In this document: positions 1 to 64,000 of the stretch, one piece after another
How the letters are laid out: every line of letters starts with the position of its first letter
Position numbering within the stretch: the first letter of the stretch is position 1
Notes under the pieces: generated by a model
What the model was told of the DNA's origin: nothing
The model's input: the letters and a program-made list of their open reading frames with translations, nothing else
Database searches by the model: none
Source: Botryococcus braunii
Lineage: Eukaryota > Chlorophyta > Trebouxiophyceae
DNA length: 64,000 nt
Reading direction: 5' to 3'
NCBI GenBank assembly: GCA_002005505.1
Contig: KV908546.1
Span: 203,922-267,921, forward strand
Made by a program: the position numbers and the translations under genes

Positions 1-9
1 AGCAGCCCC

Positions 10-727
10 TTATACTGACCTAGTGCCGGATACATCTCTCGGCTCTGACAGATTTAGTATAGCTGCAACATTGTCAGGATCTGGACGTAAGCAACCATCC
101 CCAACCACGTGTCCCAATGTCTTCAAATACTTAGCACCAAAAATGCACTTGGGCCGTATGAGTTTGATTTTGTGCAAGGCAAGCTTCTCAAATGTGTCTC
201 TAATATGTTTTACGTGCTGTTCCCAAGTTTCGGAAAACACATGTACATCATCTAAGTAAGCATGAGAAAATGAGGAGGAGCCTAACACATTATCCATCAG
301 CCTTTGGAATGTACTGGATGCATTTTTAAGTCCAAATGGCATTCTCAACCACTCAAACTTGTCTTCATGGGTCATAAATGTAGTGTACTTGGAATGTTCC
401 GGGTGCATAGACACTTGCCAAAAAGCAAAAGCGATATCCATGGCAGAAAAGTATTTTGCAGGGGCCATTTTACATTGCTTCAATGAGAGGCAAAGGATAA
501 GGGTCTGACACAGTACAAGCATTCAAGGGTCTGAAGTCAATAAAAAGTCTGAGTGTGCCATCTTGCTTCTTTACGATAACTGGCGTGGACACCCAAGGCG
601 ACATAGAAGGACGAATAATGCCTAACTCCAACAACATCTTCACTTCACCAGACAGGAACTCTTTTTCCTTTTCTGAATAAGTGGACATGTTACGAAATTT
701 AGAAGGTGGATAAGACTCAGGTCTTAG
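10..727 (-). pseudogene. Ty3/gypsy reverse transcriptase fragment (G0)
   Basis: Part of a Ty3/gypsy polymerase that would copy element RNA into DNA. Two minus-strand frames join into one RT: 727-470 carries the N-terminal fingers (LGIIRPSMSPWVSTPVIVKK, then a DFRPLN motif) and 522-10 carries the palm, with MPFGLKNASSTFQ and the active-site box YLDDVHVFS near 238-262. A frameshift near 470-522 separates them. Coding sense continues up to 727, where it is cut by the TGTAGCGTGCT repeat, so the upstream half lies elsewhere; the downstream half runs off the left edge. The sequence differs from the RT of G1 and G2, so this is a third gypsy lineage and probably the outermost host of the nest. Confidence 0.85.
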
Positions 728-2035
728 TGTAGCGTGCTATAGGGTACCCGTGCCCAACGGTATCCAAAATTTTTCCCGTCTAAATGGTCGAATTTTATCT
801 GGGGATAGATTCTGGGTTGTACTGCTGCGGTCAGTTACTGTTTTAAAGGTACGTCTGGACAGGATCGCCACCCAGGGATTACGGCCCTGAGACCTAGCTG
901 TTACGGTGTGACAAATGTATTACGGTCCGGGGAAAGGCTCCGGGTTGCGGGTTCGGCTTTCGCCGGCTTGTTCGGGTCGGTCGGACTATTTTAGTCGGTG
1001 AGGCGCGCGGCTACCTAGCTGTGCGGCTACGGTTGAGAGGAATTAAACAATGGCGTCTTTCACGGTTCTGTTATTACTAAAACTATATTTGGCGAGCTTA
1101 CAAGGCTATTCAAGGATGTATCTATTCTTCCTTGGCTCGAGGGCTTGGGACGATTGTTCCCTACGGCTTGGGTGCGTGGCACTGAACGTGCGGCTTGATC
1201 TAGGTGGTGATGCTTCACCTATGTGTAGGTTACGACTAGGGCCATTGACAAATCTCCTTGGAAATGTTTGGACTTACTTGTTCGTGCGGGTGTTGCTTTG
1301 GTACTCTACCGGGGTACTACGGCTCCTTGGTACGTACGGTATGTTAATGCTTCAACGTTGCTTTACTGTGTATTACTCTGAATTACTATCACAAGTTCAG
1401 TATTTGAAACAATTATGCAGGTATCACTGCAGGTGTTGCTCAGGTGGAACTCGGTTGAACCTCGGATCTGGTAAGACTCAAACACACTAACGAGGCGTGG
1501 CCCGGACAGGAGGCAGAATTTGTGGCAAACCTTTTACAACCATTGTTTCTGGAATCTCACTGTAACTGTGAGGGGGAGGCATCCCTCTTTATATAGACAA
1601 CCGGCGCTTTCACATACATACCGGCGTAGCTCTCACGCAGCTAACTTTTTAGAATATATCAGAAGCGGTCTTGAACGGCTTAGAATTGCCAAATCATCAA
1701 TCTTTAGGTTCCAGTATGTTCGTTCAGGATCCAAAGGTATATACAGGTGTGTACCGATCGCTACATGGGCCCACGACTTGAAGGTACCCATGGGAAGGTA
1801 AATCAATGCAACTGAAGCTACTGTCAACTTCCGGCTATACTCCCCAAACGGGACTTCCTGAGGGTCCTAATTGGCCTTGGACGGGGCCAGAATTCAGGAG
1901 CCACAGGGCAAAAGGTCTTGCCCATTTTCTAGGTCTTATTCCCCAATGGGATGAAGATGTACCATCACAATTTCCACTCGATTCCGAGCTGTCAAATGTC
2001 TTCCTTTCGTCGGCATCTTATTTCCACTGATATTG
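728..2035. repeat. LTR-like tandem unit, copy 1
   Basis: About 1.31 kb, starting TGTAGCGTGCT and repeated head-to-tail by the next unit with scattered substitutions and a few small indels. It has no recognisable protein domain; the short open frames inside are conserved only because the DNA is repeated. A TATATAGA stretch near 1590 and CA-terminated ends (read on minus) resemble an LTR. It interrupts the G0 RT at 727. No similar sequence is visible at the other end of G1, so I cannot prove it is G1's LTR. Confidence 0.7.
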
Positions 2036-3408
2036 TGTAGCGTGCTTTATAGGGTACCCGTGCCCAACGGTATCCAAAATTTTTCCCGTCTAAATGGGTC
2101 GATTTTTATCTGGGTTTTGAGTCTGGGTTGTACTGCTGCGGTCAATTACTGTTAAAGGTACGTCTGGACAGGATCGCCACCCAGGGATTACGGCCCTGAG
2201 ACCTAGCTGTTACGGTGTGACAATTGATTTACGGTCCGGGGGAAGGCTCCGGATTGCGGATTCGGCTTGTCGGCTTGTTTCGGGTTGGCCGGACTATTTT
2301 AGTCGGTAGGGCGTGCGGCTACCTAGTGGTGTGGTCGCGGTTCGTGTGGACTTAAACAATTGCGTCTTTCAAGGTTCTGTTATTACTAAAACTATATTTG
2401 GCGAGCTTATAAGGCTATTCAAGGATGTATCTATTCTTCCTTGGCTCGAGGGCTTGGGACGATTGTTCCCTACGGCTTGGGTGCGTGGCACTGAACGTGC
2501 GGCTTGATCTAGGTGGTGATGCTTCACCTATGTGTAGGTTACGACTAGGGCCATTGACAAATCTCCTTGGAAATGTTTGGACTTACTTGTTCGTGCGGGT
2601 GTTGCTTTGGTACTCTACCGGGGTACTACGGCTCCTTGGTACGTACGGTATGTTAATGCTTAAATGTTGCTTTACTGTGTATTACTCTGAATTGCTATCA
2701 CAAGTTCAGTATTTGAAACAATTATGTAGGTATCACTGCAGGTGTTGCTCAGGTGGAACTCGGTTGATCCTCGGATCTGGTAAGACTCAAACACACTAAC
2801 GAGGCGTGGCCCGGACAGGAGGCATGAACTTGGGGGCGAACTCTTACAACCAGCCAATTTTCGAACTCACTGTAACTGTGAGGGGGAGGCATCCCTCTTT
2901 ATATAGACAACCGGCGCTTTCATGTGCATACCGGCGTAGCTCTCACGCAGTTAACTTTTTAGAATATATCAGAAGCGGTCTTGAACGGCTTAGAATTGCC
3001 AAATCATCAATCTTTAGGTTCAGGTACATCCGTCGGCATCTATCGGTAGGTGCCTTTAAGTGCCGATCACTTCCATGGGGCGACACCACACAGCACCCAC
3101 GAGAAGGTAAATCTATTCAGTCTGAAGCCAATGTCTACTTCTGGCTGTACTCCCTAACACGGGACTTCCTGAGGGTCCTAATTGGTCTTGAAAGGGACCA
3201 GAATCGGGAGCCTACAGGGTAAAAGGTCGCCAAATTTCTAGGTCTTATTCACCAATGGGATGAAGTTGTACCATCACAATTTCCACTCGATTCCTAGCTG
3301 TCAAATGTCTCTCTTTCGCCGGCATCATATTTCTACCGGTTTCGCATCATAAACACAACAATTATTGATTGTCCACTTGCAGTCACAGCCACACGCCATT
3401 TCACGACA
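2036..3408. repeat. LTR-like tandem unit, copy 2
   Basis: Second copy of the 728-2035 unit, again opening TGTAGCGTGCT; a third TGTAGCGTGCT stands at 3411. The last ~70 bases before 3408 are unique to this copy. Read on minus, the pair would begin TGTCGTGAAATGG at 3408 and end GCTACA at 728, just beyond the C14 tract, where the 3' LTR of the minus-strand element G1 is expected. It is then either a long LTR with an internal duplication or two tandem LTRs. Confidence 0.65.
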
Positions 3409-3672
3409 TATGTAGCGTGCTTTCCCCCCCCCCCCCCTAAAAGGAGAGAAAGACTGTGAAACGTCTTTCTGGTGCTTGGTTATAAAGATAAGGTACGATC
3501 ATCCGAGCATAAGGTACATCATGCAGGTATCTCAAGTGCAGCTTGTCCTCCACAGGGAGGCACAACTCCTTTATTTAAAAAGTACTATTGCTCATGTCAT
3601 TCAGTCCAGTTGTATGATTCTCAATAAGATTCTATTGCTTGTTTGTTCTCAAGCCAACTCTCAGGCTGGATT
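3409..3672 (-). other. G1 3' non-coding region with polypurine tract
   Basis: Non-coding stretch between the end of the G1 integrase and the LTR-like repeat. On minus it ends in a G14 run (3424-3437 on plus is C14) followed by AAAGCACGC, a plausible polypurine tract for plus-strand priming. It also holds two copies of the ATAAGGTAC motif (3488-3496 and 3508-3517) that recurs in other elements of the window. Confidence 0.5.
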
Positions 3673-4165
3673 TTAACGGCGGTCGTGATGGTACTTTCCA
3701 ATAGTGTGGATGGATTCCCTCCACATCTTTCCTTTAGAATTTTGGATAACAAGCGTGCTGTCGTCGTAGTACTCCTTGAAGATGAAGGGGCCCACAAAGG
3801 GTGGGGCCAACTTGTGCTTCTTTCGATTTTTGACGGCTATTAAGTCTCCAGGCTGTAGGTTACGTAGCCCTTCTTCAATCTCTCGTCCACGCTTGGTGGG
3901 CTTCAGCTTCTGAGCGTATTCTCTTTTCTGGCGCTCTTGGGCGCGCATAATGTTGGTGTGGGCGGCTGCTATCTCCTCTTGATGTCTCTCGCGGGGGCAA
4001 CTTCCTTCCCCGCCTGCAATGTCTGGCGTGGTGCTTGGTAAGGTCTTGTTGTCGATAGGTAGGGTGGCTGCTCTTCCGTACAACAACCGGAAGGGGCTGT
4101 GCTTGGTGAAACCCTGGGGACTCGTCCGGTACCCCAGAAGAATGTCAGGGAGCTTGCGGTCCCAT
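3673..4165 (-). pseudogene. G1 integrase C-terminal part (split by C1)
   Basis: C-terminal third of a Ty3/gypsy integrase. It starts at the insertion junction (WDRKLPDILLGYRTSPQ) and runs through the GPQ/GPF-type DNA-binding region (LAPPFVGPFIFKEYYDD) to a stop at 3673. The frame is continuous with 12407-13997 once C1 and one CCCAT copy are removed (codon start 12407, next codon start 4158). No chromodomain follows; in this element the histone-binding module is a PHD finger upstream of the integrase. The 4166-4281 part of the open frame is C1 LTR sequence, not integrase. Confidence 0.88.
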
Positions 4166-4651
4166 TGTTGTGTATTAGTTGGAGGATGCCGTAACTGTAA
4201 GCGGTACGTATGCCGTAGGAGAATCACTTCCTGTGAACACCACCAAGTAATCTCAATGTCTATATAGACCAGTGCTCGCACTGCCGTCTATATCTGCCGA
4301 CTGCTCTCCGATCAGGACACCCTTGGCCCTTCAGCAGTCCCAGGAGTTTAATGGCTACTCCCAACCAATCGCTATAACCAGTGTGCAACTCGTCACACAC
4401 AAATAGCCTTACTGTTCGCACAACAGTAACATACAAGCAATGCAGCTCCTGTATTGAAATGAATGTGACAGCAGTATATCAAGCAGTCCTTCAATACAGA
4501 GCAAACACTATTCAGCTTGGAGCTCGAAGCCCAGATGCATTCCACACCCCATCGACTCGTTACAAATGGTTTACGTATATTTACCTGTGAACACCACCAA
4601 GTAATCTCAATGTCTATATAGACCAGTGCTCGCACTGCCGTCTATATCTGC

Positions 4652-4755
4652 CTGCATCCGAGCGTTACGATTTACTTGTGGGTTCATCAGTGTCCATAAA
4701 ATATATCTAAACCACATAAAACACACACGCAACCTATCCACATATGTGTACGTAC
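4652..4755 (-). other. Intron in C1 LTR cassette (third)
   Basis: 104-bp GT-AG interval on minus, donor GTCG|GTACGT and acceptor GATGCAG|GCAG. It is absent from the second cassette copy, where the flanking exons are joined exactly. Confidence 0.9.
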
Positions 4756-4827
4756 CGACTGCTCTCCGATCAGGACACCCTTGGCCCTTCAGCAGTCCCA
4801 GGAGTTTAATGGCTACTCCCAACCAAT

Positions 4828-4913
4828 CTGCACAATATGTGGATCATCAGAGATCAAAACAAAACAGTTATTTAACCAGCAGGAGCATGCTTGTTATACG
4901 TATCTGTACTCAC
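4828..4913 (-). other. Intron in C1 LTR cassette (second)
   Basis: 86-bp GT-AG interval on minus, donor TAGCG|GTGAGT and acceptor TGTGCAG|ATTGG. It is precisely missing in the copy at 4231-4557. Confidence 0.9.
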
Positions 4914-4992
4914 CGCTATAACCAGTGTGCAACTCGTCACACACAAATAGCCTTACTGTTCGCACAACAGTAACATACAAGCAATGCAGCTC

Positions 4993-5115
4993 CTGCAACA
5001 CAAGACACATGTAATGTTTCATAATCAGCAGAAACATCAGTATGCATGTGCTTAACGCCTACGATCGCAGCCACACGACTGCGACCGTTACCCTTGCCAG
5101 CGATCGCAAGCTTAC
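4993..5115 (-). other. Intron in C1 LTR cassette (first)
   Basis: 123-bp GT-AG interval on minus, donor ATACAG|GTAAGC and acceptor TTGCAG|GAGC. It is precisely missing in the copy at 4231-4557. Confidence 0.9.
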
Positions 5116-5669
5116 CTGTATTGAAATGAATGTGACAGCAGTATATCAAGCAGTCCTTCAATACAGAGCAAACACTATTCAGCTTGGAGCTCGAAGCCCA
5201 GATGCATTCCACACCCCATCGACTGCCAAGCTTGCTCGCGATCTGGCGTTTCTATGCCTTCTGATCGTAACCGGCGGTAACGGTACAGTTCCTTTCGAGA
5301 GGCTGTACCGTACTGCATGGTCACATAAACAACCCTGACTTGGCCCTATGCCAACGTGTAGCTCTATAGCTGCACCAGGGATCTCATACTTATACACGCG
5401 TACACACTCAATGGAGTCTTTACCTTGTGACCTTACCGTCACTAGTACAAGACCTGTACTGCATGGAGGTCACTTATATGATCAACCTAACTGAACATAA
5501 TACAATACCCTTTGACACGCAATCAGGCGCATCTTCTTACTTGTACTCCACACGTGGAGAAATTCAAGTTATACAATGTTTCCTAGAACCACTTGATAAA
5601 CTGATAGCGCCCCTGTATCTTGTACGTTTGCCATCACGTATCTATACGTACCTATCAGTTTATACAACA

Positions 5670-5813
5670 ATCTTCCCCTTTTAGAAAACATGTATAATGT
5701 CGTTCATTAATGTTGAGTTCAATTGTTCCCATTAACGCACTACTCTTCCGAGCCAAACTTAGAATCTTAGAAGCCCTAAAGCCCTAAAGCCCTAGAACTT
5801 CAACACTCTAGGC
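5670..5813 (-). promoter_or_regulatory. C1 3' UTR and polypurine tract
   Basis: On minus, AAAAGGGGAAGAT (5670-5682) directly precedes the 3' LTR and is the expected plus-strand primer. The rest is a short UTR after the gag-pol stop. It contains about 2.5 copies of an 8-mer, CCCTAAAG (5773-5795), that resembles plant or algal telomere repeats. Confidence 0.85.
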
Positions 5814-8800
5814 TTAACCCATTCTCAAGCTGTCACGATGCTTGAGAAATGCTGGACTGGCCAACGGCTTTGTAAAAATGTCAGCCACATTTTCCTCTGT
5901 GTTGACGTACACCGGCGTGATCTGCCCCCATGCTACCTTTTCCCTCGCTTGATGATAGCACACGCTAACATGCTTGGTGTACTTGGACAATACATGGTTT
6001 TGCAGATTTGCAATACAGCCCATGTTGTCCATTCTTAATTCTACACCAGACACAGACTGACCGAGCTCCTCCAACAAGCTCCCAAGCCATACTCCTTCCT
6101 TTATTGCATGGCTGGCCGCAATAAACTCCGCCTCGACATTGGAAGTAGCAACTGACTGTTGCTTCTTACTTCCCCACGACACTGCTCCCCCATTCAGCAT
6201 GAACACGAAACCAGTTGTTGATTTTCGCGTATCAACATCTCCCGCAAAATCTGAATCTACAAAGCCAGCCAGACTTTGCTTCCCCTTTCCCCCATAAACC
6301 AAACCCATCTCCTTGGTGCCCAACAGGTATCTCACAATCCTCAACCCTGCACGCATGTGTGCAGTGGTTGGGGCAGCACGGTAACGTGCCAGCAGGCTTA
6401 CTGCCTGTGAAATATCAGGACGAGTGGTATTGGCCAGGTACTGCAGTGACCCTACGAGTTCCAGGTACCGGTGTCCGTCCGGTAGTGGAGACCCTGAACC
6501 CGCACTCTCATCCCCCACCTTCCCTTGTGGAAGCTCTGTCTGCACAAAGCTTTTACACATGGGTGTGCTCACTCCCTTGTCACTCTCACTCACTCCAAAT
6601 GACTCCGCAAGATCCTTGATCTTCTGAGTGTTGGAAATCACTATCACTCCCCCATCGCGATCGCGCCTGACTTCACTTCCGAGGAAGTTCTTCACTTCCC
6701 CCAAGTCGTGAACCTTAAATCTTGCTTTCAACTCACCCTTGATTTCTGACACTCTCTCACCACTCTTGCAGATGATCAGCAAATCATCCACATAGGTAAC
6801 AATGAACGCCCGGTCTTCACCCCTTCCGGAGTCCAAGAATAAGGCCGGGTCGCTCCTACATGCCTTGAAACCCATCTCTCCAAGATCCTTGGAGAGCCTT
6901 TTGTGCCATGCCCGAGGTGCCTGCTTGAGTCCATACAAAGCCTTCCTCAAGCGAAACACCTCCTTTTTATCACCATTAGAGAAACCAGGAGGCTGCGTTA
7001 CATACACCTCCTCCTCTAATTCTCCATTGAGAAATGCCGTCTTGATATCCACTTGGTGGATTTCAAGATTTTCTGTTGCTGCAATATTCAGCAACACTCT
7101 CCTACATGCATGGGTGCTGACAGGTGCAAAGGTTTGATCACAATCTATACCTTCTACCTGCCTGCAACCTTGCGCTACGAGTCTTGCCTTAAACCGGATG
7201 ACATCGCCATATTCATCCGTCTTTAAGGCAAACACCCAAATCAGAGGAATCACTTTTGCTCCCTCTGGCCTCCTCACCACCTCATACGTGTCACATTCTT
7301 CAATAGCATCTAGCTCCTCTTGCATGGCTTGCTTCCAGTACTCCTTTTGAGGACTGGCAAGCGCTTCTCCAATGTGTTTTGGAATGGACAACTCTGATGC
7401 TTTCAATTTTGCCTCCTCAACTACTACTGCATGGGCTTTTACTTGCGTGTGATATGCCCCAGGAACATACTTATCTGGCGGGCCAACTCTCTCTCTCAAT
7501 TCGTAACGCCCACCACCTCTTCCCCTCTCTGCATTCTCCTCATTATCATGCTGCTCTTCGTCTCTCTCACTTGCCTGCCCTTGACTTTCACCATCACCAT
7601 TTCCCTCACCAGTCACTTCCCCGGCTGGAAGTTCTGCAGGAAGCTGCTGCAGCACCTCCCGTGCACGCCTCATGACTTCATGCATATCGTCCGTTCGTAA
7701 TTCCGGGTTTATCGCAATTTCGCGTGGGGCATCAATTGCCTCTTCCAGGGAAACCTCAGGTACCTCCTCTTCATCATGAAACAACTCTTCAACCCTCATT
7801 TCAGGTTGTAGTGTGGGTGGAGTTACAACCGGATAGCCCAACTCATCTTCAATAAATCTCACATCCTTACTCACCATTACCTTGCCTTGCACCAGGATCC
7901 GATACGCCTTGGATCCTGTTTCATATCCCACAAACATGCCCGCAACTGAGCGCGGACCAAGTGCTGACAGCTGCCTATCAGGCAGCTTCACATAAGCCAA
8001 ACAACCCCAAACCTTCAGGTGAGCAACTGAGGGTTTCTTGCCATAGAATGCCTCATACGGACAAGACTCCTTTCCACTGACGGCACTCACATTCAGCAGT
8101 CGTACCACAGTGTGTGCTGCCTCAGCCCATAGTTCAGGCCCTGCCTCTGCTGTGAAGAGGAGAGCCCTCACTCGTTCCTTGATTACCCTGTTTACACGCT
8201 CTACCTTGCCATTTTGTTGAGGCGTGTACGGTGCAGAGGTCTGATGCGCGATCCCCTTTCTGGCAAAGAAATCTGCCAGCTCGCGATTTACAAATTCAGT
8301 ACCTCTGTCCGTCCTAACAGTGCCAACTTTACATTTAGTTGACACCTCCCAATTCAAGAGGACCTCTTGAACGAGTGCTCCTACCTCAGTCTTTGAACTG
8401 AACGTCCTGATTTGGATTCTATGCGAGAAGTCGTCCAAAAGGACCAGCATATACTTCTCTCCATTCAGCCCAGCCACAGGCAGCTCTCCCACTACGTCCA
8501 TATGGACCAGCTGAAGTCTCTCAGTAGACTCAGCCGCAGTGGAGGAAGGCGTGGGAGTCCTAGTCTGCTTCCCCCGTATACAACCGTCACAGTGAGTCAC
8601 AACTCTTTCTGCTTCACCCACACTTCCTTTAACCTCATTCACAATCTGCTCTCTCAACATTCTTGACATGCATACAACTCCCGGATGTCCCAACCTTTTG
8701 TGCCACAACTCTGTCTCTTCTCGTGTAGTTACTAAAAGTGCAGCCGCCCCTCCCCATGCACAGAGCCCACTTTTGTGTGACAGGAAGTATAAGCTCCCTT

Positions 8801-10106
8801 TCGGTTCAATGTCACACATGAACTCATTTGCTTGGCACATGACAGCCACATATTCCCCTTTTTCATTTACAGAGAATGTGCATCCATCTTTGACAGCAGC
8901 TGACACGGACAAGAGGTTATCAGTCGCTGTCGGGACATACTCAACATGTGTAAGCAACACACTTCCCCCACCTTGCACAGATAGACACACATTTCCCTGT
9001 GCCTTTCGCAATCCTTGACCATCACTCGCTGCCAGTCCCAGTGGTTTGGCTTCATCATAAACAATGACATTGGACATTAAATGCAAATCATTGCATATAT
9101 GGTTAGTAGCACCCGTGTCAACAATCCACTGCCCTTCCCCAGTGTTTTGTAACTTTGAGGATGCCATCCCTGCCCTTGGATTTACCTCTTCTCCAGTGGG
9201 TGGGTTACCTCGGTTAGGAGGGTGCACAAGTCTTGGGCAGTTCACTTTAATGTGCCCCCTCTCACCACACTCATAGCATGTCCGATTATCGTTCCTGACA
9301 GCCGGACCCGGCTTGCGGACAACAGCCGCCCTTGGAGCCCTTGGTTGCTGATCATTGAAACCAATGGTTTCTGCAACCACCCTTACAGCAGCCAAGGTTT
9401 GGTTAATATTGCATGTAGCAGTGGAAGAAGATAAACTTGGTTTATGAGCATCAAACTGGTACGGAAGGCACTTCAGGATTGACTTCTTGAGTTTTGTTTG
9501 CGTTACTGGCATGTTGTTATCGTTCAGTCTTTTTGCCAGCAGCTCTTTCCTAGCCACATATTCTTCCAACGTGCCCTCATTCCCCATTATTTCACTGTCC
9601 AACAGCTCCAGCCATTGGTCATTGATTTCCAAGTTTGCTCCCCCTTGGAACTGGCTCATAATCCATTTAAATGCCACTGCTGCAGATTCAGCAAATGCCA
9701 CCTTCTGAGCCCACACTTCTGGAACCTTTTGCAGCAACAAATGCAGTGCCACTGCATCCCCTTTAGTCCCCGGCATGGACGTTTTTAGGCATTCCAGCAC
9801 ATTCCTGCTCACGGCACAATGGAACACAATTTGTTTCCAGATGTCCAACGAAAAACCCAGTCTATCTAAGGAGGTGGTGACCTGCAGACTGGAGTTCACT
9901 GGACTCGTCGGATCTTCCCGGCCAGATGTACTGGCCGGTTCAGATCCCCTAGCCACTGCTGTTCCAACTCCTGAATCTCTTCCCATGTCAGTCGCTGTAA
10001 CCCCATCACTGGTTCCAGCCACCCCCGTGAGATCCCCTCGTAGGTCTGGAAGTAATCCGGATGGAGCCGCAACGGATTGAGTCCCAGCTCCTCCACCTCC
10101 CTCCAT
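5814..10106 (-). CDS. C1 gag-pol polyprotein (Ty1/copia)
   Basis: Open frame of 1,430 residues with the full copia order. Gag capsid region (about 75-250); CCHC zinc knuckle CYECGERGHIKVNC (~277, at 9240-9285); aspartic protease WIVDTGATNH (~328); pre-integrase zinc domain with LWHKRLGHPG and CDGCIRGKQ; integrase core with D, TDRGTEF and NGKVERVNR (DDE intact); reverse transcriptase with DIKTAFLNGEL, LYGLKQAPRAWH and YVDD (near 6785-6796); RNase H with DNMGC and a C-terminal ADIFTKPL block. The Met at 10106 lies in a part that overlaps the accessory ORF in another frame by 211 bp. The stop/start junction seen in relative C2 (TGAgcATG) has been lost here, so the true start, or a frameshift fusion, is uncertain. 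The enzymatic part looks intact and potentially active. Confidence 0.95.
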   Translation of the reverse strand: MEGGGGAGTQSVAAPSGLLPDLRGDLTGVAGTSDGVTATDMGRDSGVGTAVARGSEPASTSGREDPTSPVNSSLQVTTSLDRLGFSLDIWKQIVFHCAVSRNVLECLKTSMPGTKGDAVALHLLLQKVPEVWAQKVAFAESAAVAFKWIMSQFQGGANLEINDQWLELLDSEIMGNEGTLEEYVARKELLAKRLNDNNMPVTQTKLKKSILKCLPYQFDAHKPSLSSSTATCNINQTLAAVRVVAETIGFNDQQPRAPRAAVVRKPGPAVRNDNRTCYECGERGHIKVNCPRLVHPPNRGNPPTGEEVNPRAGMASSKLQNTGEGQWIVDTGATNHICNDLHLMSNVIVYDEAKPLGLAASDGQGLRKAQGNVCLSVQGGGSVLLTHVEYVPTATDNLLSVSAAVKDGCTFSVNEKGEYVAVMCQANEFMCDIEPKGSLYFLSHKSGLCAWGGAAALLVTTREETELWHKRLGHPGVVCMSRMLREQIVNEVKGSVGEAERVVTHCDGCIRGKQTRTPTPSSTAAESTERLQLVHMDVVGELPVAGLNGEKYMLVLLDDFSHRIQIRTFSSKTEVGALVQEVLLNWEVSTKCKVGTVRTDRGTEFVNRELADFFARKGIAHQTSAPYTPQQNGKVERVNRVIKERVRALLFTAEAGPELWAEAAHTVVRLLNVSAVSGKESCPYEAFYGKKPSVAHLKVWGCLAYVKLPDRQLSALGPRSVAGMFVGYETGSKAYRILVQGKVMVSKDVRFIEDELGYPVVTPPTLQPEMRVEELFHDEEEVPEVSLEEAIDAPREIAINPELRTDDMHEVMRRAREVLQQLPAELPAGEVTGEGNGDGESQGQASERDEEQHDNEENAERGRGGGRYELRERVGPPDKYVPGAYHTQVKAHAVVVEEAKLKASELSIPKHIGEALASPQKEYWKQAMQEELDAIEECDTYEVVRRPEGAKVIPLIWVFALKTDEYGDVIRFKARLVAQGCRQVEGIDCDQTFAPVSTHACRRVLLNIAATENLEIHQVDIKTAFLNGELEEEVYVTQPPGFSNGDKKEVFRLRKALYGLKQAPRAWHKRLSKDLGEMGFKACRSDPALFLDSGRGEDRAFIVTYVDDLLIICKSGERVSEIKGELKARFKVHDLGEVKNFLGSEVRRDRDGGVIVISNTQKIKDLAESFGVSESDKGVSTPMCKSFVQTELPQGKVGDESAGSGSPLPDGHRYLELVGSLQYLANTTRPDISQAVSLLARYRAAPTTAHMRAGLRIVRYLLGTKEMGLVYGGKGKQSLAGFVDSDFAGDVDTRKSTTGFVFMLNGGAVSWGSKKQQSVATSNVEAEFIAASHAIKEGVWLGSLLEELGQSVSGVELRMDNMGCIANLQNHVLSKYTKHVSVCYHQAREKVAWGQITPVYVNTEENVADIFTKPLASPAFLKHRDSLRMG

Positions 10107-10876
10107 GATGGCAGTCGGTCAAATACTGCCTTACTCTGCCCTTGGTGTAAACGAAACTGGAACTGTACCAGCTCGATATACACGTGGTATTCTCTGTACC
10201 ACCTGAGTACCTGTCCTGTACCCTCTCTTCCCTCAACAATAGCTCTGTCGAGAAAGAACGAAGGAAAACCTTCCCGTGGCCCGTCTGCAGTTAGCTTAAA
10301 TAACTCCTGCAAACGGTTCCACACTTTCAGAAAATAGTGCACCTCCCAGTCTTCTTTTGGAAGGCTCTTCCCGTATAGCTCTGCTACCTCATGCACCAGG
10401 CTATCAGCAAGGGGATCACTGAACACAATCAATTCCTCCCACTTGACCAAAATGGGCTCCTCTCGTGGCTGTGTCAGACCAGCCAAGAATGCCGTTGATA
10501 TGATTCCTTCACACAGAGCGGACCCTTCTTCACTTTCACAAGTCTTAACAAAGATGTAGTTTGCTCGTTCAACAGGATCAGGAAGATTGTTCAGCACAAT
10601 GTCTTGGTGATGCACAATTGGCCTTTGAAATTGACCCTTTGGAACACCAGGCCTCTCAATATGAATATACAGACCCGGGTCTCCAAAATAGTCAGGAACT
10701 TTAAAGTGAGTCCTGACAAAAGGAATGGGATACTCTGAGTATTCCGGTCTTCTTGGATGCTGTTGACGTACTGCAGGTCGCAGTCCTCTTCCTCTCGTTG
10801 TTGGGAAAGGTCTCGGCGTCCGTTGCTCTTCAGGTTCCGGTGTATCTTCGATCACAATGACTTCCTCCTCTGGCAT
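9896..10876 (-). CDS. C1 accessory ORF upstream of gag, unknown family
   Basis: 326-residue protein of unknown function encoded between the 5' LTR and gag. It is not a known copia domain. It is clearly homologous to the ORF at the same place in C2 (17558-18417); shared blocks include PGLY, an IVHHQDI-x-L-x-NLP-x-PV stretch followed by RANYIFV, KWEEL, LPKEDWE-x-HYFL and FDRLPSW. The N terminus is acidic, then Arg/Pro-rich. I see no signal peptide, membrane segment, zinc site or nuclease motif. Conservation between two diverged elements argues for selection. In C2 the ORF ends just before gag; here the equivalent stop is lost and it reads 211 bp into gag. A structural, nucleic-acid-binding or host-interaction role is possible, but nothing in the sequence decides it. 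Confidence 0.8.
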   Translation of the reverse strand: MPEEEVIVIEDTPEPEEQRTPRPFPTTRGRGLRPAVRQQHPRRPEYSEYPIPFVRTHFKVPDYFGDPGLYIHIERPGVPKGQFQRPIVHHQDIVLNNLPDPVERANYIFVKTCESEEGSALCEGIISTAFLAGLTQPREEPILVKWEELIVFSDPLADSLVHEVAELYGKSLPKEDWEVHYFLKVWNRLQELFKLTADGPREGFPSFFLDRAIVEGREGTGQVLRWYREYHVYIELVQFQFRLHQGQSKAVFDRLPSWREVEELGLNPLRLHPDYFQTYEGISRGWLEPVMGLQRLTWEEIQELEQQWLGDLNRPVHLAGKIRRVQ

Positions 10877-10887
10877 GCAGCAAGTTG

Positions 10888-10900
10888 TGGGCCCAGCACC
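10888..10900 (-). promoter_or_regulatory. C1 primer-binding site (variant)
   Basis: On minus, 2 nt after the 5' LTR, GGTGCTGGGCCCA. The other copia elements have GGTTATGGGCCCA here, complementary to the anticodon arm of initiator tRNA-Met. C1 differs at two bases that fall on the anticodon side. This is either decay or a switch to a tRNA with another anticodon. Confidence 0.6.
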
Positions 10901-10902
10901 TT

Positions 10903-12406
10903 TGTTGTGTATTAGTTGGAGGATGCCGTAACTGTAAGCGGTACGTATGCCGTAGGAGAATCACTTCCTGTGAACACCACCAAGTAATCTCAATGTCTAT
11001 ATAGACCAGTGCTCGCACTGCCGTCTATATCTGCCGACTGCTCTCCGATCAGGACACCCTTGGCCCTTCAGCAGTCCCAGGAGTTTAATGGCTACTCCCA
11101 ACCAATCGCTATAACCAGTGTGCAACTCGTCACACACAAATAGCCTTACTGTTCGCACAACAGTAACATACAAGCAATGCAGCTCCTGTATTGAAATGAA
11201 TGTGACAGCAGTATATCAAGCAGTCCTTCAATACAGAGCAAACACTATTCAGCTTGGAGCTCGAAGCCCAGATGCATTCCACACCCCATCGACTCGTTAC
11301 AAATGGTTTACGTATATTTACCTGTGAACACCACCAAGTAATCTCAATGTCTATATAGACCAGTGCTCGCACTGCCGTCTATATCTGCCTGCATCCGAGC
11401 GTTACGATTTACTTGTGGGTTCATCAGTGTCCATAAAATATATCTAAACCACATAAAACACACACGCAACCTATCCACATATGTGTACGTACCGACTGCT
11501 CTCCGATCAGGACACCCTTGGCCCTTCAGCAGTCCCAGGAGTTTAATGGCTACTCCCAACCAATCTGCACAATATGTGGATCATCAGAGATCAAAACAAA
11601 ACAGTTATTTAACCAGCAGGAGCATGCTTGTTATACGTATCTGTACTCACCGCTATAACCAGTGTGCAACTCGTCACACACAAATAGCCTTACTGTTCGC
11701 ACAACAGTAACATACAAGCAATGCAGCTCCTGCAACACAAGACACATGTAATGTTTCATAATCAGCAGAAACATCAGTATGCATGTGCTTAACGCCTACG
11801 ATCGCAGCCACACGACTGCGACCGTTACCCTTGCCAGCGATCGCAAGCTTACCTGTATTGAAATGAATGTGACAGCAGTATATCAAGCAGTCCTTCAATA
11901 CAGAGCAAACACTATTCAGCTTGGAGCTCGAAGCCCAGATGCATTCCACACCCCATCGACTGCCAAGCTTGCTCGCGATCTGGCGTTTCTATGCCTTCTG
12001 ATCGTAACCGGCGGTAACGGTACAGTTCCTTTCGAGAGGCTGTACCGTACTGCATGGTCACATAAACAACCCTGACTTGGCCCTATGCCAACGTGTAGCT
12101 CTATAGCTGCACCAGGGATCTCATACTTATACACGCGTACACACTCAATGGAGTCTTTACCTTGTGACCTTACCGTCACTAGTACAAGACCTGTACTGCA
12201 TGGAGGTCACTTATATGATCAACCTAACTGAACATAATACAATACCCTTTGACACGCAATCAGGCGCATCTTCTTACTTGTACTCCACACGTGGAGAAAC
12301 TCAAGTTATACAATGTTTCCTAAAACCACTTGATAAACTGATAGCGCCCCTGTATCTTGTACGTTTGCCATCACGTATCTATACGTACCTATCAGTTTAT
12401 ACAACA
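10903..12406 (-). repeat. C1 5' LTR
   Basis: Near-identical partner of 4166-5669 (offset 6,737). It carries the same cassette: introns 11389-11492, 11565-11650 and 11730-11852; spliced copy 10968-11294. The TSD CCCAT follows at 12407-12411. It should act as promoter and leader of C1. Confidence 0.95.
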
Positions 12407-13997
12407 CCCATGCTCCAGGGCTTTCAAGGGCGGCTTGCCCGAGCTTCTCTTTCAAAGTGCCATGAAACCTCTTGACGAGGCCGTTGGCTTGTGGATGGTA
12501 TGGGCTGGTCTTTCTTACTTCTATGAAGCATTGGTCCATTAATGTCTGGAATTCTCCTTGCCATTCCTGGCCATTGTCCGTAATAACAATCTGGGGGCAG
12601 CCGTGCCGTGCCAGAATCTCTTCTTTGAAAAATTTTGCGGTAGTCGATGCCTCTTTGTTTGGGATAATCTTGGCCTCCACCCATTTGGTGAGGTAGTCTA
12701 TGGCGGTGGCAATGTACACTTTCTCTCGCCCCGAGGGCGCATCCATGGGTCCTGTCAGGTCCACTCCAATCATATCGAGGACCCCCGTGACGGCTACGGG
12801 AGTCAGCTCCACCGGCTTGGTGAGCTGAATGGTCCTGTATTGACATCCAGGGCAATGCTGGATGTATATTTTGACGTCGAGGGACATATCTGTCCAGTAA
12901 AAGCGCTCCTTGACAAGATGAATTGTACGGTTAATTCCGTAGTGGCCCATGTCGTCGTGTAGCTCCTTAATGATGTCAAGTCTGTCCTCGTACCATGGTA
13001 CGGTACGTGGGCCAAATCCTCTTGTGGCCTTTCGTACAAGTGGCCAGTTGCGAGTCCTCCATTCAATAGGGAATTCTTCGGCGGCAAAGTAGTAGTTCTG
13101 GGCCCGGCGTGCTATTCGCTTAGCATCCTTGCGGCTTGTCCCAGGTCGGTGTCGTTTGTCGGCGGCTAGGTAGTCAAGTACTTCTTCATCGTCCACAATG
13201 TCACGAGTGGGGACGGCATCTGCAATCTGGTCACATAAAGGGCATAGCCAGGGTCCCCTGGGTACCCGGACCAGTGCAGGCTCCAAACAGTCGATGTGGT
13301 ATCCGTGGTCGCAGAGGTCACATAGTAGCATGGTCTCCTCATCATCTCTTCCCGTGCATACTTGGCACGGTACATCCTCCATAAGCGGCGGGCTGTCAAA
13401 ACGCGTACGCGGTGTAGTCATAGGTTCTTGGCTGGCCAGGGCGGCAGAACGGCCAGATAAAGTCTCTGTAGACGGTGGCAGGTCATAAATCGGTGTTGAT
13501 ACAATTCTCATCTCCGGAAGGTAGTCCCTGGAAGGAAGTGCATCATCCTCCGGGGTCATCATGCGGCGTAGGGTTGGTGAAGTTATTATCTCTCCACGCT
13601 GAGTGGTCTCGTACGCGGGTGGCTGGTAAGGCTGGTCCAGGTCCAATGTGTCTTTGGCGGGCGGCATATTTTCCTTGTCCAAGGTCATGGTGTAGCAGCA
13701 GTGCATGTGGTTCTCCTCAATAATTTCTTTTTCTTGCGGCGGCGGCGGCGGCGGCTCTTCACTGTAGTCTTCACCAGGGGGTGGCTGTAGGCGTAGACGA
13801 GAAAGGCAGTCCACATTCCCATGCAAGGTCCCCGAGCGGTGCTGGATGTCAAAGTCATATTCTTGTAGTTCGATGGCGTATCGTGCTAGCTTGCCGGACA
13901 AATGCGTGTGGTGAGTAACAACTTTAAAGCTTTGTGGTCTGTTACTATAGTAAATTGAACTCCATAGAGGTAGGGGCGGAATAGCTTCACGGCCCAC
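12407..13997 (-). pseudogene. G1 pol: RNase H end, PHD finger, integrase core
   Basis: Minus-strand frame holding the RNase H tail, a Pro-rich linker, a canonical C4HC3 PHD finger (about 13228-13378; CQVC, then CDLCDHGYHIDC, then WLCPLC), the HHCC zinc site of integrase (HYGINRT, HCPGCQ) and the catalytic core (GVDLTG, ITDNGQEW, PYHPQANG). PHD fingers read the H3 N-terminal tail in host proteins; in a gypsy pol this could steer integration. The usual catalytic Glu is Lys (LVKRFHG, codon AAG), so the enzyme should be dead. A frameshift near 13905 separates it from the RT/RNase H frame. C1 interrupts it at 12407 and it resumes at 4160. Confidence 0.9.
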
Positions 13998-15589
13998 ACT
14001 ATGGCAAGCAGCTCCCCATCCGTTGGAGAGTAGTTGAGCTCTGCTCCTTGTAAAGTTTTGCTGGCGTAGGCGATCACATGGTCACCATCCTCGAGCTCCT
14101 GGCCCAGAATAGCAGCGGCGGCTCCGGGCTGCCAATCAGTATATAGCGTGAATTTCTTGCTGAAGTCGGGGTATCGTAGAAGCGGCGCATCCACTAGCAT
14201 GGCCTTGATGGCTTCGAAGGCGGCTTGGCAGTCAGTGGTCCAGTTGAAAACAACCCCCTTTCTCGTGAGCCGCGTCAAAGGGGCAGATATGGCGGCCATG
14301 TTGTGCAGAAATCTCCTGTAGTAGTTTGCAAGTCCCAAAAAGGACCTGACTTCGGTAACGTTCGTCGGCGGTGCTGCGTTGAGTACTGCCTCAACCTTGG
14401 AAGGGTTGGGCTTTATGCCTTGGGGCGTAATAATGTATCCTAAGTAGAACACTTCACTGCAACATAACTCACACTTGGCTGGGTTGGCTCTAAAGCCCAC
14501 CGCACGGAAGCGTTCAAGCACTAATTTCAGATGTGTGAGGTGGTCCTCAAATGTGCGGCTGTATATCAAACAGTCATCTAGATAAATGACACAACACTTT
14601 CCTATTAAGTCTTGCAACAGAGTGTTAACAAATCTCTGAAGCGTAGCCGGGGCGTTACGCAAGCCGAACGGCATTGATACAAACTCGAATAAACCTTCTT
14701 TGGTAGTAAAAGCGGTTTTTGCACGGTCCTCTGGGGCTACTGGTATCAACCAGAAGGCTGACTTGCAATCTATCTTACTCAAGTATTCCACCCCCTGACC
14801 TAAGGAATCTAGGGTCTCATCTATCCTAGGCATGGGGTAATTGTCCCGTCTGGTAACTGCATTCAACGGACGGTAGTCAATACAAAACCGGACAGAGCCA
14901 TCCGGCTTGCCTACTAACACAGGCGAACTAGACCAAGGAGAGCTGGAAGGCACTATCACTCCAGCCTCTAGCATTTTGTGAACTTCTTCCTCGATCACCT
15001 GATCCTCCGAACGGGACAAGCGATAAGGGCGTGTTTTAATGGGGATCGCATCCCCAGTGTCTATGCGGTGGTGCATTAAGGTGGTTCTTTCTTGTACTAT
15101 ACCTGGGGTATATACATCCTTGTACTCCTGTACTAATCTCTCAATCTCTTGTTCTCTCATAGGACCCAATTTTCGCATCCCGGTGGTGATTTTTAACATG
15201 GGATCGGGGTCCTGTTTCATCTTTTCAGTATTTATTATCTCTCTCAACTTCTGCATACCAGGATCTTCCTTCCTAAGGGAGGTGGGGACACGAACAATTA
15301 TGACAGGCCATCTGGTAGGGCCATAACGACGTCGCGGACCTGCAGGGTCCTCTCCCGGGGCTGTGAAAAGCTGCACACCAGGAGGGTATTGTTTGATGAT
15401 CTCAAATTGCTCCATTACTGTAGGAAACCAAGGGGCAGAAGGCCACCATGGTAGCACAAGTAGTGCACTATTGGTAAAGGGACTACTGGTGAAACACGCG
15501 AGACAGTGATTCACAACTCTGTCAATTATCGAAAAAGGTGGATTGCAAATACATGTATACTCAAATGGGTCCAGCTCTGCTGTAAACAA
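13886..15589 (-). pseudogene. G1 pol: MTase C-terminal part, RT and RNase H
   Basis: 567-residue frame. Its first ~60 residues complete the methyltransferase-like domain begun in the preceding frame (CNPPFSIID, LLVLPWWPSAPWF). Then comes a Ty3/gypsy RT (CIDYRPLN, PFGLRNAPATLQ, YLDDCLIYS at about 14568-14590) and RNase H (TLYTDWQPG, where D is retained; YASKTL; DGELLAIVWAVK; TDHKAL). Frameshifts at both ends (near 15560 and 13905) break the polyprotein. RT and RNase H motifs are otherwise preserved, so the decay is fairly recent. Confidence 0.9.
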
Positions 15590-16187
15590 TCGTCCTCAGC
15601 GGACCAATACAAAGGTAACTGAGAGTTGTGACCTTGGAGATCACAACATGCGTCGAGGTCAAAAGGACCCCACTGTGTTTCAATTTCTCTAAAAATGCTA
15701 GTTTCTAACATCCAATCTTCAGTCATGTAGGGATGGGCTGCTAACTCAAGCTCTCGACCCTCGTTGCTTACTGTCGCATTGTAAATCTCAATCTCACTTT
15801 CGGAAGAGAAAGCCTCATGCTCCTCCGAATACTCTTCCTCCTCATCGGAGGGTTCAGTACTAGGAATTTCTCCCTCACTCCCGGAATAAAGGTCTGTTTC
15901 TTCCTGGGATTCTTCTGACAGATCGTCCTCAATGTTTATAATTTCGTTCGGTAGGCCGGGTACCCCCGGTACCCTTGGCTCGGCGGGGTGACCCGCGGGA
16001 CCTTCGAAGTCCATTCCGGGGACTCCCGCGACGCAATATCGGTTGCTGCTTTTACTGGCAGGCATGACAGTGATGGGAACTCTCCCCATAACTTGTGGTT
16101 CAATACGAAAGGACATTTCTTGTTTGGCGAAACTCATCTCGGCGTGAGCCTGAGTAAGCCAATCTGTTCCAAGAAGTACATCATAAG
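15526..16187 (-). pseudogene. G1 protease end, acidic linker, adenine-MTase-like domain
   Basis: Starts at the C2 insertion point with the second half of a retropepsin (YDVLLGTDWL), runs through an acidic Ser/Glu-rich linker and into a segment resembling the phage/DIRS N6-adenine methyltransferase family (FREIETQWGPFDLDACCD; the NPPF catalytic box is in the next frame). A likely 1-base deletion in a T run near 15560 shifts the frame just before NPPF. Such domains are established for DIRS elements; I am not aware of them as a standard part of Ty3/gypsy. The assignment rests on motif pattern only. Confidence 0.7.
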
Positions 16188-16192
16188 AAGTC

Positions 16193-17521
16193 TGTTGTGT
16201 CTTGGGAGAGATATAACATAAGGTACGGATCTGCTTGTGCGGAGATACGTATACGTAAGTATGGGAGCTCTCTCTCGTTCACACCATTGGTTTTGGACAC
16301 GTCACATAAAGTGAATAGAGGGACATATGATGTGAAAAGAAAAACGCCTGCATCAGGACACAAAAATTGCCGTTATATACTAGGAGACCTGGAGAGAAAG
16401 TTCTCCGTGGGTGACATGAGTTCATAGCCTATCACGCAAGTACAGATCTCAGTCAGTGAAGTTCAAAGAACCATGATGGAGATCCTATTGTGAGTGTACA
16501 CGTGTAGGACAGGTGTATAAGTTACAGCATAAGTCTGTACTTCGTGGGTGTGACAAGTGTACTTCACACACTTAGGATGTGATGATAAAGTACACTTGTC
16601 AGCGGTGATCTGCGATTGTGCATAATGCACGATCAGGCTAGGAGGGGCAGGTCGGCAGCGTGGTCCTCAGACAGTTGGAACTTCATCTTTGAGTTGCCTG
16701 GAGTCCTTTGAGTGTGAACACTAGAGGACCTGTCTGAGACCTGCCGGAGTATTGCTCTCACTGATATCATGCTATACTTGTGCATGTGGGCTGCGTGAGA
16801 GAATATCGGTAAAACTCGGTTAGAGCATCGGCAGTGCTTGGTACATGATAAAACATAAGTGTTAATGAGTGCCATTTAGTTGTGAAGACTGAATAACATT
16901 CAGTACTGTGCAGGAGGTTGTTGTTTTCTGTCTTTTGAGACAGTGCGAGCTGCATAAGTGTAAGTGTATACACGTGTGGGCAGCGGTAAGAACACCTCCT
17001 GATAAAACTTGTACATTGATGGAAGACATTGTGTTGTTTAGTTACTGGTGTAAGTATGATACTGATAGAGAGCAATGTACGTGACTCGTACAGGTGGTCA
17101 GTTACGAGGACGACGTCATAACTGATGCGAATGCTTGAGTATGTGACAGATACTTACGGTTGCGAACATGTAATAAACAACACCATGTAAAGAGACAGTT
17201 GGATCTTCATCTTTGAGTTGCCTGGAGTCCTTTGAGTGTGAACACTAAAAGACCTGTCTAAGACCTGCCGGAGTATTGCTCTCACTGATATCATGCTATA
17301 CTTGTGCATGTGGGCTGCGTGAGAGAATATCGGAGGTTGTTGTTTTCTGTCTTTTGAGACAGTGCGAGCTGCATAAGTGTAAGTGTATACACGTGTGGGC
17401 AGCGGTGGTCAGTTACGAGGACGACGTCATAACTGATGCGAATGCTTGAGTATGTGACGGATACTTACGGTTGCGAACAGGTGCTTATTCTACAAATACG
17501 GACATCAACTCCAACACAACA
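16193..17521 (+). repeat. C2 5' LTR with unspliced and spliced cassette
   Basis: First cassette copy: exons 16669-16808, 16914-16985 and 17094-17169; introns 16809-16913 (GTAAAA...GTGCAG) and 16986-17093 (GTAAGA...TACAG). A final donor, GTAATAAAC, starts at 17170. AATAAA (17172-17177) and TGTAA (17186-17190) precede the second copy, 17193-17480, which is exactly 140+72+76 = 288 bp with both introns missing. U5 tail 17481-17521. CATAAGGTAC at 16217-16226 in U3. Confidence 0.95.
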
Positions 17522-17524
17522 ATA

Positions 17525-17537
17525 GGTTATGGGGCCC
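17525..17537 (+). promoter_or_regulatory. C2 primer-binding site and upstream AUG
   Basis: GGTTATGGGGCCC, 3 nt after the LTR, matches the anticodon arm complement of initiator tRNA-Met with one extra G. Its ATG (17529) opens a 23-codon upstream ORF ending at 17600, which overlaps the accessory ORF start in another frame. Confidence 0.75.
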
Positions 17538-17557
17538 GCTGCAATCTCCAATGGAGC

Positions 17558-18417
17558 ATGCGAAGAACCAAGCGACCAACTGATCCCGGAAAGCCACTAG
17601 TAAGAACAAACTATCCATTTCCGTGTGTTGAGGTGACTGTGGAAGTCTTTGGTGACGTTGGTAGACCTGGTTTATATCTGGATCTTGAACATCCAGGGCA
17701 CAACCCTCACGTGTGGTGTCATAGAAAACTTATCGTTCATCATCAAGACATTCGCTTGGAAAACCTTCCGAATCCTGTGATACGTGCAAATTATATATTT
17801 GTAGAAGCAGCAAAGAGGGGTCACGTGCTTGATTGTGAAGAGAATCAGATTGAGTGCTCAGAAGAGTGGCTTGATGAGTTAAGGAAAGGTTTTCCTGAAA
17901 AGCCGATTGTCTTGCTGAAGTGGGAAGAACTGTGGATCGAAAATCACGTGAGAAAAGAGTACATAGTGACTGCTGTTGCAACTACCTACAGCACTCAGTT
18001 GCCCAAGGAAGATTGGGAGTTTCATTACTTTCTGACAGTGCTTAGCAGGTTGAGGTATCTGTGCAAGTCAGCTGGTGCATGCTTCTATGATAACAGCCCT
18101 TTCTTACACGTAGAAAAGGGAGTGGTAGAAAAGGGAGATCCAAATCCATTGATATCTTCCTGGTACACTAAATATAGGGAGTACATCTCTATAGTACAGT
18201 ACCAGTTCCGCGTTTGGTCCAACTTTTCAACGTTTGTGTTTGATAGACTTCCATCATGGACACTGGTGGAGGATCACAGGCTGGACCCGTTGTTAATGCA
18301 TCCCGAGTATTACCAACTGAGGGAGTCAACATTGGGGGGGGGGACACACTGGAGAGATTGACGTGGGAGGCAGTGGCACAGCAGACGGGGTTCAAGCACG
18401 TGATTCAGGGCCCGTGA
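17558..18417 (+). pseudogene. C2 accessory ORF upstream of gag (frameshifted)
   Basis: Homologue of the C1 accessory protein. I chose the ATG at 17558 (MRRTKRPTDPG) because upstream in-frame sequence is LTR/PBS. The frame is open to 18361, but similarity to C1 resumes after a G10 run (18334-18343) in another frame (LERLTWEAV against LQRLTWEEI in C1) and ends at TGA 18415-18417. An indel in the G run is the likely lesion. The intended stop lies 2 nt before the gag ATG (TGAgcATG), a spacing compatible with termination-reinitiation. Function unknown; conserved blocks as in C1. Confidence 0.8.
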
Positions 18418-18419
18418 GC

Positions 18420-21275
18420 ATGTCAGGGAGCGAAGACACCACGAGTCCGGTAAATTCAAGCTTGCAAGTGACTGCTACACTTGACAGGCTTGGTTTCTCC
18501 TTAGACATCTGGAGACAGAGTGTTGTTCACTGTGCTGTGAGTAAAAATGTGTGGCAGTGTCTGAAGACACACATGCCCGGGACTAAGGGCGATGCGGTAG
18601 CTCTTCACTTGTTACTTCAGAAGATTCCAGAAGTGTGGGCACAAAAGGTGGCATTTATGGAATCTGCTCATGTTGCCCTGAAATGGATTATTAGTCAGTT
18701 TGAGGGTGGAGCCAATTTGGACATAAATGATGAGTGGCTGGAGTTGCTTGACAATGAGATTATGGGAAATGAAATGTCATTGGAGGAGTACGTCAGCCGC
18801 AAGCAACTCCTGGCGAAGCGTCTGTCCACCAATGCCATGCCCATCACTACTGCCAAGCTGAAGAAATCAATTTTAAAGTGCCTGCCCTATCAGTTTGATG
18901 CCCACAAGGCATCACTGACGGCATCCACAGCAACAGTGGGTGTGGAGGGGACGTTGACGGCCATTCGCGCAGTGGCAGAGTCCATCGGGTTCAATGATAA
19001 AGTTCCACGCGTACCGAGGGCCGCAACAGCCAAGAAGGAGCCATCCGGACGATATGAGGGAAGGCCATTTCGTGGGACCTGCTACAACTGCCATCAAGTG
19101 GGACACAAGAAAGCTGATTGTCCAGCACTGGCAAAACAAGAAGGAGGTAATTCACAAGGGACTCGTGCAGGCATGGCCACTGCAGGTATGCATGATGGCG
19201 TAGAAGGCCAATGGTTGGTGGATACAGGAGCCATTAATCATATCTGCAATGATATTCGTCTTATGTTAAATGTGGTGGCATATGATGTTGCCAAGCCGTT
19301 GTGTTTGGCTGCAAGTGATGGAAGCGCATTAAGAAAAGCACAAGGAAATGTAGTACTGTCGGTGAAAGGTGGTGGGAGCATATTGTTGACACAAGTTGAG
19401 TATGTTCCAACAGCCACTGATAATTTGTTTTCAGTGTCTGCGGCTGTGAATGATGGTTGCAAATTTTCAGTCAATGAAAAGGGTGAATATGTCCATGTTT
19501 CGGCAGAAAAGAGTGGATTTGAGTGTGAAATTGTGTCGAAAGGGCGACTGTATTTCCTCTCAAGTAATCAGCGGTTGTGTGCTTGGGGAGGGGCAGCAGC
19601 CTCTTTGGTCACTACTAAAGACGAAACAGAGATATGGCACAGAAGATTGGGCCACCCTGGCATTGTGTGCATGTCAAGGATGATGAGAGATAATTTTCTG
19701 AATGATCTGAAGGGCAGCACTGCAGAAATTGAGAAAGTCGTTACTCATTGTGATGCGTGCATTCGGGGGAAGCAGAGTAAGACTCCACTGCCTACCTCCT
19801 TGGGTGCAGAGTCTACAGAGAGACTGCAGCTTGTCCACATGGACGTCATGGGGGAGATGCCAGTTGTTGGGCTGGGTGCAGAGCGGTACTTGCTGGTCCT
19901 GCTAGACGACTTCTCGCACAAGTGTGAAGCTCGATCGTTCAGCTCCAAGGCTGAGGTAGGCCAGCTTGTCCAAGAAATCCTTCTGAAATGGGAAGTATCC
20001 ACCAAATGTAAAGTGGGTACTGTGAGGACTGATAGGGGAACTGAATTTGTAAACAGTGACCTGTCTCAGTTTTTCTCACGTAAAGGGATAACGCATCAAA
20101 CAAGCGCTCCTTATACGCCCGAGCAGAATGGAAAGGTTGAGAGAATTAACAGAGTAATCAAGGAAAGAGTGAGGGCTTTGCTTTTTGATGCTGAAGCAGG
20201 GCCTGAGCTGTGGCCTGAAGCAGTTCGCACGGTTGTTTATTTGTTAAACTTTAGTGCAGTAAGGGGCAAGAATGCATGTCCCAATGAGCTGTTTTATGGA
20301 GGGAAACCTACGTGCAAGTACTTCAAGATCTGGGGTTGTCTTGCATATGTTAGGCTGCCAGAACGGCAGCTGACAGCGTTGGGTCCCCGCTCTGTTGCTG
20401 GCATGTTCGTGGGGTACGCACAAGGGTCAAAGGCGTACCGGGTGCTGGTGAAAGGAAAAATTGTTGTGAGCAAGGATGTGCGGTTCGTAGAAGACGAACT
20501 AGGGTATTCAGTGGCCTCTCCAGAGGGAGAGCACAGAGAGAAGGATGTACAGGGTCTGTTTGTGTCTGATGATGATGATGTGGAGTTGGTGGAAGAAGTA
20601 CAAGAGAGAGTTGTTGATGTTCCAAGGCAGCTGGCGGTAGAGCCGGCGTTACATGTCGGCAATCTCAGGGATGCGTTACTGCGAGCCCGAGGACTTCTTC
20701 AACAACTGCCACCGGCTGAAGCTGACCAGCAAATGAGTGAGGAGGATGAAGAAAGGGAAGAAGTGAACCAGAGTGAGGAGGATGACAGAGTTGATAGGGC
20801 GGATGGTCAAGACGATGACCCCGGACACGATGCAGAAATTGATTCTGCCGGGGAAGAAGAAAGAAGGGGTGGGGGAAGATATGATCTGAGAGCAAGCGTG
20901 GCTCCACCTGACAGGTTTGTGCCTGGTGCAAATGCGACAAGTGTACGGGTACATGCTGCTGTGATTGAAAGGGGCGGGGAAGAGAAAATGAGCGCTGCAG
21001 ATTTGGTCATCCCCAAGCACATTGGGGAAGCTATGTCTAGCCCTCAAAAGGAGTATTGGAAACAGGGTATGCAAGAGGAACTGGACGCGATTGAAGAGTG
21101 TGACACATTTGAGGTTGTAAATAGGCCTGAAGGTGCAAAAGCATTCCTCTCATCTGGGTGTTTGCACTTAAAACTGATGAATTTGGGGATGTGGTCCGAT
21201 TCAAGGCAAGACTGGTCGCGCAGGGATGCCGTCAGGTTGAGGGTATTGACTGTGACCAAACTTTCGCTCCTGTGA
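18420..21275 (+). pseudogene. C2 gag, protease, integrase (frameshifted gag-pol, part 1)
   Basis: Gag from ATG 18420 (MSGSEDTTSPVN), preferred over in-frame GTG 18363 because it follows the accessory stop directly. Domains: capsid, CCHC knuckle (CYNCHQVGHKKADC), protease WLVDTGAINH, where the usual T of DTGAT is I, pre-integrase HRRLGHPG, integrase (VHMDVMG, TDRGTEF, NGKVERINR) and the start of RT. A 1-base deletion at about 21141 (between GAK and IPLIW) moves RT into another frame, so this frame ends at 21275 without RT. The element cannot make a full polyprotein from this copy. Confidence 0.93.
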
Positions 21276-22585
21276 GCACGCATGCTTGTAGACGGGTGCT
21301 GTTGAACATTGCAGCGACTGAAAATATGTCCATTCATCAAGTGGACATCAAAACTGCCTTCTTGAATGGAGAGCTCGAGGGGGAAGTGTACGTGTCACAG
21401 CCTCCAGGGTTTTCTAATGGAAACAAGAAGGAAGTGTACCGCCTGAAGAAAGCTTTGTACGGCCTGAAACAGGCACCCAGGGCCTGGCACAAGAGGTTGA
21501 CCAGGGACTTGGGAGAAATGGGTTTTAAGCCATGCTTGAGTGATCCCGGATTATTCATCAATGCGGGAATAGGGGAAGCACGTGTGTTTATTGTCACGTA
21601 TGTGGATGACTTACTGATAATCAGTAAGGATGATACTCGTGTGCAGGAGATAAAGTGTGAGATTAAGAGTAGGTTCAAAATTCATGACTTGGGGGAAGTC
21701 AAGAATTTTCTGGGAAGCGAAGTGAAGAGAGATAGAGAGAAGGGAGTGTTAGTGATCACTAACACTCAGAAAATTCGGGACTTGGCACAGTCCTTTGGGA
21801 TTGAGGAAGGGGGACGGGTGTACAATACACCCATGTGTAAGAGCTTTGTGGCAACGGAGCAGCCACAGGGTGAGGTGGCTGAGGAGGTGGTGGGGTCAGG
21901 TTCTAAACTGCCTGATGGTCATAGGTATCTAGAGCTTATCGGCTCGCTGCAGTATTGGGCAAATACCACGCGTCCAGATATCTCGCAAGCTGTCAGCTTG
22001 CTGGCGCGCTACCGTGCAGCTCCCACAACTGCTCATTACAAGGCAGGACTGAGAGTTGTAAGTTATCTTCTTGGTACTAAGGAGATGGGGCTGGTATATG
22101 GGGGCACTGGGCAGCAGACCCTTGAAGGGTATGTTGATTCCGATTTTGCAGGAGACATGGATACACGGAAATCCACAACGGGATTTGTGTTCATGTTGAA
22201 TGGAGGTGCAGTCTCTTGGGGAAGCAAGAAACAGCAGTCCGTCGCCACATCTACGGTGGAGGCGGAGTATATAGCTGCAAGCCATGCAATCAAAGAGGGA
22301 GTGTGGCTTGGTAGCTTGCTGGGGGAGTTGGGAAGAGTAGTGAGAGGGGTGAAGCTCATGATGGATAACATGGGCTGCATCGCTAACCTGCAGAATCATG
22401 TGCTGTCAAAATACACAAAGCACATAAGTGTGTGTTATCATCAGGCTCGAGAGAAGGTTGCATGGGGTCAAATTCTGCCTGAGTATGTGGCCACCGATGA
22501 GAATGTGGCAGATCTGTTCACAAAACCATTGAACAGCCCGTCCTTCTTGAAGCACAGGGACAGCCTTAGGATGGGAATGGTGTAA
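21158..22585 (+). pseudogene. C2 RT and RNase H (gag-pol, part 2)
   Basis: 475-residue continuation in the shifted frame: RT from FALKTDEFGD through DIKTAFLNGEL, LYGLKQAPRAWH and YVDDLLII, then RNase H (SDFAGDMDTRKSTTGF, VEAEYIAASHA, DNMGC) and the C-terminal ADLFTKPL. All key residues are present; the break upstream is the only lesion seen in this half. The polypurine tract AAAAGGGGAAG (22682-22692) and the 3' LTR follow. Confidence 0.93.
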
Positions 22586-22695
22586 CGGGTGAGAATGAGA
22601 GAGAAGGAGAGTAATGGACTTCTGTACAAAACAAAACTCAATTAGTAATGAACAGACATTGAACTTTATAAGTGAGTGTCCAAAAGGGGAAGTAT

Positions 22696-24024
22696 TGTTG
22701 TGTCTTGGGAGCGAGATAACATAAGGTACGGATCTGCTTGTGCGGAGATACGTATACGTAAGTATGGGAGCTCTCTCTCGTTCACACCATTGGTTTTGGA
22801 CACGTCACATAAAGTGAATAGAGGGACATATGATGTGAAAAGAAAAACGCCTGCATCAGGACACAAAAATTGCCGTTATATACTAGGAGACCTGGAGAGA
22901 AAGTTCTCCGTGGGTGACATGAGTTCATAGCCTATCACGCAAGTACAGATCTCAGTCAGGGAAGTTCAAAGAACCATGATGGAGATCCTATTGTGAGTGT
23001 ACACGTGTAGGACAGGTGTATAAGTTACAGCATAAGTCTGTACTTCGTGGGTGTGACAAGTGTACTTCACACACTTAGGATGTGGTGATAAAGTACACTT
23101 GTCAGCGGTGATCTGCGATTGTGCATAACGCACGATCAGGCTAGGAGGGGCAGGTCAGCAGCGTGGTCCTCAGACAGTTGGAACTTCATCTTTGAGTTGC
23201 CTGGAGTCCTTTGAGTGTGAACACTAAAGGACCTGTCTGAGACCTGCCGGAGTATTGCTCTCACTGATATCATGCTATACTTGTGCATGTGGGCTGCGTG
23301 AGAGAATATCCGTAAGACTCGGTTAGAGCATCGGCAGTGCTTGGTACATGATAAAACATAAGTGTTAATGAGTGCCATTTAGTTGTGAAGACTGAATAAC
23401 ATTCAGTACTGTGCAGGAGGTTGTTGTTTTCTGTCTTTTGAGACAGTGCGAGCTGCATAAGTGTAAGTGTATACACGTGTGGGCAGCGGTAAGAACACCT
23501 CCTGATGAAACTTGTATATTGATGGAAGACATTGTGTTGTTTAGTTACTGGTGTAAGTATGATACTGATAGAGAGCAATGTACGTGACTCGTACAGGTGG
23601 TCAGGTACGAGGACGACGTCATAACTGATGCGAATGCTTGAGTATGTGACAGATACTTACGGTTGCGAACAGGTAATAAACAACACCATGTAAAGAGACA
23701 GTTGGAACTTCATCTTTGAGTTGCCTGGAGTCCTTTGAGTGTGAACACTAAAGGACCTGTCTGAGACCTGCCGGAGTATTGCTCTCACTGATATCATGCT
23801 ATACTTGTGCATGTGGGCTGCGTGAGAGAATATCGGAGGTTGTTGTTTTCTGTCTTTTGAGACAGTGCGAGCTGCATAAGTGTAAGTGTATACACGTGTG
23901 GGCAGCGGTGGTCAGTTACGAGGACGACGTCATAACTGATGCGAATGCTTGAGTATGTGACAGATACTTACGGTTGCGAACAGGTGCTTATTCTACAAAT
24001 ACGGACATCAACTCCAACACAACA
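22696..24024 (+). repeat. C2 3' LTR
   Basis: Partner of 16193-17521 (offset 6,503). Cassette copy 1 begins at 23172; spliced copy 2 is 23696-23983. Here the donor after exon 3 reads CAG|GTAATAAAC (the 5' LTR has CAT|GT). The two LTRs have drifted independently, yet in both the second copy lacks exactly the same introns. CATAAGGTAC at 22720-22729. Confidence 0.95.
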
Positions 24025-25925
24025 AAGTCGCTCCACTAACAAATACGTCAATTGGTATTACTAAGCCCTCAACTCCTACAGGGAGCTTGCGAATAATGCT
24101 CCAAGGAGTGGACATTTTCCCATCTGCACACGAGTATCTAAGACGTGAAGGCTCAATCTGATCAATTAAATTTAACTGTCGTGCGGCTGATTGTGAGATC
24201 ATTGTGTTTGTGGCACCAGTATCAATGATGGCATCCTCAAATACTAAGTCATTAATGATTATGGGTACGGTGGCAACCGTAGTGTTCACCGGATTCCTTT
24301 GCAGGTTTGATTGTGGGACTCGCGTTGAAGGTGACTCCTCGTTGTCAGTCTCGCTAGTTGAGGTGGTCCCTCCAGAAACGTAGATAACTTCCGCATTGGT
24401 AGCTCTCGCTGGCGGCGGGTCTCGCTGTCTATTACGCAGAAATTCCTCACGGGACTCCTTTAGCTCCTTGATTGACTTGTTGAACTCCTCCTCGCTGATG
24501 TGGTTCAGGTAGGTTTGTACGGTGAGCTTCATGGGAAGCCCTTTAATCTGCTGAATGGGTTCTGCCGTTGCTGGTGCGATGGCCACAGGTCTCCTGTAGG
24601 CAGCGGGACGTGCGGCATTAGGTAGGGGAGGCAATCCTCCAAGGTCCACGTGTGGACGCGCTGCTGGCTCCCTTGCAGGTGCAGGCGGGGGTGCTGCTGG
24701 TGTTGTAGGTTCTACTGGTTGTCTCTGAGCTGGTGCAGGCCGAGGGGCGGCAGGCCTTGGTATGTTTCTTGGGTCAACTATGGTGTCCTCCAGATTGTTG
24801 GGGCGGCGCCGAAGCAGCGGTTGGTTTGCTTCAGGTGGACTTTCTGCTGGCCTCTTAGTGGCATATATAGGATACACAGGAAAATGATCCGTAAATCCGT
24901 CGTACACTATTGTGGCGTGCTCCGGGGTCGGTTGCTCCGGTTGCTGTTCATGCTCCACAAACTTGGTGAAGTTGGCTGTGGGCTGTCGCTGTAGTTCTGC
25001 GATTGAATTCGTAGTCTCTCCATCTCCCTTGTGAGGGTGTCAATGTCATTAGTTGGGGGTGGCTCAGGTGCCCCCCTTGGTGGGTTGATTGAAGCAATCT
25101 GTCTAGGCGGTACTGCTGGTTGCGTCGCTCCGGAAAGTCTCACTGACGCTGCCAATTTCTGTTGTCTCTATTGTTCTCCCTCTGATTTTGCTGCGGCGGC
25201 GGGCGTGCTGCACGCTGATCCACATTGCCATCGGCGCGGCGATTCCATTGATCCATCCTCTCGCGCCCCGGCACTTGTATGTTCTGGCTTGAATACATGC
25301 CCCCTAAAGGCGCGTGTCCAAATGTTTGTTCATAATCAGCTGCCAATTATGTAATGTCGGCTAACGCTCCTTTGCCGGGGTAGGTCATCTGAACCCTCTC
25401 ACGTAGATGTGGTACTAGACCTTTAACAAATAGTTGTGTTACCATTCTGGGAGGCAGAGAGTTCTGCAAATAACCCACTATTTTCCTGAATCTGTCAGCA
25501 TAACTCCTAACAGTCTCATTAGATTGTTGTGCACATGTGTCTAATTTCAACATAAGGGTGTCCTCGTCGAGGCCAAATCTTTCGAGAAAAGCCTCCTTGC
25601 AATCATCCCAGTCATTAAAGTCATCTTGATTCGCACGAAACCAGGTATATGCTTCTTCACGCATTGCGTGTTTGACAAATCGTAAAACTCGATCGCCCAC
25701 AACATGGTTGATCTCAATGAACAACTCAAAAGACTCAAGCCACTGAAAAGGGTCCTCTGTGGGCTTTCCATAGAAAAATTCTAAACGAACAGGAGTTTGT
25801 ACGTCTGCCATTCTAGTTTCTTGATCAAATAAGGCCTTGTGCTCTAGATGGCCTAACACACTATGAGAGATTACGCTCGTGTGTCCACGACACAAATTAA
25901 TGTCAGATATTGCCGGTACTGCCAC
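24025..25925 (-). pseudogene. G1 gag and protease N-terminal half
   Basis: Minus-strand remains of Gag. 25925-25350 encodes a retrotransposon gag capsid domain (FFYGKPTEDPFQWLESFELF, CKEAFLERFG, YADRFRKIVGYLQNS); a plausible start is MADVQTPV at 25811. An in-frame TAA at 25347 interrupts it, and frameshifts near 25150 and 24955 move it on into a Pro-rich linker and then a retropepsin, EDAIIDTGATNTMIS. The frame stops at the C2 junction and is in phase with 16187. No zinc knuckle was found. At least two frameshifts and one stop make this a dead copy. Confidence 0.88.
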
Positions 25926-26800
25926 TTACTGTATTGCTGATTCTGCTGTTTTAGCTGGCTGCAGGGGTGCCTGTTCAACAAACGGAGTGTAATCAGACCC
26001 CTCCTAAAGGGGCATCCCGCGAACCCAATTGCAATCGTGCAATGCTAGTCTATTGTAAATTCGGTATTACAAGGTTTCTTTCTGCTTATTACATTCACTG
26101 CAGTTATAAAATTAACGAATCGTATTACTAAGGTTGCAGTATCTTCAACCTAAACAAGGTCTCACTACCAACCTTGGACTTCCAGATGATAAAGGCAATC
26201 CTTACAAAGGTACTATGAATGATCTTTAAATTCTACAAGAACTGCTACTACAAATTCTTAGATCGATCAACTATATATTCTTCCTGCTGCGTATCAAACT
26301 ACCGCGATCTTCGGGGCTGCAAAGATTTCGATAAACAAACAATCAAGCAATCGCGGCTATGAAATTAAGGTCTTTACTGTTGATAGGATTCACACAATCG
26401 GAATTCAAGTGCTACAATCAATTACTTTGTCTCAACTAACTCTGCGGTACAGATGATGATGTGCTTCAAACTGACCTTTCCTAAAGTATGGTTTTGCTCC
26501 AAACGGTCGTTGCTGATGCTTTTGCTGATAATTCCTGCGACAAACGGAATGTAATCAAGCCCCTCCTAAAGGGGTATACCCAGTCCTATATGCTGTCAAA
26601 GCTCAACTGATTCGAAATACGGTACGTCGTTGTTCGACAAACACGGCAAATCTGCGCAGAAGAGTCAGATTCGGAGTGCCCAGGCGATGACTAAGTCTAC
26701 GCGCTAAAACTCCCTGGACGGTGCATCGAGAGTACTATCGTGTTCCCTTGCCATAGGCCTTACGGAGTACCCGAAGGTGTCAGCATACCCCTCTAGGTAA
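25926..26800. other. Non-coding stretch with a diverged repeat pair
   Basis: No convincing gene. A ~41-bp segment occurs at 25978-26018 and again at 26540-26580 (AAACGGA-TGTAATCA followed by the hairpin CCCCTCCTAAAGGGG), with a few differences. It lies between the G1 gag start and the recombinase ORF, so it holds either the G1 leader/LTR remains or a terminal repeat of the DIRS-like element; I cannot place the boundary. Confidence 0.45.
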
Positions 26801-27740
26801 TTGGCCCTGGCCCAGGACATCTGCAGGGTTGACGCGCAGTGTGCTGGCGGGCAGGGATTACGCGCTCTTCCCTACAAATCTCCCAAACATCCCAGGGACC
26901 CCAGTCTACTGGGCCATCTGCAAGATGGGTGCCCCACAGGGGCGCACCAAGCAGTTGTTCGGGACGCCCTGTGCAGCGTGGCCGGGTTCCCTTATGTGCA
27001 GCGTGCCCTACGTCAGAGCTTCATTAAACCCAGCTTGCCCCAGCGTCCCACTCCTCAGACAGCAGAGAAGAGACTGCAGAATCTCGTGGGTGCATTAGCC
27101 ACCTGTTCCGCAGCTACCTGTGATGAGACGAGGAAGAAGCGGGATGCCACTTACAACCTGTTCATCGACTATCTAAATGGCATGAATGCAGAACCAGCGA
27201 CTGCCAGTGATGCGCACTGCATTGCATTTTTGGATGCCTATAGCCACCGGGGCACGTTCCTTGTGAATGGCCAACCTCGGTCCTCCCCAGAGAGCATGCA
27301 CAATCAGATTGGCTACCTCCGCAAAGCCATTGAACTTTATGATGGCAGAGTTGGGCCCTTCTGCCCAATAACCCTGCAAGGTATGCACGCGATCCAGGCA
27401 TGCAAACCTCGCTTGCTGTACGCCCCATGGACCTAGGCCCCTGACACCAAGGCTGGGTATGCAGGGAACCCCTTCAACTCCACGAGTGTGGCCGACTGGC
27501 AAGCAGGGTACCGGAAAACCATGTATAAAGCAGGGTTCCGTTCCCAGAGCGCCAATCCCTGGAAGGTGGACGACTACCACAAAGTTCTTGCCCACGTGCA
27601 AGGGAAGCTGGCTGTTGCCACGGGCATCGAACGGGTGGTCCTTGCACGGGACGCCTTTGCTATGAGCATAGGCTGGCACTTGTTCACCCGGGGCAAGACT
27701 GTGTTGGATTGGCACCTCCAACACTTCGAGACCGAAGACG
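26801..27740 (+). pseudogene. DIRS tyrosine recombinase, exon 1
   Basis: N-terminal SAM-like DNA-binding region (about 27060-27350, RDATYNLFIDYLNGMNAEP) and the start of the catalytic domain with the first Arg box (VLARDAFAMSIGWHLFTRG, about 27640-27700). The frame has no ATG near 26801, so an upstream exon or another start is likely. A TAG at 27434-27436 interrupts an otherwise continuous frame. A good 5' splice site, G|GTGAGTGC, at 27741 ends the similarity. The protein would join circular element DNA to the genome instead of a DDE integrase. Confidence 0.75.
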
Positions 27741-28326
27741 GTGAGTGCTCTCTCTACATGCGAGCCGGCCTGTAACAAATGGGCGCCACTTGTGCCAAAA
27801 GACTGTATTCTCATATGTTACCATTGTCATGACCCTTTCTCATTCAATTGGCTTCCCCTGAAGTAGCTTGCATAGGTACGCGAATCTCTCCCTGATTCGA
27901 CATATCCTTCGACATAGGCCCGCTCGAACCGCTGAACGTCTCGAATGCTTAAACGACTCGAATCTTTTACTCACTACCGCGATGTGACGCGCGGATTGAT
28001 TTCCAGGGTCCGCCGATCAGGATTCCGACGACGGCGAAGGTCCGGGCTGAGTTCCACCGAACAAACTTCTCACGACCGCGACGATCCGATCCCGGTATAC
28101 CATACCTCCCTGACAGTCTCGGACTGTCCAGAAACACTTGCGTAACAGTCCTTACACATGCATCCCAGCTATCCATTTATAGAGACGGGCGAATATGTCT
28201 AGAAGGCCCAGCAGCATCCTTCGTTGCTAAGCTGAGACCCACACACATGCACTCACTTTCTTATCAGACCATCCCCGCCCTGGTACCCTAATTATTGGAA
28301 GGTCTACCTATGTGTGTGCCCCTGAG
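27741..28326 (+). other. Putative intron in the recombinase gene
   Basis: 586 bp between the two recombinase parts, GTGAGT at the 5' end and a TGTGTGTGCCCCTGAG acceptor. Joining at these sites keeps the frame open through to 28859. It is antisense to the RT transcript, so splicing would not remove it from the genomic RNA. Confidence 0.55.
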
Positions 28327-28859
28327 TCCCCCCAACTGACAGCATGGCTGGGGCAGGGATACCTGTGGCTAGCTTTTTACAGCAAGGAACCCTGGCGTCC
28401 GGTTTGGCCTTCCTCTGCCGCGCTGTGAGTTTGAAGCACGACTTGGCCCCTGAGCCCTTCGTCCTCGAAATGGTGGAGCAGCCCAGCAATCCCTTGTGGC
28501 TCCTCCGGCAGTATTGGCAAGTCAGCAACGAGGAGGGGCATCCCTTGCGGGGCCTCCTGTTCCGGCCACTAGCGCCCAACCACAAGTCCTTCTTGGAGAA
28601 AGCCGTCGGGAATGGCACTTACCGCAAGCGCCTGGAAGTGCACTTTCAAGCCGTCGGGGTAGCATACCCCGCCACGTCTCATGGCAGCCGCAGGGGAGCA
28701 GTGCAGAATGCCCGAGCCAACGGGGCCCCTGCCGAAGAAGTGGGGAAGCTCGCTAGGATAGTAAGCCCTGAGATCCGAGAGCTCTATGAGGACCGCTTCA
28801 AGCATCTGCCTTGCAAGCTTAAGCGGGTGAAGAGGGATTTGCAAGGGTGGGACCTATAA
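28327..28859 (+). CDS. DIRS tyrosine recombinase, exon 2
   Basis: C-terminal catalytic part: HGSRRGAV supplies the conserved H-x-x-R pair, ARANGAPAEEVGKLARI the following helix, and a Tyr in ELYEDRF is the likely nucleophile. From ATG 28344 it would also read as a stand-alone 171-residue frame, but it lacks the first Arg box and must join to exon 1 to be active. It ends 354 bp before the convergent RT ORF. Confidence 0.75.
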
Positions 28860-29212
28860 CGGATCCGGGTGCAGTGACTACGTGGGGTCCCTTGCATGCC
28901 TCCTCGCGCGCTTGCCCGGGGTTTAGTCGATAGGCTGCAACTGCATGTGCGGTTTTGCTCGAAACACTTGGAGTGCAAGGGGAGGAGGGGAGTCTCGCGG
29001 GTGTGACGGATCCCTCGCCAACAAGTCATGTAGGTAGGCGTAGACGGGGCAGAGACTAGACACTCGTAGCTGCCATATTACACACGGTGGCCTAACCCCT
29101 TAGCATGCGTCACGGCTGAGGGTGTAGGTCCTGCAGCTGACCCTCCCCAGGGAGGTAGTATTTCTTGCAACAAGAAGCAAAATCGCACCCGACAATTAGG
29201 TCAGCCCAGGTG
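28860..29212. other. Convergent spacer between recombinase and RT
   Basis: 353 bp between two converging genes. I see no ORF or repeat here. Both transcripts should terminate in it, and in DIRS-type elements an internal complementary region would be expected around this position, but I could not match it to either end. Confidence 0.4.
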
Positions 29213-31660
29213 TCAAGAATATCTGACCAGAAAGCAATCAAGCCTAGATGTGAAGGGCGGCTCCTTCATGGCTGGGGGGAGAGTAGACCCCAACTCGAAC
29301 ATCCCCGCATGTGGCAAGATGACATGGGTATCTGCCACTGGTACGGCTCGCAGTAACTCCCTTAACATGGGGTTGAGCGATGGCAATAACAAGATGCAAT
29401 TACATCTCTGTGCCTTGACCTTTAACAAGGCCTCCCTTATGAGCCATACCGGAGGGAAGACCCAGATGAGTTTCCCTAGCACCGCCCAATCCCTTATCAT
29501 CGCATCCCATCCGAGCCCCACATGGCAAGGTGTGGCCGTGAAAAATTTGGGTGCCTTATGCGAATGAGCCCACGGCCCTGCAAAAGCATCTCCTGTGGGG
29601 GTGCCCCACTTTTGCATTAGTTGAGCAGCCTGCTTATAGCACAAGCTGTAATCGGAGGGGTCCACCACCCGTGACAGAGCATCCGCCCTCTTGATTTCCT
29701 GCGCGGTACGTGGCTTCCACTCCACTCTGATCTGGACATCAAGTGCCGTCGCGAGGATCATCATATCCCGGATAGCATTGACCTCCTCTGGTGACCCTCG
29801 CATGTTGTTGATATTGGCCACTGCCCCCTGATTGTCGCAGTACGCCACTAACGTGGACCCCTTGAGCACATGTGAACTATGCCGAATACATGCCGTGACC
29901 AAATAACAAGCATTCTTTACCTCACGCAGTGTGGAGGACAGATGGCCTTGCTGCATGCGAAGGTGATCATCCTGATCAAATGGCATAACCAGGTCCGCAG
30001 GAAGCAACAGAGAATGCCCCCCAAACCCTGTTTCCGAAGCATCACTGGCACAATAGAACTCATGCAAGCTCGCCCGAGGTACCCAGCCCCAGCCCGCATT
30101 CACTCGCAACGCTTCCTTGAAATAAAGAAGGTCCTCACTAGCGAGCTCCAACTGCTCCGCTTGCACCGCGGTCTCCCATGTGGGAGCCTGAGCTAGGGCT
30201 TGGAACAACCGGCGGGTGAACAATGGGGTGAGCTGGACGGCAGGGGCAATGCTGCACAGCTTACCCGCCAATCTTGCCAACTCACGCTTGCTGCCTCCCG
30301 TCGCCTGAAACATCTCAATCTGCTGTATTAACGCAACTGCCTTTAGTGCAGGCACCTTGAAAAATCCGCCAGGGAGGTTGCACACCATCCCCAACATTTG
30401 TCCCTCCTTAGGAAGCGCGAGATCGCACTTGTGGATGGACAGATACCAGTGTAAATAGGCCAAGACCGATAAAACCAATGCTCGGCCCACGAGGGCTTTC
30501 GCTCCTTCCTGGAAGAGGGACATGATATCATCTATGTACAAGATGCCGCGCATGCCTAAGCCTCGCAAAGGCCTCCAGACTTCCCTCATTACCAATGTGA
30601 ACACCCTGCAAGCAGATGCCAAGCCGAAGGGGAGGACGGTGAAACAATACGTGACGCCCCCGTACTGGATGCCAAAATACTTGTGCACAGAAGGGTGTAA
30701 GGGGATGTGGTGGTAGCCCGACTTAAAGTCTGTTATCATCATCACATCCTCTGGGTTCGCCAAGAGAGGCAGATTCCTGAGGCTCTCATAGTGGAATGGC
30801 ACATATTTGACAAATGTGTTTACATACATGGCATCCAAAATCAAGCGTGGTTTTTGAGATGTCTCGCCCACCACTCCCAGTGGGCTGATGACGACCACCT
30901 GTGCGGGGTCAACCACCCTGATGGCCCCAGTGCGACACATTTGAGCCAGTGCCTCTCCCACGAAACCGGGGTTCACCAGAGCTGACTTCCTATTGGGGAA
31001 GACAACAGCCCCGGGGGAGGACCCCTCCAATAATGCCTGAACCCGATTACTCCCTACAACTTGAGCCAATTGGTCTCGCACCCTGGACAGATTGGCTTGG
31101 TGCCGGGGGTGTGCCTGTTGAACCCTGCTGCGGGTGTGCACCCACTCGATTCTATACCCCTCCCGCATGATGCCCAGCACCTTACCCGTGTCAGGCCCGT
31201 GTCCTAATAAGGCAAAATATTGCACCCAATTCTCATGAGCTCTACCAGGCGATCCTGCTTGGAACATATCGGGATTTGGGAGGCTCCTAACAAGGGATTC
31301 TACCTCTAGCCCTGCCGCGCTTGGCTGGACCCCCTGATCAATCCCCTTCCACTCCTCCAGCAACTCTTTTATTCTGGACAGGGTAATGGGGGCCCCTGGG
31401 GGCCCCTGGGGGGGGCCGCAGTCATGAGAGGGTGTTTGTTCACCCCCCAGGAGAGGATGCTCAATCTCCACCCATCCTTCAAGGAAGTCCTCCCAAGCGC
31501 CCATAGAGCAGTCCCGGCCTTGTGGACGAGGGATCTCCGTCATAGTCGGGCACAGTCCCGCCCCCCGCAATCCCTCACTCCCAGCTATCCCTCGCGCAGT
31601 CTCGCCCTTCGGGGCCTGCCTTGCACCATGTAAGAAATCAGGGTGCAATTCTGCGGCCAC
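29213..31660 (-). CDS. DIRS reverse transcriptase-RNase H
   Basis: 815 open residues. RT region about 250-480 with LILDAMYVN, DFKSGYHHI, LPFGLASACRVF and the active site YIDDIMSLF; RNase H with CASDASETGFGG, a CDNQGAVANINN block and KRADALSR; then a C-terminal module typical of DIRS (TPTGDAFAGPW, a WVFPP box, REALLKV), apparently a degenerate methyltransferase-like fold. No ATG is near the start: the frame continues in phase from the upstream gag-like frame across one TGA at 31667-31669. Gag-Pol readthrough, or a CGA/TGG to TGA mutation, would both explain this. Confidence 0.9.
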   Translation of the reverse strand: MAAELHPDFLHGARQAPKGETARGIAGSEGLRGAGLCPTMTEIPRPQGRDCSMGAWEDFLEGWVEIEHPLLGGEQTPSHDCGPPQGPPGAPITLSRIKELLEEWKGIDQGVQPSAAGLEVESLVRSLPNPDMFQAGSPGRAHENWVQYFALLGHGPDTGKVLGIMREGYRIEWVHTRSRVQQAHPRHQANLSRVRDQLAQVVGSNRVQALLEGSSPGAVVFPNRKSALVNPGFVGEALAQMCRTGAIRVVDPAQVVVISPLGVVGETSQKPRLILDAMYVNTFVKYVPFHYESLRNLPLLANPEDVMMITDFKSGYHHIPLHPSVHKYFGIQYGGVTYCFTVLPFGLASACRVFTLVMREVWRPLRGLGMRGILYIDDIMSLFQEGAKALVGRALVLSVLAYLHWYLSIHKCDLALPKEGQMLGMVCNLPGGFFKVPALKAVALIQQIEMFQATGGSKRELARLAGKLCSIAPAVQLTPLFTRRLFQALAQAPTWETAVQAEQLELASEDLLYFKEALRVNAGWGWVPRASLHEFYCASDASETGFGGHSLLLPADLVMPFDQDDHLRMQQGHLSSTLREVKNACYLVTACIRHSSHVLKGSTLVAYCDNQGAVANINNMRGSPEEVNAIRDMMILATALDVQIRVEWKPRTAQEIKRADALSRVVDPSDYSLCYKQAAQLMQKWGTPTGDAFAGPWAHSHKAPKFFTATPCHVGLGWDAMIRDWAVLGKLIWVFPPVWLIREALLKVKAQRCNCILLLPSLNPMLRELLRAVPVADTHVILPHAGMFELGSTLPPAMKEPPFTSRLDCFLVRYS

Positions 31661-31666
31661 CTGCTG

Positions 31667-32167
31667 TCATTTTGCCCCGTCTGCTTGTCCATGGGACCAG
31701 TCGCACTTATCCCCCTTCAAACAGGTTCCCTTCCTCAAGAAGGGGCAGAACTCCATCTTCTTCTGCGCCGTCGCCAATGCTCCGTGCATGCGGGGCATCT
31801 TCTGAGGAGGGGCCCGCGCATACGCGTCCCTGCCCCCAGGGAATAGCCGTTTTGGGACGAGCCCCGAGGCCCCAGGGAGCTTGCCCAACGCTTTTGATTC
31901 ATCCCTCAGAGCCTTTTGAATGCCGGACTTCGCCTTCTGCCACCACTGCTGGTACGCCTCGTCCAAAGACATCTCCTGTGCCAGGCCCCACGTGAGCGAG
32001 GAGCAACATGCCCAGCACACCACTTCCCACGTGACATGCGCGCCGTCACGGCCCAATTGAAACAGGAGCTTGCCGTCCCTTAGGCGAGGCATGGGCTCTA
32101 CCCGCCTCAAAAATACCCCAAAGTTACGTCCCACGCAAGACACAAACCCATAGGCTAGGCTTCACTC
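31667..32167 (-). pseudogene. DIRS gag, C-terminal part with CCCH zinc finger
   Basis: Open frame ending in a CCCH zinc finger (CPFLRKGTCLKGDKCDWSH, C-x7-C-x5-C-x3-H), a likely RNA-binding nucleocapsid motif. It is in the same frame as the 32168-32560 exon upstream and the RT downstream, separated from them only by TGA codons (TGA-GAG-TGA near 32160-32170, and TGA at 31667). Confidence 0.7.
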
Positions 32168-32560
32168 TCAATTATCCACAGCACGTCCCCCCAAACACGA
32201 GGGCAAGCCACATCTTGCACAGCGCACCTTTTTTCGGCATCGCTCCATCTCATGCCGAATTGCACTCCACACGTCATTCATCACCTCCTTCATTTTTGCC
32301 CCCTTCATGTTGTCCATGGTGTTATCCATGTCGAAGTGCTCCTCCAGTAGCGGCACAGCTTGCGACATGAAGAGGCTCACTAATGTGCTCAAATCCAACT
32401 TCTTTCCCGCCAGACGCTCATTGGTGCTGCGGCATTCTTGGATTCGATTCAGCATGCGGTTACACCGCAAGGCCGCCTTAGCGTCACCCGTAGCGTTTGC
32501 TTGGGCCTCTGCCAGCTTGTAAGCCCGTTTGAAATCCTTCAAATTCATATCGCACGCGCC
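32168..32560 (-). CDS. DIRS gag, middle exon
   Basis: Begins at a 3' splice-like site (TGTTCAG|GGCGCG) with GACDMNLKDFKRAYKLAEAQ and a charged helical stretch, ending in a Cys-rich CARCGLPSC. The phase matches the 34501-35247 exon. No known domain is recognised. It ends at TGA 32168-32170, which may be a mutation because the frame stays open beyond. Confidence 0.6.
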   Translation of the reverse strand, partial: GACDMNLKDFKRAYKLAEAQANATGDAKAALRCNRMLNRIQECRSTNERLAGKKLDLSTLVSLFMSQAVPLLEEHFDMDNTMDNMKGAKMKEVMNDVWSAIRHEMERCRKKVRCARCGLPSCLGGRAVDN

Positions 32561-32743
32561 CTGAACATGCCATGTCCCCACCGTTACCATTCATGGAGGT
32601 GCAACTTCCCACACACACCCAAGCAGCATGCTTCGACAATTCCCATCTCCCCCTACTTACACCCTGCGGCCCAATGCCAAAGTCGTGCCTGGCCATCGGC
32701 CCCTGACCATTCCAACGCCGTACTTCGAGCCCATGTGCCCCCC

Positions 32744-32957
<214 letters not shown>

Positions 32958-33193
32958 AGTGGGTCCACACATATTACCATCCTTAGCACCACAACAACCA
33001 TATCACCATGACCATCACCCTCACCACACCAGGAACATCACCACCGACCTCCCTATCACCAGTACCATGACTATCCCATGCCCCAAAATTATTCCCATGA
33101 CCTTCAGCATGATCTTCTCCATAAATATCACCATCAGCATCCATCTCCATATCCCCCTGTATTTGTATATTCCCATGAATATCAGCATCCATC

Positions 33194-34283
33194 TGGGCCC
33201 AGTATGCAGACTGGTGCAACCCAATGCCATCTATCTTCCTTCCCCAATATGCCAACTGGGGAAGGGAGCAACAACTGGGCCCAGTGTGCAGACTGGTGCA
33301 ACCCAGGATCATCCACCTCCCTGCCCAATATGCCAATTGGGGAAGGGAGCAACAAGATCTGGGCCCAGTAGGCAGACTGGTGCAACCCAATGCCATCTAT
33401 CTTCCTTCCCCAATATGCCAACTGGGGAAGGGAGCAACAACTGTGCCCAGTATGCAGACTGGTGCAACCCAGGATCATCCACCTCCTTGCCCAATATGCC
33501 AATTGGAGAAGGGAGCAACAACATCCGGGCCCAGTATGCAGACTGGTGCAACCCAATGCCAAGTATCTTCCTTCCCCAATATGCCAAGTGGGGAAGGGAG
33601 CAACAACTGTGCCCAGCATGCAGACTGGTGCAACCCAGGACCATCCACCTCCCTCCCCAATATGCTAATTGGGAAGGGAGCAACAATTGGGCCCAGCATG
33701 CAGACTGGTGCCACCCAGGACCATCCACCTGCCTTCCCCAATATGCCCACTGGGGAAGGGAGCAACATCTGGGCCAGTATGCAGACTGGTGCAACCCAGG
33801 ACCATCCACCTCCCTTCCCCAATATGCCAAATGGGGAAGGGAGCAACAACTGGGCCCAGTATACAGACTGGTGCAACCCAGGATCATCCACCTCCCTGCC
33901 CAATATGCCAATTGGGGAAGGGAGCACCAATATCTGGGCCCAGTATGCAGTCTGGTGCCACCCAGGACCATCCACCTCCCTTCCCCAATATGCCACTTGG
34001 GGAAGGGAGCAACAACTGGGCCCAGTATGCAGACTGGTGCAACCCAGGATCATCCACCTCCCAACCCAATATGCCAATTGGGGAAGGGAGCACCAATATC
34101 TGGGCCCAGTATGCAGACTGGTGCAACCCAGGACCATCCACCTCCCTTCCCCTATATGCCAATTGGGGAAGGGAGCAACAACTGGGCCCAATATGCAGAC
34201 TGGTGCAACCCAGGATCATCCACTTCCCTACCCCAATATGCTAATTAAGGAAGGGAGCAACAACTAGACCCAGTATGCAGACA
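33194..34283. repeat. Minisatellite, 81-87-bp period
   Basis: About 13 imperfect copies of a unit beginning TGGGCCCAGTATGCAGACTGG and ending in GGGAAGGGAGCAACAAC. Length variants differ mostly by 3 bp, so several frames stay open on both strands. (CA)-rich DNA follows to about 34390. Confidence 0.97.
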
Positions 34284-34500
34284 CAATCCCACACACACAC
34301 AGATACTGACACCCACACACACACACACACACACCCACCCACACAGCCACACACACATCCACACACACCCACACCCCCACACATAAGCACACCATCCATC
34401 ACCCATTGGGACATGATATTCCCATTATAACACCTTGAATGTATGCCTCAAATTTTCTTACTTGAAGGGCACCACAAAACATCACCCATAAGTACCATAC

Positions 34501-35247
34501 CTTGGAGCTCAGGGGCGCAGGCGAAGTAACTTCTGGCGAGCCTTCCCGTTGCCCTCTCCCTCCTGAAGAATGTTTAGATAGGTCCACCATTTCCATGGCA
34601 AGAGGCTTAGGTGGGGGCCCTATCCCTGAAGGGCCCCCCGAAGCTGTAGGCGGTACCCGTGCACCCCAGGTCGGCAGTCCCACAGGGACATTCCCCGTGC
34701 CATAATTTCTGAACACCTTCACTTCTTGCAAAGAAACAAGGCGCGGCAGGAATTTTTCCAACTCCTTGTGATTCAAAAATTCCACGACATCGGGTTTCAG
34801 CAAGCTGTGTTGGTTGCGGAAAATACTGCCAAACATGACTGTTTCATGGGAAAACTGCCTTGTGACTAGCACGCCTTCCTTGTCTAAAGCGAGCAACTCG
34901 ACCAAAGGCACTCCCTCATCATCTTCGAACTCACACTGAAAACCTGGCAGGTTCTCCGTGACAATAAGTGTTCTGCCGGACGGAGCGATGGAGAACAACG
35001 AGTATCTGCCCGCTGTGGAGTTTGGCGCTGCCATCGAGAAAGGTACCAATTTTTGTGGTGCTTGTTGCAATAAAACATTAAACATGTCATTTGTGATGGT
35101 ATGATACTGCGGGCCAGGGCTATTTCGAGGAGGAGTGCCTTGCGCGGCAGCACCTACTTCTGCCATTGCAAATTCAACAAATAAGTTTGCCAACCAACCC
35201 GGAGGTATGCTATCCTCCTTCAAATATTCAATGAAGGCTTTCAGCAA
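34501..35247 (-). CDS. DIRS gag-like N-terminal exon
   Basis: 249 codons from ATG 35247 (MLKAFIEYLKEDS) to a phase-0 donor after LSSK. No Pfam-type domain recognised. The middle part looks globular (FSMAAPNSTAGRYSLFSIAP, FEDDEGVPLVELLALDKEG); the tail is Pro/Ser/Gly-rich. Position upstream of the CCCH finger and RT suggests Gag. If unspliced, the frame reads on to 34399. Confidence 0.55.
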
Positions 35248-35575
35248 TTTTTCTTTGTGTGCGAGCCTTCATTTCCTCGCCCTTGCTTGGCGCCGCAGTT
35301 CTAGAAGCTTACTGTCCACCCTATCACGTGACCGTTCGTAGTGCCTTTACCCTGACGGTGCCGATGGGCTAGAGTCCGGTGCAGTTCGACAGAATGAAAG
35401 GGCGGAATCCGGACGAGGACGCCTGTGTCCAAGGATAAAACGCCCGAGTCCGAAGGTGCATGTCCAGAGGTGAGAACCCAGAAATTCTAAGCAGTGCAAC
35501 AGACCGAGCAGCGGCGGAAAAAATGCGCATAAGGCAGAGGCCTTGAAATACACCCACGCTCCACCAATGGAAAAC
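35248..35575 (-). other. DIRS leader region cut by C3
   Basis: 328 bp upstream of the gag-like ATG. I see no ORF or repeat. It ends at the C3 LTR; AAAAC (35571-35575) would be the left target duplication, but the right side is beyond the window. Confidence 0.5.
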
Positions 35576-36305
35576 TGAACAATTCTGGGCGTAATGTTCC
35601 CTGTATGTCCCGGCACGAAGGGTGTTAAGCTCGGTCGGGTCTCTTGCTGTGTGTCGGAGAGCAAGCAGAGCCCGACTATGTGTTGGCACTTGTGGCAACT
35701 GATCAGAGATAAGCACCCGGAGTGCTCTTTCAGTCCCAAACAAGTCATTACATTGCTTCTTGCTCTCTCTCAACGCCAAGGAATTCAAACTACCTCTTCT
35801 AGGCATTGACAGATAGTTCGCATTACCATTGTTCGATGAGCCAAGCATTAGCAACATTCTAATACTCTTATCTAGACCTCTTCCTAATCAATTTGTCCAT
35901 GCAAGTTACACTAAGATGCAGCACTTCACCTGTATGTCCCGGCACGAAGGGTGTTAAGCTCGGTCGGGTCTCTTGCTGTGTGTCGGAGAGCAAGCAGAGC
36001 CCGACTATGTGTTGGCACTTGTGGCAACTGATCAGAGATAAGCACCCGGAGTGCTCTTTCAGTCCCAAACAAGTGCCGTGCCCTTCATGCCTGCTGCCTA
36101 TATCCTTTCTCGCAAGGACGCGTCAAATTGCATTACTCTCTCTCTCCAAAATGGAATCGGTCCAGATCAATTATGGCAGAACTCTAGAGTTCTGCCAACC
36201 ATTACTCTACCTCTAAGATTGTTCACATTGATTGCTATAGGGAAGCCTAGCCACTATTACTCTTCTGAGGGAAAGTCACTAATTTGTTCCTTCACTATTA
36301 TAACA
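35576..36305 (-). repeat. C3 3' LTR with duplicated cassette
   Basis: 730 bp. On minus: U3 36305-36075; cassette copy 1 36074-35930, ending ATACAG|GTGAAG; TGTAA (TTACA at 35748-35752 on plus); copy 2 35745-35601, ending ATACAG|GGAAC; U5 tail to 35576. Copies are 145 bp each. A TATA-like GATATAGG stands 25-29 nt before copy 1. Polypurine tract CAAGGGGAAG (minus) at 36306-36316. Confidence 0.95.
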
Positions 36306-36323
36306 CTTCCCCTTGACTTTTCC

Positions 36324-37439
36324 TCACAAAAACTTGGCTAGTCCTAGAGCCTCGCGATGGCCCTGAAATACCTGCCTTGTCAACGGCTTGGTAAATATAT
36401 CTGCCACATTCCTAGCAGAAGGAACGTATTTCACATCCACCTGTCCCAATGCAATAGCTTCCCGAGCAAAATGAAAGCTGATTGCAATGTGCTTGGTATG
36501 TTTTGAGAACACTGGATTTCTGAGATGATTGATGCATCCCTGATTATCACAGTGGATCTTCACAATCCAAGGAGAAATACCAATTTCTTCCAGGAATCCC
36601 TTCATCCAATTTGCCTCTTTGACAGCTGCACTTGCCGCCATAAACTCAGCCTCTACAGTGGATGTGGCCACTGCAGACTGCTTCTTGCTTCCCCAAACTA
36701 CAGCTCCTCCAAACACACGAATTACGTAACCAGTAGTGGAGAACCTGTGATCCTGATCACCACCATAATCTGCATCCACAAAGCCCTCCAGCTCTGTGTC
36801 CTTCCCCCCAAGTACTAACACAAGATCCCTGGTAGCCATCAGATACTTCAACACTCTGATGGCTTCATTCCAGTGAGCAGTGGTGGGAGTAATCCTGTAC
36901 CTGGAAAGCACTCCCACAGCCTGGGAAATATCAGGCCTTGTGGTGTTTGCAATGTACAACAGTGACCCAACCAGCTCACAATATCTGTGCCCTGGTGGTA
37001 AGGGACTCCCAGCTCCAATGCTGGCACTGTTGTCCTTGGACATCGGTCGCTGTGTGGCCACAAAATCCTTAGTCATAGGGGTGTCAGGCCCCACAGACTC
37101 CAGATCCAGCCCAAATTTCTCAACTAGGGCATCAATCTTTGGTATGCAACTCAAAGAAATCAACCCCTTCTCTCTATCTCTCATCACTTGGCAGCCCAAG
37201 AAATCTTTCACCTCTCCTAGATCATGAATGGTGAACTCCTGCTTCAACAACCCTTTCACTCTCTCAATCTCACTCATGCCCTTCGAGACTATCAACAGAT
37301 CATCAACATAAATCAGCACAAAGGATTTCCCTCCATCCACAGAACATTTCACATAGACCCCAGCATCACTCCAGCACACCTCATACCCCATGGTATGTAG
37401 CTTCTCATTAAGGGTCTTATGCCATGCCCTTGGAGCTTG
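36324..37439 (-). CDS. C3 gag-pol, part 3: RT end and RNase H
   Basis: Continues from 51917 across G2: APRAWHKTL, RT active site YVDDLLIV, GLLKQEFTIHDLGEVKDFLG, then RNase H (DADYGGDQDHRFSTTGY, VEAEFMAASAAVKEANW, HCDNQGCINHL) and ADIFTKPL. Codon phase across the junction is preserved (51918/51917 then 37434). No lesion is seen. Confidence 0.95.
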   Translation of the reverse strand, partial: QAPRAWHKTLNEKLHTMGYEVCWSDAGVYVKCSVDGGKSFVLIYVDDLLIVSKGMSEIERVKGLLKQEFTIHDLGEVKDFLGCQVMRDREKGLISLSCIPKIDALVEKFGLDLESVGPDTPMTKDFVATQRPMSKDNSASIGAGSPLPPGHRYCELVGSLLYIANTTRPDISQAVGVLSRYRITPTTAHWNEAIRVLKYLMATRDLVLVLGGKDTELEGFVDADYGGDQDHRFSTTGYVIRVFGGAVVWGSKKQSAVATSTVEAEFMAASAAVKEANWMKGFLEEIGISPWIVKIHCDNQGCINHLRNPVFSKHTKHIAISFHFAREAIALGQVDVKYVPSARNVADIFTKPLTRQVFQGHREALGLAKFL

Positions 37440-37915
37440 TGTCGTAGAATGCACAAGTTAGGGAGAATTTCCAAGTTGTGAGAGAGAGAGAGACAAGGCC
37501 GGATGGCCGACAAGTTGGACGCTCTTTCCAATTACAAGTAACCCCCACCTCACGGAGCTTCCACTCCCTACTTGTGGTCTACTAAGCTTCCAAATTACCT
37601 GAGTGCGTGTCTTCCCGTGGCTTACGTCTCTATCCGTTCCTTCCCGTGGTTCGTGATCGTGTGTTCACGTTCCTCCAATGGTAGCGCACTAGTCCACCAA
37701 ACCTCTACAATAGTATCTAGAAAATATCCTAGAATCCTACTATGAGAGTAACGTCCATAACTATCCAATGGAATTCGACGGCTAGGAAGCCAAGGCTAGA
37801 CGCTAGGCACGTGCGTACTCGCGTTGCTCGTACGACATGTGCGCCACATGTGCGCCTAGGCTAGGGGGTAAGGGAAATGTCCAGAAATGCCGGGAAATCC
37901 CTACATTCCATCACA
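37440..37915 (-). repeat. G2 3' LTR
   Basis: 476 bp, apparently identical to 51441-51916. Preceded on minus by AAGGGGGGATGA (37916-37927), the polypurine tract. It lacks the duplicated cassette seen in the copia LTRs. Confidence 0.96.
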
Positions 37916-38904
37916 TCATCCCCCCCTTAATTCCTGCATGTCCTCATGCAGCCACATACACACATACAGTGGACCACAATTATAAGGGAATGGTCGTCAC
38001 CGAACGGCCCATCCACCAGCGCCGTTAGACCCTTGCCGAATGGGTTACATTAGGGTCCCCGCCTCCAAGTTATTCCCCTATCATCCCAAGCAATTGACTA
38101 AAGCGTCCATTTTTTTTTTTGTTTTTTTTTAAATTTATTTATTAGGTGTGCTTTATTTTAGTCCTAAGTACAATACTGTACGATACGATACGACACGGTA
38201 CTATAATTACGATAAATTACGATAAATTACGGCGAACTACGACGAACGTTCGCCTTATTCCTTTCGAACTATCCAAGTCCGCCTTTATTGACACATCCCT
38301 ATTTATTATTTATTAAAGCAATACAATGCTTGTGACACAACCGATAAACAATCCGAACAAGATAAATATGACACAGGTGTAGCTCAGTCCACAATGCTTC
38401 CCTAAAGTGGCTATCCATACAACACAGTTTCTTTATGATACATTGTCCATACTGTACACATACTGTACACATAAGGTACACATATAGTACATAGAAAGAA
38501 ATCCATCCCAAGATGCCAAGTAGTCCATATCCAAGGGTTCCAAGTAGCCCATAGCCAAGGGTTCCAAGTAGCCCATAGCCAAGGGTTCCAAGTAGCCCAT
38601 AGCCAAGGGTTCCAAGTCACTTCTGTACTTCAAGCCCACGTCCCAAGTGCTAGTTAAGCAGACTGCGGTTGCGCGCCATGTGTACTTCAATTCCTATCCC
38701 TGAATGCAGAACCCCGAGTTCAATGCATCGAAGCGGTATGAGGCCTCATGCCACACATACCGAGGTAGGCAACCTACCCCGTCCCTTGTCCCAAAGTACA
38801 CAAGATATACAGTCCCTACCATAGGTCCCGTCCCATGTATTCCCAGACACCAGGTGGGAACTCCACAAGTGGAATGAGGGGGACAACCGTCCGGAGGGGC
38901 CCGT
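37916..38904 (-). other. G2 3' non-coding region
   Basis: About 990 bp after the pol stop. It holds a T-rich tract (38110-38130), short ACGATA-type repeats, one CATAAGGTAC (38470-38479) and four copies of a 24-bp unit (38531-38617, CCAAGGGTTCCAAGTAGCCC plus ATAG). No gene seen. Confidence 0.7.
38531..38617. repeat. 24-bp tandem repeat, four copies
   Basis: Units start at 38531, 38555, 38579 and 38603. The period is divisible by three, so it stays open in translation. Confidence 0.95.
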
Positions 38905-40515
38905 TCAAGGGAAGGTGTCGCGCAGCGCCACCTGGTCCCAAATGGGCGGGGCGAGCCCCTGGAGTCTATGATAGGTATTAACCAGCCCGGGATGGGTCTC
39001 GAATGCCTCCTGAGATTCCCATGAGTCCTCTGTGGCCCCATGGCCTGCCCACTTTACAAGGTACTCGAGAAAGGGTGTGCCATCCTCAAAATGGTAGGAG
39101 AACCCATCCTTGTCGTGCAACAGCCGGTGATCGACTAGTGCATCCACTACCCACTCCAGGTGAGTGGTGCCATCCGCTTTGGTGATGACTTTTGGGGGGC
39201 AGTATCCACGCGACTGCGCCTCCTCACGTGTCCAGTATGGCTTCAAATAGCAGACATTTATGCGGGGGTGGATGTCCAGCCGGTCCGGAAGATCCAGTGT
39301 GACGAAGTTAACGTTGTCGGGCGTGACCGCCATGACCCTGAAGGGTCCCACGTGCCTGGGTTGCAGCTTGCTGAATCTGTTTGAAGTTAGCGTGGGGGCC
39401 GCACGGGTTGAAAGGAGGACATAGTCCCCTTCCTGGTAGATGGCCTCCCTCCTATGCCGGTTGGCATAGGCCGTCTGACGGTCTTGAGCTGCACGCAAAC
39501 ACTTCCTTGCAAGGGTGATTTTGTCTTGCATTTTTCTCATGAAGAGATCAGCCCTATCCACCTTAGTGCCCTCCATGTGTCCCACCGCAAACGGTATATT
39601 TGGATCTTGCCCATATGTTAACCTGAAGGGTGTGGAGTTTAGGGAAGTTTGCCAAGAGTTGTTGTAGGCAAATTCCGCCACTGAAAGGTAATCCTCCCAC
39701 TCCCTTGGGTTCTCCTTGACATAGTGTTTCAAAAAATCTTCCAAGATCCTATTCACCCGTTCCGTTTGACCATCTGACTGAGGATGATATGCCGTAGTTC
39801 GAGCCGGCTTGCACCCCGTCAGACTTAGAAGTGTGTTCATGAAATTATTCACAAACCGAGGATCTCGGTCCGAAACAATTTCTTCAGGGAAACCGTGATA
39901 CTTCCATACTTTATCCCTCATCAGAACAGCAACTTCATAAGCATCTGCATTGGTAGTGGTAGGGGCAAAGTGGGCACATTTGCTCAACCTGTCAACCACT
40001 ACCCATATTGCGTTATGCCCGTGTTTGCTTTTAGGCAGTCCCGTGATGAAATCCATTGAGATGCTTTGCCATTTCCTTGTGGGGATTTGTAAAGGGTGTA
40101 AGAGTCCTGCGGGTAACTGGTTTGAGGCCTTCACCCGCTGGCATGAATCACAATACTTCACATACTCCCGCACATCCTCCGCCATTCCCGGCCACCACCA
40201 GTCCCGCTTCACTAGATCATACATCTTCGCAAAGCCTGGATGACCAACAGAAGGAGGTTCATGCAAAGCTTTCAATATGTCCTGCCGCAGATTCCTAGCA
40301 ACTGGACCTTCCTTATCCCGGACTTCATAAAATGCAGGCACATATTTTCTTCCCTCCCTTCCAAATTCCCAAACCCCGTCCGTAAAGTGAACTTTTCTCC
40401 TATTTGCCCTTGTTCCCAACCACGAATCATGTGCGTAAGCACCCTTCAACAATTCCAAGAAGGTGTCACACCCGTCAGACCCGAGGGTGATGGAGCCCGA
40501 GCGGGCCCTCCCGTC
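38905..40515 (-). CDS. G2 pol, part 2: integrase and chromodomain
   Basis: Continues from 47528 across C4. HHCC zinc site (SVGHPGFAK, YCDSCQR), DDE core (SMDFITGLPK, VSDRDPRF, DGQTERVNRILED, all three acidic residues present), GPF-type DNA-binding region (HVGPFRVMAV) and a C-terminal chromodomain (about 38999-39070; FLEYLVKWAG, TEDSWE). Chromodomains of this group bind methylated H3 and guide integration to heterochromatin in chromoviruses. It ends at 38905. The junction is in phase (codon start 40509). Confidence 0.95.
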   Translation of the reverse strand, partial: DGRARSGSITLGSDGCDTFLELLKGAYAHDSWLGTRANRRKVHFTDGVWEFGREGRKYVPAFYEVRDKEGPVARNLRQDILKALHEPPSVGHPGFAKMYDLVKRDWWWPGMAEDVREYVKYCDSCQRVKASNQLPAGLLHPLQIPTRKWQSISMDFITGLPKSKHGHNAIWVVVDRLSKCAHFAPTTTNADAYEVAVLMRDKVWKYHGFPEEIVSDRDPRFVNNFMNTLLSLTGCKPARTTAYHPQSDGQTERVNRILEDFLKHYVKENPREWEDYLSVAEFAYNNSWQTSLNSTPFRLTYGQDPNIPFAVGHMEGTKVDRADLFMRKMQDKITLARKCLRAAQDRQTAYANRHRREAIYQEGDYVLLSTRAAPTLTSNRFSKLQPRHVGPFRVMAVTPDNVNFVTLDLPDRLDIHPRINVCYLKPYWTREEAQSRGYCPPKVITKADGTTHLEWVVDALVDHRLLHDKDGFSYHFEDGTPFLEYLVKWAGHGATEDSWESQEAFETHPGLVNTYHRLQGLAPPIWDQVALRDTFP

Positions 40516-41209
40516 TGTTGAGTTCTGAACATTATTATTGAATGCCTTGTGCTTTAAGTGATCTTCATGTGTGCACTATTAGGATATGGGTCCATTGAGA
40601 ACATAAGGTACCTTGAGACACGGCAGTTTCTGGACGTTTTCGAACATAAGGTACAATCCTATCTAGATCACACGTTTGTCGGATGAACTCTTAAGGCTGC
40701 CCCACCGGAGTGAATACCAACTGGTTGTGAAAGATGCTGGGCATCACCAGATGCTAGTCTTGTCCGACAGTTGTGTGTGGCACTCAGCAGACAGTCGTAC
40801 GGACTGTAGCTGGAGTAACTTCGTCTATTGACGACCTGTCTGCTTTGTACAGGTACGGTGCGGCAGTGTGTGTTGTATCATTGTTGCTATTGTGAGAGTG
40901 AACAAGCTTAGTGTACCCTGTAGTCACTCAAACAGATAAGGGACAGTGACTTCAGGGAGTATAGGCATGTACTTGAACGTAGCCGTCTAGAGCCTTATCT
41001 AGTGATTGCTTGATCGGTGCTTGTGTACAAGATAATGATGTAACGGAACTGGTTGTGAAAGATGCTGGGCATCACCAGATGCTAGTCTTGTCCGACAGTT
41101 GTGTGTGGCACTCAGCAGACAGTCGTACGGACTGTAGCTGGAGTAACTTCGTCTATTGACGACCTGTCTGCTTTGTACAGGGAAAGCCGATTGCCCATAA
41201 CCTTTCACA
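40516..41209 (+). repeat. C4 5' LTR with duplicated cassette
   Basis: U3 40516-40718 with two CATAAGGTAC (40602-40611 and 40645-40654); cassette copy 1 40719-40852 ending TACAG|GTACGG; TGTAA 41039-41043; copy 2 41047-41180 ending TACAG|GGAAAG; U5 tail to 41209. Copies are 134 bp each. A weak TATA-like CTTAAGG lies 23-29 nt before copy 1. Confidence 0.95.
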
Positions 41210-41222
41210 GGTTATGGGCCCA
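41210..41222 (+). promoter_or_regulatory. C4 primer-binding site (initiator tRNA-Met anticodon arm)
   Basis: GGTTATGGGCCCA directly abuts the LTR. Its complement, UGGGCCCAUAACC, is the anticodon stem-loop of eukaryotic initiator tRNA-Met, as in copia of Drosophila. The embedded ATG (41214) opens a 7-codon upstream ORF ending at 41237. Confidence 0.85.
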
Positions 41223-41599
41223 CGCCCTTCCAGCTGAGCCAAGTAAAAGCAGGAGTGAAGGTCGTCTACGGATGGGTCAGACGTAAGCGTCAACAAAGGA
41301 GCTCGAGCATGGCGCAGCGGCGCAAGGGAACTCGAGTGTACCAGGACCATTATCTTACTCACAGTTTACCTTTCTGGGAAATTCATAATTGAAGTTTTAG
41401 CTGTGCTTTATCATTCATAGACGTTGTCTAGAAGCACTGAGTGAGTCGGGCCGGACTCCGGCGCAAACTTCTGAGGGGAACATATCTGCTACTACTGTGC
41501 AAGACTGGCTGGTAAATTTCCATGACATGGAGGGAATTGTAGGGTATTGCTGCATTCCAGAAGTTTATGAGTAAGTTTGGCTGGTGAAGTGACAATAGT
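41223..41599 (+). other. C4 leader, no intact accessory ORF
   Basis: 377 bp between PBS and gag, where C1, C2, C3 and C5 have an accessory ORF. Only a 27-codon ORF (41309-41392, MAQRRKGTRVY...FWEIHN) and broken frames remain. It may be a vestige of the basic-start accessory protein; similarity is too weak to prove this. Confidence 0.5.
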
Positions 41600-44500
41600 A
41601 TGACAAAAAGGGGCAAAGAAAAGGAAAGTAGCAGTGAAACAGCAATGTCTCAACCTGGAGAAGTCAGTGGGGCCACTCCAGGGCAGTCTATGACCGGGAC
41701 ACAATCAGCCACTGCAGAACCAAAGGTGGAGATTGACAAGGCAGCCTACATCCCCAATACCTCTAATCCAAAGATGACTGTCATGCTTGATGATGGAGGG
41801 CGCAATTTTGAATTTTGGTATGAAAATTTGGAGGCGTGCGCAAACACCAAGGGGGTCAGAGCGGCTTTGGAGAGGCCAATGCCAGGGTCGGTGGAGAACT
41901 CAGCCATCAAGCAGTGGCTGATCCAGTCAGTTCCAGTCATCTGGCATTCTCAGATCTCATGCCACAAAGCAGCGTTCGACTTCATCGCGTGGGTGAAGAA
42001 CAGTCACACTGGAGGGAGCAACCAAGACATCAACCTTGAGTGGTACAAGGAAATGGAGCAGGGCATCAAGACAGGGGAGACACTCAAGGTCTACCTCTAC
42101 AGAATGATGGATCTGGCTACAAGTCTCAGAAACAACGCGTTCATCCTCTTGGACCACAATGTTGGGGAGCTGATGGTGAAGGGCCTCCCTCCTGTGCTGA
42201 GGCTCGAGTCCCTGGAGGTTATGGCAACCGACAAGCCGCCATTGGAGCTGATTCAAAGAATCCTGCGCGCCGCAGCCAGCCGTGGGTACAAGGACCCACC
42301 TGCAGAGGGAACACCTCAGGCCATGGCAGCTGCAGCAGTGGCTGGTCCCTCTGGGGGGGTAGCTGGAGCGTCATCAAGCGCTGGAGCTGCACCAGGAGTG
42401 GGAGCAGTACCGGGAGTTGGAGCAGCACTACCAGCAAACGAACAGCCTCCCGCTGGCCCCTCTGCAACTACTTTTGGTGGCAGGGGGCGTGGAGCTGGCA
42501 GGGCAAGAAGGCCCAGAGAGGAGCTTACATGCCACTTCTGCAAGGCAAAGGGCCACTTCATGACTGACTGCGGACCGCTCAGGCAGCTGCAGGCTCTGCA
42601 TCAAAACATGCAAGCGGCAAGCGTTGGGCCTGCAGCTTACTGGGGCCAGGGAGGCCCACAGTCGTCTCCTCAAGCCTGGTGGGACCATGGATCTGGCCGG
42701 GGTGGCCCGCCTTCATCCGCTTCCAGCCCTGGACCTCCTTCAGCATATAACTATCCAACAAGTCAACACACGTTTCCGGGGTGGCATTTACCACCTCCAC
42801 CCCCTCCTTCTGGTGAGGCGATGTTTATCTCTCTCAATGTGCTTGCCCCAACTTCGCATGGAGCTAGCAGCACATCTTGGTTAATAGATAGTGGTGCCTC
42901 TGTGCATATAGTCAATGATCTCTCATTGCTCCATAATCCAGTTATGCATAGACAGCCTCTTCCTCTGCACTTGGCAACCTCAGACGCCAAGGGAGGAATC
43001 ATTGCATCTGGGTCTGTATGCCTTGTGAATGCAAGGCACGAAGTATTCTGGCTGCACAATGTGCAGTGTGTTCCTTCTGCGCATACCAACCTCATTTCAG
43101 TCACTGGTGCAATTCAGGATGGAGCATCTTTCCTGACTGACACTGCAGGTGGTTACACAGCCATGAAGGGACCTGAAGGGTGGTGTGGAGATATCACCCG
43201 CGCACGAGGTCTGTTTTTTTTGGAGTTTGTTAGTCCTGTCAGAGGGCAGCAAGTTGGCTGCAGACATATTGATCACATGGCTGAGGCATCTCATCTTAGG
43301 AAAGGACACGTGTGTAGCGAGAGATCTCTGTGGCATGCTAGGTTAGGTCATCCTGGTGCCAGCAGCATGCAGAGGTTCTCCAAGGAAGATCTGGTTACAG
43401 GAATCAATATCTCCCTTGCTCCCTGCTCTGAGTGCCCCAAGCACTGTGAATCGTGTATACAAGGGAAACACTCCAGACCTCCTTTCCCTGTATCTTCCAG
43501 GCCTGCACATCACCCACTCGATAGAGTCCATGTGGATACTGTGGGTCCCATATCACCTCCTGCCATCACAGGTGAACGATATTGGGTCACTGTAGTGGAT
43601 GAAAGTTCACACCAAGTTGCCTCCCTGCCTGTGAAGTCAAAGGATTGCATCCCAAAGGCTGTGATAGACCTGCTCCGTTTTTGGCAGACCCAACGAGGCA
43701 CGGTTGTGAAGTGTGTGAGGACTGACAGGGGTTCAGAGTTCCTGAACCAGCAATTCAAAGAGTTTTGTGCTCAGCAGGGCACTAAGATGGAGTCCTCAGC
43801 GCCCTACACGCCTCAGCAGAATGGGGTGGCAGAGAGGATGAATAGGACCCTGAAGGAGCGAACAAGGACTCTGTTGGTCCATGCTGCAGCAGACCCCTCC
43901 CTTTGGAAGGAGGCGCTTGAGACAGCTACCCTCCTCTACAATGTGGGTCCTACTTCAGGCAGGTCCCTGACCCCCATGGAATTATTCTTTGGTGTCAAAC
44001 CTGATGTGTCTGTGCTGCGCACGTTTGGCTGTGTAGCCCATGTGCACATTCCCAGTGGCCAAAGGTCTGTTTTTGGGCCCAAGACCATCCCTGGGATGTT
44101 TACTGGTTATTGTCCCCAGTCTAAAGCGTATCGTGTGTACGTGGGGAATGGAGTGTGGAAGGAGAGTAGGGACGTCAGCTTTATCGAGCACTTGAGGGGG
44201 GCTGAGAGAGTGGGTCTATCAAAGGTCCAGCCTGGGTCTGTCTATGATTCTAGGATATCACCCCCCCTTGGCAGTGAGAATCTGGCAACGCCTCAAGCAA
44301 TTCCCTCTGCTGCTCCACCCACGTTCTGGGATGAGGAGGATGACCATGGAGTGGAGACGCTTTCCACTGGGGCTCCTGGGACCTCTGGACTCTGTGCTGG
44401 GGATCAGTCTGGAGACGGGACTACAGCAGCACATGACCAAGGAAACCCCACCAGCCTGGATTCTACTGTTGGGACCCCAGAACCATCTCAGCACTCGTGG

Positions 44501-46813
44501 TCGGTGCTTGAGCATATGCAGAATCTGGCCAGGGGGGGTGTAGAAACTCAATCCCAGGTAGAAAAAATGCAGAAGGTACAAGAGGGGTTGCGAATGCAGG
44601 GGAAGTCACAAATTCCCCTTCCTCCAGGGACCACCCTTACAAGGGAGCAGCGTTATGTACAGCGCGTGGCTAGGAGAGAGCATTCTGACATCCCATTGCA
44701 TGCCCCTGACCCAGGTCAGGCAATTGTGAGTGAGCCAAACATGGTTGGTCTCCCTGATATGCAGGGGCAGGTTGAGACAGTCGAGGCTATGTTCGGTGCA
44801 GATGTAAGAGATGAGAGCAGTGGGTTAGACATGCCAGCAGTAGGGGAAGCTGGTGCCCAATCCCAGTCACTGGCTAGTCATGCTTATGGTGTGCAGGCTG
44901 ACATTGTAGGCGCAGCTCAGGCAAGTCTGGGTAGTGTGCCCAAGTGTGAGTCCAGGAGAGAGAGAGAGCTGCTGCTCCCCTCTGCATTGCGGAAGGTGCG
45001 AGAATGTAAGGGTGCTGCACATGAGTCCAGTAGTCAAGGAGAGAGAGAGAGACTTGAGAAGGAATCAGATAATCCCGGCAGTACTGCCCAGTCCCAGCAT
45101 AAGGTACATAATGTACCTTATTCTGGCAACCAGGGAGAGAGAGAGAGAGAAGGGAACAGCATCAGTAAGGCTGACAGCCCTGCTGCACCACAGCATAAGG
45201 TACAGAGTGTACCTTCTGTCACGTTGGGAAAAGTTCACGTGCCCTCAAACTTGAGGGAAGCCCAGCGCTCACCTCAGTGGGAGTTTTGGCAGCAGGCAAT
45301 GCAAGAGGAGATGGAGTCTTTAGACACCCATGAGGTTATGCAGTATGTGGAAAGACCCCATGGGCAGAAAGTTATCCCTGTTCATTGGATTTTTTCTACA
45401 AAAAACGATGCACATGGGAATGTCACTCGGTTTAAAGCAAGATTGGTTGCCCAGGGTTGCAGACAGATTCCTGGTATAGATGTTGGTGAGGTTTTTGCAC
45501 CTACCAGCAGCTATGGTGCTAGGAGAGCTGTGCTGGCAGTGGCTGCCACACAAAATCTTGAGATCCACCAAGTGGATATCAAGACAGCTTTTCTCAATGG
45601 GGAGTTGGAGGAAGAGGTCTATGTGACCCAACCACCAGGATTTGAGAATGGCAACACGAGAGTTGTGTGCAAGCTCAGGAAGGCACTCTACGGTCTTAAG
45701 CAAGCCCCACGGGCTTGGCACAAGACCTTGAGCGACAAGTTGAGCGTGATGGGGTATAGTGTGTGCAAGAGCGACGCTGGGGTATACATCAGGAGGGCCC
45801 CTGATGGTAATCTGTCGTTTATTCTTGTTTATGTCGATGATCTTCTCATAGTTGCCAGAGTGGTTGCAGAGATTGAGTGGGGGAAAGAGTTATTGAAGAA
45901 GGACTTCACCATCCATGATTTGGGAGAGGTGAATGATTTCCTGGGGTGTCAGGTCCTACGCAATAGAGTTCAGGGCACTATTTCCATGAGTTGCACTCCC
46001 AAGATTGATGCTCTTGTGGAGAAGTTTGGCGTTGCTGATGATGGACGTGGGGTTGATACCCCCATGTCCAAGGACTTCGTGGCTAGCAGCAGACCCGAGT
46101 CCTCAGATGGTATGTCACATGGGGCTGGTACCCCTCTGCCACCTGGTCATCGATACTGCGAGTTAATTGGATCGTTACTGTACATAGCCAATACGACCCG
46201 GCCTGACATTTCTCAGGCTGTTGGAGTGTTGTCAAGGTATAGAATGACACCCACTACCTCACACTGGAATGAGGCCATTCGAGTGCTGAAGTACTTGAGA
46301 GATACCAGAGAGTTAGCTCTTACTCTGGGTGGAAAGGGCCCTGAGCTAGAAGGCTATGTTGATGCCGACTATGCTGGGGACCTGGACCACAGGTATTCCA
46401 CCACTGGCTATGTTCTATCAGTCTATGGTAGTGCCGTGGTTTGGGGAAGCAAGAAGCAGAGCTCAGTTGCTACCTCAACTGTGCAAGCTGAGTTTATGGC
46501 AGCTGGCCATATTGTGAAGGAAGCCAACTGGCTAAGGGGCTTCTTGGAAGAGATAGGGGCTGCACCTTGGAGGGTCAAAATTTTCTGTGACAACCAAGGA
46601 TGCATTTCTAATTTACGGAACCCCCTGTATTCCAAATTCACAAAGCACGTTGCAGTAAGCTTCCACTACGCTAGGGAAGCTATGGCACTTGGGCAGGTAG
46701 ATATCCTCTATGTGGAATCTGCACGCAATGTGGCTGACATTATGACCAAGCCACTTGCCAAGCCCGTGTTTGTTGGTCATCGTGATTCACTAGGTTTGAG
46801 AAGATACACTTAA
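41600..46813 (+). CDS. C4 gag-pol polyprotein (Ty1/copia)
   Basis: Intact 1,737-residue polyprotein. The start may be TTG-flanked by ATG 41600 (MTKRGKEKES). Gag capsid (about 60-240), Ala/Pro-rich linker, CCHC knuckle CHFCKAKGHFMTDC (~310), Pro-rich stretch, protease WLIDSGASVH (~430), pre-integrase WHARLGHPG and CESCIQGKH, integrase D (~643), TDRGSEF (~707), GVAERMNR (~743), then a long low-complexity spacer (about 880-1190) carrying RERERE tracts, RT with DIKTAFLNGEL, LYGLKQAPRAWH and YVDDLLIV (~1411), RNase H with DADYAGDLDHRYSTTGY and CDNQGC (~1664), ending ADIMTKPLAKP. All catalytic residues are present, so it is potentially autonomous. Polypurine tract GCAAGGGGAAG precedes the 3' LTR. 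Confidence 0.97.
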   Translation: MTKRGKEKESSSETAMSQPGEVSGATPGQSMTGTQSATAEPKVEIDKAAYIPNTSNPKMTVMLDDGGRNFEFWYENLEACANTKGVRAALERPMPGSVENSAIKQWLIQSVPVIWHSQISCHKAAFDFIAWVKNSHTGGSNQDINLEWYKEMEQGIKTGETLKVYLYRMMDLATSLRNNAFILLDHNVGELMVKGLPPVLRLESLEVMATDKPPLELIQRILRAAASRGYKDPPAEGTPQAMAAAAVAGPSGGVAGASSSAGAAPGVGAVPGVGAALPANEQPPAGPSATTFGGRGRGAGRARRPREELTCHFCKAKGHFMTDCGPLRQLQALHQNMQAASVGPAAYWGQGGPQSSPQAWWDHGSGRGGPPSSASSPGPPSAYNYPTSQHTFPGWHLPPPPPPSGEAMFISLNVLAPTSHGASSTSWLIDSGASVHIVNDLSLLHNPVMHRQPLPLHLATSDAKGGIIASGSVCLVNARHEVFWLHNVQCVPSAHTNLISVTGAIQDGASFLTDTAGGYTAMKGPEGWCGDITRARGLFFLEFVSPVRGQQVGCRHIDHMAEASHLRKGHVCSERSLWHARLGHPGASSMQRFSKEDLVTGINISLAPCSECPKHCESCIQGKHSRPPFPVSSRPAHHPLDRVHVDTVGPISPPAITGERYWVTVVDESSHQVASLPVKSKDCIPKAVIDLLRFWQTQRGTVVKCVRTDRGSEFLNQQFKEFCAQQGTKMESSAPYTPQQNGVAERMNRTLKERTRTLLVHAAADPSLWKEALETATLLYNVGPTSGRSLTPMELFFGVKPDVSVLRTFGCVAHVHIPSGQRSVFGPKTIPGMFTGYCPQSKAYRVYVGNGVWKESRDVSFIEHLRGAERVGLSKVQPGSVYDSRISPPLGSENLATPQAIPSAAPPTFWDEEDDHGVETLSTGAPGTSGLCAGDQSGDGTTAAHDQGNPTSLDSTVGTPEPSQHSWSVLEHMQNLARGGVETQSQVEKMQKVQEGLRMQGKSQIPLPPGTTLTREQRYVQRVARREHSDIPLHAPDPGQAIVSEPNMVGLPDMQGQVETVEAMFGADVRDESSGLDMPAVGEAGAQSQSLASHAYGVQADIVGAAQASLGSVPKCESRRERELLLPSALRKVRECKGAAHESSSQGERERLEKESDNPGSTAQSQHKVHNVPYSGNQGEREREGNSISKADSPAAPQHKVQSVPSVTLGKVHVPSNLREAQRSPQWEFWQQAMQEEMESLDTHEVMQYVERPHGQKVIPVHWIFSTKNDAHGNVTRFKARLVAQGCRQIPGIDVGEVFAPTSSYGARRAVLAVAATQNLEIHQVDIKTAFLNGELEEEVYVTQPPGFENGNTRVVCKLRKALYGLKQAPRAWHKTLSDKLSVMGYSVCKSDAGVYIRRAPDGNLSFILVYVDDLLIVARVVAEIEWGKELLKKDFTIHDLGEVNDFLGCQVLRNRVQGTISMSCTPKIDALVEKFGVADDGRGVDTPMSKDFVASSRPESSDGMSHGAGTPLPPGHRYCELIGSLLYIANTTRPDISQAVGVLSRYRMTPTTSHWNEAIRVLKYLRDTRELALTLGGKGPELEGYVDADYAGDLDHRYSTTGYVLSVYGSAVVWGSKKQSSVATSTVQAEFMAAGHIVKEANWLRGFLEEIGAAPWRVKIFCDNQGCISNLRNPLYSKFTKHVAVSFHYAREAMALGQVDILYVESARNVADIMTKPLAKPVFVGHRDSLGLRRYT

Positions 46814-46833
46814 AGCATGCAGGCAAGGGGAAG

Positions 46834-47527
46834 TGTTGAGTTCTGAACATTATTATTGAATGCCTTGTGCTTTAAGTGATCTTCATGTGTGCACTATTAG
46901 GATATGGGTCCATTGAGAACATAAGGTACCTTGAGACACGGCAGTTTCTGGACGTTTTCGAACATAAGGTACAATCCTATCTAGATCACACGTTTGTCGG
47001 ATGAACTCTTAAGGCTGCCCCACCGGAGTGAATACCAACTGGTTGTGAAAGATGCTGGGCATCACCAGATGCTAGTCTTGTCCGACAGTTGTGTGTGGCA
47101 CTCAGCAGACAGTCGTACGGACTGTAGCTGGAGTAACTTCGTCTATTGACGACCTGTCTGCTTTGTACAGGTACGGTGCGGCAGTGTGTGTTGTATCATT
47201 GTTGCTATTGTGAGAGTGAACAAGCTTAGTGTACCCTGTAGTCACTCAAACAGATAAGGGACAGTGACTTCAGGGAGTATAGGCATGTACTTGAACGTAG
47301 CCGTCTAGAGCCTTATCTAGTGATTGCTTGATCGGTGCTTGTGTACAAGATAATGATGTAACGGAACTGGTTGTGAAAGATGCTGGGCATCACCAGATGC
47401 TAGTCTTGTCCGACAGTTGTGTGTGGCACTCAGCAGACTGTCGTACGGACTGTAGCTGGAGTAACTTCGTCTATTGACGACCTGTCTGCTTTGTACAGGG
47501 AAAGCCGATTGCCCATAACCTTTCACA
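46834..47527 (+). repeat. C4 3' LTR
   Basis: 694 bp, same structure as the 5' LTR (offset 6,318). By eye the only difference noticed in the cassette is one base in copy 2 (CAGACTGTC against CAGACAGTC). CATAAGGTAC at 46920-46929 and 46963-46972. Confidence 0.95.
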
Positions 47528-50082
47528 CCGTCCCCATCCATCGAGGTTGCATTGGTCCCCTTCCCGGGGTTGGGCTCCGTGGAGACGTTGCGCTGCTGTT
47601 GTCCCTGGAGCTGTCCCTGGAGGACTGGGTTCCTGGACAACGCATCCGCAACGTTAGTCTTTCCAGGCTCCCAAACCCAAAGAATGTTGAACTCCTGCAA
47701 CTTCTCAGCCCACCGTGCCCTCCGAGGGCTTAAACCAACCTGTTGCTGAAGAAAAGTGTTACACTTATGGTCTGTGGTGACAGTGACTTGTTTCCCTAGG
47801 ACATAACATCTCCATTCCGTCAAGGCATACACTACAGCAAGTAACTCCCTCTCAGTTGCAGAATAGTTCCTTTCTGCACTATTGAGCTTCTTACTGTAAT
47901 AAGCAATGACTCGACCTTCCTGCAATAGTACAGCGCCAACCCCAAAATCACTCGCATCACAAATTACCTGGAAGGGTTTACGAAGGTCTGGCAGTGATAG
48001 TATGGGTGCCTGTATTAATGCATCCTTGAGAGCCGCAAGGGCCTCATCTTGCTCCTTTCCCCAAGTCCAAGAACTTTTGCTACTGGACAGTTTAGTCAAA
48101 GGTGCAGCAAGTGAGCTGAACCCCTGAATAAATTTTCGAAAATAATTTGCAAGCCCCAAAAATCTACGCACGTCGGTGACGTTTTGGGGTGTGGGCCAAT
48201 CCTTGACTACCTCCACCTTTTGGGGGTCCACTTTCAGTCCATCCTTGCCAATGATATGCCCGAGGTATTTGAGTTCTGAGCATAAGAATTCACATTTGGC
48301 AAGTTTTGCAAACAATTCCTTTTCCCGAAGGCGTTGGAACACCTTCCGAAGATGAGCATAATGCTCCTCTTCATCCCGACTGAAAATTAGAACATCGTCA
48401 AGGTACACTACCACAAACCCTTCCCTTATGAAATCATGAAAGATTTCATTCATTAGGCGTTGAAAGGTAGCGGGGGCGTTGGTGAGTCCAAAAGGAAGCA
48501 CTAAGAACTCATACAGCCCAAAGGGTGTACGAAACGCTGTTTTAGGAATGTCTTCCTCCTTTAGCCTTACTTGATGATAACCACTGAGGAGGTCCAGACT
48601 TGAGAAAATCTTAGCACCTTTAAGTTTATCAAGCAAGTCGTCTATGCGAGGGAGAGGGTACCTATCATGAATGGTGATTTTATTTAATGCCCTGTAGTCT
48701 ATAACCATTCGGTATGTGCCCTCCTTCTTCCTCACAAACAAGACCGGTGAAGCATATGGTGAACATGAGGGGCGTATGTGTCCCTTAGAAAGTAGTTCAT
48801 CCACAGTTCGCTCACATTCCTCAGTTTCTTCCACGGACAAGCGGTAAGCAGGACGGTTTGGAGGAGTTATTCCTTCCTGCACATTAATAGTGTGATAGAC
48901 TTGTCGGTGTGGGGGTAGTCCTGGTAGCCCATTTGGAAAAATGTCCTTGTACTCCCGGAGCAAGTGTGCTAGCCGCTCAGGCTTTTTTACACAAATTTCC
49001 TCTAGAGGGTCCGAAGGCTTACCCGTGGTGACCTCGGATTCTCCCTCTTCCTCTTCCTTTTCCTCTTCCCTTTCCTCTTCCTCTTCCACTTCCTTCTCCA
49101 CTTCTAGGCAACTCTCCATATCCGGGGCCGTGCCCGAGGTATCCCCCGGCGCAGAGTTGTGTAAGGAAGTCCCGGATGACTCCGTCGAGGGGTCGTCCAT
49201 ATCCACCAAAGGTGGCATCTCTTCCTGTTCATCCCAACCAACATGTTCATCCTTGGCCATGACATTGAACAAGCAGGTTTTCCAATGATCCCGTTTCCCT
49301 TTCCTGGTGTTTCCTAATTTGATTCCCCATCCCAACTTCTTTCCCAAGCCTTTTCCATGTTTGTTTAACAAGACCCATTTGTTATTGTGTCTAATATGAG
49401 CCTTGCCAGCTCTCACATTAACATTAGCATGTCGTGGTGCTAGCCAATCCTGTCCCAAAATTATGTCAATTCCTTCCATTATTGAGTCACACACAAGAAA
49501 GGAGTGTCTCGTAATGATAGATGGAGCAAACCGGACACTCAAATCCACTTTCCCATTTGTGTGTGTTACTGTCCCATCAGCAAGTGTGACGGGTGAAGTC
49601 CTCTTGTTATACCTCAAACCTTGCAAAACTTTTTCCCGGACAAAAGAGTGTGTGGCCCCGGTGTCCATTAAAGCTTTACATTGTTGTCCCCTTGCCATGA
49701 CAGGAAATGTGAGGTTAAGAGGTGCAGCACTTGACGTTGAACCCAACTGACAAGATGCTTTGGGTGCTGCATAAGCTAAAACAAAGGAAAAAGGAAATGT
49801 ACATTGCTGTCCTTGAAAAGAAAAGCATTCCCCTTTTGAGCCCCTAGCAAGAATTTTCAGGTTTGCGCGAGAGCGTAACCGCAAAAAGAAACTCCTACTT
49901 TTCCACACCTTCTGGCCTATCACAAAGCATGCACTGACTTGTGAGTTTTCTTTTCGTTCAGCAAGAAAAGATTCAATACAAGTCTCAGCTTTGTGTTTGC
50001 CAGGAACAATCAGAGGTGTATTCCAACTTCCCAAGGACTTCTGAACAAGAAAAGTTAAATATGAAAAACAAATTTCATTCAT
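47528..50082 (-). CDS. G2 pol, part 1: protease, RT, RNase H
   Basis: Pol opens with an ATG 2 nt after the gag stop (TAGtcATG). Retropepsin KALMDTGATHSF and IILGQDWLAP, acidic linker, RT (VIDYRALNK, LPFGLTNAPATFQ, YLDDVLIFS) and RNase H (CDASDFGVGA, YYSKKLN, ATERELLAVVYAL, TDHKCNTF, NVADALSR). At 47532 C4 begins; the frame resumes at 40510 as integrase. The part of the open frame left of 47528 is C4 LTR. No lesion is seen in the joined frame. Confidence 0.95.
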
Positions 50083-50084
50083 GA

Positions 50085-51323
50085 CTAATCTTGTTTAGGG
50101 CCCTTGCCCTTCCCTTTCCCTTTCCAATGTTTTCCCTTGTTAAATCCCTTAGGCCCAATGTGTGAGGGAGGTGAAACACCTTGCAGTGGTGCTGCCACTG
50201 GTTGATTGTTTCCTTGCCTCGGATAGAATCCAGGCTGAAAATTTGATGGGGTGTGCCCACTAGCTTGAGCTTTGGCAGCTAGATATTGCTTTTTAGCAAC
50301 ACACTGCCATGACTCGTGGCCTAGTTTATGACAAAAATAGCATTCCCTATCCTTTGGAATAGAGGTTCTAGAATCAATTTTTCTCCCGGACCCAAAAGGG
50401 GGTGCTCCCACCAAACCCAAGGAAGGTGGTGCAGGGGGCTGTTGTTCCACCACTCCTGCTGCCACTTGAGGTGTCTGGGTGTAGACCCTCTTCCTCTTGG
50501 GTCCCTGTGCATCCACATATGTGCTTTTGAGACTTGCCTCATATTTAACAACATAAGTGCAAATGTCTTCCAGATCAGTGAAAGGACTGCCTGTTGCAGG
50601 GTTCACAGTGCATGCAAGTTTGAGAGGAGTATTAAGACCCTTGGTAAAAAGATGTAACTGGTCTTGCATGGCTATTTGATAGTCAACCTCTACATCTGCT
50701 AAGAGAGACATAAATCTTTCAATATATCTCTCGACAGTCTCATTTCCTTGAAAGACTTTGTCTAATTTTGCCCTGGCAATGGCCACTGTGTCTGTGGAAT
50801 CATATCTTTTAACCATAAAAGTTTTAAAATCCTTCCATTCCAATGTATGCTCATGTATCCCTTCCTTTTCTAGTTTCCTTACATGTGTGTCCCAAACTTT
50901 TGTGGGTCTTTCTTCCATCAATTGCACTCCCAAGGCCACCCACTTTCCTGCAGGCACATTGGTTAGTTTTGCATAGCCTTCCAACTTCCTTGCAAAATAG
51001 CAAAAAGATCCCCTCTTTCCCGAAAACAAAGAAGGAGGAGTTGCTCTTACTTGTCCACTAGGGCGAGGAGTCTCCTCCACCCCATCCCCTCCAACTTGCC
51101 TTTCGGCAAGAAGCTTTTCCTTAAATTCCAAAAATAACTGCTCCTTTATTTTATTGGTCAACTTGATCTTCTTTGTCTTTGGTGTGGACGGAGCGGGCGA
51201 CGGATCGCGAGATGCCCCCTCCATCAAGTCCTCTACCAGCTCCCCTGAGCTTTCCAACGCTTCCAAAAATTCTCTTTCTTCCGAAGAAAGGTTTTTAAAC
51301 TTCCCAGAAGAGGGCGGTGACAT
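50085..51323 (-). CDS. G2 gag
   Basis: 412-residue Gag: acidic N terminus, Lys-rich stretch, capsid domain (KLEGYAKLTNVPAGKWVALG, FKTFMVKRYD, ETVERYIERFMSLLADVE), CCHC knuckle CYFCHKLGHESWQC (near residue 325) and a basic KGKGKGK tail. The stop lies 2 nt before the pol ATG, in a different frame, so pol probably needs reinitiation or frameshifting. Confidence 0.93.
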   Translation of the reverse strand: MSPPSSGKFKNLSSEEREFLEALESSGELVEDLMEGASRDPSPAPSTPKTKKIKLTNKIKEQLFLEFKEKLLAERQVGGDGVEETPRPSGQVRATPPSLFSGKRGSFCYFARKLEGYAKLTNVPAGKWVALGVQLMEERPTKVWDTHVRKLEKEGIHEHTLEWKDFKTFMVKRYDSTDTVAIARAKLDKVFQGNETVERYIERFMSLLADVEVDYQIAMQDQLHLFTKGLNTPLKLACTVNPATGSPFTDLEDICTYVVKYEASLKSTYVDAQGPKRKRVYTQTPQVAAGVVEQQPPAPPSLGLVGAPPFGSGRKIDSRTSIPKDRECYFCHKLGHESWQCVAKKQYLAAKAQASGHTPSNFQPGFYPRQGNNQPVAAPLQGVSPPSHIGPKGFNKGKHWKGKGKGKGPKQD

Positions 51324-51420
51324 CTACGGCCCACATATGAGAGTTAGGACCTTCCATCGACGATCTCCCTCCTACGACTTTCCTCCTTCCACCACGCGAA
51401 AGACTTGCAGAGAACAATTC

Positions 51421-51438
51421 GGCATCTCGCCGATACCA
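51421..51438 (-). promoter_or_regulatory. G2 primer-binding site
   Basis: On minus, 2 nt after the 5' LTR, TGGTATCGGCGAGATGCC: an 18-nt match expected for the 3' end of a tRNA finishing GATACCA. It opens with the TGGTATC common to initiator-Met PBS but differs after that. It is a conventional 3'-end primer, unlike the copia elements here. Confidence 0.75.
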
Positions 51439-51440
51439 GA

Positions 51441-51916
51441 TGTCGTAGAATGCACAAGTTAGGGAGAATTTCCAAGTTGTGAGAGAGAGAGAGACAAGGC
51501 CGGATGGCCGACAAGTTGGACGCTCTTTCCAATTACAAGTAACCCCCACCTCACGGAGCTTCCACTCCCTACTTGTGGTCTACTAAGCTTCCAAATTACC
51601 TGAGTGCGTGTCTTCCCGTGGCTTACGTCTCTATCCGTTCCTTCCCGTGGTTCGTGATCGTGTGTTCACGTTCCTCCAATGGTAGCGCACTAGTCCACCA
51701 AACCTCTACAATAGTATCTAGAAAATATCCTAGAATCCTACTATGAGAGTAACGTCCATAACTATCCAATGGAATTCGACGGCTAGGAAGCCAAGGCTAG
51801 ACGCTAGGCACGTGCGTACTCGCGTTGCTCGTACGACATGTGCGCCACATGTGCGCCTAGGCTAGGGGGTAAGGGAAATGTCCAGAAATGCCGGGAAATC
51901 CCTACATTCCATCACA
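51441..51916 (-). repeat. G2 5' LTR
   Basis: 476 bp, apparently identical to 37440-37915; TSD GCTTG follows at 51917-51921. Confidence 0.97.
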
Positions 51917-54900
51917 GCTTGCTTCAGGCCATACAGTGCCTTCTTCAAGCGACACACAGTGTTCCCATCCCCATTCTCAAACCCAGGAGGTTGTGTGACA
52001 TAGACCTCCTCCTCTAATTCACCATTTAAAAACGCAGTCTTGACATCCACCTGGTGAATTTCAAGACCCTCCTGTGCAGCCACTGACAGTAAAGCTCTTC
52101 TAGACCCATAACTGCTGGTGGGAGCAAATACCTCCATCACATCCACTCCTGGAATTTGCCTACACCCTTGAGCCACCAGCCTGGCCTTGAACCTAAGGAC
52201 ATTGCCATGAGCATCCATTTTCACTGAGAAAATCCAGTGAACTGGGATTACTTTGTGCCCACGAGGTCTAGGAACAAACTCCATCACCTCATGAGCATCT
52301 AAGGAGTTTTGCTCCTCCTGCATTGCAGCCTTCCAGTATTCCCACTGTGGGGACTGCTGGGCCTCCTTTAGACTTGAAGGCACACTAATCTTCCCAAAAC
52401 GCACCCCAGTGTGCTTCCCCTGATCTTGCTTACTCTTACTCTCACTCTCATCCACTACTCTTTCGCTGAATGTCGCCGCACTGCATGTGGGGACTGTGGG
52501 TAAAGATCCAGATCTCTCCCTCTGCTCTTTCTCTCTCTTAGACTCACAGCTTGCCCTCTCAAGCTTGCTGCCAGCCACTCTCACATCATCCTCCCAAACA
52601 CAGGTACCTCTCGGAAAGCTCTTGTAATTGGGGGAGTTCTCACACTGTCTTGGCTTCCGATTCACCTCCTCAGACACACTCTCACATGGCTGACGGTTTG
52701 CAGTCCCGTCAGGACTCTCACAGACATGTGTACCACTCTGCCTTGCATGAGCTCTTGGTCTATCTTGCTGCTGTGCCCATGTCTCTCTCTCTCTGTGTCT
52801 GCTCCCTACTAGACATGAGCGCTGGGGCGCAGGCCCAGCAGCACACTCCCATGCATGGCCCACACTTGCGTGGCTGGCACCACATTGTCCTTGGGCATCA
52901 CTGATAGAGTTCTCACCGCTAACATTTCTCTCAGGCACTGAGCAGGTCCCACCCATACAGCTCAACTCACTTGGACCATCTGCAGTCTGATCAGAGACTG
53001 CCCCCCTCTCATCTCTTACAAGTGAAGCAGGTCTCTCGGTGTCCTGCCCCAAATCCTGCACTTCCCCTGGTCCCTGTGACTCTGTGTCACCTTCAGTCAT
53101 CCCCTCTCGCTCACCGCTCTCTCCCTTATCCTGTGCCAGCAGGATATCTCGAGCCGCAGTTCGTTGCTCATAGCGTTGAGCCCGCGACAGTCCGTCCGGA
53201 GGCGGGATGGTAGTAGCCGGATGCGTGTTACGCAGTGATTGCTGTACTCGCTCTAATATCTGATAGTGTTGTCCTTTGTCCGCACTTCCTCGCGCCAGTC
53301 GTTGAATAGCGTCCAGAGCCCCGGACTGATCCAGGTCCGGCTGCTGCTCTCCCGTGCTTGCTTCGGGAGACACACTGAGAATGCCCTCCTCTTGAGAAGG
53401 CTTCCCCTGACTATCAGGCTCAGTTGCAGCCTGGTCAGGGGGTACCGGGAAGGAGCTGTCAGGTCTACTGCTGGAGCATGGGCTGCTGACAGTCTGATTC
53501 TGCATACTGCGCTGTGACAATGGCACCACTGGGTTGCTGCTGTGCAATGGCTCTGCTAAGTCTTCAGGGTACGAGAACTGCTGAGGCTGGTCAAGGAGAA
53601 CAGCCATTCCCACCCGAGTAGCTCCTCGAATGTGTTCCACAAATTGAACATCTCTGCTCTCTCTCCAGATCCCCCCTCCCATATAGATACGATATGCCTT
53701 TGATACTGGAGAGTAACCAGTGAACATCCCAGCCACAGCCTTTGGTGCAAAGGCTCCCCTCTGCTGGTCAGGAACGTGCACAAATGCAAGGCATCCCCAT
53801 GTGCGCAGCAAGGATACATCTGGCTTATATCCCATGAACATTTCGCAGGGAGATAGGGGCCTGCCTGTGCTGGGTCCCATGTTTAGGAGGGTGCAGGCTG
53901 TCTCCAGGGCTTCCTTCCACATAACAGGGCTTGCTGCAGCAAAATTGAGGAGGGTCCTGGTGCGCTCCTTGAGGGTTCTGTTGGCTCTCTCAGCAACTCC
54001 ATTCTGCTGAGGGGTATATGGGGCAGATGTCTCCAGCTTAGTGCCCTGGGATGCACAAAATTCTTTGAACTTGGCATTTAAGAACTCTGTCCCTCTGTCA
54101 CTGCGGATGCACTTCACTGTAGTTTCCTTCTCAGTTTGCCAATACAGAATTAGGTCTCTGACAACAGCTCCAATTACATCTTTTGACTTCACTGGCAGCA
54201 CTGCCTTCCACCCAGATGCCTCATCAGTTACAGTTACCCAAAAGCGTTCCCCAGTAATGGCTGCTGGTGATATGGGACCCACAGTGTCAATGTGGATTCT
54301 GTCAAGGGGTTTCTCAGCAGGTCTAGAGCTTTCTCCAAATGGGGGACGTGCATGCTTCCCCTCAATGCATGCTTCACAGTACTTAGGACACTTTTCACAG
54401 GGGGACATCAAGGTGTCTAGGCCAGTAACCAGTTGCTCACTGCTCAGGCGTTTCATCCAGGGGTCTCCTGGGTGTCCCAATCTGCTGTGCCACAGGAAAC
54501 GTTTGGCACAGTCGTGGCTTAGACCTTTGGAACATTTCTTCTTCAAGGCAGCTGTCACTGAATAATGAACCTTCACTGGTGCTACTGGGAGACAGTTGTG
54601 GATATAATAGAGACCATTCTCTGGTTTCACAGGCATCTGCCAACCACTCGGTCCTGAGACAGCAGTGAAGGCTCCCAGTCTATCTGTACTGAACCAGATT
54701 CCATCACGCAGAGCAGCAGATACTGAGAGAATATTGGTGGTGGCTGAGGGAACACACTGGACATGATGCAGCCACACTGGAATATGCTGAGAGGACATGA
54801 GACACACTGACCCAGTAGCAACAATACCCCCAGTGGCATCAGAGGTAGCAAGCAGCAGTGGAATAGGATGGTCATGTACTGTAGGGGCATGCAGCAGGGA

Positions 54901-55009
54901 AAGGTTGTTCACGAGATGTACAGACGCTCCACTGTCCACAAGCCACGACTGTTTGGACAGTTGGTGTTTACTGCCATCCAGCACATTATAAGATACCACG
55001 TATGGCATA
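51917..55009 (-). CDS. C3 gag-pol, part 2: protease, integrase, RT N-terminal part
   Basis: Protease WLVDSGASVH, pre-integrase WHSRLGHPGDP and CEACIEGKH, integrase core (IHIDTVGP, RSDRGTEFL, GVAERANR), a long variable spacer with RERERE and Cys-containing blocks, then RT up to LYGLKQA, where G2 is inserted. Its upstream part lies beyond C5 at 61883-62936; the phase across both junctions is correct. Confidence 0.95.
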
Positions 55010-55700
55010 TGTTGTGTTAATTAATTTTATGCCTTTCCCTCAGAGGAGTAATAATGGCAAGTCTCCGTATGAAGACAATACCAATTAGGAAAGAGAGGCA
55101 GAACCCTGAGTTCTGCCAGGCAATACATGCATTTGAACGAAGACTATCATAACGCAAGTTACAGACACGTTTGTAGAAAGGAGGCATATGGGGCAAGCAC
55201 GGATAGGGAAGGCACTTGGTTGGAACTATAGTGGCACTCCGGGTGTCTATCAATCAGTTGCTAACCAGTCCTTGACTTGTATATGTCCGTGCCTACTTAA
55301 CAACGCACAAGTAGGAGGACATCGTCTAACACCCTCCGTGCCGCCACCATGCAGGTGACTTAATCCTTATTGTATTCCTGGATTTAGCACTCAGATGAAC
55401 ATTGTTAGAACATGTTAGACATATAGAGTTGAGTTTAGCTCATCGGACAAAGTAATGAACACGACCTGGGTGAGAGCAGGTTAGGCGTGTTTGAACTGCG
55501 TCACCTTGTTAGGAGAGATGAGAGATATTGTGACACTTGGTTGGAACTATAGTGGCACTCCGGGTGTCTATCAATCAGTTGCTAACCAGTCCTTGACTTG
55601 TATATGTCCGTGCCTACTTAACAACGCACAAGTAGGAGGACATCGTCTAACACCCTCCGTGCCGCCACCATGCAGGATACGCCAAGCCCAGAATATTTCA
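55010..55700 (+). repeat. C5 5' LTR with duplicated cassette
   Basis: Cassette copy 1 55213-55354 ends TGCAG|GTGACT; copy 2 55534-55675 ends TGCAG|GATACG; 142 bp each. TGTGA (55529-55533) stands where the 3' LTR has TGTAA (61711-61715). TATA-like GCATATGG lies 23-29 nt before copy 1. U5 tail 55676-55700. Confidence 0.95.
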
Positions 55701-55713
55701 GGTTATGGGCCCA
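55701..55713 (+). promoter_or_regulatory. C5 primer-binding site (initiator tRNA-Met anticodon arm)
   Basis: GGTTATGGGCCCA abuts the LTR. Its ATG (55705) starts a 13-codon upstream ORF ending at 55746, 23 nt before the accessory ORF. Confidence 0.85.
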
Positions 55714-55768
55714 CGGGCTCGGATGCTGAGAGTGGGTGGCGCCTAAATCGGAGCTCACTAGACTGTGA

Positions 55769-56041
55769 ATGGCGAAGAAGCGGACAAAGCAAACAGCCAG
55801 GAAGACCACCAACCTCAACGTTCCAGCGCGCTTGAGATCAGGACCTCCGTCATACAACGAACTAATCAGAGAAGGAGGACAACGTGGAGACCGCAATCCT
55901 GACGAGAGAGCCTTTATCGTCAAAGACTACATCTTTCACCTTCACGTTGGCTGTCCGTTAGCTCAACCCACCTGGTTCAGAAGTAAGATCTTGCTGCTAC
56001 CTTGCGAGTACTGGAGTTATAAGACAACTGGGGAATTATGA
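55769..56041 (+). CDS. C5 accessory ORF with histone H3-like N terminus
   Basis: 90-residue basic protein upstream of gag. Residues 5-14, RTKQTARKTT, match histone H3 residues 2-11 with one conservative change (S10 to T). The rest (PPSYNELIREGG, NPDERAFIVKDY, QPTWFR) is homologous to the first half of the C3 accessory protein; the second half is missing. No other domain is recognised. The stop overlaps the gag start (ATGA at 56038-56041), so gag may be translated by termination-reinitiation. Function unknown; binding to H3-tail readers is an inference from the motif alone. Confidence 0.8.
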   Translation: MAKKRTKQTARKTTNLNVPARLRSGPPSYNELIREGGQRGDRNPDERAFIVKDYIFHLHVGCPLAQPTWFRSKILLLPCEYWSYKTTGEL

Positions 56042-58686
56042 CTTCCAAGAAGAAAGGATCATCAGCTAGTGGAGCATCAACGTCAAGCAGTGAACCAGCC
56101 TCATCCACACCCATCAGAGAACCGTGTACTCCCAGCACCTCAAGAGGCAGCGGAGATGAGCTGCCCAAGATTATCCCAACAAATGTCAAGGTACACATAA
56201 AACTGAAGGAACGGGGGACAAATATTATTGTTTGGAAGAATGCATTTTTGGCAGCAAATGAGTCAAAAGGGTCTTTGCCTGCCATCCTGGAGGCTATGCC
56301 TGGTACAGCACATGACGCAGCCGCAATGTTACTGATTTATGAGTCAGTCCCAGAGGAATGGCTGGGACCTCTGTCTAATCTGCCCTCTGCTTATGATGCA
56401 TATGAGTTCATCTGCAGAAAGTTTATTGGTGGATATAATATCGAGGCCAATGCAGATTGGCTCCAAGAAATGAGCCAGGGAATGAAACATGACGAGACGA
56501 TTTCGCAATATGTCAACAGAATGATCAACCTGAAGGCATGCCTTGACAGGAACAACCATGCTCTACTGGATGCACACGTTGCAACCCAGATTGTGCAGGG
56601 CTTGCCTGATGCAGCTAAAGAGCCAGGAATGATCACAACTGCTGCAGCACAACCCCTAGAGAAGCTGGCTGGACTTCTGCGCAACACAGCAGCTGCAGTG
56701 GGTTTTGATGAATATGCTCCTCGCCAACCAAGGGTTTTGGCTCTTGGACAAGGCTCCAGTGGAGCCAATACCCCACCAGCTGCCAGTGCAGTCCATCAGC
56801 AGGCCCAACCAACTGTCTCTGAGGCCAAGTCCGAGACTAAGGGCATCTGCAACTACTGCAATAAGAAGGGGCATTACTGGAGGGACTGTCGAAAGAGGAA
56901 GCGGGACGAGGAGACCCAACGGAACGTAGTGGCAGCGGTCCAACAATTGCAGGGAATGTGGCCACAGGGACCTCCACATATGGGTGGCCCACACCCTCCT
57001 GCAGCCCAGCTGGCGCACCCTGGACTGGATGCCTTTCCGGCATGGTTCCAACCCCCAGCTCCCCCACCTCCACCACCTGGAGGTATGCCATACATAATTT
57101 CCCTCAACATCCTGAAGACTCCTGTCAGAAATTCGTCTCTGCAATCCTGGCTGGTGGACAGTGGAGCATCTGTACATCTGGTGAATGATGTGACCCTACT
57201 ACATAATCCAACTGTGCATGCCAAACCCATCCCATTACATCTGGCCACTTCAGATGCCACTGGAGGAATTGTAGCATCAGGCTCTGTCTGCATCCTCAGT
57301 CGAGTGGGAGTTCCCCTGTGGATACATCATGTTCAGTGTGTTCCTTCTGCAACCTCAAACATACTGTCAGTATCTGCAGCATTGCGGGATGGGGCAGTCT
57401 TTCGCACAGATGATGTTGGAGCGTTCACTGAAGTCTGTGGTCCAAACAGCTGGAGGTCTCGGATCAGTGCAGAGAAAGGGCTATTTTATATTCATCAAGT
57501 TGTAGCTCTGAGTCCCAGTGTTAACCACAGAAGAATTTCAGCTGCTGTGAAGTCCAAAACCCCCACCCAAAACTCACACAACTGTGCCAGACGATACCTC
57601 TGGCATAGCAGAATGGGACATCCAGGTGAAACATGGATGCAGCGCCTAACCAATGAGGACCTGGTCTCGGGACTTGATACATCCCTATGTCCCTGCTCCA
57701 ATTGTCCAGTCTACTGTGAAGCATGTATTGAGGGAAAGACGTCTCGGCCTCCATTTGGAATAAGCAGTAGACCAGCTGTTGAACCACTTGACAGAGTACA
57801 TATTGACACTGTGGGCCCCATTTTTCCTGCTGCAGTAACTGGTGAACGTTACTGGGTGACTGCTTTGGATGAGTCATCTCAGTTAAAGGCGGTCCTGCCT
57901 GTGAAGTCCAAAGATGCCATCAGTGCTGCTGTGAGGGACCTCATTCTATACTGGCAGACCCAGAAGAAAACCAAAGTGAAGTGTGTCCGGTGTGACCGTG
58001 GAACTGAATTTCTGAATGCCACGTTCAAAGAATTTTGTGCATCCCAGGGGACTAAATTGGAGACCTCAGCTCCTTACACCCCGCAACAGAATGGAGCGGC
58101 TGAAAGAGCCAATCGCACCCTCAAGGAACGTACCAGGACTCTTCTGGCTTTTGCAGCTGCCAGTCCAACGTTGTGGAAGGAGGCCCTGGAAACTGCATGC
58201 ACCCTACTGAACATGGGTCCCAGTACCGGGAGGGACCGCACGCCATCAGAATTATTTTTTGGCTACAAACCAAATGTAACCCCACTGCGTACCTGGGGTT
58301 GCTTGGCCTTTGTGCACATTCCTGATGTCCAGCGCTCTGTGTTTTCCCCTAAAACTGTGCCAGGGATGCTTACTGGTTACTCAGCCTCCTCCAAAGCCTA
58401 TCGGATCTATGTGGGAGGGGGTATCTGGAAGGAGAGCAGAGATGTGGTTTTCGTGGAGCACCTCAGGGGAGCCTCTCGGGTTGGCATGAGCGTTTCCTCA
58501 ACACAGTCTACAGAGTTTCTGTGTCCTGAGCCCTCTGCAAGTGACACTCCCCCAGTCTTTCCCGGCACCTCCCCTGGCACAACCAACATCAGCCTTGAGA
58601 CAGATCTTGATGACCCACACAGTGAGCCTGAGTACCTGCCAGCCTCCAGCAACCTCCCACACAGCCTGTCACAGGACCCCCAGTGA
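56038..58686 (+). pseudogene. C5 gag-pol, part 1: gag, protease, integrase
   Basis: 882 residues from ATG 56038 (MTSKKKGSSASG): capsid, CCHC knuckle CNYCNKKGHYWRDC (~270), Pro-rich linker, protease WLVDSGASVH (~374), WHSRMGHPGE, CEACIEGKT, integrase (VHIDTVGP, RCDRGTEFL, where the usual TDRG or SDRG is CDRG, and GAAERANR). A frameshift near 58670 ends this frame in the spacer before RT. Confidence 0.93.
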
Positions 58687-59145
58687 GGCTGAGCCCGAGC
58701 CTGAATCCAGAAGACTGTGTGACCCAGTGGAGATGGATCAAACCCTGGAGGCAGTACAGGACTTAGCCAGAGGAGTGAGACAGGACTCCCACCTTCGACC
58801 GCAGATGGAGCGAGCCCAGGAGGTCCTCAGACCAACTAGGTCTGATTGCCGCAACCACCAATTGGATGGCCTGACCCGGGCTCAACGACACGAACAACGC
58901 ACTGCCGCCAAAGACCTCCTGCTGCCACAGGAGAAGGGAGAGAGCAGAGAGCGAGAGGGGTTGACTGAATGTGACTCTCTGTCACAGGGACCAGGGGAAG
59001 TGCAGCTAGAGGGTGATTCACATGAGGGGCATGAATTGCATGTGAGTGCAGTGAGGGGGGCAGCTACATGCAAAGCTGCAAATGGTCCCGGGGAGCTGAG
59101 CAGTATGGGTGGGTCTTGTTCAGTGACTGGGAGAGTGATGTCAGA
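58670..59145 (+). pseudogene. C5 gag-pol spacer in second frame
   Basis: Homologous to the C3 spacer (LEAVQDLARG, LTRAQRHEQRTAAKDLLL, GPGELSSMGGSCSV) but in another frame than the parts before and after. Boundaries are approximate; a second indel near 59140 returns to the RT frame. Confidence 0.8.
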
Positions 59146-61173
59146 GATGTGAGGTCACTCCCAACAGTGACATGCAGTCGGTCTGAGAGGCATGTGGATC
59201 ACATAAATCAGGGGAAGTATGCAGACACTCTGCCATATCCCGATGTTGCTTGTGAGAGACCTGAAGAGTCTGAACTCTTGCAGGCATGTCAGAGTGTGTC
59301 TGAGGAGGTGAATCGGAAGTCTGGACAATGTGAAGGGATTCCAAATTACAAAGACTGTCCGAGAGGTACCTGTGCATGGGAGGATGATGTGAGGGATGAG
59401 CAGAGTAACTTGTGCAAAGCCAAGTGTGAGTCCAAGCGAGAGCGTGCTATGAGAGAGCATTCTACTTCTACTGGAGAGCCTGTGATGTGTAACTCAGCGA
59501 GTGTCAGTGGAAGAGTAGTGGGTTCTGGACAAAGTGAGAGAAAATCAGGCAATTCAGAGGAAAAGCACACAGGTGTCAGATTTGGGAAAATTCACGTTCC
59601 CTCTAATTTGAGAGAAGCACAGATGTCTCCCCAGTGGGAATACTGGAAGGCAGCTATGCAGGAAGAGCAAAATTCTCTAGATACTCATGAGGTCATGGAG
59701 TATGTTCCGAGACCTCGTGGACATAAGGTTATTCCAGTTCACTGGATATTTTCAGTGAAAATGGATGCACATGGCAATGTTGTGAGATTCAAGGCCAGAT
59801 TAGTGGCACAGGGATGCAGACAAATCCCTGGAGTGGATGTGATGGAGGTCTTTGCTCCTACTAGTAGCTATGGAGCTAGAAGAGCTCTGCTTGCTGTTGC
59901 TGCAAGAGAGGGCTGTGAAATTCATCAGGTGGACGTTAAGACCGCCTTTCTGAATGGTGAGCTCGAGGAGGAAGTATATGTAACGCAACCTCCTGGCTTT
60001 GAGAATGGTGATAAGAATATTGTGTGCCGATTGAGAAAGGCGTTGTATGGCCTGAAGCAGGCTCCACGTGCCTGGCACAAAACCCTGAATGACAAACTTG
60101 AAGTCATGGGGTATGAGGTGTGCAAGAGTGATGCGGGAGTGTATGTGAGATGCTCTACTGATGGAGGAAAGTCCTATGTGCTGATCTATGTTGATGATCT
60201 TCTGATAGTTTCCAAGGGCATGTCAGAAATCGAGAGAGTGAAGGGACTTCTCAAGAAAGAATTCACCATCCATGATCTTGGGGAAGTGAAGGATTTCTTG
60301 GGATGTCAAGTGATGAGAGATAGAGATAAAGGGCTGATCACCCTGAGTTGCATCCCTAAAATCGATGCACTTGTAGAGAAATTTGGCTTGGATCTTGAGT
60401 CAGTGGGACCTGATACTCCCATGACAAAAGATTTCGTAATGTCCCAAAGGCCTGCACCGAGAGATGGGAGCGACAGCATTGGTGCTGGCAGTCCACTACC
60501 TCCAGGTCACCGTTACTGTGAGTTAGTAGGGTCTCTTCTGTATATAGCCAACACCACACGTCCCGATATAGCTCAGGCAATAGGTGTATTGTCTCGTTAT
60601 CGCATATCTCCCACCACAGCACATTGGAATGAAGCCATCCGTGTGTTGAAGTATCTGAAAGGAACCCGAGATTTGGTTCTAACTCTCGGAGGGGGGGAGA
60701 TAGAGCTAGAAGGCTATGTGGATGCCGACTATGGAGGTGATCAGGATCATCGCTTCTCTACCACTGGCTTTGTCCTCACTGTGTTTGGAGGAGCAGTAGT
60801 GTGGGGAAGTAAAAAGCAATCTGCTGTTGCCACTTCAACAGTGGAGGCTGAATTCATGGCAGCAAGTGCTGTTGTGAAGGAAGCAAATTGGCTGAGAGGT
60901 TTCCTGGAGGAAATTGGAGTGTTACCGTGGATAGTGAAGATTCATTGTGACAACCAAGGGTGTATAAACCACCTGAGGAATCCGGTGTACTCCAAACACA
61001 CAAAGCATATTGCAATTAGCTGTCATTTCGCACGTGAAGCTATTGCAAAGGGGCAGGTTGAATTCAGGTACATTCAATCTGTTAGAAATGTGGCTGACAT
61101 TTTTACCAAACCACTAGTTAGACAAGTGTTTCTGGGACATCGTAACTCACTGGGACTGGCCAAGTTTCTGTGA
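59145..61173 (+). pseudogene. C5 gag-pol, part 2: RT and RNase H
   Basis: The open frame extends upstream to 59068, but similarity to C3 begins near 59145. Spacer, RT (DVKTAFLNGEL, LYGLKQAPRAWH, YVDDLLIV), RNase H (DADYGGDQDHRFSTTGF, HCDNQGCINHL) and ADIFTKPL. Catalytic residues are all present. Polypurine tract GCAAGGGGAAG precedes the 3' LTR. Confidence 0.93.
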
Positions 61174-61191
61174 GGTAAAGGCAAGGGGAAG

Positions 61192-61882
61192 TGTTGTGTT
61201 AATTAATTTTATGCCTTTCCCTCAGAGGAGTAATAATGGCAAGTCTCCGTATGAAGACAATACCAATTAGGAAAGAGAGGCAGAACCCTGAGTTCTGCCA
61301 GGCAATACATGCATTTGAACGAAGACTATCATAACGCAAGTTACAGACACGTTTGTAGAAAGGAGGCATATGGGGCAAGCACGGATAGGGAAGGCACTTG
61401 GTTGGAACTATAGTGGCACTCCGGGTGTCTATCAATCAGTTGCTAACCAGTCCTTGACTTGTATATGTCCGTGCCTACTTAACAACGCACAAGTAGGAGG
61501 ACATCGTCTAACACCCTCCGTGCCGCCACCATGCAGGTGACTTAATCCTTATTGTATTCCTGGATTTAGCACTCAGATGAACATTGTTAGAACATGTTAG
61601 ACATATAGAGTTGAGTTTAGCTCATCGGACAAAGTAATGAACACGACCTGGGTGAGAGCAGGTTAGGCGTGTTTGAACTGCGTCACCTTGTTAGGAGAGA
61701 TGAGAGATATTGTAACACTTGGTTGGAACTATAGTGGCACTCCGGGTGTCTATCAATCAGTTGCTAACCAGTCCTTGACTTGTATATGTCCGTGCCTACT
61801 TAACAACGCACAAGTAGGAGGACATCGTCTAACACCCTCCGTGCCGCCACCATGCAGGATACGCCAAGCCCAGAATATTTCA
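61192..61882 (+). repeat. C5 3' LTR
   Basis: 691 bp, same as 55010-55700 except TGTAA at 61711-61715 in place of TGTGA. Followed by TSD GCATA. Confidence 0.96.
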
Positions 61883-62936
61883 GCATACCTTCTGAGGGAG
61901 GAGAAGGTGGGCCTGGAGGAGGGTGCAGTAGTGGGAACGCTCCAGTGCCTGGGAATGCATGCTGTACGCTTGGAGGTGGCTGGGGTGCACCAGGAAACGG
62001 TCCTTGGGGCCACATGGCAGCAAGTTGCTGTACAGCTGCCACCACATTGCGTTGTGTCTCTGCATCCCTTTTACGTTTGCGGCAGTCTCTCCAAAAATGG
62101 CCTTTCCTGTGGCAGTAGTTGCACGTGCCTCTCACTTCTCCCCTTGATTCTGAGTCTGCTGGCTGTTTGGAGGGATTGGCCCCGCTAGTGGACAGGGCTG
62201 GAGCAGTCTCTCGTAGATCAGGCATTGCCTTCATCACCATGGCAGGCTGTTCTCCATCATCATTGTAGCCAGAGGCCTCTGCAGTGGTGGAAATGAGAGC
62301 TGCCAGATCATCCAGGGGGTAAGCTACTGCAGTGGGCAACAGCCCGGGAGGATTAGCTGCTGCTGGCAGTCCCTGCACGATCTGGGTGGCCACATGACCA
62401 TCCAAGAGGTCATGTCCATTGCGTTTCAGGCAGCTTTTGAGATTTATCATTCTAGACACATACTGAGAGATCGTTTCTCCACGTCTCATCCCTTTTGACA
62501 TTTCCTTCAGCCAGTCTGCATTCGCTTGAGTGTTGTAACCACCAACAAATTTCTTGCAAATAAACAGATATGCATCATATGCTGACGGCTTACTTGACAC
62601 TTCTCCTAACCATTCCTCTGGAACTGACTCATACAGCAGAAGCATTGCAGCCGCATTATGGATAGTTCCAGGCATGGCTGACTGAATGGCAGGAAAGGAA
62701 CCCTTGGCACTATTGGCAGCAGTGAAAGCATTGTCCCATACCACAAAATTTGTGCCATGACGGTCCAGTTTAATATGCACTTTGACTTGAGTGGCTATGA
62801 CCTTGGGAAGTGCATCTCCCTCGCCCTTTGATGTGCTGGGTGTACACGGCTGTCGTGTGGGAGACGATGTAGATGCTTCCTCTGTTGTGGGCTCCTCCTC
62901 AGATGGCTCTCTTGATTTAGATCTCTTTCTCGCCAT
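61883..62936 (-). CDS. C3 gag-pol, part 1: gag
   Basis: ATG 62936 (MARKRSKSREPSEEE), capsid (VKVHIKLDRHGTNFVVWDNA, SVPEEWLGEVSSKPSAYDAY, ADWLKEMSKGMRRGETISQY), CCHC knuckle CNYCHRKGHFWRDC and a Pro-rich linker that runs into C5. It continues in phase at 55004. It starts 11 nt after the accessory ORF stop. Confidence 0.95.
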
Positions 62937-62947
62937 GCTGATGTTAC

Positions 62948-63472
62948 TCAGTCTGCGTTAGGTTCTGACCGCTGCGAGTCCCCGTCCTCGTCTCCGTTGT
63001 CTGTGTCCGTGCACCACTCCTCTGGGCTGAATCCTTTTCTGCTGCCCAGAAAGGAAAGTAGGAAGTCCTCGTCAAGAGTGGCGAGAGCACACTCCACTGC
63101 TGTGTAGGCTGCCCTTTCTTCCCAATACTCGGGTTTGCTGGGTCCTCCGAGCTGTTGTAGGTGTCGTTCAAATAATGCTCGCGTGACGAAGCCTGGGTCC
63201 GCGTTGATGAATGAACACTCCCACGCAGTTACTTTGTAGGCTGGGTAAACAGAGAATCGTCGTCTGAACCACAGAGGCTGTTCGACTTTGCCCAGTCCGT
63301 ACGCGCGGCTGACAAAATCCTTCACTAGAAATGCTCGTTCTTCTGGTGTCCTCGGTCCCGTATCTCCTCCAGCTCTCCTCAGGCTATCATATGTAGGTGG
63401 TGAAGGAGTTGGGGGAATAAAAGGTCTTTTACTGCCGGTCAACATCCTCCCGATCTGCTTCGTTCGTCCCAT
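62948..63472 (-). CDS. C3 accessory ORF with histone H3-like N terminus
   Basis: 174-residue protein between PBS and gag. After the Met it reads GRTKQIGRMLTG, in exact register with H3 residues 1-12 (identical at R2, T3, K4, Q5, R8, T11, G12). The central part shares with C5 the pattern P-x-YD/NxL-x-R-x-GG, then ERAFxVKD and QPxWFR; the C-terminal half (WECSF, FERHLQQLGG, EWCTDTDNGDEDGD) ends acidic. Position and partial conservation in two elements support a real protein; function unknown. Confidence 0.82.
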   Translation of the reverse strand: MGRTKQIGRMLTGSKRPFIPPTPSPPTYDSLRRAGGDTGPRTPEERAFLVKDFVSRAYGLGKVEQPLWFRRRFSVYPAYKVTAWECSFINADPGFVTRALFERHLQQLGGPSKPEYWEERAAYTAVECALATLDEDFLLSFLGSRKGFSPEEWCTDTDNGDEDGDSQRSEPNAD

Positions 63473-63516
63473 CGTAGGCTCGGAACATACTTTCAGTTGC
63501 CCAGCTCAAGAGTTGG

Positions 63517-63529
63517 TGGGCCCATAACC
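63517..63529 (-). promoter_or_regulatory. C3 primer-binding site (initiator tRNA-Met anticodon arm)
   Basis: On minus, GGTTATGGGCCCA directly after the 5' LTR. Its ATG opens a 10-codon upstream ORF (63525 down to 63493) that ends 18 nt or so before the accessory ORF region. Confidence 0.85.
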
Positions 63530-64000
63530 TGAACAATTCTGGGCGTAATGTTCCCTGTATGTCCCGGCACGAAGGGTGTTAAGCTCGGTCGGGTCTCTTG
63601 CTGTGTGTCGGAGAGCAAGCAGAGCCCGACTATGTGTTGGCACTTGTGGCAACTGATCAGAGATAAGCACCCGGAGTGCTCTTTCAGTCCCAAACAAGTC
63701 ATTACATTGCTTCTTGCTCTCTCTCAACGCCAAGGAATTCAAACTACCTCTTCTAGGCATTGACAGATAGTTCGCATTACCATTGTTCGATGAGCCAAGC
63801 ATTAGCAACATTCTAATACTCTTATCTAGACCTCTTCCTAATCAATTTGTCCATGCAAGTTACACTAAGATGCAGCACTTCACCTGTATGTCCCGGCACG
63901 AAGGGTGTTAAGCTCGGTCGGGTCTCTTGCTGTGTGTCGGAGAGCAAGCAGAGCCCGACTATGTGTTGGCACTTGTGGCAACTGATCAGAGATAAGCACC
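63530..64000 (-). repeat. C3 5' LTR (truncated by window end)
   Basis: First 471 bp (plus orientation) of the 730-bp LTR, matching 35576 onward, including cassette copy 2 and most of copy 1. Confidence 0.95.

Follow-up and report, generated by a model that had tools for sequence, protein, structure and literature searches.

Reverse transcription normally erases introns, and an LTR element that carries introns in its transcribed leader should therefore lose them within one cycle. The general expectation for an LTR, which is not a taxonomic criterion, is a single U3-R-U5 unit with one copy of the leader. In the foamy virus, a 5' splice site lies upstream of the poly(A) signal, and U1 at this site suppresses polyadenylation in the 5' LTR (PMC3694450, partial text). 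Here we describe a Ty1/copia element, C1, within a 64,000-nucleotide stretch of the Botryococcus braunii genome (the window, to whose first base all positions refer). Each of its LTRs contains an intron-bearing leader, termed copy 1, followed by a spliced version of the same leader, termed copy 2. The layout, the splice signals, variants shared between the copies, a chimeric LTR, single-copy LTRs and variability at one junction were all observed directly in the DNA. Based on these observations, we propose that the genomic RNA of such copia elements is very probably spliced inside its own 5' LTR in every round, an event that would remove an intron with the poly(A) signal and rebuild copy 2. The features of C1 are listed here, with the slash in a motif marking an exon boundary.

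4166-12406, minus strand: complete Ty1/copia element C1 (from LTRs and flanks)
4161-12411, minus strand: C1 with its 5-bp target-site duplication CCCAT at 4161-4165 and 12407-12411 (from flanks)
10903-12406, minus strand: 5' LTR, TGTTG...CAACA (from LTR comparison)
4166-5669, minus strand: 3' LTR, 99.8% identical to the 5' LTR (from LTR comparison)
5116-5224, also 11853-11961, minus strand: copy 1 exon 1, 109 bp, its first base being the putative transcription start (from sequence)
4993-5115, minus strand: intron 1, 123 bp, GTAAGC..TTGCAG (from copy alignment)
4914-4992, minus strand: copy 1 exon 2, 79 bp (from copy alignment)
4828-4913, minus strand: intron 2, 86 bp, GTGAGT..GTGCAG (from copy alignment)
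4756-4827, minus strand: copy 1 exon 3, 72 bp (from copy alignment)
4652-4755, minus strand: intron 3, 104 bp, GTACGT..ATGCAG (from copy alignment)
4585-4651, minus strand: copy 1 exon 4, 67 bp, with the end CACAG/GTAAAT (from copy alignment)
4231-4584, also 10968-11321, minus strand: implied intron 4, 354 bp, GTAAAT...TCACAG, made up of the spacer and the whole of copy 2 (from sequence)
4558-4584, minus strand: 27-bp spacer, within intron 4
4560-4564, minus strand: TGTAA, the chlorophyte poly(A) signal (PMC1868727, partial text), 2 nt before copy 2 (from sequence)
4231-4557, also 10968-11294, minus strand: copy 2, the spliced leader, 327 bp (from LTR self-match and alignment)
4166-4230, minus strand: exon 5 or distal U5, 65 bp to the LTR end (from sequence)
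5814-10106, minus strand: pol ORF, 1430 aa, with zf-CCHC, gag_pre-integrs, rve, SH3_retrovirus and RVT_2 (Pfam domains)
9896-10876, minus strand: ORF in the gag position, no Pfam match (from ORF and Pfam search)
12306-15589: gypsy-type pol ORFs adjoining C1 (from ORF and domain reading)

Its two LTRs show 3 differences over 1508 aligned bases, and one of these is located just beyond the true LTR end, which marks C1 as a young element. Each LTR is built in the order U3 (445 bp), E1-i1-E2-i2-E3-i3-E4, spacer (27 bp), copy 2 (327 bp) and a final 65 bp. Within the pol ORF, rve (529-629) precedes RVT_2 (939-1184), which is the copia order, and the best named relatives of the protein come from two chlorophytes, Micractinium conductrix and Tetradesmus obliquus, with land plants and other groups next in order; together with TGTAA, these relatives point to a chlorophyte host. 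When viral contigs were scanned with the C1 pol protein, two stretches fitted a pattern and none was confirmed. A search for PF00494 gave no more than 5 exon-level matches, confined to 2 places, and an rbcL model had no match. With regard to the surroundings of the element, two tandem 1.3-kb units that are 90% alike (727-3336) lie just upstream of it, and the gypsy-type pol fragment on its other side (12306-13997, minus strand) has a PHD finger (PF00628) adjacent to the integrase domain.

A first-pass annotation of this DNA had reported that exons of 109, 79, 72 and 67 bp, separated by introns of 123, 86 and 104 bp with GT-AG ends, recur fused as a 327-bp block, and that the same cassette is present in both C1 LTRs (4231-5224 and 10968-11961). 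Both observations hold at these positions, and the alignment gave 0 mismatches over 327 bases. The exon matches between copy 1 and copy 2 are 100% over 69-110 bp, with E values of 1.7e-30 to 9.5e-53 that exclude chance, and no intron was present twice in a self-comparison of the LTR. What had been missed at that stage was a fourth donor and acceptor, as well as the generality of the layout across copia families and the anatomy of TATA box, start and poly(A) signal. The fourth donor directly follows copy 1 (CACAG/GTAAAT), and copy 2 ends in CACAG/GAAGTG; this donor and the CAG end of copy 2 together imply a fourth intron of 354 bp. If all four introns were removed from a transcript starting at exon 1, exons 1 to 4 followed by GAAGTG would be exactly copy 2 plus U5. 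The second half of the LTR, in other words, corresponds to the 5' end that its predicted spliced RNA would have.

The signals at the 5' end of such an RNA were read by eye. Copy 1 begins with an A that is preceded by a C (C/A) in eight of eight families, with the repeat in families C and F beginning one base (C) before the A taken as the start. A TATA-like box is located about 28-32 bp before copy 1 in six of these eight families (C1, C, D, F, G and H), a clear TATA box was not found in families A and B, and the check covered eight of nine families, leaving out D'. In C1, the box reads CATAGAAA, at about -32 of copy 1, and is combined with the C/A initiator. For the 3' end, UGUAA has been described as the poly(A) signal in chlorophytes other than Pyramimonas, with a peak at -17 from the cleavage site (PMC1868727, partial text). 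It is enriched 10-20 nt upstream in Chlamydomonas, where intron-located poly(A) sites without UGUAA were reported (PMC4701671, partial text). Given the TGTAA beside copy 2 and the UGUAA peak at -17, cleavage would fall no further than ~10-15 nt into copy 2 and R would be very short, with copy 2 holding this short R (its first ~10-15 nt) and the start of U5. We infer the transcription start, the cleavage site, the short R and splicing itself from these sequence signals.

The last exon would have to become the next acceptor and hence would need an AG end. It ends in AG in 9 of 9 families, compared to 1 of 5 among the internal exons of C1 and A (Fisher p = 0.005), and when C, D and D' are counted once, this becomes 7 of 7 (p of about 0.01, calculated by hand). 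That the leader serves an RNA structure is not supported, as folding was not notably stable (z of +0.2 to -2.4 in seven families, 60 shuffles each).

The two-copy layout is found in five copia families of the window, namely, C1, A, B, C and D; the features of the last four are as follows.

16193-17521, plus strand: family A 5' LTR, same layout; partner LTR at 22696-24024
16669-17169, plus strand: family A copy 1, with E1 16669-16808, i1 16809-16913, E2 16914-16985, i2 16986-17093 and E3 17094-17169
17193-17480, plus strand: family A copy 2, in the LTR at 16193-17521
40516-41209, plus strand: family B LTR, same layout; partner at 46834-47527
40719-40852, plus strand: family B copy 1, followed by an implied intron, 40853-41180, that includes copy 2 (41047-41180)
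55010-55701, plus strand: family C LTR, same layout; partner at 61192-61883
55214-55354, plus strand: family C copy 1, followed by an implied intron, 55355-55675, that includes copy 2 (55535-55675)
35601-36074, minus strand: family D LTR core; a second, cut-off copy at 63526-64000
35930-36074, minus strand: family D copy 1, followed by an implied intron, 35601-35929, that includes copy 2 (35601-35745)

The assembly searched comprises 176 Mb in 989 contigs. Further copia elements were sampled from it by their reverse transcriptase, a choice independent of the LTR, and the 3' regions of 15 elements were fetched, from 40 listed out of 150 scored matches of 2658 candidates. The layout is present in 13 of these 15, which adds families D', F, G and H; the repeat ends of D' (masked bases) and H (a mismatch) were set by reading the fetched 3' regions. 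Of the remaining two, L090 has no repeat in the stretch fetched and L102 has a single leader copy. In all nine families, copy 1 ends in CAG/GT, copy 2 ends in CAG, and TGTAA is located at most 5 nt from copy 2. The nine leaders form seven groups without detectable similarity (blastn, E 0.01), with C, D and D' being related to each other and the other six standing alone. Internal leader introns number three in C1 and two in A, and there are none in B, C, D, F, G and H. TGTAA is altered in a few copies: the LTR at 55010 has TGTGA, a change that its partner lacks, and L078 and L081 have TGTAG. A gypsy-type LTR (37440-37915), the one checked as a control, has no internal repeat of at least 20 bp.

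At least 40 C1 cassettes are present genome-wide (the best 40 of 199 candidates were scored), and 45 rows of A-family matches, some of them partial, came from the best 40 of 123 candidates scored. The LTRs of B and C are very numerous, with 1476 and 880 first-look candidates, respectively; the 40 scored for each are almost identical. The huge amplification of families B (40516-47527) and C (55010-61883) suggests very recent activity. Elsewhere in the window, a minisatellite (33184-34282) with ~82-bp units and higher-order periods of 166 and 409 adjoins a 208-bp TC run (32747-32954).

The site after the LTR was likewise compared by eye. It is GGTTATGGGCCCAC-like in B (41210-41224) and C (55702-55716) and similar in A (17522-17540), and in these three families we take it to resemble the anticodon arm of the initiator tRNA. 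The corresponding site of C1 (10880-10902) reads GGTGCTGGGCCCAC, and a group of C1 LTRs represented by L017 has GGTCATGGGCCCAC at this place. Half-tRNA priming occurs in fly copia, and it is possible that the primer tRNA changed between subfamilies.

To assess how constant the layout is, leader copies and introns were counted over all 40 C1 loci and over A loci L049-L078. In all 70 LTRs (40 C1 and 30 A), exon 1 occurs exactly twice and each intron a single time, and none of the 70 has the conventional single U3-R-U5 with one leader copy. They are the best of the 199 C1 and 123 A candidates, 40 scored for each, and were picked by similarity to two-copy LTRs, so that the full layout is favored in this count and other forms are undersampled. 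The 40 C1 LTRs represent ~25 insertions, LTR pairs being assigned by contig and position and L046/L047, which are on different contigs, being counted as one insertion; each contains the leader twice and a single set of three introns. All eight GT/AG dinucleotides are intact in 37 of them, and the other three each lack one acceptor dinucleotide. With regard to the possibility, raised in the first-pass annotation, that copy 2 of sister LTRs might lack other segments, 40 of 40 C1 and 30 of 30 A LTRs follow the one pattern. In the LTRs counted, the half that would derive from the RNA 5' end has lost its introns, and the half that would derive from the 3' end has kept them. Without removal of the spacer and copy 2, the LTR should gain a unit in each cycle.

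It is conceivable that splicing is real and yet incidental, serving gag expression or the control of translation from subgenomic RNAs, and that the replicated RNA is a minor spliced species. Retroviruses do use leader splice donors for subgenomic RNAs. In the foamy virus, R contains a donor that precedes the poly(A) signal (PMC3694450, partial text). However, appreciable replication of unspliced RNA should give rise to LTRs with three copies or with an intron in copy 2, and such LTRs amounted to 0 of 70 in a set chosen by two-copy similarity; we consider this explanation very improbable.

If splicing in each round is instead part of replication, as we propose, the two copies should carry the same variants. 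Among the 40 C1 LTRs, variants found in several insertions occupy both copies of the same LTRs (sites 35, 172, 308 and 319 of the 327, in 8, 4, 25 and 7 LTRs, respectively), and variants present in one copy are private to a single LTR or to LTRs treated as one insertion. In the element C174 (L043/L045), both LTRs have six variants in copy 2 alone, two of which (sites 95 and 172) recur in other insertions, as if its copy 2 were derived from another RNA. For family A, 30 loci and the two window LTRs were compared, leaving out L079-L086 (8 of 38), which are single copy or partial. Within 30 of these 32 LTRs, the copies differ at 0-7 of ~286 positions, and there are two subfamilies that are 26-33 differences apart. 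One LTR, L068, is a chimera, with copy 1 belonging to one subfamily and copy 2 showing 0 differences from another; the switch occurs at the boundary between the spacer and copy 2. In L067, the copies have 29 differences, a divergence that is not explained by splicing and probably reflects decay or recombination. Since shared variants sit in both copies, copy 2 appears to have been remade from spliced RNA and to be renewed in each retrotransposition cycle rather than passively inherited. The derivation of copy 2 from spliced RNA, as put forward in the first-pass annotation, is thus supported by the concerted variants, by the chimera and by the junction variability described below; rather than one duplication in a single LTR family, the data indicate renewal per cycle in nine copia LTR families, with the implied fourth intron, which includes copy 2, as the central element.

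The same data bear on the possibility that a one-off, misdirected strand transfer in an ancestor set a spliced leader behind an intron-bearing one and that the pair has been inherited passively since then. An end-to-end transfer is a plausible origin, and the layout is indeed constant in the C1 LTRs read. Nevertheless, passive copies should diverge independently, whereas shared variants sit in both copies and subfamilies 26-33 differences apart retain near-identical twins. Moreover, nine families in seven groups with unrelated leaders each have matching twins, and a passive model predicts that the LTR grows with each cycle unless the intron is spliced. Taken together, this makes a one-off transfer followed by passive inheritance very improbable, and renewal of copy 2 from spliced RNA remains our preferred reading.

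Older insertions were also inspected, in 11 loci. Seven older copies (L109-L115) are ~71-85% identical to family A and, by segment, ~77-99% identical between their own copies, mostly >90%, a pattern compatible with decay following insertion. In L113, exon 2 departs from this, with 76.5% identity to its twin and 76.3% to family A. Of the other four loci, L116 has two copies and is ~90% identical to A, L117 and L119 are single copy, and L118 has one exon-1 match, with no second copy seen. Two further irregularities are of note. In seven C1 LTRs (L017, L018, L027, L028, L029, L035 and L036), U3 is ~11% and U5 is ~29% off C1, and the introns and leaders differ by at most ~1.3%; these mosaics appear to have arisen when subfamilies recombined, the breakpoints falling close to the transcription start and to where copy 2 ends. 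L054 and L062 (C427) are A LTRs separated by 6.5 kb, the spacing of a single element, and yet they clearly differ in both exon 3 and the junction, possibly due to conversion or two insertions.

Single-copy intron-less LTRs do exist, namely, in the C20 element, C236 (L117), C210 (L119, truncated) and L102. Both LTRs of the C20 element are single copy; they have 8 mismatches and 3 gap positions between them and are flanked by the target-site duplication GTGGA. A search with a single-copy LTR gave 3 single-copy A-family insertions among the best 40 of 123 candidates. Such LTRs would be produced if strong-stop DNA paired with copy 1, which would leave one intron-less leader and no TGTAA intron.

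The nucleotides between the poly(A) signal and copy 2 also vary. In C1, those after TGTAA differ between insertions (CG, TG, CC, TC, G or C), and in family A, those after TGTAAA are G, T, C, none, ATG, AGA, AGT, AGG and others. Both LTRs of an element have the same junction in 12 of 12 pattern-matched C1 pairs and in 7 of 9 A pairs, the A pairs C162 and C427 being those that disagree. The pattern missed 5 of the 40 C1 loci (L027, L028, L029, L035 and L036, which have a 2-nt insertion); these were read from the alignment instead, and two further C1 pairs read in this way also agree. A ranking of columns by variability gave weak support, in that the C1 junction column is multi-allelic and is not the most variable column; it used 19 of the 40 C1 LTRs as a core after paired, divergent and two odd LTRs were dropped, and the A core was dominated by columns past the LTR end. 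Previous work on MMLV reverse transcriptase described the addition of untemplated nucleotides depending on the capped RNA 5' end (PMC6885630, partial text), and a strand transfer at the junction would leave a scar of untemplated additions. The chimera, the single-copy LTRs and the variable junction nucleotides all fit a first-strand transfer at the junction between the spacer and copy 2.

These junction data also speak to an origin at the DNA level, in which an intron-less leader was duplicated in tandem, introns later entered copy 1, and DNA gene conversion has kept the copies alike. In principle, gene conversion confined to exons could homogenize the copies, and families B, C, D, F, G and H lack internal introns. 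However, this scenario predicts neither TGTAA beside copy 2 nor the C/A start and upstream TATA box at copy 1, nor does it predict CAG/GT after copy 1 in 9 of 9 families. It also does not account for a chimera that switches at the junction of spacer and copy 2, or for junction nucleotides that are common to the LTRs of an element yet vary between elements, and no intron was duplicated in the C1 LTR self-comparison. We regard such an origin as extremely improbable.

The cycle that we propose instead would run as follows. Transcription would begin with the first base of copy 1. The introns of copy 1 and the last intron, which comprises the spacer, TGTAA and all of copy 2, would be removed at the 5' end of the RNA, so that the leader is joined to U5. 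At the 3' end, the same sequences would stay unspliced, with cleavage ~12 nt after TGTAA, inside the first ~10-15 nt of copy 2, and this cleavage would make the short R. Strong-stop cDNA would then copy the spliced leader to the cap and, at the 3' end of the RNA, pair with the short R. The new LTR would thereby consist of U3, an intron-bearing copy 1 (taken from the 3' end and formally part of U3), the spacer and a fresh copy 2 (R-U5). The introns thus appear to be kept because the RNA 3' end is the template for the part that bears them, and the 5' end for the spliced part. In each cycle, the acceptor of intron 4 would be lost with the intron, and a copy of the exonic CAG of the last donor (CAG/GT) would terminate the new copy 2 and provide the AG of the next generation's acceptor; since this CAG comes from the exon side of the donor, the intron would recreate its own 3' splice site.

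One probable advantage is that the poly(A) signal, although transcribed from both LTRs, would be spliced out or silenced by U1 at the donor in the 5' copy and used only in the 3' copy. The difference between the two ends presumably has a basis in U1 or the cap. Our guess is that the proximity of exon 1 to the cap plays a part, and lack of a cap alone fails to explain why introns 2 and 3 would be retained at the 3' end. Overall, we think it probable that these elements form a lineage in which 5'-LTR splicing is obligatory for replication, in which an intron spanning U3, R and U5 carries the poly(A) signal and has its 3' splice site remade in each generation from the exon end of its own donor, and in which the spliced and unspliced fates of the two RNA ends are recorded in each new LTR.

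In the open-licence literature searched, we found no description of an LTR that combines an intron-bearing leader with its own spliced copy, which agrees with the earlier supposition that the layout is undescribed for any LTR family. The element is thus an ordinary copia by lineage, with an LTR replication plan that is undescribed as far as that literature goes. Three candidate precedents were set aside on the parts of the papers available: a lentiviral vector with an "intron in the LTR" (PMC5542766) is unrelated, and two reports on "two R regions" (PMC1950507 and PMC10886601) concern ordinary R-R template switching, the former proposing chimeric LTRs from co-packaged RNAs. The Penelope-like elements of Adineta vaga are similar in being retroelements that move intron-containing sequences (PMC3846280, partial text). 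They differ in having a GIY-YIG endonuclease and pseudo-LTRs, and the part of that report available does not report an intron-bearing and spliced pairing in one LTR.

If our reading is correct, each insertion records a splicing outcome in DNA and so provides a natural readout of position-dependent splicing. It would also constitute a new answer to the problem of avoiding polyadenylation in the 5' LTR, with the signal housed in an intron that is removed from the 5' copy alone. Furthermore, the transcription start, the cleavage region and the point of first-strand transfer would be marked in these LTRs from sequence alone.

Similar to Ty1/copia elements in general, C1 has integrase followed by RVT_2, TG..CA LTRs and a 5-bp target-site duplication; unlike them, it has two leader copies per LTR, one of which contains introns in C1 and A, and an implied RNA that is spliced in the 5' LTR. 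The foamy virus, to our knowledge, has genomic RNA that is unspliced at the site concerned and an LTR without a spliced second copy or an LTR-internal acceptor, and the pol of C1 is a copia RVT_2 rather than spumaretroviral. The resemblance to the foamy virus LTR lies in a donor placed between the putative start and the poly(A) signal, with CAG/GT and then TGTAA in nine families. U1 could suppress 5' LTR polyadenylation at these donors as well, and, beyond the signal order of the foamy virus, the elements described here could remove the poly(A) signal by splicing. Lastly, in Rous sarcoma virus and MMTV, a poly(A) signal is also located just upstream of a short R (PMC3694450, partial text); there it lies upstream of the transcription start, whereas in these copia elements it would be transcribed in both LTRs and be intronic.
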